From contig NZ_JH413813.1 in assembly GCF_000162755.2 (NCBI RefSeq), positions 13,130 through 50,466 on the forward strand: DNA of 37,337 nt, in the 5' to 3' direction. The translations under genes and the position numbers were made by a program. A model generated the notes under the pieces. That model did not search any database. It saw only the letters and a list, made by a program, of their open reading frames with translations, and was not told the DNA's origin. The DNA comes from Legionella drancourtii LLAP12. Its GTDB lineage: Bacteria > Pseudomonadota > Gammaproteobacteria > Legionellales > Legionellaceae. Shown in pieces: positions 1 to 37,337 of this stretch; position 1 is the stretch's first letter, and the number at the start of each line of letters is the position of its first letter.

Positions 1-67
1 TTATGCTCTGCTTCGGTGCTCAAAAATCAACTCATTCTGGCTCAATCTAGCGAAATGTCAACAGCCC
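1..67 (-). repeat. Intergenic repeat family B, copy 1 (cut by window edge)
   Basis: Read on the minus strand, this segment starts with a CTGTTGACATTTCGC edge and contains GTTGATTTTTGAGCACCGAA. The same succession (TTGAC..TTCG, then about 20 nt later GGTTGATTTTCA/TCAAG) recurs in the plus orientation upstream of galU and between galU and pgi. It lies just downstream of pilT and is truncated by the left end of the window. Its function is unknown; it could be a degenerate mobile element or a processed RNA hairpin. Confidence 0.55.
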
Positions 68-75
68 CTAGACTT

Positions 76-1110
76 TTAAAATAAATTCTTATCCACCGCA
101 GCCCCTTGTGCCACATCTTTTGAAATAATATTCTTATTCACTAATTCAGTTAAATGCTGATCTAAAGTCTGCATCCCTTTGGTCTGGCCAGTTTGAATAG
201 AAGAAAACATTTGCGCTACTTTATCTTCACGAATCAAATTACGAATGGCGCCAGTACAAATCATAACTTCCAAAGCAGCAACACGCCCCCCACCAGTCCG
301 TTTCAACAATGTTTGCGCAATAACAGCCTGCAGTGACTCCGACAACATGGAACGTACCATGGCTTTTTCCTCTCCAGGAAATACATCAATAATCCGGTTA
401 ATAGTTTTCGTTGCCGAATTGGTATGCAAGGTGCCGAATACCAAATGCCCGGTTTCTGCGGCAGTCATCGCCAAACGAATCGTTTCCAAATCACGCAACT
501 CACCAACCAGAATCACATCAGGATCTTCACGTAAAGCCGAGCGCAAGGCGGCATTAAAGCTGTGGGTGTCTTTATGCACCTCACGTTGGTTTACTAAACA
601 TTTCTTGCTTTGATGCACAAATTCGACTGGGTCTTCAATCGTTAAAATATGTTCGTAACGCGAGGAATTGATGTAATTAATCATCGCCGCTAAAGTGGTA
701 CTTTTTCCTGAACCTGTAGGCCCAGTTACCAATACCAGTCCCTTAGAAAAACTGGCCATTTCTTCAAAACTCGGCGGTAAATTCAATTCGTCCAAACTTA
801 AAATAGTAGAGGGAATCGTACGAAATACCGCACCAGCACCACGTAAATGATTAAAAACATTTACACGAAAGCGCGATAAGTTTGCTATTTCAAAAGAAAA
901 ATCCGTTTCTAAATGCTCTTCAAATTCTTTTCTTTGCCGATCATTCATCACATCGTAAATAATTTTTATTACCTCTTTATGCTCCAGAGGAGGTAAATTA
1001 ATTTTACGTAAATCCCCATCCACACGAATCATTGGCGGCGATCCTGCAGATAAATGCAAATCAGAAGATTTATTTTTAACTGAAAACGCCAATAACTCAG
1101 CTACATCCAT
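76..1110 (-). CDS. pilT: Type IV pilus retraction ATPase PilT
   Basis: This encodes the hexameric cytoplasmic motor that depolymerises type IV pili and drives twitching and DNA uptake. The 344 residues match the usual PilT length. The N-terminal PAS-like domain begins with the family-typical SSDLHLSAGSPP. Walker A GPTGSGKST is at residues 130-138, the Asp-box/Walker B stretch DVILVGELRD at 198-207, and the His-box GTLHT at about 226-230. The C-terminal AIRNLIRE motif at 288-295 is characteristic of retraction ATPases and separates PilT from the assembly ATPase PilB. It diverges from yggS, a neighbourhood common in gammaproteobacteria. No pilU follows inside the window. The pilus assembly operon pilMNOPQ lies 23 kb away on the same strand. 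Confidence 0.96.
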   Translation of the reverse strand: MDVAELLAFSVKNKSSDLHLSAGSPPMIRVDGDLRKINLPPLEHKEVIKIIYDVMNDRQRKEFEEHLETDFSFEIANLSRFRVNVFNHLRGAGAVFRTIPSTILSLDELNLPPSFEEMASFSKGLVLVTGPTGSGKSTTLAAMINYINSSRYEHILTIEDPVEFVHQSKKCLVNQREVHKDTHSFNAALRSALREDPDVILVGELRDLETIRLAMTAAETGHLVFGTLHTNSATKTINRIIDVFPGEEKAMVRSMLSESLQAVIAQTLLKRTGGGRVAALEVMICTGAIRNLIREDKVAQMFSSIQTGQTKGMQTLDQHLTELVNKNIISKDVAQGAAVDKNLF

Positions 1111-1218
1111 AGCTCAATTGTTCCTAAATTGTGTAATAATAGATTAGCGCATGAAATGTTGCTCGGCAAACATTATTTCTTTTGCTATTGTTAGCGTTTT
1201 AGCATTACAAATTAAAAC

Positions 1219-1905
1219 ATGAACCTTCTACAAAACCTAAATCATATCAAACAACTCATTAAACAAGCAGAATTAAACAGCGGCAGAATGTCTGACGAGG
1301 TTTTACTGCTTGCAGTGAGTAAACAACAAAGCATTAATGCAATTACAGAAGCATTCCACCTTGGAGTAAAGCATTTTGGGGAAAATTATTTTCAAGAAGC
1401 GCAATACAAAATAAACGCATTAAAAGACTTGCCTCTTTGTTGGCATTTTATCGGCCCCATCCAAAGCAATAAAACAAAAGGCATCGCCAGTCATTTCAGT
1501 TGGGTCCATAGTGTCAATCGCAAAAAAATCGCCTTGCTCCTTAATGAACACAGACCGACCAATTTAGGCCCACTGAATGTCTGTATCCAAGTTAATTTAA
1601 TCGATGAAGAAAGCAAATCAGGAATTATGCCGGCAGAGGCTGCTGAGCTAGCCGCAGCGGTTAGTCAATTGCCTCACCTTAGACTTAGAGGATTAATGAC
1701 CATCCCTCCCCCACAAAAAGATCAAAAAAAACAATATGACCTATTCATGCAGCTAAATCAACTCATGCATGCACTGAATCAACAACTAGGGTTAACCATG
1801 GATACCCTGTCAATGGGAATGAGTGACGATTTAATGCCAGCAATTAAAGCTGGGGCTACCATAGTTCGTGTTGGACGTGCTATTTTTGGTGAGCGGCAAA
1901 GCTGA
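1219..1905 (+). CDS. yggS: Pyridoxal phosphate homeostasis protein (YggS/PLPBP family)
   Basis: This is a cytoplasmic fold-type III PLP-binding protein with no known catalytic reaction. The family buffers pyridoxal phosphate and affects amino-acid and keto-acid balance. The PLP lysine is in LLAVSKQQS (K35). The conserved HFGENYFQEA and WHFIGPIQSNKTK blocks follow, and the phosphate-binding C-terminal part reads MGMSDDLMPAI then GATIVRVGRAIFG. Its length of 228 residues is normal. It diverges from pilT and is followed after 44 nt by yggT, so the two are probably cotranscribed. In many relatives proC sits between these two genes; here proC is elsewhere in the window. Confidence 0.95.
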   Translation: MNLLQNLNHIKQLIKQAELNSGRMSDEVLLLAVSKQQSINAITEAFHLGVKHFGENYFQEAQYKINALKDLPLCWHFIGPIQSNKTKGIASHFSWVHSVNRKKIALLLNEHRPTNLGPLNVCIQVNLIDEESKSGIMPAEAAELAAAVSQLPHLRLRGLMTIPPPQKDQKKQYDLFMQLNQLMHALNQQLGLTMDTLSMGMSDDLMPAIKAGATIVRVGRAIFGERQS

Positions 1906-1949
1906 TATACTAGCTGCCGTGCTATTATTTAGATGCTATAGGGGCAAAC

Positions 1950-2525
1950 ATGTCGGGTTTAACAGCAGTAGGATTATTTGTTGTTTCATTATTTTTTTCA
2001 CTTCTCATTTTTACTATATGGCTGCGTATGGCTTTGCGCTATTTTCGCATTAGTGCGTTAAACCCCTTGAGCCAGCTCATTCATACGATTACAGATCCAC
2101 TAGTTAACCCAATACAACAGCTGTTCAAACAAAAACCGAAACCTGGACAAAAATATGATGTAGCTGCAATTAGTGCATTAGTTCTAGTTGAGATCTTTAA
2201 AATACTCCTCATTAGCCTTATTGCCTTCCATGGCGTCATGCCAATGGGTTATTTTTTAGTTTATGTGATCGCAGATTTAATCGTCCAACCTTGTGATCTA
2301 CTCTTTTTTGCTATTTTAATTCGCGTGATTATGAGCTTTGCAAATCCTGCTTGGAATGGTCCAATCGCAGATGTTTTACGCATCTTAACCGAACCACTTT
2401 TAAAGTATGGCCGACGATTTTTTCCGAATATCTCTGGTTTTGATTTTTCGCCTTTCCTCATCCTTATGGTCTTAAAAGTAATCACCTTATTTATTAACGC
2501 CAACCTGCCCTGGAGATTATTATAA
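1950..2525 (+). CDS. yggT: YggT family integral membrane protein
   Basis: This is an inner-membrane protein of the YggT (PF02325) family, with two repeated halves. Hydrophobic segments occur near residues 5-25 and 65-95 and again at about 100-130 and 165-190. Each half carries the family pattern of a basic/Pro-rich loop after the first helix (PLSQLIHTITDPLVNPIQQL, and later RILTEPLLKYGRRFFP). The start is supported by a purine-rich AGGGGC just upstream. The role is not well defined; the family has been linked to osmotic and ion homeostasis. It follows yggS closely in a likely two-gene operon. Confidence 0.92.
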   Translation: MSGLTAVGLFVVSLFFSLLIFTIWLRMALRYFRISALNPLSQLIHTITDPLVNPIQQLFKQKPKPGQKYDVAAISALVLVEIFKILLISLIAFHGVMPMGYFLVYVIADLIVQPCDLLFFAILIRVIMSFANPAWNGPIADVLRILTEPLLKYGRRFFPNISGFDFSPFLILMVLKVITLFINANLPWRLL

Positions 2526-2571
2526 AACAAACTATACTTACATATAGACGACGGACAGCAAGGATGAAATC

Positions 2572-3132
2572 ATGAAATTGACTCATAGTGTGAGTTTAGC
2601 ATTGGTTCTTTTACCCTTTAGTCTATTTGCTGATACGCAATCGTTGTATTGTCCGCAGAATCATGCCTACATTAGTATTGGCATGACTCCCGATCAAGTT
2701 ATTGCTGCCTGCGGCCAGCCCGTAAGCCAACAAGATTCGAATCAACCCGTAACGCAAAAAATTCCAGTGCAACAACTAATTTACAATAATATGGGTACTA
2801 GCTCTGCGTTTTACGGCGTGTGGAACGTCTCCACTGGTAGCAGCGGTTCACGACTGGAAGTTAGTATTGTTGATAAAAAAGTAAAAGACATCAAATTAAA
2901 CAGTTCAGATACCAACGCTGCTTCTATTTGTAGCGGAAATAGCATTCAAGTTGGCGATCCAGTAGAAAAAGTTTACTATTCCTGTGGAAGTCCTTCCTTG
3001 ACGAACAATACGTACATTAATGAAATAGTGCCAACAGCACAAAAACCGCAGGTATGGATCTATCAATTCGATCAATATCAACCACCAGTAACCTTGACTT
3101 TTGTTGATGGCAGACTAAAATCCTTCAATTAA
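2572..3132 (+). CDS. Secreted two-module DUF2845-like protein
   Basis: This 186-residue protein has a clear Sec signal peptide: MKLTHSVSLALVLLPFSLFA, with likely cleavage after FA and before DTQS. The mature part contains two related modules, one with ISIGMTPDQVIAACGQP and one with IQVGDPVEKVYYSCGSP. Each is followed by a beta-rich stretch (LIYNN..., WIYQFDQYQPPVTLTFVDG). This resembles DUF2845 and the SmpA/OmlA-like outer-membrane folds, which share a G-x-s-x-x-x-V-x-x-x-CGxP signature. It is probably periplasmic. The Cys residues could form a disulfide within or between modules. The ribosome-binding site AAGGATG precedes the start. The function is unknown. Confidence 0.75.
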   Translation: MKLTHSVSLALVLLPFSLFADTQSLYCPQNHAYISIGMTPDQVIAACGQPVSQQDSNQPVTQKIPVQQLIYNNMGTSSAFYGVWNVSTGSSGSRLEVSIVDKKVKDIKLNSSDTNAASICSGNSIQVGDPVEKVYYSCGSPSLTNNTYINEIVPTAQKPQVWIYQFDQYQPPVTLTFVDGRLKSFN

Positions 3133-3152
3133 TTAATTGAGGTACTACTCTA

Positions 3153-3434
3153 ATGTCCGAAACCGTAGATGATATCACTATTGCCTTTAGTGAAAATGGC
3201 ACTGAAACAACCAAGGAACTGGATAAACAAGTATTAACTAAAGGTGCGTGGACTACCATCATGTTTAAATATCAAGATTGGGATAATGCCAAAAATGATT
3301 ATGGTCCAGTGAAATATACTATTCGCCGTTATCAAAAGCGTAACAATCAATATTGGCAAAAATCCAAATTTAATATTTCCAGTGCCGACCAAGCACAAAA
3401 GATTGTTGATATTCTAAGTGATTGGTTAAAATAA
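3153..3434 (+). CDS. Small conserved protein of unknown function
   Basis: This 93-residue cytoplasmic protein starts 20 nt after the secreted protein, with GAGGTA upstream as a ribosome-binding site. It has an acidic N-terminus, a central segment with KGAWTTIMFKYQDWD, a basic stretch YTIRRYQKRNNQYWQKSKFN, and a C-terminal helix SSADQAQKIVDILSDWL. The mix of a basic beta hairpin and a helix would suit nucleic-acid binding, but that is only inference. I recognise the sequence style as a conserved proteobacterial orphan and cannot name a function. A hairpin follows the stop codon. Confidence 0.7.
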   Translation: MSETVDDITIAFSENGTETTKELDKQVLTKGAWTTIMFKYQDWDNAKNDYGPVKYTIRRYQKRNNQYWQKSKFNISSADQAQKIVDILSDWLK

Positions 3435-3444
3435 TTTTTTGTAG

Positions 3445-3469
3445 CCGGATTAGGTGAAGTCTAATCCGG
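3445..3469 (+). terminator. Stem-loop after the 93-aa gene
   Basis: A perfect 9-bp stem (CCGGATTAG / CTAATCCGG) with a 7-nt loop lies 10 nt after the stop codon. A T-run precedes the stem rather than following it, so this is not a textbook intrinsic terminator. It probably marks a transcript 3' end. Confidence 0.45.
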
Positions 3470-3595
3470 AAATACAACACCCATGCCGTACAATGAGCTC
3501 CCACCTTGCTACTAAAAGTAACTGTAACTGAAATCGTGAAACGTTCCGGTACGTTATTTTTCACAAACTAAAATTACTTTTCAAGTCATTGCAAA

Positions 3596-3625
3596 TTGCG
3601 ATTAACTGACGCATTATGCTATAGT
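3596..3625 (+). promoter_or_regulatory. Putative promoter of the toxin-antitoxin pair
   Basis: TTGCGA and TATAGT are separated by 18 nt and end about 30 nt before the antitoxin start. About 50 nt upstream, at roughly 3541-3556, is AACGT-N6-ACGTT, an inverted repeat that could be an autoregulatory operator. Assigned by eye only. Confidence 0.35.
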
Positions 3626-3654
3626 TAATTTATATTTATATGAGGGAGATTGAC

Positions 3655-3876
3655 ATGGCTCAATCGGTGAGATTGTCAGATACATTAGTCAAACAAGCTA
3701 AAGCAGTGGGTGAGGTAATGTCTCGCTCTGGAGCGGGACAAATTGAGCATTGGGCAAAAATAGGAAAAATCGCAGAAGACAATCCTGATTTATCTTATGC
3801 GTTTATTAGGGATAGCTTGTTAGCAAAAGCAGAAATAGATAATGGATTGGTTGATGATTATGAATTTGACCATTAA
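3655..3876 (+). CDS. ParD-like antitoxin of a type II toxin-antitoxin system
   Basis: This acidic, mostly helical 73-residue protein begins MAQSVRLSDTLVKQAK, a ribbon-helix-helix type DNA-binding N-terminus. GAGQIEHWAKIGKIAEDNPD follows, as in ParD-like antitoxins, and the tail is acidic (DDYEFDH). I chose the ATG at 3655 because GAGGGAG lies 7 nt upstream; the in-frame ATG at 3640 overlaps that ribosome-binding site. The gene overlaps the toxin start. The expected role is to neutralise the downstream toxin and repress the operon. The pair lies on the boundary between housekeeping genes and a gene-poor stretch. Confidence 0.8.
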   Translation: MAQSVRLSDTLVKQAKAVGEVMSRSGAGQIEHWAKIGKIAEDNPDLSYAFIRDSLLAKAEIDNGLVDDYEFDH

Positions 3877-4144
3877 ACAATCCAACTCTTTTAAGAAAAC
3901 CGTAAAAAAATTGCCTAAACAATATAAAGCAATCCTCGATGAAGATGTTAGGAAATTAGCTAATGCTCCTGAAATTGGGGAGCGCAAAAAAGGAGATTTG
4001 GATTTTTTAAGAGTTCATAAATTCAACTTATCAAATCAGGAAGTATTATTAGCCTATATGTATAAAAATGAAGAGCTCGTATTAACCCTACTTAAATTAG
4101 GAACTCACGAAAATTTTTACCGCGATATCAAAAACATCTTTTAA
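3860..4144 (+). CDS. RelE/ParE-superfamily toxin
   Basis: This small basic protein (94 residues from the ATG at 3860) has the RelE/ParE layout. An N-terminal strand-helix reads LTIKQSNSFKKTVKKLPKQYK. The KKGDLDFLRVHKF core follows, then LLAYMYKNEELVLTLLKLGTHENFYRD, which is typical of the YafQ/RelE-like C-terminal sheet and of the His-Glu-Asn-Phe-Tyr end of mRNA interferases in this superfamily. It overlaps the antitoxin gene by 17 nt, the usual antitoxin-first arrangement. An alternative start at 3842 adds six residues. It probably cleaves ribosome-bound mRNA, but a gyrase-poisoning ParE role cannot be excluded by eye. Confidence 0.82.
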   Translation: MNLTIKQSNSFKKTVKKLPKQYKAILDEDVRKLANAPEIGERKKGDLDFLRVHKFNLSNQEVLLAYMYKNEELVLTLLKLGTHENFYRDIKNIF

Positions 4145-4517
4145 AATCGATGAGTTTTCAACGAATAATAGAATACCAAGATGCGCTCAAGAAAACCTAT
4201 TGCATTCAAATGGCGTCATTTTAGGCAAAATAGGGTAATTTATAATATATTTAAATTTCATTAAGAATAAAACCATTATTCGTCACAATTAAAATCAATT
4301 AGCTTTAATGATATTTCATTTGAAACTTAATGAAATAAATTAGTCCCCCTTGGCCTATATCCGTGTAATAGGCCCGGGAGAAATGTCAAAATCTCGATGA
4401 ACTATCGGATTTAAATGTAGCTGACCTGTTACATATCTGTTAATAAATTAGTTACTTGTAATGAAAATACCTCTTCATGTCTTCAATGCCTCGCATAAAA
4501 TTATGTAAATTAAAAAA
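4145..4517. other. Intergenic region without a recognisable gene
   Basis: This stretch of about 370 nt between the toxin gene and arfB is very AT-rich. It contains one clean stem (GGCCTAT at 4352-4358, ATAGGCC at 4368-4374) directly followed by CCCGGGAG. The stem could terminate one or both of the converging transcripts. I see no open frame with a ribosome-binding site. Confidence 0.4.
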
Positions 4518-4934
4518 CTACACTGGTGATTGGCGTAGCTTTTTTAAATCACCTCGACGCTGTTTGCTAGCAAGTCGTTTCTTGACCGACCCTTTAGATG
4601 GTTTTGTTTTCCTGCGCTTAATAGGTACTGAACTTACTTTTTTAATTAATTCAACTAAGCGCGCCAAAGCATCAGTCCTATTTTTCTCTTGACTTCGATA
4701 CTTTTGTGCCTTAATAATGATCATCCCATCGGCTGTAATACGATTATCTTTTAATTGCATTAATCTGAGCTTATACTCATCAGACAAATTAGACTGTGCG
4801 AGACTAAAACGCAGATGAATGGCGGTAGAAACCTTATTCACATTTTGCCCCCCAGCCCCTTGGGCACGAATGGGAAGCAACTCAATATCTGATAGAGAAA
4901 TGAAAATACTGTTTGTTATTTTTAACAAAATCAT
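4518..4934 (-). CDS. arfB: Peptidyl-tRNA hydrolase ArfB (ribosome rescue)
   Basis: This codon-independent release factor hydrolyses peptidyl-tRNA on stalled ribosomes. The GGQ catalytic motif lies in IRAQGAGGQNVNKVSTAIHL (GGQ at 28-30). IIIKAQKYRSQEKNR follows as in the family. The C-terminal tail is strongly basic (RRKTKPSKGSVKKRLASKQR), the part that enters the empty mRNA channel. The 138 residues match ArfB/YaeJ and not the 350-residue RF1/RF2. Its start overlaps the stop of the upstream F-box-like gene by 4 nt (ATGA), so translation is probably coupled. Confidence 0.93.
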   Translation of the reverse strand: MILLKITNSIFISLSDIELLPIRAQGAGGQNVNKVSTAIHLRFSLAQSNLSDEYKLRLMQLKDNRITADGMIIIKAQKYRSQEKNRTDALARLVELIKKVSSVPIKRRKTKPSKGSVKKRLASKQRRGDLKKLRQSPV

Positions 4935-5908
4935 CCTACGTTAGAACAAATAAATGCTGATTGTATCTCAGATGCTTGAATCATATCGACCAATTTTTTC
5001 TTTAATGCAGGTAAATCAGTAGTGCTTCGAATAGTGCGTAAGACATTCAATGCCTGCATATCTTTTTGCGCAGCAATGTCAGCACCGCGCATATGATTCA
5101 CACCCCTGCTTCCATTTACTGTTCCAGAACGCATTATTGCGAAATCAACCCCCATTATATTTCCTGCTAATTTAGCATCTGGCCACCAAGGCTCAACTTT
5201 TTTAGTAAGATTATTAAAATAGCTTAAAACCCGATTAAATGTTTCACTATTAAATTCAGGTGTCGGTTCAAATGGCACTTCTGGATCACAATAATGCTGA
5301 GCGACATGAGCAGGAAGATAGAATTCTGCCATCCCTATTATTTGTTTCCAATGCTTAAGCTTAGTATGCCAATCCCATTGGTTAAAATATTTAACAAAGG
5401 TTTGAAGTGCGTTGATAATAGCAAAATCATAATGTTTTTCATTATATTCCTCACCATTTAACACATAACGGATCCCATTTTTTTCAAGTCCATCAAATTG
5501 GCTTAATAACTCAACAGCAATCCGCTTACCCTCTTCGTGTTGAGACAGACAATTCAAGATCATTGGCCCCATATATTTAACATCCAAAGCCCATAGGATG
5601 TATTCCCAAACCGTGATATTTTCAAAAACTCGACCCGACTTATCCTTTATAAGACCTCTTTTTAATAGAAGCTGAGGATATTTTTCGAGCATTTCTTTTA
5701 CTTTAGATTGTGTTCCTTCAGTTACGTACTGCGCCAGTCTAACCCTTAAACGTTCAGGTTTAGATAATTGATAAAAATGGCGACAGGTAAAGGCAAAGCT
5801 ATCATGTGCTTGTGGGTGTGGTTCTAAATTTAGTCTAATAATATTCGTTAATTCATCAGCTAATAAATTAAATAGAGAATTACCGGTAGATTCTGCTTTT
5901 TCTTGCAT
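4931..5908 (-). CDS. F-box-like protein, candidate Dot/Icm effector
   Basis: This 325-residue cytoplasmic-type protein has no signal peptide. Near residues 11-50, the stretch LFNLLADELTNIIRLNL, followed by AFTCRHFYQLSK, matches the eukaryotic F-box pattern (L-x-x-L-x-x-E-[LI] ... C-[RK]-x-F). Next is KVKEMLEKYPQLLLKRG and then SGRVFENITVWEYILWALD (about 90-109). That SGR-x-F-x-NIT-x-W/F-x-Y-x-LWALD module is familiar from Legionella effector-type proteins. F-box effectors of this group recruit host SCF ubiquitin ligase, so that role is inferred here. I prefer the start at 5908, with GAGGG 8 nt upstream, over the ATG at 5923. The C-terminal half is unrecognised. Confidence 0.7.
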   Translation of the reverse strand: MQEKAESTGNSLFNLLADELTNIIRLNLEPHPQAHDSFAFTCRHFYQLSKPERLRVRLAQYVTEGTQSKVKEMLEKYPQLLLKRGLIKDKSGRVFENITVWEYILWALDVKYMGPMILNCLSQHEEGKRIAVELLSQFDGLEKNGIRYVLNGEEYNEKHYDFAIINALQTFVKYFNQWDWHTKLKHWKQIIGMAEFYLPAHVAQHYCDPEVPFEPTPEFNSETFNRVLSYFNNLTKKVEPWWPDAKLAGNIMGVDFAIMRSGTVNGSRGVNHMRGADIAAQKDMQALNVLRTIRSTTDLPALKKKLVDMIQASEIQSAFICSNVG

Positions 5909-6061
5909 GGGGATAGCCCTCATTAAATGAGAGCTGATGGTACATCAAGTGCTATAATCGAGCAATATGCATTGCTACATCAATGATGTTCATGTCGTCA
6001 ACCTATGTAAGAACTAATCTGTCCTGGAAACAGTGACAAAGCCGCAGCCTCCAGAACCGCT

Positions 6062-7120
6062 CTAATCAATCCACTCTAAACCAGAATGCATCCGTGTAAA
6101 ATAATCGTCAACCATTGATTCTGAAACCATCTCCAAACTATCAGGATGCCAACGAGGAGTCTTGTCTTTATCAATTAATAAAGCACGGACTCCTTCATAA
6201 AAATCACTACCATGCATGAAATGACTAACAAGGTTATAATCCATTTGTAAACACTGGTCTAAACTTAAGCCTTTAGCTTTTTGCAATTGCGCTAAAGTTA
6301 CTTTAAGACTGATTGGTGATTTTTGTGACAGTGCATTATCAATACTTACAGGCCATACCCCATCTAAATCTTGCAAAGAAGACTTAATCGTTTCTACCGT
6401 AGAATGAGCAAAACAAACATCAATGGCTGGCTTAATCTGGCTGGGCTCTACTGTAGAAGACTCTGTGACATACTCATACAAGCACTGATCAACCCCCTTA
6501 AATGCATCCACTGATAAATCCGTATTCTTTAACGTATTTAACAGGGCAGGAATTTGTTCTGAAGAGATGATTTGTTTTACTAACCCAGCCCTTAGCGCAT
6601 CCTGAGGCCCCAGGCGATTGCCGGTTAATCCCAAGTAAATACCTAAATACCCCGGGCAGCGAGTTAACAAATAGCTAGCACCGATGTCAGGAAAAAAACC
6701 AATACTTGTTTCAGGCATAGCAAAAACAAAATGATCGCTCGCAACAGGATGACTACCGTGTAATGAAATCCCTACACCGCCCCCCATAACCAGACCATCG
6801 ATCAATGAAATATAAGGCTTACCTAAATGATGAATAAAATGATTTAAACGATATTCATGCCAAAAGAATTGCATTTGTTCTGAGTCATTTAAGCGACCAG
6901 AAAAATAAAGTGAGCGTACATCGCCTCCGGCACAAAAAGCATTGCCCGGAACTGCCTGGACGACAATAGCATGAATGTTGTCGTCTTTTTTCCAAAGACT
7001 TAATTGTCTTTGCATGCGCAGAATCATCGTTAACGTCAATGCATTTAATGCACTGGGCCGATTTAAGGTGATTAATCCTAACTGACCTTCTTGTGTAAAA
7101 AGCACATCATCAGTCATCAT
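6062..7120 (-). CDS. 3-hydroxyisobutyryl-CoA hydrolase
   Basis: This crotonase-superfamily enzyme is expected to hydrolyse 3-hydroxyisobutyryl-CoA in valine catabolism. The crotonase core runs through NAFCAGGDVRSLY (about 60-72) and GGGVGISLHGSHPVASDHF. The diagnostic stretch MPETSIGFFPDIGASYLL places the catalytic-type Glu near 137 and Asp near 145, as in human HIBCH. The 352 residues, against about 260 for plain enoyl-CoA hydratases, and the C-terminal extension (KDKTPRWHP) support the hydrolase call. It overlaps the stop codon of the preceding hydratase gene by one base (TAATG), so the genes are cotranscribed. Confidence 0.9.
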   Translation of the reverse strand: MMTDDVLFTQEGQLGLITLNRPSALNALTLTMILRMQRQLSLWKKDDNIHAIVVQAVPGNAFCAGGDVRSLYFSGRLNDSEQMQFFWHEYRLNHFIHHLGKPYISLIDGLVMGGGVGISLHGSHPVASDHFVFAMPETSIGFFPDIGASYLLTRCPGYLGIYLGLTGNRLGPQDALRAGLVKQIISSEQIPALLNTLKNTDLSVDAFKGVDQCLYEYVTESSTVEPSQIKPAIDVCFAHSTVETIKSSLQDLDGVWPVSIDNALSQKSPISLKVTLAQLQKAKGLSLDQCLQMDYNLVSHFMHGSDFYEGVRALLIDKDKTPRWHPDSLEMVSESMVDDYFTRMHSGLEWID

Positions 7121-7896
7121 TATATTCCCTTAAATTGTGCAACTCGTTTACCTAAAAATGCAGACACGCCTTCTTGTTTGTCCTCAGTTGCACATGCCTT
7201 AGCAAAATGAATTGCTTCTAAATGCAAAGCATCGGTCAAAGATAAGTCATAACCATGATCAATCGCTTCCATAACTCCAGCTACGGCAAGCGGTGCCATA
7301 CTTAAAATACCTTGCAACATAGTTTTACCATGCGCCAACAGGGCTTCAGGTTCGACTACCTCACTAACTAATCCCCACTGCAACGCGGTTTCCGCATTGA
7401 TAAAACGAGCGGTTAAGCATAAATCCAAAGCCCGACCTTTGCCAATTAAACGCGCCAGACGTTGCGTACCACCATAACCTGGAATAACACCTAATTTGAC
7501 TTCAGGTTGGCCAAATTGTGCCTTGGTAGAAGCAATTCTGAAGGTGGCCGAAATGGCTAGCTCGCAACCACCACCAAAAGCAAAACCATTCACCGCAGCT
7601 AAAGAAGGTTTGCCTATAGTTTCTAATAAACGAAAAACTTCTTGGCCATAACAGGAAAATTCGTAACCTGTTTGTGCCGTACATTCAGCCAATCGGTTAA
7701 TATCAGCACCCGCACAAAAGGCCTTACCATTGCCAGTAATCATGATGGCTTTTACTTTGGGATTGTTTTTTGCTGCCGTTAATAATTTTGCTAAAGTAGT
7801 TAACACTTCGGTACTTAAAGCATTTAATTTGTCTGGTCTATTCAAAGTAAGCAACAATATTCCCTGGCTATCTAATTCTTGTTCAATTAAATTCAT
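7120..7896 (-). CDS. Enoyl-CoA hydratase
   Basis: This crotonase-family hydratase of 258 residues probably adds water to methacrylyl-CoA or another short enoyl-CoA in the branched-chain pathway. It shows GKAFCAGADINRLAE (oxyanion hole), AVNGFAFGGGCELA with one catalytic Glu, and FGQPEVKLGVIPGYGGTQRL with the second. The start at 7896 is chosen because AGGAG lies 8 nt upstream; a longer frame to 7929 would overlap the dehydrogenase stop and lacks such a site. It is the middle gene of a three-gene minus-strand operon. Confidence 0.92.
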   Translation of the reverse strand: MNLIEQELDSQGILLLTLNRPDKLNALSTEVLTTLAKLLTAAKNNPKVKAIMITGNGKAFCAGADINRLAECTAQTGYEFSCYGQEVFRLLETIGKPSLAAVNGFAFGGGCELAISATFRIASTKAQFGQPEVKLGVIPGYGGTQRLARLIGKGRALDLCLTARFINAETALQWGLVSEVVEPEALLAHGKTMLQGILSMAPLAVAGVMEAIDHGYDLSLTDALHLEAIHFAKACATEDKQEGVSAFLGKRVAQFKGI

Positions 7897-7922
7897 TAAT
7901 TTAACTCCTGTTAATAACGTAA

Positions 7923-9077
7923 TTAGCACAAAACATAATCATCATCTAAAGTTGTTTTTGCAATAATTTCACGCATGATCTCATTCGTCCCTTCAAGAAT
8001 TTGATGCACTCGTAAATCCCTAAAGATTCGCTCTATTTGGTAATCACGTAAATAACCATAACCACCATGTAACTGCATTGCTTTATCACTAATATGAAAC
8101 GCAACATCCGTCGCTAAGCGTTTTGCCATAGCACAATACATTGGTGCTCGCGGATCATTGTTATCCATAGCATTCGCTGCTCGATAAACCATCAAGCGCG
8201 CGTTCTCATAATCAGTAAGCATGTCCGCGAAATAAAAACGTAATGCCTGCATGTCTTTTAATGGTTTGTGAAATTGTCTGCGTTCACGCATATACTGTTG
8301 CGTCAAACGCAAACAGGCCAGTGCCCCTCCCAAGGAACAGGAAGCAATATTCACACGTCCACCATTTAGTGCATTTAAAGCAATTTTAAATCCGATGCCC
8401 TCATCGCCGACGCGATTTACAATAGGAACACGGCAATTTTCAAAATAAAGCATGCAGGTTGGCTGATTTCGCCACCCCATTTTTTTCTCTAATTTCCCGA
8501 AGGTTAAACCTGGAGTATCTTTTTCAATTAACAAGCAACTGATTCCATGATGACTTTCATCTCCAGTGCGCACCATACATAAATAAACATCACTAGCAGA
8601 TCCTCCAGAAATGAAGGCTTTGGAACCATTAAGTACATAATAATCACCATCTTTTATGGCTTTAGTTTTTAAAGAGGCCGCATCAGAGCCGGACTCAGGC
8701 TCTGTTAAACAATAACTGCTCAATACGTCCATGGCAGTTAATTTAGGTCCCCATTTTGCTCTTAATTCAGGACCGGCATAACGATCGATCACGGTGGTAA
8801 CCATGTTATGAATAGAAAGATAAGCACTGGTACTGATGCAACCAGTAGCTAATTGTTCAAATAATAAAGCCGAATCTAAGCGCGTTAATTGCGAGCCCCC
8901 GATATCTTCGCGCGCCATCATACCGGCCATACCTAATGCAGCAGCTTCACGTAAAATATCAATAGGAAAGTGACTATGGTCATCCCAGGTGTCTGCCATA
9001 GGGGCCAATTTATCGCGCGCAAAATCAGCGGCCATTGCTCTAATCTCTTGATGTTCTTCAGTGAATTCAAAATCCAT
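7923..9077 (-). CDS. Acyl-CoA dehydrogenase (isobutyryl-CoA dehydrogenase-like)
   Basis: This FAD flavoprotein desaturates short or branched acyl-CoA. The 384-residue length is standard. The FAD-binding YCLTEPESGSDAASLKTKA and FISGGSASDVYL blocks are present, as are GGRVNIASCSLGGA and the C-terminal QLHGGYGYLRDYQIERIFRD. The catalytic base is expected to be the Glu in LEGTNEIMREI (about residue 362). Linked downstream to a hydratase and a 3-hydroxyisobutyryl-CoA hydrolase, it is most likely isobutyryl-CoA dehydrogenase; a broader short-chain role is possible. AAGGATG precedes the start. Methylmalonate-semialdehyde dehydrogenase, the usual partner, is not in the window. Confidence 0.9.
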   Translation of the reverse strand: MDFEFTEEHQEIRAMAADFARDKLAPMADTWDDHSHFPIDILREAAALGMAGMMAREDIGGSQLTRLDSALLFEQLATGCISTSAYLSIHNMVTTVIDRYAGPELRAKWGPKLTAMDVLSSYCLTEPESGSDAASLKTKAIKDGDYYVLNGSKAFISGGSASDVYLCMVRTGDESHHGISCLLIEKDTPGLTFGKLEKKMGWRNQPTCMLYFENCRVPIVNRVGDEGIGFKIALNALNGGRVNIASCSLGGALACLRLTQQYMRERRQFHKPLKDMQALRFYFADMLTDYENARLMVYRAANAMDNNDPRAPMYCAMAKRLATDVAFHISDKAMQLHGGYGYLRDYQIERIFRDLRVHQILEGTNEIMREIIAKTTLDDDYVLC

Positions 9078-9105
9078 AAACCATCCTTAGAAAATTTTGT
9101 TATAA

Positions 9106-9130
9106 CAATACTATTAATGTAATATTATTG
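9106..9130. promoter_or_regulatory. Imperfect palindrome in the divergent acd/mpg promoter region
   Basis: CAATACTATTA-N3-TAATATTATTG forms an 11-bp inverted repeat with two mismatches, 29 nt upstream of the acyl-CoA dehydrogenase start and within the 76-nt gap to the divergent glycosylase gene. Its position fits an operator for a regulator of the catabolic operon. AT-rich palindromes also arise by chance, so this is tentative. Confidence 0.3.
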
Positions 9131-9153
9131 CTAATTTTTCATTGCCGTAAAAG

Positions 9154-9699
9154 ATGATGCTGCAAAAATTACCTCGATCTTTTTATGAACGCGATACCAT
9201 TATTGTTGCCAAAGAACTTTTAGGTAAATACCTCGTTCACCACGAATGCATAGGAAAAATCGTTGAGGTTGAAGCCTACCTTGGCCAACATGATTTAGCC
9301 TCACACACAGCCAAAGGCCATACCCCAAGAACAAAAGTGATGTTTGGCAGCGCAGGTCATGCTTATGTCTATTTAATCTATGGCATGCATTATTGCACCA
9401 ATGTGGTTACTGAACGCGAAGGCATTGGCTCAGGTGTCCTGTTACGTGCCTTAGAACCAATCCAAAACGTTCTAGGGCGCACACAAGGCCCCGGCTTACT
9501 CTCTAAAGCCATGCATATTGACAAGCAACTGAATGCACATGATTTGACTAGCAATACCTTTTATATTGCCGCAGGAGAAAACGAAGAGCCACTAACCATT
9601 GTCGAAAAACCAAGAATCGGAGTGCATTATGCAAAAGATTGGGCTGAAAAATTACTGCGCTTTTATATTAAAGATAATGCTTTTATTTCCAAGCCATAA
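9154..9699 (+). CDS. mpg: DNA-3-methyladenine glycosylase (AAG/MPG family)
   Basis: This base-excision repair glycosylase removes 3-methyladenine, hypoxanthine and other alkylated purines. The family signature KIVEVEAYLGQHDLASHTAKG carries the catalytic Glu (E40) and the intercalating-type Tyr (Y42). GHAYVYLIYGMHYCTNVV and GVLLRALEP follow, then the GPGLLSKAMHI block. The 181 residues are typical of bacterial MPG. The start could be 9154 or the next codon. recQ follows after about 50 nt on the same strand, so the two repair genes may share a transcript. Confidence 0.93.
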   Translation: MMLQKLPRSFYERDTIIVAKELLGKYLVHHECIGKIVEVEAYLGQHDLASHTAKGHTPRTKVMFGSAGHAYVYLIYGMHYCTNVVTEREGIGSGVLLRALEPIQNVLGRTQGPGLLSKAMHIDKQLNAHDLTSNTFYIAAGENEEPLTIVEKPRIGVHYAKDWAEKLLRFYIKDNAFISKP

Positions 9700-9748
9700 T
9701 GATATGATTGCCACTCTTAAGCGCTCGTGAAAAAATAAGAATACGTAC

Positions 9749-11572
9749 ATGGAAACTTTAGCCCCAACCACGACAACCAATAAAAGTGCCCTGACAGTAC
9801 TTAAAGAATACTTTGGTTTTGATTCATTCAGAAATCCACAAGAAGACATTATTAAAGATGTTATAGCGGGCAATGACGTACTTGTTTTAATGCCCACTGG
9901 TGGAGGAAAATCTCTTTGTTATCAAATACCTTCGCTCGTTAGGCCCGGTGTAGGTATTGTAGTTTCCCCATTAATTGCCTTAATGGAAGACCAGGTAACA
10001 GCGCTAAGATTACAAGGTATACGTGCCGCATACTATAATTCCTCGTTAACCAGCGAAGAAGCCAAAAAAGTATTGGCTCAATTACATAATGCTGAGTTAG
10101 ATTTACTGTATATTGCTCCAGAACGTCTTATTAGCGCCTCATTTCTCGAACGCTTACAAGAATGTCATATTTCCCTATTCGCTATTGATGAAGCCCATTG
10201 TATATCCCAATGGGGGCATGACTTTCGCCCTGAATATGCTGCATTAGGTTTATTAAAAGAGCACTTTCCTACTATTCCAATTATTGCCTTAACCGCTACG
10301 GCCGATAAACAAACGCGTCAGGATATTGTCGTTAAATTAAATTACACGCCAAAAAAATACATTGCTTCATTTAACCGCCCTAACATTCATTATAAAGTGG
10401 TTCCCAAAACCAATGCGGCCAAGCAATTAAATCAATTCTTACAATCAGTTGAACAACAATCTGGTATTATTTACTGTGGTACGCGTAATAGCGTTGAGAG
10501 TCTTGCTGAAAAGCTACAGGATATGGGCTTCAAAGCACGCGCCTATCATGCCGGTCTTTCCCATAAAGAACGCAAAGAAGTACAAAATTTATTTCGCTAT
10601 GATCGCATTGATATCGTGGTTGCCACGATTGCCTTTGGTATGGGGATTGATAAGCCTAATGTCCGTTTTGTTGCACACCATGATTTACCTAAAAATATTG
10701 AGGGCTATTATCAAGAAACAGGTCGGGCCGGGCGCGATGGCTTACCTGCGCAAGCGCTACTTCTCTACGATGCAGCAGATAGCGCCAGACTACGCTCATG
10801 GATTATTAATACGCCACTGGATGAACAACGCCGAGTAGAAACCAACAAATTGAACCACATGCTGGCTTTTGCAGAAGCGTCCCATTGCCGACGTCAAATC
10901 TTACTACGTTATTTTGATGAGCCCTGTGATAGCGAATGCAAATACTGTGATGTATGCGACAACCCACCAATAACCGCCGATGCAACTGAAGATGCGCAGA
11001 AATTCTTATCTTGTGTTTATCGTCTACGCCAAAACTATGGCTTAACCTACACCATAGAGGTATTACGTGGCAGCGCCTCTGAAAAAATCAAACAATTTGG
11101 CCATGAACAATTAAGTACCTTTGGTATTGGTAAAGATAAGTCCCCTCATTACTGGAAACAATTGGCTTGGCAACTCATCCATAAAGATTATTGTTTCCAG
11201 GACATTGCTCATTTCAATGTATTAAAACTTACACAAAAAGCGATCCCTTTACTCAAAGGAGAAGAAAAAATCGCGCTGACTATTCCCAATAATGACCTTA
11301 AGGGCAGCAAGAAGAAAACGAAAGAACGTCGCTCAGGAGAGTCGAGTAATAATCCTTTGTTTGAAGTATTACGTGCCTTAAGACGCAAACTTGCCGATGA
11401 AGAAAATAAGCCTCCATTTATGATCTTCAGCGATGCCACATTACATGCAATGACGGAAGCTAAACCACAAAATACCGAACAGTTACTTGCTGTGCCAGGA
11501 GTTGGTCAACATAAATTAGCTCATTATGGCAATCATTTTCTCAAGGCTCTACAAGAATACAGCGTAGAGTAA
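9749..11572 (+). CDS. recQ: ATP-dependent DNA helicase RecQ
   Basis: This 3'-5' superfamily 2 helicase acts in recombination and fork repair. Motif 0 is FGFDSFRNPQEDII, motif I MPTGGGKSLCYQ (about 48-59) and motif II DEAHCISQWGHDFRPEY (from about 147). The aromatic-rich loop lies within motif II. Motif VI GRAGRDG is present. The RecQ zinc site has its Cys residues in CRRQILLRYFDEPC and CKYCDVC. A winged helix and a C-terminal HRDC domain (LHAMTEAKPQNTEQLLAVPG) complete the usual bacterial layout at 607 residues. No feature appears abnormal. Confidence 0.97.
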   Translation: METLAPTTTTNKSALTVLKEYFGFDSFRNPQEDIIKDVIAGNDVLVLMPTGGGKSLCYQIPSLVRPGVGIVVSPLIALMEDQVTALRLQGIRAAYYNSSLTSEEAKKVLAQLHNAELDLLYIAPERLISASFLERLQECHISLFAIDEAHCISQWGHDFRPEYAALGLLKEHFPTIPIIALTATADKQTRQDIVVKLNYTPKKYIASFNRPNIHYKVVPKTNAAKQLNQFLQSVEQQSGIIYCGTRNSVESLAEKLQDMGFKARAYHAGLSHKERKEVQNLFRYDRIDIVVATIAFGMGIDKPNVRFVAHHDLPKNIEGYYQETGRAGRDGLPAQALLLYDAADSARLRSWIINTPLDEQRRVETNKLNHMLAFAEASHCRRQILLRYFDEPCDSECKYCDVCDNPPITADATEDAQKFLSCVYRLRQNYGLTYTIEVLRGSASEKIKQFGHEQLSTFGIGKDKSPHYWKQLAWQLIHKDYCFQDIAHFNVLKLTQKAIPLLKGEEKIALTIPNNDLKGSKKKTKERRSGESSNNPLFEVLRALRRKLADEENKPPFMIFSDATLHAMTEAKPQNTEQLLAVPGVGQHKLAHYGNHFLKALQEYSVE

Positions 11573-11732
11573 TTGCACTAAATTTTTCCTTACGATATTC
11601 TGAGATCTATTGACATTTCGCAATATAACAGTGAAATTTTTCATTTCTATTCGCGCTCATAAGGGCGTTAGAGTGATTAGAAGTGGTGCCTAAGGTCTTA
11701 TTTTGCGTTGCCTACCAAACAAAGGAGTTACT

Positions 11733-13598
11733 ATGAGTTTACAAGATGTAATAAAAAAAATTGAAAACGATCGTGGAATTGGCGTGTTTTCAAAATCTAA
11801 TAAAACAATGGATGGTAAACATACTTACCAAATATCCTTTAAACTCAAACCATCACAGCAAGTATTAGCGCAACTAGGAAGTATTCAAGATAATACGAAT
11901 CCATTATTAACCACCAAAGGAACCATTAAAGCTTCCGGTAATCCAGATATTAGCGTAACAAGTTTTGCCCCTGAAAAATCGAAAAATAAATTAACCATTG
12001 CAGGCACAGCAATTGACAAACTATTAAGCAGTGCGCGTATTTATGTAAATACGCATCTATTTCCGGCAGGATACTATGAACGAGTAATACAAGAACATTT
12101 AACGACCAAAGAAGATTTACCAGAAGAAAATAAAGGTATTGATTGGGAAAATCTTGCTGTAGGAATATGTCACGCTCAAGAAATACACTTACTTGTAGAT
12201 ACCGTCGCTAGCGATAGTCACCCAGCAAGGGCACATACTACGGTGCTACCAGATGGAACCTCCATTACTGAAAACACGCCCGCACTTTTATTACTTTCAA
12301 ACCCTATATTAAATCTGAGCAAAACTCATACTAAAGCCCTAAAGACAGAAGAAGAACAAATAAAATTTATTGCTGGCATGTATCGTAATCTGTTTCATGC
12401 CACAACCAGTCAAGGACGCAATTACATCGTCATGCCCGCAGCTGGCTTGGGTGGACATGGAGGTACCCCGAAGACATACTTTAAAGCATTAATGACTGTA
12501 GCCCAGGAATATCCTGATTTAAACATTATTTATAATGCCGGCGATCACGAGAAAACTTTTGATAAAGTCTTAAAGAAAGGCTTTAAAGATGAAGTCTTTA
12601 AAAACAACAAAAAACCAATTAACGTAGTGCGGACCACCAAAAATATTATTTTTGTCGCCGCTCAATTGACCTCTCATAATCAACTCTGCGCAATTCACAA
12701 TCCATCCAGTAGTAATGTTGTTTATGGAAAAAGTGATGTTGGCGAACACTGGCAATCAGCCGATACCGAACTGCGTAACATTTTTGGTAAGAATCCAGGG
12801 AAAACACTTCAAGCTTATATAGGAACTATATCTACCGCCCCATTAGGCAGCTATGGTGTCAATCCAGAAGCATTTAGTCGCATTGAAGAAAATGATTTAG
12901 ATAATACAATTGTTTTAAATAGAAGTAGAACCAATTCAACTGCAAATAATACGCCAGTAGATTCTACTCATGCCTCAAAAACAGAAGAAGACAATGACAG
13001 TAAAAAACGCCCTACCCCTCCTCAATCAAAAACGTCACCAGAAGCACCTGTGGTGATGAAGCCCGCTACAGAGGACATACCGAAACAAACACAAGAACCA
13101 TCGACTCAAGTGCCGCCACCACCAAGGCAAGAGGATACTCCGAAAAAAGCGGATAAGTCCTCGCAGGATGTACCAGCAGCAACTGACAAAACATCGACTA
13201 CAGATCAATCAAGTACATCAGGAAAAATCTCAGGCCCAGGTTCAAGTGGCATATTCCCACCCTCGCCTAAGCAAGAGCCTAATAAATCAGCAACAGATAA
13301 AACTACAGAAAGAAAATCAGCACTGACAGAAGAACAACTTAAAGAAATTAGAAAAACCATTGATCAATTAACAGGAGAGATGCAAAGCTATTGGCCTTAT
13401 CCAAATAAAGACGTAAAACAGATCAAAATCAATGCGCTAAACGCTTTAATAATTAATGCGCAAAAAATGACAATTACCGAAGCAGTTACCGCAGTAAAAG
13501 CAGATTATCCTCGTGCTACCGAAGGCCGTATTAGTATGCGTACTGCCGATTTACTCCATAAATTAGAGAATTCCCCAGCAAATAAGGTACAACTCTAG
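11733..13598 (+). CDS. Large orphan protein, candidate Dot/Icm effector
   Basis: This 621-residue soluble protein was not recognised as a characterised family. The start at 11733 has AAAGGAG 7 nt upstream; a TTG-led frame opens 30 nt earlier. Three regions are visible. The globular part (about 1-390) contains NYIVMPAAGLGGHGGTPKTY (231-249), then alternating strands and helices (LNIIYNAGD, NIIFVAAQL) and YIGTISTAPLGSYGVNP. The Gly-rich loop between a strand and a helix weakly recalls macro or other nucleotide-binding domains. A Pro/Ser/Thr/Lys linker (about 400-530) with runs of PPPP-type and charged residues follows. A C-terminal helical module has KINALNALIINAQKM and TEGRISMRTADLLHKLE. This architecture suits a Legionella effector. 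Neighbours recQ and truD give no hint of function. Confidence 0.72.
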   Translation: MSLQDVIKKIENDRGIGVFSKSNKTMDGKHTYQISFKLKPSQQVLAQLGSIQDNTNPLLTTKGTIKASGNPDISVTSFAPEKSKNKLTIAGTAIDKLLSSARIYVNTHLFPAGYYERVIQEHLTTKEDLPEENKGIDWENLAVGICHAQEIHLLVDTVASDSHPARAHTTVLPDGTSITENTPALLLLSNPILNLSKTHTKALKTEEEQIKFIAGMYRNLFHATTSQGRNYIVMPAAGLGGHGGTPKTYFKALMTVAQEYPDLNIIYNAGDHEKTFDKVLKKGFKDEVFKNNKKPINVVRTTKNIIFVAAQLTSHNQLCAIHNPSSSNVVYGKSDVGEHWQSADTELRNIFGKNPGKTLQAYIGTISTAPLGSYGVNPEAFSRIEENDLDNTIVLNRSRTNSTANNTPVDSTHASKTEEDNDSKKRPTPPQSKTSPEAPVVMKPATEDIPKQTQEPSTQVPPPPRQEDTPKKADKSSQDVPAATDKTSTTDQSSTSGKISGPGSSGIFPPSPKQEPNKSATDKTTERKSALTEEQLKEIRKTIDQLTGEMQSYWPYPNKDVKQIKINALNALIINAQKMTITEAVTAVKADYPRATEGRISMRTADLLHKLENSPANKVQL

Positions 13599-13625
13599 GA
13601 GCAGTAAGCCCATAGCCATCAAATT

Positions 13626-13822
13626 CCCTTCTCCCGGTAATGGGCATAGGCATCAAGCGAAGGAAATTAACCGTATCTATCCTCGATCCGTTCGGGCTGA
13701 GGAAGCGCTTTAGCGCTGTCTCGAAGCCTTGCATGTCTTGGCACGAGGTTTCGAGATGGCATAAAGGCCTCCTCAACCCGAACGGGTCTGGAAGGCATTT
13801 ATGATTTTTTCGGGGAGAAGGG
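13626..13822. repeat. Palindromic intergenic element family A, copy 1
   Basis: This is a roughly 197-nt element between the converging orphan gene and truD. The outer 10-bp arms are perfect (CCCTTCTCCC at 13626, GGGAGAAGGG at 13813). Inside, CCGTTCGGGCTGAGGAAGCG, with a small nested AGCGCTTTAGCGCT palindrome, leads to TCTCGAAGCC, and this pairs with GGTTTCGAGATGGC and CCCGAACGGG on the other side. Copies 2 and 3 share the TCTCGAAGCC/GGCTTCGAGA core. No coding capacity is evident; REP or MITE is the likely class. It probably also ends both converging transcripts. Confidence 0.8.
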
Positions 13823-13867
13823 CACTTTAGCTTAACTTAACGTTTCGGAGAAGATGCTCATGAACAA

Positions 13868-14881
13868 TTAATAAAGAACCAACTCACGTAATAACGTTGT
13901 AGCATAAGTGCCTGCAGGCAAAATAAACGACAACTCTGCAGTATTTTCTGCAATAACACATTCAAATTGCTCTGCATGCAAAATGTTTGCTCGCCAGGCT
14001 TCCTCTAATCCAAGCCGTTCTAAACCTGCCAACCACGGTAACCAGTCAGCATATATTTCATTAATTAGAGCTAAGGCATCCCCATTAGCTTTATGTCTGC
14101 TTTTTCCTGGTAGCGGGCTTGCTGGAGAAATATCTTTCTTTTTTATGCGCTCACATAACTCTTCCTGGATCTCATCAATAACAAAAATACTGTTTGAACC
14201 ACTAAGCTGCATTACATCTCCCACCAAAGGCATATTCCAATTATGCTTACGAACACGTTGCGCTAAGATCAAATTGAAGAGCCATGAACGTGCAGCAGAG
14301 CAATACATGCCTTTAAGAAAACGATCGTTTACCTTGCGACCATGAACAAGCAATTCTTCTGCTTTAACTAAATTACCCGCTTCATGGCCAAATCGTTGCT
14401 CACCAAAATAATTAGGCACACCGGATTGCTTCACTTGCTCAATACGCTGCAGTAAATCATCTTCATTAGAAACTTCGCGCAAACGTACTATAAATTGATT
14501 GCCCGTTAAAAATCCTGGCCGCAGCTTTTTATGATGGCGGGTGCATTCCAATACCCTCCAGCCTGGTGCAGCGAGTTGTTCAATACCCGGAATGTCCTCC
14601 CCGGGTGCATGCACACTAAGCCACTGCGTCGTTAATGCTTGTCGATCTTTTAATCCGGCATAACTGATCAATTTCATTGGCTTATGAATTAAGCTTGAAA
14701 GTGACTTAACCACCTCTTCAGTAGTTAACCCTCTTTTTTCAATTTTTAAAATAATGTGTTCACCTTGACCACTAAATGGTGTATCAAAAAACTCATTAAC
14801 CTGAAAATCATCAGGAGTATATTTAAAAAGTGCTGTCGATTTGGGCAAATCATAAACACGTGGCCAATCTAATGAATACAT
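13868..14881 (-). CDS. truD: tRNA pseudouridine(13) synthase TruD
   Basis: This enzyme isomerises U13 in tRNA-Glu. The family signature [19 protein letters not shown] carries the catalytic Asp (D79). [12 protein letters not shown] is at the N-terminus, GNQFIVRLR is the conserved inner block, and [16 protein letters not shown] marks the TruD insertion domain boundary. The 337 residues match E. coli TruD (about 350). It stands alone between a palindromic element and a repeat-containing intergenic region. Confidence 0.95.
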
Positions 14882-14976
14882 TGCAACTACCTTTTAAAAA
14901 AATATTCAAAATACGCATAAAATCAAAGATTTTGGTACATACTTAAAAAGAATTCGTAAACTCTATATTAATTAGG

Positions 14977-15074
14977 GTCCGCTTGACCTTCGCTAATTAA
15001 GGTGAAAAAAGGTTGATTTTCAGGTACCGAAAACAGCAAGTTTTCGTCAAAAAAGCAAAAGTGTCAACAACCCC
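14977..15074 (+). repeat. Intergenic repeat family B, copy 2
   Basis: This element lies immediately upstream of galU. It runs from CGCTTGACCTTCGCTAATTA through GGTTGATTTTCAGGTACCGA to a right edge of GTGTCAACAACCCC, whose complement GGGGTTGTTGACAC mirrors the left-edge TTGAC sequence. The order of conserved blocks matches copies 1 and 3. Internal GAAAAC..GTTTTCG can also fold. The outward TTGACA at its right edge points back toward truD. Confidence 0.6.
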
Positions 15075-15097
15075 TTTGTTAAATAGGTGGATTAACA

Positions 15098-15983
15098 ATG
15101 AAAACAGAACACGCGCCAATACGTAAAGCAGTATTTCCAGTTGCCGGTCTGGGGACACGATTTTTACCTGCAACTAAAGCCGCTCCTAAAGAAATGCTAT
15201 CTGTTGTTAATAAACCTCTAATTCAGTATGCCGTTGAAGAAGCATATGCCGCAGGCATTCGCCAAATGATCTTTGTCACCTGTCATAATAAACGTGCTAT
15301 TGAAGATCACTTTGATCTTGCCTATCAACTTGAAAATGAACTCACCGCTCATCATAAAGACGAACTCTTATCCATAGTGCAATCAGTAAAACCAGAGGAT
15401 ATGGAATGTTTCTTTGTACGTCAACCTAAAACACTTGGTTTAGGCCATGCGGTATTATGTGCGGAAAAAATCATAGGTGAAGAAACGTTTGCAGTGATTC
15501 TTGCCGATGATTTAATGATTGGGGAGCCTCCTGTTTTACAACAGATGACGAAACTTTATGAACAATATGGACACTGCATTATTGCTGCCGAACATGTTCC
15601 CTCAGAAATGACAGAGCAATATGGCATTATTCAGAGTATTCCCTGGGAAAAAAATATGTCTAAAGTGCAAAATCTGGTAGAAAAACCCTTGCCTCATCTT
15701 GCCGCCTCAAATACAGCTATTGTCGGTCGTTATATTCTTACTGAAAAAATCTTTGCGCAAATCAAAGCATTACCAAAAATAGAACATAAAGAAATTCAAC
15801 TTACCGATGCAATCAATAGATTGCTCAAAGAAGAAACCATTTTAGCCTATCATTATCAAGGAAAACGCTATGATTGTGGCAGTGTATTTGGTTTTTTTAA
15901 AAGCAAATGTAGACCTTGGAAGAAGTCACCCAATTGAAGGTGAACGCTTTTCCAAATGGCTTTTAGAAGAGCATCATAATTAA
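15098..15983 (+). pseudogene. galU: UTP-glucose-1-phosphate uridylyltransferase GalU, frameshifted near the C-terminus
   Basis: GalU makes UDP-glucose from UTP and glucose-1-phosphate for envelope polysaccharides. The nucleotide-binding GLGTRFLPATKAAPKEML (from residue 18) is intact, as are ILADDLMIG, NLVEKPLP and YQGKRYDCGS. After GSVFGF the frame breaks in a run of seven T (15892-15898) and stops at 15937. Dropping one T restores FLKANVDLGRSHPIEGERFS and a stop at 15983, exactly as in intact GalU. The uninterrupted frame would end 15098-15937 with 279 residues and a wrong tail. AGGTGG lies 7 nt before the start. The break could be a consensus error, transcriptional slippage on the T-run, or a recent mutation. 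Confidence 0.9.
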
Positions 15984-15987
15984 TAAG

Positions 15988-16093
15988 AGCTGTTGACATT
16001 TCGTGAGCTTGAGCGAAAATGGGTTGATTTTCAAGCATCTGAGCGCATAAGACTAATGTCTTTGTGTCAAGAGAGTAGAAATGCCAATAGGCC
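15988..16093 (+). repeat. Intergenic repeat family B, copy 3
   Basis: Between galU and pgi, the left edge GAGCTGTTGACATTTCGTGA and the right edge TAGAAATGCCAATAGGCCC form imperfect terminal inverted repeats (CTGTTGACATTTC against CTATTGGCATTTC). GGGTTGATTTTCAAGCA lies inside, as in copies 1 and 2. A weaker relative sits near 11610-11665 (ATTGACATTTCGC ... GCGCTCATAAG), upstream of the large orphan gene. Confidence 0.6.
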
Positions 16094-16114
16094 CTAATTA
16101 ATAGAGAATTAGAT

Positions 16115-17558
16115 ATGGAATATCCAACAACAAAAAATGCATGGAAAAAACTAGAGCAACACGCAAATAAGTTCATTAAGACGTCCAATAGGTCATCACC
16201 GCACTATCATGCGGTAAGTGACAATATTACTCTTGATTACAGCGGACAACAGATTGATGATGCGATTCTTAATACGCTGCTTGAACTTGCTACCGAAAGC
16301 AATCTGCAAGAACAAATTAATGCCTTATTAGCAGGACATCCTGTTAATAGCACTGAAAATAGACCGGCTTTACATACTGCGTTACGCGCCCATGATTATG
16401 AAATAATACACGTCAACTCACGAAACGTGGTTGCCGATGTTGTTGAAGTCCGTCAGCAAATGAAGCGCCTGTCAACACAAATCAGAAATGGCGAATGGCT
16501 TGGCTATTCAGGAAAACCCATTACAGATATAGTGAATATTGGCATCGGTGGCTCAATGCTCGGCCCGTTTTTCTGTATTGATGCATTTAGCGATTATGTA
16601 ACTGATAAATTAAAATTTCATTTTATCGCGGAAATGGATCCCAAAGCCTTCTCACGAGTTAGCGCCAAACTTAATCCAGAAACGACATTGTTTATTATTT
16701 CTTCAAAATCATTTACAACCCCTGAAACCTTATACAATATGGAAAAAGCATTTGCTTGGATGAATCAAAAACAGCATTTTGACAAACACTTTATTGCAGT
16801 AACTGCTAATGTAAAAAAAGCCCAAGAATATGGATTTAATCATATACTGGCCATATGGGATTGGGTTGGTGGCCGTTATTCTGTATGTTCTTCGATTAAT
16901 TTGATCACTTGTATCGCTATAGGCTTTGAACAATTTTCAGAAATGCTGACTGGTGCAAAGATGATGGATGAGCATTTTCGCACAGCCGCGTTTCCCGAAA
17001 ATTTACCGATTCTTTTAGGATTGTTAGGTGTTTGGAATATTAATTTTTAAAAAATAATAACCATTTAGTGCTCACCTATTCCGAGGATTTAGAATACTTT
17101 GTTCCTTATCTGCAACAGCTTGATATGGAAAGCAATGGAAAATCAATTAATAAACAGGGACGACGTGTCGATTATGATACGGGACCTATTATTTGGGGTG
17201 GTCCTGGCAATCAAGCGCAACATAGTTACTATCAACTTTTATGCCAAGGTACTCTAAAAATAGCAACCGTTTAATCAGTGTGAAGGCATTCGATGGTCAA
17301 GCAATTAATAAAATCTGTCTTGGGCATCAAAGAGTGTTAACACAAGGTGTGACTAGTGAAGAAAATCCTCACAGTTATGTGGCAGGTGCAGTGCCTGTAA
17401 ATCACTTATCAATTGTCAATTGCACACCGAGAGCATTGGGTTCTTTAATCGCTTTATATGAACATAAAATTTTCGTGCAAGGGGTGGTTTGGAATATTAA
17501 TTCTTTTGATCAACCCGGTGTTGAAAGTTCTAAAAAGATATTTAGAGAATATGCCTAA
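16115..17558 (+). pseudogene. pgi: Glucose-6-phosphate isomerase Pgi, broken by two frameshifts
   Basis: Pgi interconverts glucose-6-phosphate and fructose-6-phosphate. The first frame (16115-17050) holds ITDIVNIGIGGSMLGP, SSKSFTTPETL and WDWVGGRYSVCSSINL. It stops in NINF at 17048-17050. One additional T in the T5 run at 17044-17048 would continue it as FLKNNNHLVLTYSEDLEYF, and the next frame (17068-17274) carries QLDMESNGKSINKQGRRVDY and GPIIWGGPGNQAQHSYY. A second missing T near 17270 breaks ATV/LISVKAFDGQ. The third frame (17241-17558) supplies the C-terminal ALYEHKIFVQGVVWNINSFD. All catalytic regions are conserved, so any decay is very recent; sequence error is equally possible. galU and pgi are adjacent on the same strand. 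Confidence 0.92.
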
Positions 17559-17584
17559 GTGATCTTAAGCTCAATCATCAAGGA

Positions 17585-17610
17585 AAAGGTTCTTGCAAAT
17601 AGGAACCTTT
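17585..17610 (+). terminator. Hairpin downstream of pgi
   Basis: AAAGGTTC and GAACCTTT form a perfect 8-bp stem with a 10-nt loop, 26 nt after the pgi stop codon. There is no long T-run after it, so efficiency is uncertain. Confidence 0.5.
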
Positions 17611-17632
17611 GCGCATCAAATAAGACCATCCC

Positions 17633-17662
17633 TTGACACAAACCCAACCCTCTTGCTATCTT
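17633..17662 (+). promoter_or_regulatory. proC: Putative sigma-70 promoter of proC
   Basis: A consensus TTGACA at 17633-17638 is followed after 18 nt by TATCTT at 17657-17662, ending 29 nt before the proC start codon. It fits proC having its own transcript, separate from yggS-yggT. Confidence 0.5.
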
Positions 17663-17691
17663 TTTTAATTAATAAAAAAATATGAATCAAT

Positions 17692-18519
17692 ATGATTAGT
17701 AAAAAATCAATAGCAATCATTGGTGCAGGACATCTAGGCAGCGCGTTAATTCGCGGCCTAATCAAAAGTGGCTATGCCGAAAAATCCATAATCGTCAGTA
17801 ATCGCAACCCTGCTAAATTAAATCGTCTGGTTAATGAACTCGATGTTGTACCCGCTGAAAGCAATAGCAAAGCAGTTGAGGATGCTGACATCCTTATTCT
17901 GGCGATAAAACCCCAATTCATGCACGATGTTTGTATGGAAATAGCAGCCAGCGTTCAAAAAAAACGCCCATTAATCGTTTCTTTAGTTGGTGTTACCGAA
18001 ATCAAGCAAATTGCTCTATGGCTTGGCGCTCACGATCTACCTATTATACGTGTCATGACTAATACACCAATGGAATTTGGCAAAGGCACCTCTGCCCTTT
18101 TTGCTAATAGCCTAGTCAATACAGAGCAGAAGTTATTGATTGAAAGCATTTTCAATGCAGTAGGCTCACTATTTTGGCTTGATGAGGAACAGCTCTTAGA
18201 TCCACTCACCGCGGCGATTGGCAGTGCCCCCGCTTATGTACTTTTATTCATGGAAGCACTACAAAAAGCAGCCATGAGTCAGCATATTCCTGAAAAACTT
18301 GCAGAAAAAATTGCTTTTGATGTTGTGGCTGGCACTGCCGTCCTGGCAGAACAATCCGGCCGTTCTTTTGCAGACTTACGTGCGGGTGTTACTACACCCA
18401 ATGGAATTACAGAGCATTCTTTAAAAGAATTGGTTATTAATGATTTTTTTGATGATTTCAAAAAAATTTACCAAGCAGCTAATGAACGCATAACACAAAT
18501 TAAAGAGCCGCAAATTTAA
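17692..18519 (+). CDS. proC: Pyrroline-5-carboxylate reductase ProC
   Basis: This is the last step of proline synthesis: NAD(P)H reduction of pyrroline-5-carboxylate. The Rossmann motif SIAIIGAGHLGSALIRGL is at the N-terminus (about 6-23). ILAIKPQ, IIRVMTNTPMEFGKGTSAL and DPLTAAIGSAPAYVLLFMEA are conserved family blocks, and the C-terminal dimerisation part ends with DLRAGVTTPNGITEHSLKEL. The 275 residues are normal. In many gammaproteobacteria proC lies between yggS and yggT; here it stands alone with its own promoter, about 15 kb from that pair. No strong ribosome-binding site is visible. Confidence 0.94.
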   Translation: MISKKSIAIIGAGHLGSALIRGLIKSGYAEKSIIVSNRNPAKLNRLVNELDVVPAESNSKAVEDADILILAIKPQFMHDVCMEIAASVQKKRPLIVSLVGVTEIKQIALWLGAHDLPIIRVMTNTPMEFGKGTSALFANSLVNTEQKLLIESIFNAVGSLFWLDEEQLLDPLTAAIGSAPAYVLLFMEALQKAAMSQHIPEKLAEKIAFDVVAGTAVLAEQSGRSFADLRAGVTTPNGITEHSLKELVINDFFDDFKKIYQAANERITQIKEPQI

Positions 18520-18574
18520 TCTTAAATTAGCGTGAGTTTTGGATAAAAAATAGAAGAATATCTTAGCTCACAAT

Positions 18575-18670
18575 GATCCGTTCGGGCTAAGGAGGCATTT
18601 ATTGCCGTCTCGAAGCCGTGCGAATCTTGACAACAAGGCTTCGAGACGGCGCCGGGCACCGCCCCTCAGA
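18575..18670. repeat. Palindromic intergenic element family A, copy 2
   Basis: This is a compact copy between proC and the converging Sel1 gene: GATCCGTTCGGGCTAAGGAG, then GCCGTCTCGAAGCC, a short loop, and GGCTTCGAGACGGC. The inner 14-bp stem is perfect, which would give a strong RNA hairpin. Its right-hand outer arm is diverged (CCGGGCACCGCCCC). It ends only a few bases from the Sel1 stop codon. Confidence 0.75.
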
Positions 18671-18672
18671 CC

Positions 18673-20182
18673 TCATGGAGTTAATGAGCCACCTTTATCA
18701 GAGTCAAGTGAATTAAGAGCAGTTAATGCATCCTCCGCGGCGCTTTTGGATTCAGAAACTTTAAGTTGAAAGAAATTAGTACGATAGCCAAAAGTAGTTA
18801 CAGTACTCACTACATTGCCTAACTTCTTCAAAAGATTAAGTAGATAATCGCCCCAGCCTAAATCTTTTTCTAATATAGGAAGTGCCTCATTTATTGCAGC
18901 ATCACATTTTTGTTTGAATGCAGTCTTGGCAACTTTTAAATCTACAGCTGGATTAGCTATATTGCTAATAAACTCATCGCGCGTGTTGTTTAAGGCCATT
19001 AGCAGCTCAGATGCTTTGGCATGAGCAGCAGGCCATTGATGTTGCTCAATCCCGCCTATTTTATTCTCCAGACCAAGCAAAAGATTATTAATTTTATATT
19101 TTAACCCAACTCCAGCTCCTATTCTGTTTAATTCTGCCTTAGCACCTGCATGCCCTTGGGCTGCTGCACGTTGAAATTGCTCTACTGCCGCTGCCTTATC
19201 TTGAGCCACCCCACGACCAGAAGCAAACCTTAATCCTAGGCCATATTGAGCCATCGCATGTTCCTCGAGCTGCTGCAAGGCGGTACTGCGCAACTGCCGC
19301 TTCATCATTTTGTTCAATCCCACGGCCATTGGCAAGCATAAACCCTAGGTTATATTGAGCAGGCGCATACTCCTGAGCTGCTGCAAGGCGGTACTGCTCA
19401 ACTGCCGCTTCATCATTTTGCTTAACCCCACGGCCATTGGCAAGCATAAACCCTAGGTTATATTGAGCAGGCGCATATTCCTGGGCTGCGGCAAGGCGGT
19501 ACTGCTCAACTGCCGCTTCATCATTTTGCTTAACCCCACGACCAGAAGCAAGCCTTAAACCTAGGTTATATTGAGCAGGCGCATACCCCTGGGCTGCGGC
19601 AAGGCGGTACTGCGCAACTGCCGCTTCATCATTTTGCTTAACCCCACGACCAGAAGCAAGCCTTAAACCTAGGTTATATTGAGCAGTCGCATCCCCCTGC
19701 GCTGCGGCAAGGCGGTACTGCGCAACTGCCGCTTCATCATTTTGTTCAATCCCTCGGCCATTGCCAAGCATAAACCCTAGGTTATGTTGAGCAGGCGTAT
19801 ACCCCTGGGCCGCGGCAAGGCGGTACTGCACAACAGCTGCTTCATCATCTTGCTCAATCCCACGGCCATTGGCAAGCATAAACCCTAGGTTATATTGAGC
19901 AGGCGCATGCCCCTGGGCTGCGGCAAGGCGGTACTGCGCAACTGCCGCTTTATCATCTTGCTCAATCCCACGGCCATTGCCAAGCATAAACCCAAGGCTA
20001 CATTGAGCAGGCGCATACCCCTGGGCTGCGGCAAGGCGGTACTGCGCAACTGCCGCTACTTCATCTTTAGCTATCCCATTACCAGTGGAGTATCGCGTCC
20101 CTAAAGCACATTGCGCCTTAGCATCTCCAGCATTGGCTTTTTGAATCAAATCTGTAATTTCAAGGGCATTTAAATCGGACAT
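18673..20182 (-). pseudogene. Sel1-repeat protein with helical C-terminal domain, one frameshift
   Basis: Read through one extra base (in the TT at 19261-19262), this is a 502-residue protein. An 18-residue leader precedes nine 36-residue Sel1-like repeats of the form GYAPAQYNLGFMLANGRG followed by KQNDEAAVEQYRLAAAQ. A partial tenth leads to a helical C-terminal domain ending in TTFGYRTNFFQLKVSESKSA, a tail style I associate with Legionella effector-type proteins. Without repair the repeat frame stops at 19196 and a separate frame carries the C-terminal 220 residues. Sel1 proteins (LpnE, EnhC and others) scaffold host interactions in Legionella; that role is inferred. No signal peptide is visible. 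It is the only gene between two family A repeats. Confidence 0.82.
19156..20128 (-). repeat. Tandem 108-bp repeats within the Sel1 gene
   Basis: Nine consecutive 108-bp units encode the Sel1 repeats. Adjacent units from about 19263 to 19910 are nearly identical at the DNA level, for example the recurring GGCAAGGCGGTACTG and CTAGGTTATATTGAGCAGG blocks. Outer units are more diverged. This pattern implies recent unit duplication or homogenisation, and the copy number probably varies among strains or is prone to assembly collapse. Confidence 0.9.
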
Positions 20183-20377
20183 AAGACACTCTTAACCTAA
20201 AGTATAAATTTAAGTAAAGTATACATGAATGACACATATTTAGTCAATATGGGTTTTTATTGACAATGAGGCGGTGCGCGCATCATTTAGAAAGACAAAG
20301 CCGATGAATTAGCTATAAAACTGAGTAAGATACATTTTAAGTGCCACAATCAGCCCCCTCATCGTCACACGCAAGAA

Positions 20378-20557
20378 GCATAGGCGTCAAGTAAAGAAAA
20401 AAAGCCCATAATCCGTTCGGGCGTAGAAGGCATTTATTGCCGTCTCGAAGCCCCGTGCCAAGATGAGCAAGGCTTCGAGACAGCGCTAAAGCGCTTCCTC
20501 AGCCCGAGCGGATCGAGGATAGGCAAGGTTAATCTCCTTAACATAACGCCTATGCCC
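20378..20557. repeat. Palindromic intergenic element family A, copy 3
   Basis: This is an inverted copy of copy 1. The minus strand reads GGGCATAGGCGTTATGTTAA, then CTCGATCCGCTCGGGCTGAG, GAAGCGCTTTAGCGCT, TCTCGAAGCC, and the complementary GGCTTCGAGACGGC and GCCCGAACGG. The left flank repeats GCATAGGCGTCAAGTAAAG, so the palindrome extends beyond the core hairpin. It fills most of the gap of about 430 nt between damX and the Sel1 gene; the rest of that gap (20183-20377) is AT-rich and probably holds the Sel1 promoter. Confidence 0.8.
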
Positions 20558-20610
20558 CAAAGGAAGAAGAGATTTTCTACGTAGCTTAAAATAAGCTACC
20601 CTTTTGCCTA

Positions 20611-21966
20611 TTAACCTAAAGAGGAAATAGGTCTAACCCAAGGATTTAATTTCATCAATGAGGGAGGTAAGCGCTCAATAGACTGTTGCGCATCCGTCAT
20701 GTTGTTGTATTCGCCCATAGTTAGCACATACCAAACTACTTTATTCTCAGTGTAATGATGTAACTTAGCGGAAGTATAAAGCAATTTATTATTTTTTATG
20801 TAACGCTGCATGTCCACCTTATCTGGGCTAGCCACTAATTGGATGGTATATAACTTTTCTGCTTTAGATGCAGTGCCTTTGCCACTTATTGATTGTGCTT
20901 TTGCCAGTAGATGGGAACTAATATTGGCTTTCGCATGTATTACTGCTTTATCGGCTATGGCGATAGCCTCGCGCGATAAACCTTTATTGATAATATCCAA
21001 ATTTTGCTTTTCAGCTAAGTTATGTTCCACTAATTGTCGTGTTACCGAATCCTGCCATGACGCAATTGTGCTCGACAGCGCTTCAGGTTGTACCTCAATA
21101 ATCTCAGCTTGAGGTGATGCTAAAGCGGTTGTCACATTGGTTGCCGGCTCTTGATAATAAGCATTGGATAAAAACAAACAGGCTGCACCAGCAAGCACTG
21201 CTCCCCCCACTGGAACAGCTGATTTTCTGAATAGTTCCCGTATATTGCCTTGAACTTTATTCGCGCAGTTAAATACAAATGACTCTAAGCTACTATTAAT
21301 TTTAGCTACATTGCCCTTAGTTAGTTGATAAAACTGCTTTAATTGAGCATCACTTAGTGGTTTGGTAATTAAATGAGTAGCCATAGCACGCTGCAATACA
21401 TAAGTTCGTGCTTCACTTTCAGTCAATGAACTTAATTCTATAGTATGTACCAAATCATTAAAAAATGAAGCGGATAAACTATTCAATGCAGCAACCAGAG
21501 AATAATCTGAAATCAAACACAGATGAAAAAAATTAAAATTTTCTTGGTTTTTTATCGCAAGCATCACTTCTTTAATAAAGACTTCCGGCAAATGCTGGGC
21601 ATCATCAATTATGAGCAAGACATGTGCCCTGCGTTCATTAATTTGCGCTACCAAAGAAGAAATATCGGTATGTTGATCGTATTTCAAATGAAATTGCGTT
21701 GCAATATCCTCAATAATCTCTTCCCGGTTGCACGGCGCTTTAACAGTGATGGCCAACAGTTTTATTTGCGGATCCAAATTGTTTTGCAACAAAGTAGCAA
21801 AGCAAGTTTTACCACCCTCCTTTTCAGATAAAACAGTGATAAGTACGTTATTAAAAAGAATCAAATGATTAATGAATTCAATCTTTGACACCCAAGATTC
21901 TGGTTTTAATAATACCCTTGGCTGTATTACAGCTGCCAAATCAGACTGAAACAATCCCTCATTCAT
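20611..21966 (-). CDS. damX: DamX-like division protein (AAA-type domain plus SPOR)
   Basis: This is an inner-membrane protein with a cytoplasmic ATPase-like domain and a periplasmic septal-peptidoglycan binding domain. A P-loop-like stretch is at about 44-58 (ITVLSEKEGGKTCFATLL), without the first Gly of a classic Walker A. A Walker B-like VLLIIDDAQHLP follows. One transmembrane segment is near 250-270 (VGGAVLAGAACLFLSNAYY). The C-terminal SPOR domain (about 367-446) begins LYTIQLVASPDK and ends LMKLNPWVRPI. The position right after aroB matches E. coli aroK-aroB-damX. The degenerate P-loop suggests weak or absent ATP hydrolysis. It starts 2 nt after the aroB stop codon. Confidence 0.88.
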   Translation of the reverse strand: MNEGLFQSDLAAVIQPRVLLKPESWVSKIEFINHLILFNNVLITVLSEKEGGKTCFATLLQNNLDPQIKLLAITVKAPCNREEIIEDIATQFHLKYDQHTDISSLVAQINERRAHVLLIIDDAQHLPEVFIKEVMLAIKNQENFNFFHLCLISDYSLVAALNSLSASFFNDLVHTIELSSLTESEARTYVLQRAMATHLITKPLSDAQLKQFYQLTKGNVAKINSSLESFVFNCANKVQGNIRELFRKSAVPVGGAVLAGAACLFLSNAYYQEPATNVTTALASPQAEIIEVQPEALSSTIASWQDSVTRQLVEHNLAEKQNLDIINKGLSREAIAIADKAVIHAKANISSHLLAKAQSISGKGTASKAEKLYTIQLVASPDKVDMQRYIKNNKLLYTSAKLHHYTENKVVWYVLTMGEYNNMTDAQQSIERLPPSLMKLNPWVRPISSLG

Positions 21967-21968
21967 TT

Positions 21969-23072
21969 TTATTCTCCTTCAACTGCAGCGATAAGCGTAT
22001 TATATAAAATATCTTCTGTTATTTGATCATCTAGGTAACACATACCAAGCTCTTTGATCAGTACAAAACGTAAACAATTATTTTTAATTTTTTTATCCAG
22101 GCTCATCAATTCTCTTAATTGCCTCAAATCAATTGCCCTTGGAATTTTATGTGGTAAACCGGCATTTTGCAGCATTTGTTCTACTTGCGCCACAACTTGT
22201 GCATCAATCAAGCCTATTTTTTTGGATAGTAGTGCGGCACAGTATAAGCCTATTGCCACTGCTTCACCGTGCAACCATTGCTGGTAATGCGTATACACCT
22301 CTAATGCATGGGCAAAGGTATGGCCAAGATTTAATAAAGCACGCTGTCCTTTTTCTTTTTCGTCTACCTCAACAAACTGCGCTTTAATACGACAACATTG
22401 AGCAATAAGTTGTGGTAGTTGCGGATGATGGGCGATTAAGCCTTGTTGTAACGCCTCATTGAGCTGGGTTAAAAATGTGCCGCCAGCAAGTAAACCGTAT
22501 TTGATTACTTCCGCTAAACCCGCACGAAACTCGCGTTCAGGCAAGGTATCTAGCGTCGCTAAATCAATAAGCACCGCTTGGGGTTGATAAAAACTGCCGA
22601 TCATGTTTTTACCTTGCGGATGATTAATTGCTGTTTTGCCGCCAACCGAGGAATCTACCTGAGCTAACAAAGTAGTTGGTATTTGAATAAAATCAACACC
22701 TCGTTGATAAGTTGACGCAGCAAAACCAGCCATGTCACCAATTACACCACCACCCAAGGCAATAACGGTAGTATCTCTATGATGTCTTTTTTGCATCAAC
22801 ATGTCGTAAATAGCAAACAAGCTATGTTGATTTTTATACTGCTCGCCGTCTTCTAAAATAACTACATCACATTGAATATCAGTAAAAGCTGCCTGGATAT
22901 ATCTTAGATAGAGCGGCGCTATAGTCTGATTCGTAACAATAAGAACCTGCGGGGACTTCACGATGGTTCGTAACAACTCGGGGTAGTTCAAACCATCACG
23001 ACAAATACGAATAGAATAATGATGCCCAGTTAAAGAAACATCAACCTGTTCATAGGTCTTAAAGTTCGCCAT
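21969..23072 (-). CDS. aroB: 3-dehydroquinate synthase AroB
   Basis: This is the second step of the shikimate pathway, an NAD- and metal-dependent cyclisation of DAHP. Family motifs are [21 protein letters not shown] (about 105-125), [19 protein letters not shown] (about 135-153), and the metal ligands around [21 protein letters not shown] and LHGEAVAIG. The 367 residues are normal. The gene overlaps the end of aroK by 14 nt and runs directly into damX, so the three are probably one transcript. Confidence 0.97.
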
Positions 23073-23586
23073 AAATATATTTTATTATATTATTTGCAAC
23101 CGCTTTGACTGTTAATTTATCTGTTTCAAAACTTACGTCAGCTAGCTCATCGTAAAATGGCTCGCGCTCATCTCGTAGCGATTCTAATCGTCCCTCAAGA
23201 TCATTGGTTTGCAGCAATGGGCGTTTGGTATCGCGCTTGGTTCTTTCGAATTGTTGTTGCAATGAGGTTTTAAGATAAATGACCGTCCCTCTCCCTGCAA
23301 GTGCATTTCTGTTCTCAGGAGTGATAACCACGCCGCCGCCTGTAGCTAAGACAATATTGGTTTTTTGAGTCAATTCATCAATAACTTTTTGCTCACGACG
23401 TCGAAATCCTTCTTCTCCTTCTATATCAAAAATCCATGATATATCCGCACCAGCGCGCTCTTCAATGACTTCATCAGAATCAAAGAATTCCAATTTGAGC
23501 TCCTTTGCCAAAGCACGACCAATTGTGCTTTTTCCAGCACCCATAGGTCCAATCAGAAAAATATTTCGTACTTTAACTATGCTCAT
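23059..23586 (-). CDS. aroK: Shikimate kinase AroK
   Basis: This enzyme phosphorylates shikimate with ATP. Walker [10 protein letters not shown] is at 13-21. The shikimate-binding [23 protein letters not shown] and ATGGGVV follow, and the lid region has RDTKRPLLQ. The 175 residues match the family. aroB overlaps its 3' end. A gap of about 200 nt with several TATAAT-like hexamers separates it from pilQ, so aroK may have its own promoter as well as readthrough from the pilus operon. Confidence 0.97.
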
Positions 23587-23787
23587 TTTTAATTACATAC
23601 CTCTTTAGCTGTGGTGTCATAAATTAAACAAGTTATTATAACAGCAAATTATACTTAGCGCAGTTATTAACTGTGCTAATTGTAATGGTTCCATACTAAT
23701 AGGTTTGTTAATCATTCATTATAATAATTCACAACCCTAAAAATCCCGCCGATATTCTACACAAATACCTACTAAAAACCCATAAAA

Positions 23788-25927
23788 TTATTTTTGGTCA
23801 AAAATCAACGGTTTTCCAAACTTATCCAACATCCTTGCTTTATTATGTTCTTGCCCTTCAATTGTGGTAATTGATAAGGAATTTGTGATTATTTTAGGTG
23901 TAATAAAAATAAGCAACTCGTCATTTGTTAATGACGATTTGCGTATTTCTAAACAAATTTCCAACCACAGGTAACTGCCCCAGAAAAGGTATTCTGGTAA
24001 TTGTTCTACTCTTATCTTGTTGATAGATCCCACCAAGAACAATTGTCTGCCCATTACTTACAAGAACATTCGTCTGAATTTCCTTGGTAAGTATAGCAGG
24101 AACTCCATTAAATAATTGTGTTGAAGCAGTATCTTGATTAATTTTTAAATCCATCAAGATCTTACTGTCTGGAGTGATTTGTGGAGTCACCCTTAAACTC
24201 AATACCGCCTTTTTAAATGCTACAGCAGTTGCGCCACTTGATGTAGACTCCTGGTAAGGAATTTCCTGACCTGAATCAATTACCGCAGGTTGCTGATTTG
24301 TCGTAATCAGCCTAGGGCTGGATATTAACTCAGCTCGCCCCTCACTTTCTAGTGCAGATAATTCCAAATCAAGTAATATATTATCACCCAATTTGGCTAA
24401 AGCAATACCTACAGAGGCAGGAGTCATCCCTGTTGCCGGTGCGGCAACTAAATCTAAGTTCAATCTTTGAGTATAAGGATTCACATTTGCCGGAGCCGTA
24501 CCTTGCTCCATTTGATTTGCGCCTTGCAATGTACCACTTAAGTGATTTGGCTTGGAAACCCCCCAACGAATACCCAAATCGCGCGCGAAATCTTTGGACA
24601 CTTCAACAATCCGTGCCTCAATCAATACTTGCTTAACGGGTACATCCAATTGTTTAATTAATGCCCTTACCTCCTCAATTTTCGTACCACTGTCTTGAAT
24701 CCAAATGGTATTGGTTCGGGTATCAACACTTATTTTACCCTTTTCCGATAATAAGGAATTTTGTCGGTCTTTAACCAAAATCGCAATATCTGAAGCCTTG
24801 GCGTAATTAATTTGCAATAATTCAGAGCGAATAGGCTCAAGTCGTTGAATAATTTGTTGACTCTTAAGTTGTTGTTCCTCCATTTTATCTAAGGATGCTT
24901 TCGTATCAATGAGCATTACATTAGCCGTTTGTCGCTTATCTAATCCCTGTGTAGTTAAGATAATATCTAAAGCCTGATCCCAGGGAATATCATTTAACCT
25001 AAGCGTAATATTTCCCTGAACCTTATCGCTCACCACAATGTTGATGTGCGTGAAATCAGCAAGTAACTGCAATACGGCTCTGATACTAATATTTTGGAAG
25101 TTTAAAGAAATATGCTTCCCGGTAAAAACTTTCTTTTTTAATTTGGCTTGTTGTACCTCGTCAGGCGTTAATGGAAACACATCAACCATAAATTGTTTAT
25201 TCACCTGATAAACAAAATGCCCAAAATCACCTTTATTCAACAAGGTCATCCATACATTTTTCCCTTTTTGCCGCAGCATTACCATTTGTACTGGACTATG
25301 AAAATCCACGACATCAAAACGTTTTATTAGCTCTGGCGTGACTTTGGTGTTTAAAAATTTAACAACAACTTCTTTTCCATTTTGAACAACATCAATCGGT
25401 ACGCTCGTATTAGACACATCAACAATCGCTCGACCACCCTGCTTATCAATACCACGAAAGTCAAAACGATTGATTTCATAAGCAGCATGAATAGGACGAT
25501 GAGTCACAAAAATTTCTTTGGTGGGTTCAAATAATTCACTATTTTTGCCATTCAATATAAGGGTATAGACAGAGCCAGTCATTGTTCCTGAATAAGTTAC
25601 TGAGCGCTCCAAATCCAATATGGCCCGAACACGAGTTCCCATAACCACAATTTTATAAGTTTTTAACGCGCTTAATTTTATTTGCTTCGCGTTTTGTCCT
25701 GGAGGTAATTTCAAACTTGAATCAATAAAATCAAGCACAATACGTGCAGGTTTTTGTGTAATAAAACTAGCGGGTTGTTGTTTTATGGGCTCAACAAATT
25801 GAAAATCCATCCGCACTTTGTCTTCAGGCAAAGGGATAATTTTTACAGAGATAAGCGCGTTACTTTGTGCAAACACCATACCACACCAAACACTCATTAA
25901 AACTAAAAAAACAACAATTTTTCGCAC
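23788..25927 (-). pseudogene. pilQ: Type IV pilus secretin PilQ, frameshifted near the C-terminus
   Basis: This is the outer-membrane secretin that the pilus passes through. The signal peptide ends in CGMVFA. Two AMIN domains are at about 25-270, and an STN/N0-like domain follows (HISLNFQNISIRAVLQLLAD). N1 repeats follow, then the secretin core with VPVKQVLIEARIVEV and the RITRIPFLGQLPVVGNLFRNT-like end. The frame stops at 23921 after TQIVINK. Removing one A from the AAA (plus strand TTT at 23924-23926) continues it as NDELLIFITPKIITNS to a stop at 23788, giving about 712 residues as expected. The break sits inside a perfect CGTCATT/AATGACG palindrome (23919-23936). Only the last 45 residues are affected, but these include the conserved ELLIFITP strand. 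Confidence 0.92.
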
Positions 25928-25941
25928 TGCAACTCCCTATC

Positions 25942-26454
25942 CTACTTCCCGGTATATAAATCAAGAGTGGTTATGTGTTTCTCCCACGCCCCTGAAGAAC
26001 CTTTGATTGTTTCTTCCAATTTAATTGAATTATTCTTAATCGAACGAATCTGACCATAATTTTGCCCCATGTAATCACCAATGGATACACGAGTAATTTG
26101 TGAGTCAGGCTGCTTGATTAAGCCCCATATCTGATTATCCTGAGTTAATGTCCCCACAAATTTTAGGGCATCAAGCGGATAAACTTCCAAAGCCTGCTTC
26201 ATTCGGTGTTGGTCTGGCGCAAAAAGATCGATCCGTTTTTGCTGATTTGTAGCCTTAAATGGATTGCGCGTGTTCTCATCATTGGGGAATTTAAATCCAG
26301 GCAAAGGAGTAAACGAAGGAATAGGCTCTATAGTCCGTGTTTTTCGTTGTTTGACTTGCTGGATGTATTGCCGCAAATCATTATTGTCATCGGAGCATGC
26401 TGTCAGCAATAAAGAAAATAAACTGATTAATATTCGCCGCGTCTGATTCATCAT
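25942..26454 (-). CDS. pilP: Type IV pilus lipoprotein PilP
   Basis: This is an inner-membrane lipoprotein that links PilN/PilO to the PilQ secretin. The lipobox LLTAC places the lipidated Cys near residue 20. A disordered linker with PIPSFTPLPGFKFP follows. The folded C-terminal domain has VYPLDALKFVGTL, IWGLIKQPDSQITRVSIGDY and MGQNYGQI, which is the PilP signature. The 170 residues are normal. The start codon follows the pilO stop directly (TAAATG), and pilQ begins 14 nt after its end. Confidence 0.94.
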   Translation of the reverse strand: MMNQTRRILISLFSLLLTACSDDNNDLRQYIQQVKQRKTRTIEPIPSFTPLPGFKFPNDENTRNPFKATNQQKRIDLFAPDQHRMKQALEVYPLDALKFVGTLTQDNQIWGLIKQPDSQITRVSIGDYMGQNYGQIRSIKNNSIKLEETIKGSSGAWEKHITTLDLYTGK

Positions 26455-27051
26455 TTAGGTACGATATCGATATATTTTAGCAGTGATGTTCATCACCAAT
26501 TCATCCGCCGAAATCACTTTATGATCCTTCGAGGGTACCCCTTCTATACTAAATTCATGCAAGGTCACAATTCGATTCATTTCAGCCACCCTGCTTAAAA
26601 ACATAGCCAATTGAAAATAGCGCCCTACCACCGATATTTTTATAGGTAGCTCCACATAAAAATCGTGACTTACCTCCGGTTGTGGAGCAAACAATTCGAA
26701 TTTAAGGCCTGATGCAACCCCTGTTTTAGAAATTTCTTCTAATAACCCCGGCATCTCGTTTTTTGCTGGCAATTGTTTGAGCATTAAGGTGAAACGATTA
26801 TTCATAATACTCAGTTGTTGACGATATTCACCTAAATTAAATACCTGACGTTGTTTGTTTTCAAAATCGGCTTTTAAGGTTACTTCTTGTGCTTGTAAGC
26901 GATCGTATTTAGCAAAGTTGTCTTGAATAATTAACCAATAGCCCAAGGCAACAATAAGCATGCTTACCCCAAAGAGCACGCCAATTTTGACAGACATTGG
27001 CCATTGCCCAACATTTTCCAGTGTTAATTCATTTAAGTTAAATTTATTCAT
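26455..27051 (-). CDS. pilO: Type IV pilus inner-membrane protein PilO
   Basis: This 198-residue bitopic inner-membrane protein pairs with PilN. It has a short cytoplasmic N-terminus, a transmembrane helix near 22-44 (VKIGVLFGVSMLIVALGYWL), and a coiled coil with RLQAQEVTLKADFENKQRQ. The periplasmic ferredoxin-like domain includes EMPGLLEEISKTGVASGLKF and VVGRYFQLAMFLSRVAEM. All are family features. It overlaps the end of pilN by 4 nt (ATGA). The frame is intact, unlike its neighbours. Confidence 0.94.
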   Translation of the reverse strand: MNKFNLNELTLENVGQWPMSVKIGVLFGVSMLIVALGYWLIIQDNFAKYDRLQAQEVTLKADFENKQRQVFNLGEYRQQLSIMNNRFTLMLKQLPAKNEMPGLLEEISKTGVASGLKFELFAPQPEVSHDFYVELPIKISVVGRYFQLAMFLSRVAEMNRIVTLHEFSIEGVPSKDHKVISADELVMNITAKIYRYRT

Positions 27052-27613
27052 GAAATCCCCCCGATAGGCGATTTAGGTTCAAGAACAAACGTTAATTTAA
27101 ATTCATTATCCGCGGGCTGTGTTTTATCATCCATTTTCTTAATTTCGCTAAGAACAGGATTATGAAGCCACTCATCGTTCTCTATATTTTTCATTTCCTG
27201 AGATACATAAGTGTTCGACTCGGCATAACCTGACAAAGAAATAATATTATTTTTCCTTCAATTTTACTTAAATAGACACCTGAGGGTGTGACTTTAATTA
27301 ATTCATCAAGTAAATGGACCATTAGTGTTCGTGTGGATTGTAAGTTGCGCACTACAGACATACGGGAAACCAACATACTTCGCACTTTTTCCAAATTTTT
27401 AATTTCCCTTATCTGACGGTCATAAACAGCAATTTCTTGTTGCAGCATTTGATTTCTGCTTATTTGGTTATTTACCAGATTAGACGCATAGTAATTAAGC
27501 AAAAATACAATGAATGAAGCAATGGCAACACCGACAAGCAAAAACAAAGTAAACAGTTTTTTTTCTTTTTCGCGTTTTTGTTCACGCCAAGGAAGTAGGT
27601 TGATTCGTGTCAT
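27048..27613 (-). pseudogene. pilN: Type IV pilus inner-membrane protein PilN, frameshifted
   Basis: PilN starts MTRINLLPWREQKREKEKKL, the conserved cytoplasmic tail that binds PilM; INLLPWRE is the key motif. A transmembrane helix follows at about 20-43, then a coiled coil and LLDELIKVTPSGVYLSKIEG. The frame then breaks at GK. One more A in the A5 run (plus strand T5 at 27250-27254) gives GKNNIISLSGYAESNTY, and it continues through FMK-like SQEMKNIENDEWLHNPVL to the end. The repaired length is about 188 residues. I chose the ATG at 27613; a TTG-led frame four codons earlier would overlap the pilM stop. A translation from the break onward lacks the start. Confidence 0.92.
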
Positions 27614-27617
27614 CGCG

Positions 27618-28711
27618 TTACTCAATATTCCTTAATGCTAATCCACAGGCAACCATAAGCGATGGCGCATCATTATTTATGGAGTCTAAATGAGCCTTTT
27701 TTCCTAATGACATATTAGAAAAGGGATTTGCCACAGTGGCAGTTACCCCTAGTTTTTCTTGAATTGAATTCACTAACCCTGGAAGCCTGCTAAACCGCCT
27801 GCGAGCAAAATATGATCAACATTTTCTTCCTGACTTGCAGAATAAAAAAAGTGCATCGTCCGTTTTATCTGCACTAAAATATTTTCTTTAAACGGTACTA
27901 AAACTTGCGCCTCATAATCAGCAGGTAACGTTCCTTGTTCTTTTGCTAAAGCAGCCTGTTCAACAGTCAACATATAGTATGCGGCAATCGCCTCTATTAA
28001 TTGCATGCCACCAAATTTCTCATCACGTGAATAAATTAATTTCATCCCATGCAAAACAAATAAATGGGTGTAATTCGCACCAATATCAATAATTGCAATT
28101 GTTTTATCTTGTCCTGCAGCAGGTAAATCTTTAGCAAGTTGCTGTGCTGCGCGCTCTACCGCAAAAGACTCTACATCAACCACCAAAACATCCAAACCAG
28201 CCCGAGTCACAGTTTCAACACGATTATTTACATTCTCAGCACGTGAAGCAACGATGAGAACATCAAGCATCGAACGGTTTTTTTCTGAAGGACCTAAAAT
28301 TTCAAAATCAAGATTAATTTCATCAATCGGATAAGGAATGTATTTATCCGCCTCAATAACAATGAGCTCCTCCATATCCTCATCGTTCAAGCCATCATTA
28401 ATTTGCACTATTTTGCTGATTATTGCCGCATCAGGCACAGCCAATGCAACCTGTTTACACTTGGTTTGTAATCTATCGAATAATTGTTTAATACACGACG
28501 CAACGGCGCCAACATCCTTAATAACATTGCCATCAAGTGCGTGAGGGGGTAAAACTTCGCGTCCATAATTTTCGACACAAAGCGTTTCGCCATTGCCAGA
28601 AATTTCTAACATTTTCACGGCTGCGGACGTTATATCTATGCCAAGAATTGAACGATGCTTAGGCTGAAACAATTTGAGCAAACGACTTATTCTTTTGAAT
28701 CTTCCTTGCAT
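27618..28711 (-). pseudogene. pilM: Type IV pilus actin-like protein PilM, frameshifted near the C-terminus
   Basis: This is the cytoplasmic actin-fold ring protein that binds the PilN tail. SILGIDITSAAVKMLEIS is the phosphate-1 region. IAIIDIGANYTHLFVLHG is the phosphate-2 region, and ILLAGGLAG the adenosine loop. The frame stops at 27773 after AGFQG. One missing base near 27783-27786 (GGCTTCC for GGCCTTCC) would give LAGLPGLVNSIQEKLGV and run on to a stop at 27618, about 364 residues. The final LMVACGLALRNIE is the expected C-terminus. AGGAG lies 9 nt before the start. It is the first gene of pilMNOPQ and diverges from the coiled-coil gene. Confidence 0.92.
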
Positions 28712-28926
28712 CCAAAAAAACTCCTATAGAACGGATATGATGATGTTAACGTAAGCCATTAAAAAATAGAATGGTTTTCTTTATATTTACTGGATTTAAG
28801 CCACAATCAAGAACAACTTCTCACGCTCTTTCATAAAACGTCTTGCGCCGCTACAAAACATTTAATATAGTGAAAAGTCAATCTGTAAGGGAATTTCTCA
28901 TTTATTGTTTTAGAAAGGAGGTTAAA

Positions 28927-30084
28927 ATGACACGATTGGACGATTTAATTATTTCACTGACAACAATTTTGGTCTGTTATCACGACAGTCAAACTCAAGT
29001 AGTTAAACCACGTATTACTGAAGACGACAAATTTTGGAGCAAATCTCGGCAATATGCGATAGACCTCTTAAATGAGGCCGATTATGTCATGGAAATTGAC
29101 AAGCTAAATAAAGCATGTACTTCTCATTATACGGGACGTCTTCATTTTCTTGATTTTATAAAAGATACAATAATTGATTTAAAAACAAAACAAAATAAAG
29201 ACACCCCTTTTGATGACAATGAATTGGAGGTATACACCAAAGACATAGCTCGATTATTTATCGACTTTAGAGAACTATTAAAGATACCTAAAAGTAAACA
29301 TTACGATGTGCAATTTAAAGAAGTTCATGGTAAGACTGCAAATATTTCTTTACCGGGTCTGATTGACGATAGCTATACGCGTTCGTTCACAAACTTCATA
29401 AGTAGCAATAAAGAAGAACCCTTATGTAATTCCGGAAAACTTACAACTAAAATATTGCTTGATAGATTTAATATTAAGGCAACTTCCTCGAATGAAGAAA
29501 TGCACCAAATAGCTAAAATTTTATGTCAGGAACACCAAGATTCCCTATTAGCAAAGGAAAACCAAAAAATAAAAGCCGAATTAGAGCAATCTCAGCATAA
29601 AGTTGCCGAACAACAAAGTACGAACGAAAAATTAACTCGTAAAATTGCGGAGCAACAAAGTGCAAACGAAGAGTTAAATCGTAAACTTGCAGAGCAACAA
29701 AGTACAAACATAGAATTAAATCGTAGAATTGTGGAGCAACAAAGCCTAATCAAATCATTAGAGCTTAGAGTTGCTGAGCAACAAAGTACGAATGAAGCAT
29801 TAGCTCACCGGATAGCTGAGAAATTAGAGGAAGAGCCATCAAAGGCTCAGTCGAGCGCAACAGCCCCTCAAGTAAAACCAAATAAAGAAAAAGCACTACC
29901 CACACCCATGGTATTCAAAGGGCTTTTTCCTGGATTAAGAGGAACGTTACCTAATGTTCCGAGCACTTTTTCCCCCTATCAGAGCTACTCTGTTGGGTTA
30001 TTTATGCATCCTAAAAATCCTCATACGACAAGCAGCACTCCATATAGAACCCCATCCCAGGGAGGTTCTAGTAATGGTGAATAA
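28927..30084 (+). CDS. Coiled-coil protein, candidate effector, between pilM and mrcA
   Basis: This 385-residue protein has no signal peptide or membrane segment. The start at 28927 has AAAGGAGG 6 nt upstream; the frame is open 84 nt further. The N-terminal helical domain (about 1-225), starting TRLDDLIISLTTILVCYH, includes DFIKDTIIDLKTKQNKD and DIARLFIDFRELLKIP; I do not recognise it. A coiled coil follows (about 215-305), made of five 14-residue units such as VAEQQSTNEKLTRK. The Pro/Ser/Gly-rich tail ends TPYRTPSQGGSSNGE. Its place between pilM and mrcA, genes that are usually directly divergent, suggests a later insertion. An effector role is inference from architecture and genus only. Confidence 0.75.
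   Translation: MTRLDDLIISLTTILVCYHDSQTQVVKPRITEDDKFWSKSRQYAIDLLNEADYVMEIDKLNKACTSHYTGRLHFLDFIKDTIIDLKTKQNKDTPFDDNELEVYTKDIARLFIDFRELLKIPKSKHYDVQFKEVHGKTANISLPGLIDDSYTRSFTNFISSNKEEPLCNSGKLTTKILLDRFNIKATSSNEEMHQIAKILCQEHQDSLLAKENQKIKAELEQSQHKVAEQQSTNEKLTRKIAEQQSANEELNRKLAEQQSTNIELNRRIVEQQSLIKSLELRVAEQQSTNEALAHRIAEKLEEEPSKAQSSATAPQVKPNKEKALPTPMVFKGLFPGLRGTLPNVPSTFSPYQSYSVGLFMHPKNPHTTSSTPYRTPSQGGSSNGE
29602..29811 (+). repeat. Five 42-bp tandem repeats in the coiled-coil gene
   Basis: Units begin at 29602, 29644, 29686, 29728 and 29770, exactly 42 nt apart, and the first bases of a sixth start at 29812. GAGCAACAAAGTACGAA-like cores are nearly identical. Each unit codes for two heptads, so unit gain or loss changes coiled-coil length without a frameshift. 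Confidence 0.9.
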
Positions 30085-30094
30085 GTAAAATCTC

Positions 30095-30142
30095 TTGGCG
30101 TTTCATTAATTATTTTGCCTTCCCTCTTCAATGAAACGCCAA
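30095..30142 (+). terminator. Long stem-loop after the coiled-coil gene
   Basis: TTGGCGTTTCATT and AATGAAACGCCAA form a perfect 13-bp stem with a 22-nt loop starting 10 nt after the stop codon. There is no T-run behind it, but it is the only strong hairpin in the gap and probably defines the transcript end before mrcA. Confidence 0.6.
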
Positions 30143-30202
30143 TTAAATTGCAAAATCCCCCTCTTTTTTGTACAAAACTCGCAATCTCATAAGGAATCAC
30201 GG

Positions 30203-30208
30203 TATAAT
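30203..30208 (+). promoter_or_regulatory. mrcA: Putative -10 box for mrcA
   Basis: A perfect TATAAT lies 35 nt upstream of the mrcA start codon. The expected -35 position (about 30180) has only a weak match, so promoter strength may depend on other factors. Confidence 0.4.
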
Positions 30209-30242
30209 GTGATACTAATTTCATTTAAACCAACATGACTCT

Positions 30243-32615
30243 ATGAAAAAAATGGCATACTTCTGGCGTAAAGGTCTATGGGCGCTGATGAGCCTGTTTT
30301 TTCTTTTATTAGTAGTAGGTAGTGTTTTATACCTCTACCTTGAAAGCCAGCTCCCCAATGTCGATTCATTGAAAACAGTGCAATTACAAGTCCCATTACA
30401 AATCTTCAGCAAAGAAGGCTTGCTTATTCAAGAATATGGTGAAAAAAAACGTATTCCAGTTACCTACGATGAAATACCACAAGCACTGATTCATGCTCTG
30501 GTTGCCACAGAAGATCAACGCTTTTTTGAACATCCTGGCGTTGATATAATGGGTCTTGGTCGCGCGGCTGTACGCATGGTCAAAACAGGAACCAAATCTC
30601 AAGGTGGTAGTACGATTACCATGCAGGTTGCGCGCAACTTCTTTTTAACCCGCAAAAAAACCTTCTTACGTAAGTTCAATGAAATCATGTTGGCGATTAA
30701 GATAGACCGAGAGCTAAGTAAAGAAAAAATCCTGGAACTGTATCTTAATCGCATTTATTTAGGTAATCGTGCCTATGGCGTTGGGGCTGCGGCCATGGTC
30801 TATTATGGCAAACAACTTAAAGAGCTTAACCTTTCTGAGTTAGCGATGCTTGCCGGTCTTCCTCAAGCACCATCAACGCAAAACCCTATTGCGAATCCTT
30901 TGGCAGCTAAAAAACGTCGTGACCACGTTTTAGAACGCCTTTTGGAAGAACACTATATTAATGAAGAGCAGTATCAAAATGCTATTAATCAACCAATTAC
31001 AGCAAAATATCATGGCACTGACATCAAAGTAAGTGCACCATACGTGGCCGAAATGATTCGCCAATCTTTATATGATAATTTCGGCCCAGATGCCTACACT
31101 AAAGGATATAAGGTTTACACCACGATTGATGGCAACCTGCAAAATACAGCAAATCAAGTCGTAGAAAAGAATTTAATTGCTTACGATCACCGTCATGGCT
31201 ATCGCGGTCCGATCGCAACCATTGGTGAGCAAGACAGTAAATCCTTGACGATTATTCATAAAAGCCTGGAAAAATACCCTACGCTCAACAATCTGATTCC
31301 TGCGGTAATTACTGAAGTTCATGATAAAGAAGTCACGGCAATATTACAAAATGGACATTCAGCAACAATCCCATGGAGTGGTTTATCCTGGGCTAGACCT
31401 GCTCTTAAAAATGGCTGGGTAGGAAAATCACCCGCTAAAGCCATGCAAATTGTTGCCATAGGTGACATTGTTTATGTTCATTCAACAAAAGAGCATTGGG
31501 AATTAGCGCAGATTCCAGATGCAGAATCGGCAATGGTTGCGCTTAACCCCAAAAATGGCGCCATTGAAGTTTTAGTTGGTGGTTTTAATTTCCAAAAAAG
31601 TAAGTTCAACCGTGCAACTCAATCAAGCAGACAACCGGGTTCAAGCTTTAAGCCATTTGTCTATGCTGCTGCATTAAATAATGGATACAGCCTGGCGACA
31701 CTAATCAACGATGCCCCAATTGTTGTTGATGATCCAAGCCAGCCTAATTTGTGGCGACCACACAATGTTAACTTAAAATTCAATGGCCCAACGCGCTTAA
31801 AACAAGCTTTGGTACAGTCTAAAAACCTAGTGTCGATTCGAATTCTAGATGATATTGGCATCAATTACACCATCGACTTCCTGACTCGTTTTGGCTTTAA
31901 TAAAAAACTACTCCCTAAAGGCTTATCGCTGGCTTTAGGCAGCCTCTCTATTAGTCCAATGGATTTAACCGCTGCATACGCTGTATTTGCGAATGGCGGC
32001 TATAAAGTAGAACCATTCCTTATTGATCGGATTACGGATAAAGACGGTAAAATTCTCTTACAAGCCAAGCCTTCTGTTGTTTGCAATAATTGCGATACCA
32101 ATGTCGATCACTCTACTCTGGCACCGCGTGTCATTCCAGAAGACATTACTTATTTAATGAATTCCGCATTAAAAGACGTGATTCAACATGGTACGGCAAG
32201 AGCAGCGCGAGTACTTAATCGTCAAGACATAGCTGGTAAAACAGGAACAACCAATGATCAAGTCGATTCCTGGTTTGCCGGATTTAACTCTGATTTAGTA
32301 GTGACCACGTGGATAGGTTTTGATAATCCTAAATCACTTCATGAATATGCCGCAGGCCTTGCTCTCCCTTTATGGATAGACTTTATGAAAGTCGCGCTAA
32401 AAGGAAAGCCTGAAAGTGAAATGAAACAACCTGAAAATGTAGTGACTGTACGCATTGATCCTAGTAGTGGCTTATTGGCCAGACCAAATCAAGCTAATGG
32501 CATTATAGAATACTTCCGCGATAAGGAAGTTCCTGCAGAAGAAGATCCTACTCCAGTATATAATGCAAGTACCGATCAAGGACAACTTCCAACCGTAGAA
32601 GAAAATTTATTTTAA
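30243..32615 (+). CDS. mrcA: Penicillin-binding protein 1A
   Basis: This bifunctional class A PBP polymerises and crosslinks peptidoglycan. One N-terminal transmembrane helix (about 11-33) anchors it in the inner membrane. In the glycosyltransferase domain, ATEDQRFFEHPGVD carries the catalytic Glu (E90), and QGGSTITMQVARN and KILELYLNRIYLGN follow. An OB-like insert lies at about 310-420. The transpeptidase domain has SxxK as SSFK (S467), SKN in VQSKNLVS, and KTGT at 666-669. The 790 residues are typical. It lies divergent to the pilMNOPQ operon, as in many gammaproteobacteria, but with an extra gene between them. Confidence 0.96.
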   Translation: MKKMAYFWRKGLWALMSLFFLLLVVGSVLYLYLESQLPNVDSLKTVQLQVPLQIFSKEGLLIQEYGEKKRIPVTYDEIPQALIHALVATEDQRFFEHPGVDIMGLGRAAVRMVKTGTKSQGGSTITMQVARNFFLTRKKTFLRKFNEIMLAIKIDRELSKEKILELYLNRIYLGNRAYGVGAAAMVYYGKQLKELNLSELAMLAGLPQAPSTQNPIANPLAAKKRRDHVLERLLEEHYINEEQYQNAINQPITAKYHGTDIKVSAPYVAEMIRQSLYDNFGPDAYTKGYKVYTTIDGNLQNTANQVVEKNLIAYDHRHGYRGPIATIGEQDSKSLTIIHKSLEKYPTLNNLIPAVITEVHDKEVTAILQNGHSATIPWSGLSWARPALKNGWVGKSPAKAMQIVAIGDIVYVHSTKEHWELAQIPDAESAMVALNPKNGAIEVLVGGFNFQKSKFNRATQSSRQPGSSFKPFVYAAALNNGYSLATLINDAPIVVDDPSQPNLWRPHNVNLKFNGPTRLKQALVQSKNLVSIRILDDIGINYTIDFLTRFGFNKKLLPKGLSLALGSLSISPMDLTAAYAVFANGGYKVEPFLIDRITDKDGKILLQAKPSVVCNNCDTNVDHSTLAPRVIPEDITYLMNSALKDVIQHGTARAARVLNRQDIAGKTGTTNDQVDSWFAGFNSDLVVTTWIGFDNPKSLHEYAAGLALPLWIDFMKVALKGKPESEMKQPENVVTVRIDPSSGLLARPNQANGIIEYFRDKEVPAEEDPTPVYNASTDQGQLPTVEENLF

Positions 32616-32653
32616 ATTCCAATTTTCGATACTATCCGCCGTATTCACACGAG

Positions 32654-32685
32654 TCGCCTAGTTGCAAGCAACTAGGCGATTTGTT
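32654..32685 (+). terminator. Rho-independent terminator of mrcA
   Basis: TCGCCTAGTTG and CAACTAGGCGA make a perfect 11-bp stem with a CAAG tetraloop 39 nt after the mrcA stop, followed by TTTGTT. The structure is strong and the short T-rich tail fits intrinsic termination. Confidence 0.8.
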
Positions 32686-32766
32686 AAAAAGTAAATTATT
32701 TCTATCTCAAAGAACTATAATTCTATCTAGCTTCAAAAATAAAGAATTTAGCGAGACTTACCTCAC

Positions 32767-32788
32767 CTCGATCCGCTCAGGCTGAGGA
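32767..32788. repeat. Fragment of palindromic element family A
   Basis: CTCGATCCGCTCAGGCTGAG matches the left part of copies 1 and 3, but no TCTCGAAGCC core or right arm follows. It appears to be a solo half-copy, about 100 nt upstream of the aldo/keto reductase gene. Confidence 0.5.
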
Positions 32789-32850
32789 AATGTAAGATTT
32801 TGCTCGATTTCTTATCCGAAACTGGCGTTAAATTAACGTGATTTTAGTGA

Positions 32851-33870
<1,020 letters not shown>

Positions 33871-34280
33871 ACTCAAATTACAGCTTATCAGATTTTGAGA
33901 CGTAGAATAAAAAAATAGAGTTCTGCTGCCACTGTCTTACTGCAAAATTGGTGTACCTTCCTACAGTAATGGTAAAAAGATTTCTAATGTTTCCCATCCA
34001 TGACAAAATGAACCTACTCTTAAAGCAGGCCTTGACTAATTATCTAAGACAATATCGATGTTTCTCGTGCCTAATCTAAAAGAAAATTCGCTTAAATTTT
34101 TCGCAACTAATGGACAAGAAATGATTGGACTATGTCCGCAAACCCATCGTTTAATGAACTTAGAAAAATACGAGCGCCACCAAAAACGGGGAAAATATTT
34201 TTTCGTAATTTATTGAATACACTCTATTCCTAACATCAGTTATATAATACATTGCTTTAATTTTACCAAAGGACATTAAA
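33871..34280. other. Non-coding gap with a small doubtful ORF
   Basis: The gap of about 410 nt between the two oxidoreductase genes is AT-rich. It contains one 52-codon open frame on the plus strand (34058-34216), from MFLVPNLKENSLKFF to RGKYFFVIY, without a convincing ribosome-binding site; it may be a gene remnant or chance. No hairpin terminator stands out after the reductase. Confidence 0.35.
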
Positions 34281-35468
34281 TTGAAAATTGCTATTATAGG
34301 AGGCTCGATAGCAGGCTGTGCTGTGGCTCTATTACTAAAAGATAAATTTGATGTTACAATTTTTGAGCGCTCGAAAGATTTAAAATCTCGTGGTGCAGGG
34401 ATTACAATTTCAAAGGAATTACTTCAAACACTAATATCTAAAGACCTTCTTGATAAAGAAACAATGGTGTACTCTTCCTCAACTCGGAGTTTTTACTGTC
34501 AATTACCAAGTAAACCTGACTATGGCCACTGCTTGTGGAATCAAAATATTTCGATTGTTAGTCTTCACTGGGATACCCTATTTCTTAATTTAAGAAAACG
34601 AATACCCGATAAACTATATAAAAATGAGTGCAGAATAATCGATGTAAAACTCAAAGACGGCGAATCTAGCCAAGTAATACTGGCATCCGGTGAAACTCAA
34701 GAATTTGATTTAATTATTTTCGCTGACGGCTCGCAATCCATGGGAAGAAAACTTATATCTGAAAGCTCTCAATTGACCTATTCTGGTTATGTAGCATGGC
34801 GAGGTATATTAGATTTTGATCTAATAAAAGATAAATCACCTTTTATCAATAACACCCCTTACTATTGTTTTAATAATGGTCATTTATTAGCATATCCTGT
34901 CAATCATGATGACATTAAAAAATTAAATTGGGTATTGTACGAAAAATTACCTATAGAAGACTTAGATAGTTTAGGTCAAACAACTCAGATTGATTTTTCA
35001 GAAACAGCAACAACACACTTACATCAATTGGCCAATTCCAAACTACCCAAAGCAATTGCTCAGATAATTATCAATACTAAATCACCTTTTATGCAAAAAA
35101 TTGTCGATGTTGGCGTAGAGAGACTTATTACTAAAGCAGGGCTTTTACTTGGTGATTCGAGTGTTGTGCTACGTCCGCACGTTGGTAGTGGTGCATCGCT
35201 GGCTATACAGGATGCATTAAATTTAAGAGAACAACTCGATATTTATGACAATATTTCTCAAGCAATCGCGCAATGGGAAAAACATACTCTCCCAAATAGA
35301 TTATCAACCTATGCTCTCTCAAAACGAATAGGTGATGCTTTAGTATTAAATCCTAGCTTATGGCAAGGTATGGATGAGTCAAAAATGGACATTTGGTGGG
35401 AACAAATCATCCTTGGGGAAAAATGGTACACAACCAATGAGCAAGTTACTCCATCTTACGTCGTATAA
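34281..35468 (+). CDS. FAD-dependent monooxygenase-like oxidoreductase
   Basis: This 395-residue flavoprotein belongs to the PF01494-type aromatic hydroxylase family. The N-terminal Rossmann fold reads KIAIIGGSIAGCAVALLL with a GGxxxG-type dinucleotide loop (7-12), then TIFERS as the ribose-binding acidic end. The mid-protein motif is DLIIFADGSQS. The FAD motif GDSSVVLRPHVGSGASLAIQDA (from about 291) is typical of hydroxylases. Translation starts at TTG with AAAGGA 7 nt upstream. The substrate is unknown. It stands alone, converging with dinB, and shows no linked ring-cleavage genes, so a tailoring or quinone-type role is as likely as aromatic degradation. Confidence 0.87.
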   Translation: MKIAIIGGSIAGCAVALLLKDKFDVTIFERSKDLKSRGAGITISKELLQTLISKDLLDKETMVYSSSTRSFYCQLPSKPDYGHCLWNQNISIVSLHWDTLFLNLRKRIPDKLYKNECRIIDVKLKDGESSQVILASGETQEFDLIIFADGSQSMGRKLISESSQLTYSGYVAWRGILDFDLIKDKSPFINNTPYYCFNNGHLLAYPVNHDDIKKLNWVLYEKLPIEDLDSLGQTTQIDFSETATTHLHQLANSKLPKAIAQIIINTKSPFMQKIVDVGVERLITKAGLLLGDSSVVLRPHVGSGASLAIQDALNLREQLDIYDNISQAIAQWEKHTLPNRLSTYALSKRIGDALVLNPSLWQGMDESKMDIWWEQIILGEKWYTTNEQVTPSYVV

Positions 35469-35580
35469 TTTTATATTTAAATTCAAGAATGCTCGTTTCA
35501 TTAATAAAAATATATTTACCCACACAAGACTCGTGTATTACTAAAGTAAAAAAGGTCACCCGCCGATCAAAGCTTCGAGT

Positions 35581-36648
35581 CTAACAACCAAATAAAGGTA
35601 GCTGCCTCATTTCAGAAACACGCTCTTGTTTTAATTTAATTCCTATACCCAACAATCGTACAGGAAGGCATTTCCTGGAAAACCCTTCAAGGATTAATTG
35701 ACTTAAAATAGATAAATCAAGCGTATTGTGTATCCGTTCGACTGTCGTTTGTTGAAAGTCATTAAATTTCAATTTAACAAATAAATTATGAATTCCTACA
35801 ATTTCACCCGCACGCTGGATTCGCGACTCAAGGCGTACCATTAATTCAGGCAAAGCGGCCAGGCACTCTTCCTTATTGGTCAGATCGCTTAGATAGGTTT
35901 CTTCAACACTAATCGATTTTCGAATACGCTCAGGATTCACTGGCCGGTTATCAACTCCTCGAGCTAACTCAAAAAGTCGTTCTCCCATAATGCCAAATTC
36001 ATTAACTAGATATTCAACAGAATAGCGCTGCAAATCAATACAGGTCTTTATGTTATAAGTCCTTAACCTTGCTTCCATTTTAGGGCCAACACCAAATAAT
36101 TTTCGCACCGGTAAATTCAACATAAATGCATCAATATCCTCGGGCCGTATCACCATTTGGCCATTGGGTTTATGCCAGTCACTAGCAATCTTGGCAAGAC
36201 TTTTATTCGGAGCAATGCCGGCACTTGCCGTAAGCTGTCGTATTTGAAAAATACGGGCGCGTATCTCCTGAGCAATCCAGGTGGCACTTCCCTTGCAATT
36301 TATAGATTCGGTGACATCAAGATAAGCTTCATCTAAAGACAAAGGCTCAATAAGATCGGTATATTCTGCAAATATAGCCCTAATGTATTGGCTTTCTTTT
36401 TGGTAAACATCCATCCGTACAGGTTGTAAAATAAGATGACGACACAGCTTGAGCGCTTGGGCTGTGGGCATTGCTGAGCGTACACCAAATTTTCGCGCCT
36501 CATAATTACATGTTGCAATAACGCCTCGACGTGCAGCATCCCCGCCAACGGCAACCGGTTTATCTGCAAGCCAAGGAAAATCACGCATTTCAATTGCAGC
36601 ATAAAAACAATCCATATCAATATGGATAATTTTTCTTATTTGATTCAT
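35581..36648 (-). CDS. dinB: DNA polymerase IV DinB
   Basis: This Y-family translesion polymerase has an error-prone catalytic core. The first metal site is in IIHIDMDCFYAAIEMRD. The second acidic pair is in EPLSLDEAYLDVTE, followed by ASAGIAPNKSLAKIASDWHKP and a helix-hairpin-helix KLFGVGPKMEARL. The C-terminal little-finger domain ends in MRQLPLFGC, where QLPLF fits the beta-clamp binding motif. I prefer the start at 36648 (MNQIRKIIHIDMD), which gives 355 residues, close to E. coli DinB. The open frame reaches 36684, but the extra 12 residues are not family-like. No LexA box was identified by eye. Confidence 0.94.
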   Translation of the reverse strand: MNQIRKIIHIDMDCFYAAIEMRDFPWLADKPVAVGGDAARRGVIATCNYEARKFGVRSAMPTAQALKLCRHLILQPVRMDVYQKESQYIRAIFAEYTDLIEPLSLDEAYLDVTESINCKGSATWIAQEIRARIFQIRQLTASAGIAPNKSLAKIASDWHKPNGQMVIRPEDIDAFMLNLPVRKLFGVGPKMEARLRTYNIKTCIDLQRYSVEYLVNEFGIMGERLFELARGVDNRPVNPERIRKSISVEETYLSDLTNKEECLAALPELMVRLESRIQRAGEIVGIHNLFVKLKFNDFQQTTVERIHNTLDLSILSQLILEGFSRKCLPVRLLGIGIKLKQERVSEMRQLPLFGC

Positions 36649-37337
36649 TTTATAATTCATGAGTTCTAAAGAATGAATTAACATCTAAAAATTCGCGCTA
36701 ATATAAGCACACTTGCGGTACATCACTCCATCATGATGGTATAAGGCAATAAACTCCATCTTGATTTTTGTTACAAATATCATATAGCTTAAAATTCTAA
36801 CTGTAAATCCTCTATTGACGTCAGGCAAAGTTGGGCTGGAAGATGAAGATATTGCCGTTAAAATACTTAATACTCCTAAATACACAGGTTTATTAGAGCA
36901 CACCATTCATCTATCTTGCTAATGAATGGTAACTTGTGGACTGAAACATCAATTTATTCATCAATTCTACATACCAAAAGAACTAGTTTGAAAATTTCTA
37001 GCCGCTTCTATCACGTCAAATGAAATAGCGATATTCTTATTGGCTATAGAATTAACGGAGTCCAAGCAAGGTATAATAGATGCTTCAATTTTTTCTATTA
37101 ACTCAATTCTACTCTTCCAAGCACCGAACTCCTGGAATTTATTATGCAAATAATTCGGACATAATTCAGACTAACTCTATAGCGGTAATTTAGAATTGAA
37201 AAGAGGCTTTTAAATGTTTCACAATATTTGATGGCGGATCGTCCCGGCCCCACTGCCATTAAGTTAAGGAAATCTGTCATTCCCGCACGACCTTGTTGCG
37301 TGGATAAATAGAGTGGTAAATAGCGGGCTATTATGAC
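36649..37337. other. Right-end region without a confident gene
   Basis: About 690 nt upstream of dinB show no recognisable gene. On the minus strand, two overlapping short frames (36967-37149 and 37098-37280) could be pieces of one broken small gene; the first contains SRIELIEKIEASIIPCLD. Neither has a ribosome-binding site. The last 110 nt change to more GC-rich sequence (GATCGTCCCGGCCCCACTGC, GTCATTCCCGCACGACC). That looks like the edge of an intergenic repeat or an incoming element cut by the window. Confidence 0.4.

What the first reader, a model, noticed from the sequence alone, without database searches (positions are those of the whole stretch)
15892..27786. Seven single-base frameshifts clustered in one 12-kb stretch
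galU, pgi (twice), the Sel1 gene, pilQ, pilN and pilM each lose frame through one base, and the conserved protein continues immediately in another frame. Genes on either side of this stretch (0-15.8 kb and 28-37 kb) are intact. The changes include both gains and losses, mostly in short runs. Because protein conservation after each break is intact, the options are consensus error in a poorly polished stretch or very recent loss of several functions at once.
Basis: partly seen in the sequence, partly recalled or inferred. Interest (0 to 1): 0.75.

Follow-up and report, generated by a model that had tools for sequence, protein, structure and literature searches.

The report
Probable sequencing-error patch in Legionella contig
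Several neighbouring genes in this stretch of a Legionella-like sequence lose their reading frame by single-base shifts, which most likely are errors in the assembled sequence rather than real gene loss, so the finding is ordinary.

Summary
The window is Legionella (PBP1A 92% identical to L. steigerwaltii; nearest DNA match 82% among 45 genus genomes). With relatives' intact proteins as probes, six of the seven frame breaks were found independently: galU, pgi twice, pilQ, pilN, pilM. The seventh, in a Sel1-repeat gene, rests on repeat continuity alone. No break was found in the flanks, but relatives cover only part of them. Clustering is moderate (p 0.005 to 0.025). Full-length open copies exist: galU and pgi in 7 of 7 genomes, pilQ in 22 of 28, pilN in 28 of 29, pilM in 29 of 29. 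Both senses of shift occur (2 versus 4). Three of six sites lie within 6 bases of a run of five or more (13% expected). Window-only amino-acid changes are no commoner in broken genes than in flanks (14.4 versus 12.2 per 1000), but that test is weak. Best reading: consensus indel errors, probably in a poorly supported patch of the assembly. Real multi-gene loss cannot be excluded without reads.

The parts
15098..15937 (+). galU (UTP-glucose-1-phosphate uridylyltransferase), open part; frame lost near its 3' end
   Evidence: TIGR01099 348 bits; relatives' proteins continue in another frame
16115..17050 (+). pgi (glucose-6-phosphate isomerase), first open part
   Evidence: NF001211 model positions 7-327 of 544, below the family's curated cut-off as the piece is incomplete; frame break supported by 8 loci
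17241..17558 (+). pgi, last open part; a middle part in a third frame lies between, so two breaks in one gene
   Evidence: NF001211 positions 444-511; second break supported by 8 loci
18673..20182 (-). Sel1-repeat gene in two overlapping ORFs (19196-20182 and 18673-19335); possible secreted effector, so described only
   Evidence: Sel1 repeats in both ORFs (the second ORF's Sel1 match is below Pfam's cut-off); a weak below-cut-off match of the second ORF to the Dot/Icm effector AnkF model; pieces searched apart; no matching ORF at this place in the relatives used
23788..25927 (-). pilQ (type IV pilus secretin), main ORF 23921-25927 plus a C-terminal remainder in another frame
   Evidence: TIGR02515 472 bits; break supported by 26 loci
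27191..27625 (-). pilN region, open part; the relatives' protein continues in another frame
   Evidence: named from its place in the pilMNOPQ order (recalled), no Pfam match of its own; break supported by 32 loci
27773..28711 (-). pilM, open part; frame lost near its 3' end
   Evidence: TIGR01175 285 bits, positions 3-297 of 348; break supported by 34 loci
17692..18519 (+). proC, intact inside the stretch
   Evidence: TIGR00112 positions 1-262 of 263
20611..23586 (-). damX-like, aroB and aroK, intact inside the stretch
25942..27051 (-). pilP and pilO, intact inside the stretch
   Evidence: PF04351 and PF04350 over nearly the full profile

Best explanation
The frame breaks are insertion/deletion errors in the consensus sequence of this record, most likely in a patch that was thinly covered, or covered only by an indel-prone kind of read, when the contig was assembled. 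The cell that was sequenced probably has open genes here. Shown: six breaks that each look like one shift, both senses, moderate clustering, and open copies in most relatives. Inferred: the error origin and the thin-coverage patch. The sequencing platform is unknown.
For: Each of the six breaks needs exactly one shift against nearly every relative ORF tested. The broken genes belong to unrelated functions, with intact genes between them. Full-length open copies were found for galU (at least 295 aa) and pgi (at least 479 aa) in 7 of 7 genomes, pilQ (at least 669 aa) in 22 of 28, pilN (at least 182 aa) in 28 of 29 and pilM (at least 325 aa) in 29 of 29. Over 30 control genomes the detector found 10 breaks in 408,625 covered bp, one of them in a gene broken here (pilQ of L016, a MAG), against 6 in 24,952 bp of the window. 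Window-only amino-acid changes are not raised: 14 of 975 columns in broken genes, 20 of 1549 in intact genes of the stretch, 47 of 3837 in flanks. Three of six sites lie within 6 bases of a run of five or more, against 13% of coding positions (p = 0.012 on mean run length). [quoted passage not shown]
Against: No reads, quality values, coverage or second assembly of this strain were available, and no genome of the window is held. Three of six sites lie near no run longer than 3, unlike pure homopolymer error. The substitution test has little power: with 4 substitutions per indel, ordinary decay would give a count this low with probability 0.45, with 10 per indel 0.11. Clustering could be chance in a uniformly error-prone record (p 0.005-0.025). 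Runs of seven or more are slightly denser in the stretch (1.01 per kb) than in the flanks (0.69 and 0.73), which would also help real slippage. Four of 28 genomes carry a shorter pilQ of 465-469 aa, one has 552 aa and L016 is split, so pilQ is the least uniform of these genes.
Confidence: 0.86

Rival explanations
1. The frameshifts are real and very recent: this lineage has lost galU, pgi, the type IV pilus/competence machine and a Sel1 protein, for example during adaptation to a host or by drift.
For: Three of the seven breaks fall in one operon (pilM, pilN, pilQ), as expected if its loss were tolerated. Finding no excess of substitutions only says that any loss is recent.
Against: The losses span unrelated functions, sit in one 12-kb span with intact genes between, and include two breaks in pgi, with none found in the tested flanks. 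In mismatch-repair-deficient E. coli lines coding substitutions outnumber small indels about 7 to 1 (27,164 to 3,841; passages of PMC8510543), so indels alone would be unusual, but the test here is weak.
Confidence: 0.08
2. A mutator (mismatch-repair-deficient) or phase-variable strain with slippage in mononucleotide runs.
For: Three of six sites are near runs of 5-7, and run length is above chance (p = 0.012). Runs of seven or more are slightly denser in the stretch (1.01 per kb against 0.69 and 0.73).
Against: Runs of six or more are as dense in the flanks (2.83 and 2.30 per kb) as in the stretch (2.52), yet no break was found there. Half of the sites have no run longer than 3 nearby.
Confidence: 0.03
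3. A variant of the best explanation: the record is error-prone throughout and the clustering is chance, so no local bad patch exists. (This overlaps with the best explanation; its odds are part of that 0.86.)
For: Clustering p values are only 0.005 to 0.025. Parts of the flanks are not covered by relatives.
Against: About 21.7 kb of flanking ORF sequence has no break found, against 7 in 11.3 kb.
Confidence: 0.15

Closest known systems
[quoted passage not shown] passages seen)
   Same: Single-base shifts that split otherwise conserved genes into pieces in neighbouring frames; detected by comparison with relatives
   Different: Here they cluster in about 12 kb of a 37-kb window, and the platform is unknown
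Homopolymer frameshifts in 454 metagenome assemblies (PMC3277595; passages seen)
   Same: Artificial frameshifts in assembled DNA of low G+C, mostly in A/T runs
   Different: Only three of six sites here are near a run of five or more, and it is not known that this record is a metagenome contig
Pseudogenes of recent origin
   Same: Broken frames with conserved protein on both sides
   Different: No sign of relaxed constraint (weak test), several unrelated functions, and none found in the tested flanks

Membership tests
Consensus indel error | Open reading frames in relatives at the same genes | tested here: met
   Full-length open copies in 7 of 7 (galU, pgi), 22 of 28 (pilQ), 28 of 29 (pilN) and 29 of 29 (pilM) genomes; one comparable break in 30 control genomes, pilQ of L016. 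Sel1 not testable
Consensus indel error | Indels without matching excess of amino-acid substitutions | tested here: inconclusive
   14.4 versus 12.2 window-only changes per 1000 columns, Fisher p = 0.63, but low power
Consensus indel error | Association with mononucleotide runs | tested here: inconclusive
   Longest runs 3, 3, 3, 5, 6, 7 within 6 bases; p = 0.012 on the mean
Consensus indel error | Reads disagree with the record, or depth is low | not testable with these tools
   No reads held; no whole genome held for the window
Recent pseudogenes (gene decay) | Relaxed constraint in the broken genes | tested here: inconclusive
   No excess seen, low power
Recent pseudogenes (gene decay) | The same break confirmed in independent sequence of the same strain | not testable with these tools
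   Nearest held genome has 82% DNA identity over the PBP1A region
Programmed frameshifting | Frame switch conserved in relatives | tested here: not met
   Relatives' single open ORFs run across the sites; no such switch in controls except pilQ of L016

The most novel reading that the evidence does not exclude
The breaks are real: a Legionella lineage has just lost its type IV pilus/competence machine, galU and pgi together, by small indels focused on one chromosomal segment, which would imply a locally raised indel rate or a sudden change of lifestyle.
Probability: 0.07. Interest if true: 0.45.

Novelty: not a real feature. Interest (0 to 1): 0.08.

Why it matters
Taken at face value, the record would suggest that this Legionella cannot make type IV pili or run parts of its sugar metabolism. 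Flagging the stretch keeps such false losses out of comparative work. If reads confirmed the breaks, it would be a rare snapshot of several functions being lost at once in one segment.

Tried and rejected
Identification of the source strain: DNA searches with window 28843-32615 of 45 genus genomes and 143 family genomes (135 with a match) found nothing closer than 82%. The window's own genome is not held. One search was not repeated; the right flank was judged from loci fetched by coordinates and from profiles.

A first control with all ORFs, antisense ones included, gave 18 events supported by at least 3 loci in 608,520 covered bp over 26 genome groups. I replaced it by the stricter control limited to orthologues of window genes (10 in 408,625 bp over 30 genomes). 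Of these ten, six are in pbp1A, three in the fast-evolving gene before it and one in pilQ of L016; I did not inspect the nine outside pilQ. galU and pgi could be checked in few of these genomes, since only 7 gave loci that reach them. The event at 25.9 kb came from the antisense strand and was dropped.

The census counted genomes whose single open ORF also matches the window at a fixed point past the break: galU 3 of 7, pgi 7 of 7 at both sites, pilQ 9 of 28, pilN 27 of 28, pilM 28 of 28. It is low for galU and pilQ because their tails are short, and three of the seven genomes have a distant galU (47-48% identical). therefore counted full-length open copies instead; it also showed a shorter pilQ (465-469 aa) in 4 of 28 genomes, a 552-aa one in L021, a split one in L016, and a 105-aa pilN in G006.

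The substitution test for decay was kept but is weak. pilQ and the gene at 28843 are missing from it because only 3 of the 7 comparison genomes passed the coverage filter, and a short gene at 3153 because only 1 did. A further clustering figure (probability 0.0006 that all seven fall in the stretch) was left out of the argument because the stretch was drawn after seeing the events.

Literature searches were (listings only). Passages were seen of PMC12007338, PMC8510543 and PMC3277595. The listings showed nothing about this contig.

Full report
What the window is. The penicillin-binding protein 1A at 30243-32615 is 92% identical to that of Legionella steigerwaltii and about as close to those of many other Legionella. 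The nearest DNA match to window 28843-32615 is 82% among 45 genus genomes and no closer among 143 family genomes. The species itself is therefore not held, and no whole genome is held for the window. One relative, a MAG (locus L045, handle G002), carries most conserved genes of the window from about 77 to 32615 in the same order on one contig.

The observation. I probed the window with 846 ORFs from relatives and looked for probes whose match changes frame while staying continuous. Six places emerged: galU, pgi twice, pilQ, pilN and pilM. The same six, and no others, came out when only orthologues of window genes were used and at least three loci were required. A frameshift-tolerant alignment found exactly one shift at each place in 8 of 8, 8 of 8, 8 of 8, 32 of 32, 32 of 32 and 31 of 34 relative ORFs that passed its filters; 3 of 34 for pilM showed none. 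By commonest placement two of the six shifts are of one sense and four of the other. The seventh claim, in the Sel1 gene, cannot be tested with orthologues because no ORF of the relatives used matches 18508-20613. Sel1 repeats do run on in a second, overlapping ORF, so I accept it with less confidence.

Intact genes. Inside the stretch proC, a damX-like gene, aroB, aroK, pilP and pilO are open. No break was found in the flanks. Relatives cover 12330 of 15891 bp on the left and 4262 of 9551 bp on the right. The three right-flank genes beyond 32.6 kb match profiles in one frame over nearly the whole profile. The end at 36.7-37.3 kb has no ORF above 79 aa and was not searched further.

Is it more than chance? 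Full-length open copies exist in 7 of 7 genomes for galU and pgi, 22 of 28 for pilQ, 28 of 29 for pilN and 29 of 29 for pilM. The pilQ exceptions are four genomes with a shorter version of 465-469 aa, one with 552 aa, and L016, whose pilQ is split. Over 30 control genomes the strict detector found 10 breaks in 408,625 covered bp, against 6 in 24,952 bp of the window. Nine of the ten fall in pbp1A or the fast-evolving gene before it and were not inspected; one is the well-supported pilQ break in L016, a MAG. Seven events within an 11.9-kb span have p = 0.005 under a uniform model, 0.0065 over the listed ORFs, and 0.025 if only the six well-tested ones are used. The cluster is therefore likely but its edges are soft.

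Error or decay? Window-only amino-acid changes number 14 of 975 columns in broken genes, 20 of 1549 in intact genes of the stretch and 47 of 3837 in flanks (pilQ could not be included). There is no sign of relaxed constraint or of substitution-type error. The test is weak: decay with 4 substitutions per indel would give a count this low with probability 0.45, and with 10 per indel 0.11. For comparison, mismatch-repair-deficient E. coli lines gave 27,164 substitutions and 3,841 small indels in coding sequence (passages of PMC8510543). Longest runs within 6 bases of the six sites are 3, 3, 3, 5, 6 and 7; 13% of coding positions have a run of 5 or more that near. Runs of six or more are as dense in the flanks as in the stretch, although runs of seven or more are slightly denser in the stretch. 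A slippage-prone strain should have broken flanking genes too.

Verdict. Indel-only breaks of both senses, in unrelated genes that most relatives keep open, gathered in one part of a contig, are what consensus errors look like. They are described for long-read assemblies (passages of PMC12007338) and for 454 metagenome assemblies (passages of PMC3277595). I put consensus error at 0.86, of which a chance cluster in a generally error-prone record is about 0.15. Which platform, and whether the patch had low depth, is inference. Real recent loss of several functions stays possible at under 0.1 and can be decided with the source reads.

Limits kept. Because the organism belongs to a control-list genus, broken genes were examined only as separate pieces and against relatives' intact proteins.

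Noticed in passing
window 23059-23586 (-): AroK (shikimate kinase) is almost frozen at the protein level: 95.4-100% identical in 33 of 33 relative ORFs and 100% in 9 of them (five genomes, four of them counted twice), while third codon positions agree at only 53-74%. Its median identity over 7 genomes is 100%, against 54-91% for the 16 other genes compared. I have no explanation; one search on aroK, shikimate kinase and Legionella (listing only) showed no paper on it by title or abstract start.
   Followed up: partly
window 18508-20613: The Sel1 gene has no matching ORF at this place in the relatives used and lies in DNA of higher G+C (0.44-0.46 for 18001-21000 against about 0.39), so it looks like an accessory insertion. 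Its second ORF matches ORFs of many sizes in 21 of 45 Legionella genomes.
   Followed up: partly
window 3432-6064: A low-G+C island not covered by the relatives' syntenic proteins, with a ParE-like toxin gene (3842-4144) and an RF-1-domain gene (4518-4934) beside a 330-aa ORF without Pfam match. G002 has DNA matches to the first two on other contigs (81% and 69%), which suggests mobility.
   Followed up: no
L016: This uncultured Legionella MAG has its own frame break in pilQ, supported by 25 loci.
   Followed up: no
L111-L112, L114, L115, L118: Four Legionella genomes (G021, G001, G003, G006) carry a shorter pilQ ORF of 465-469 aa where most others have about 700 aa.
   Followed up: no
window 28843-30084 (+): A 413-aa ORF before PBP1A, without Pfam or NCBIfam match, only about 31-35% identical to the 12 best-matching relative ORFs listed although its neighbour PBP1A is about 91% identical at the median.
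   Followed up: no
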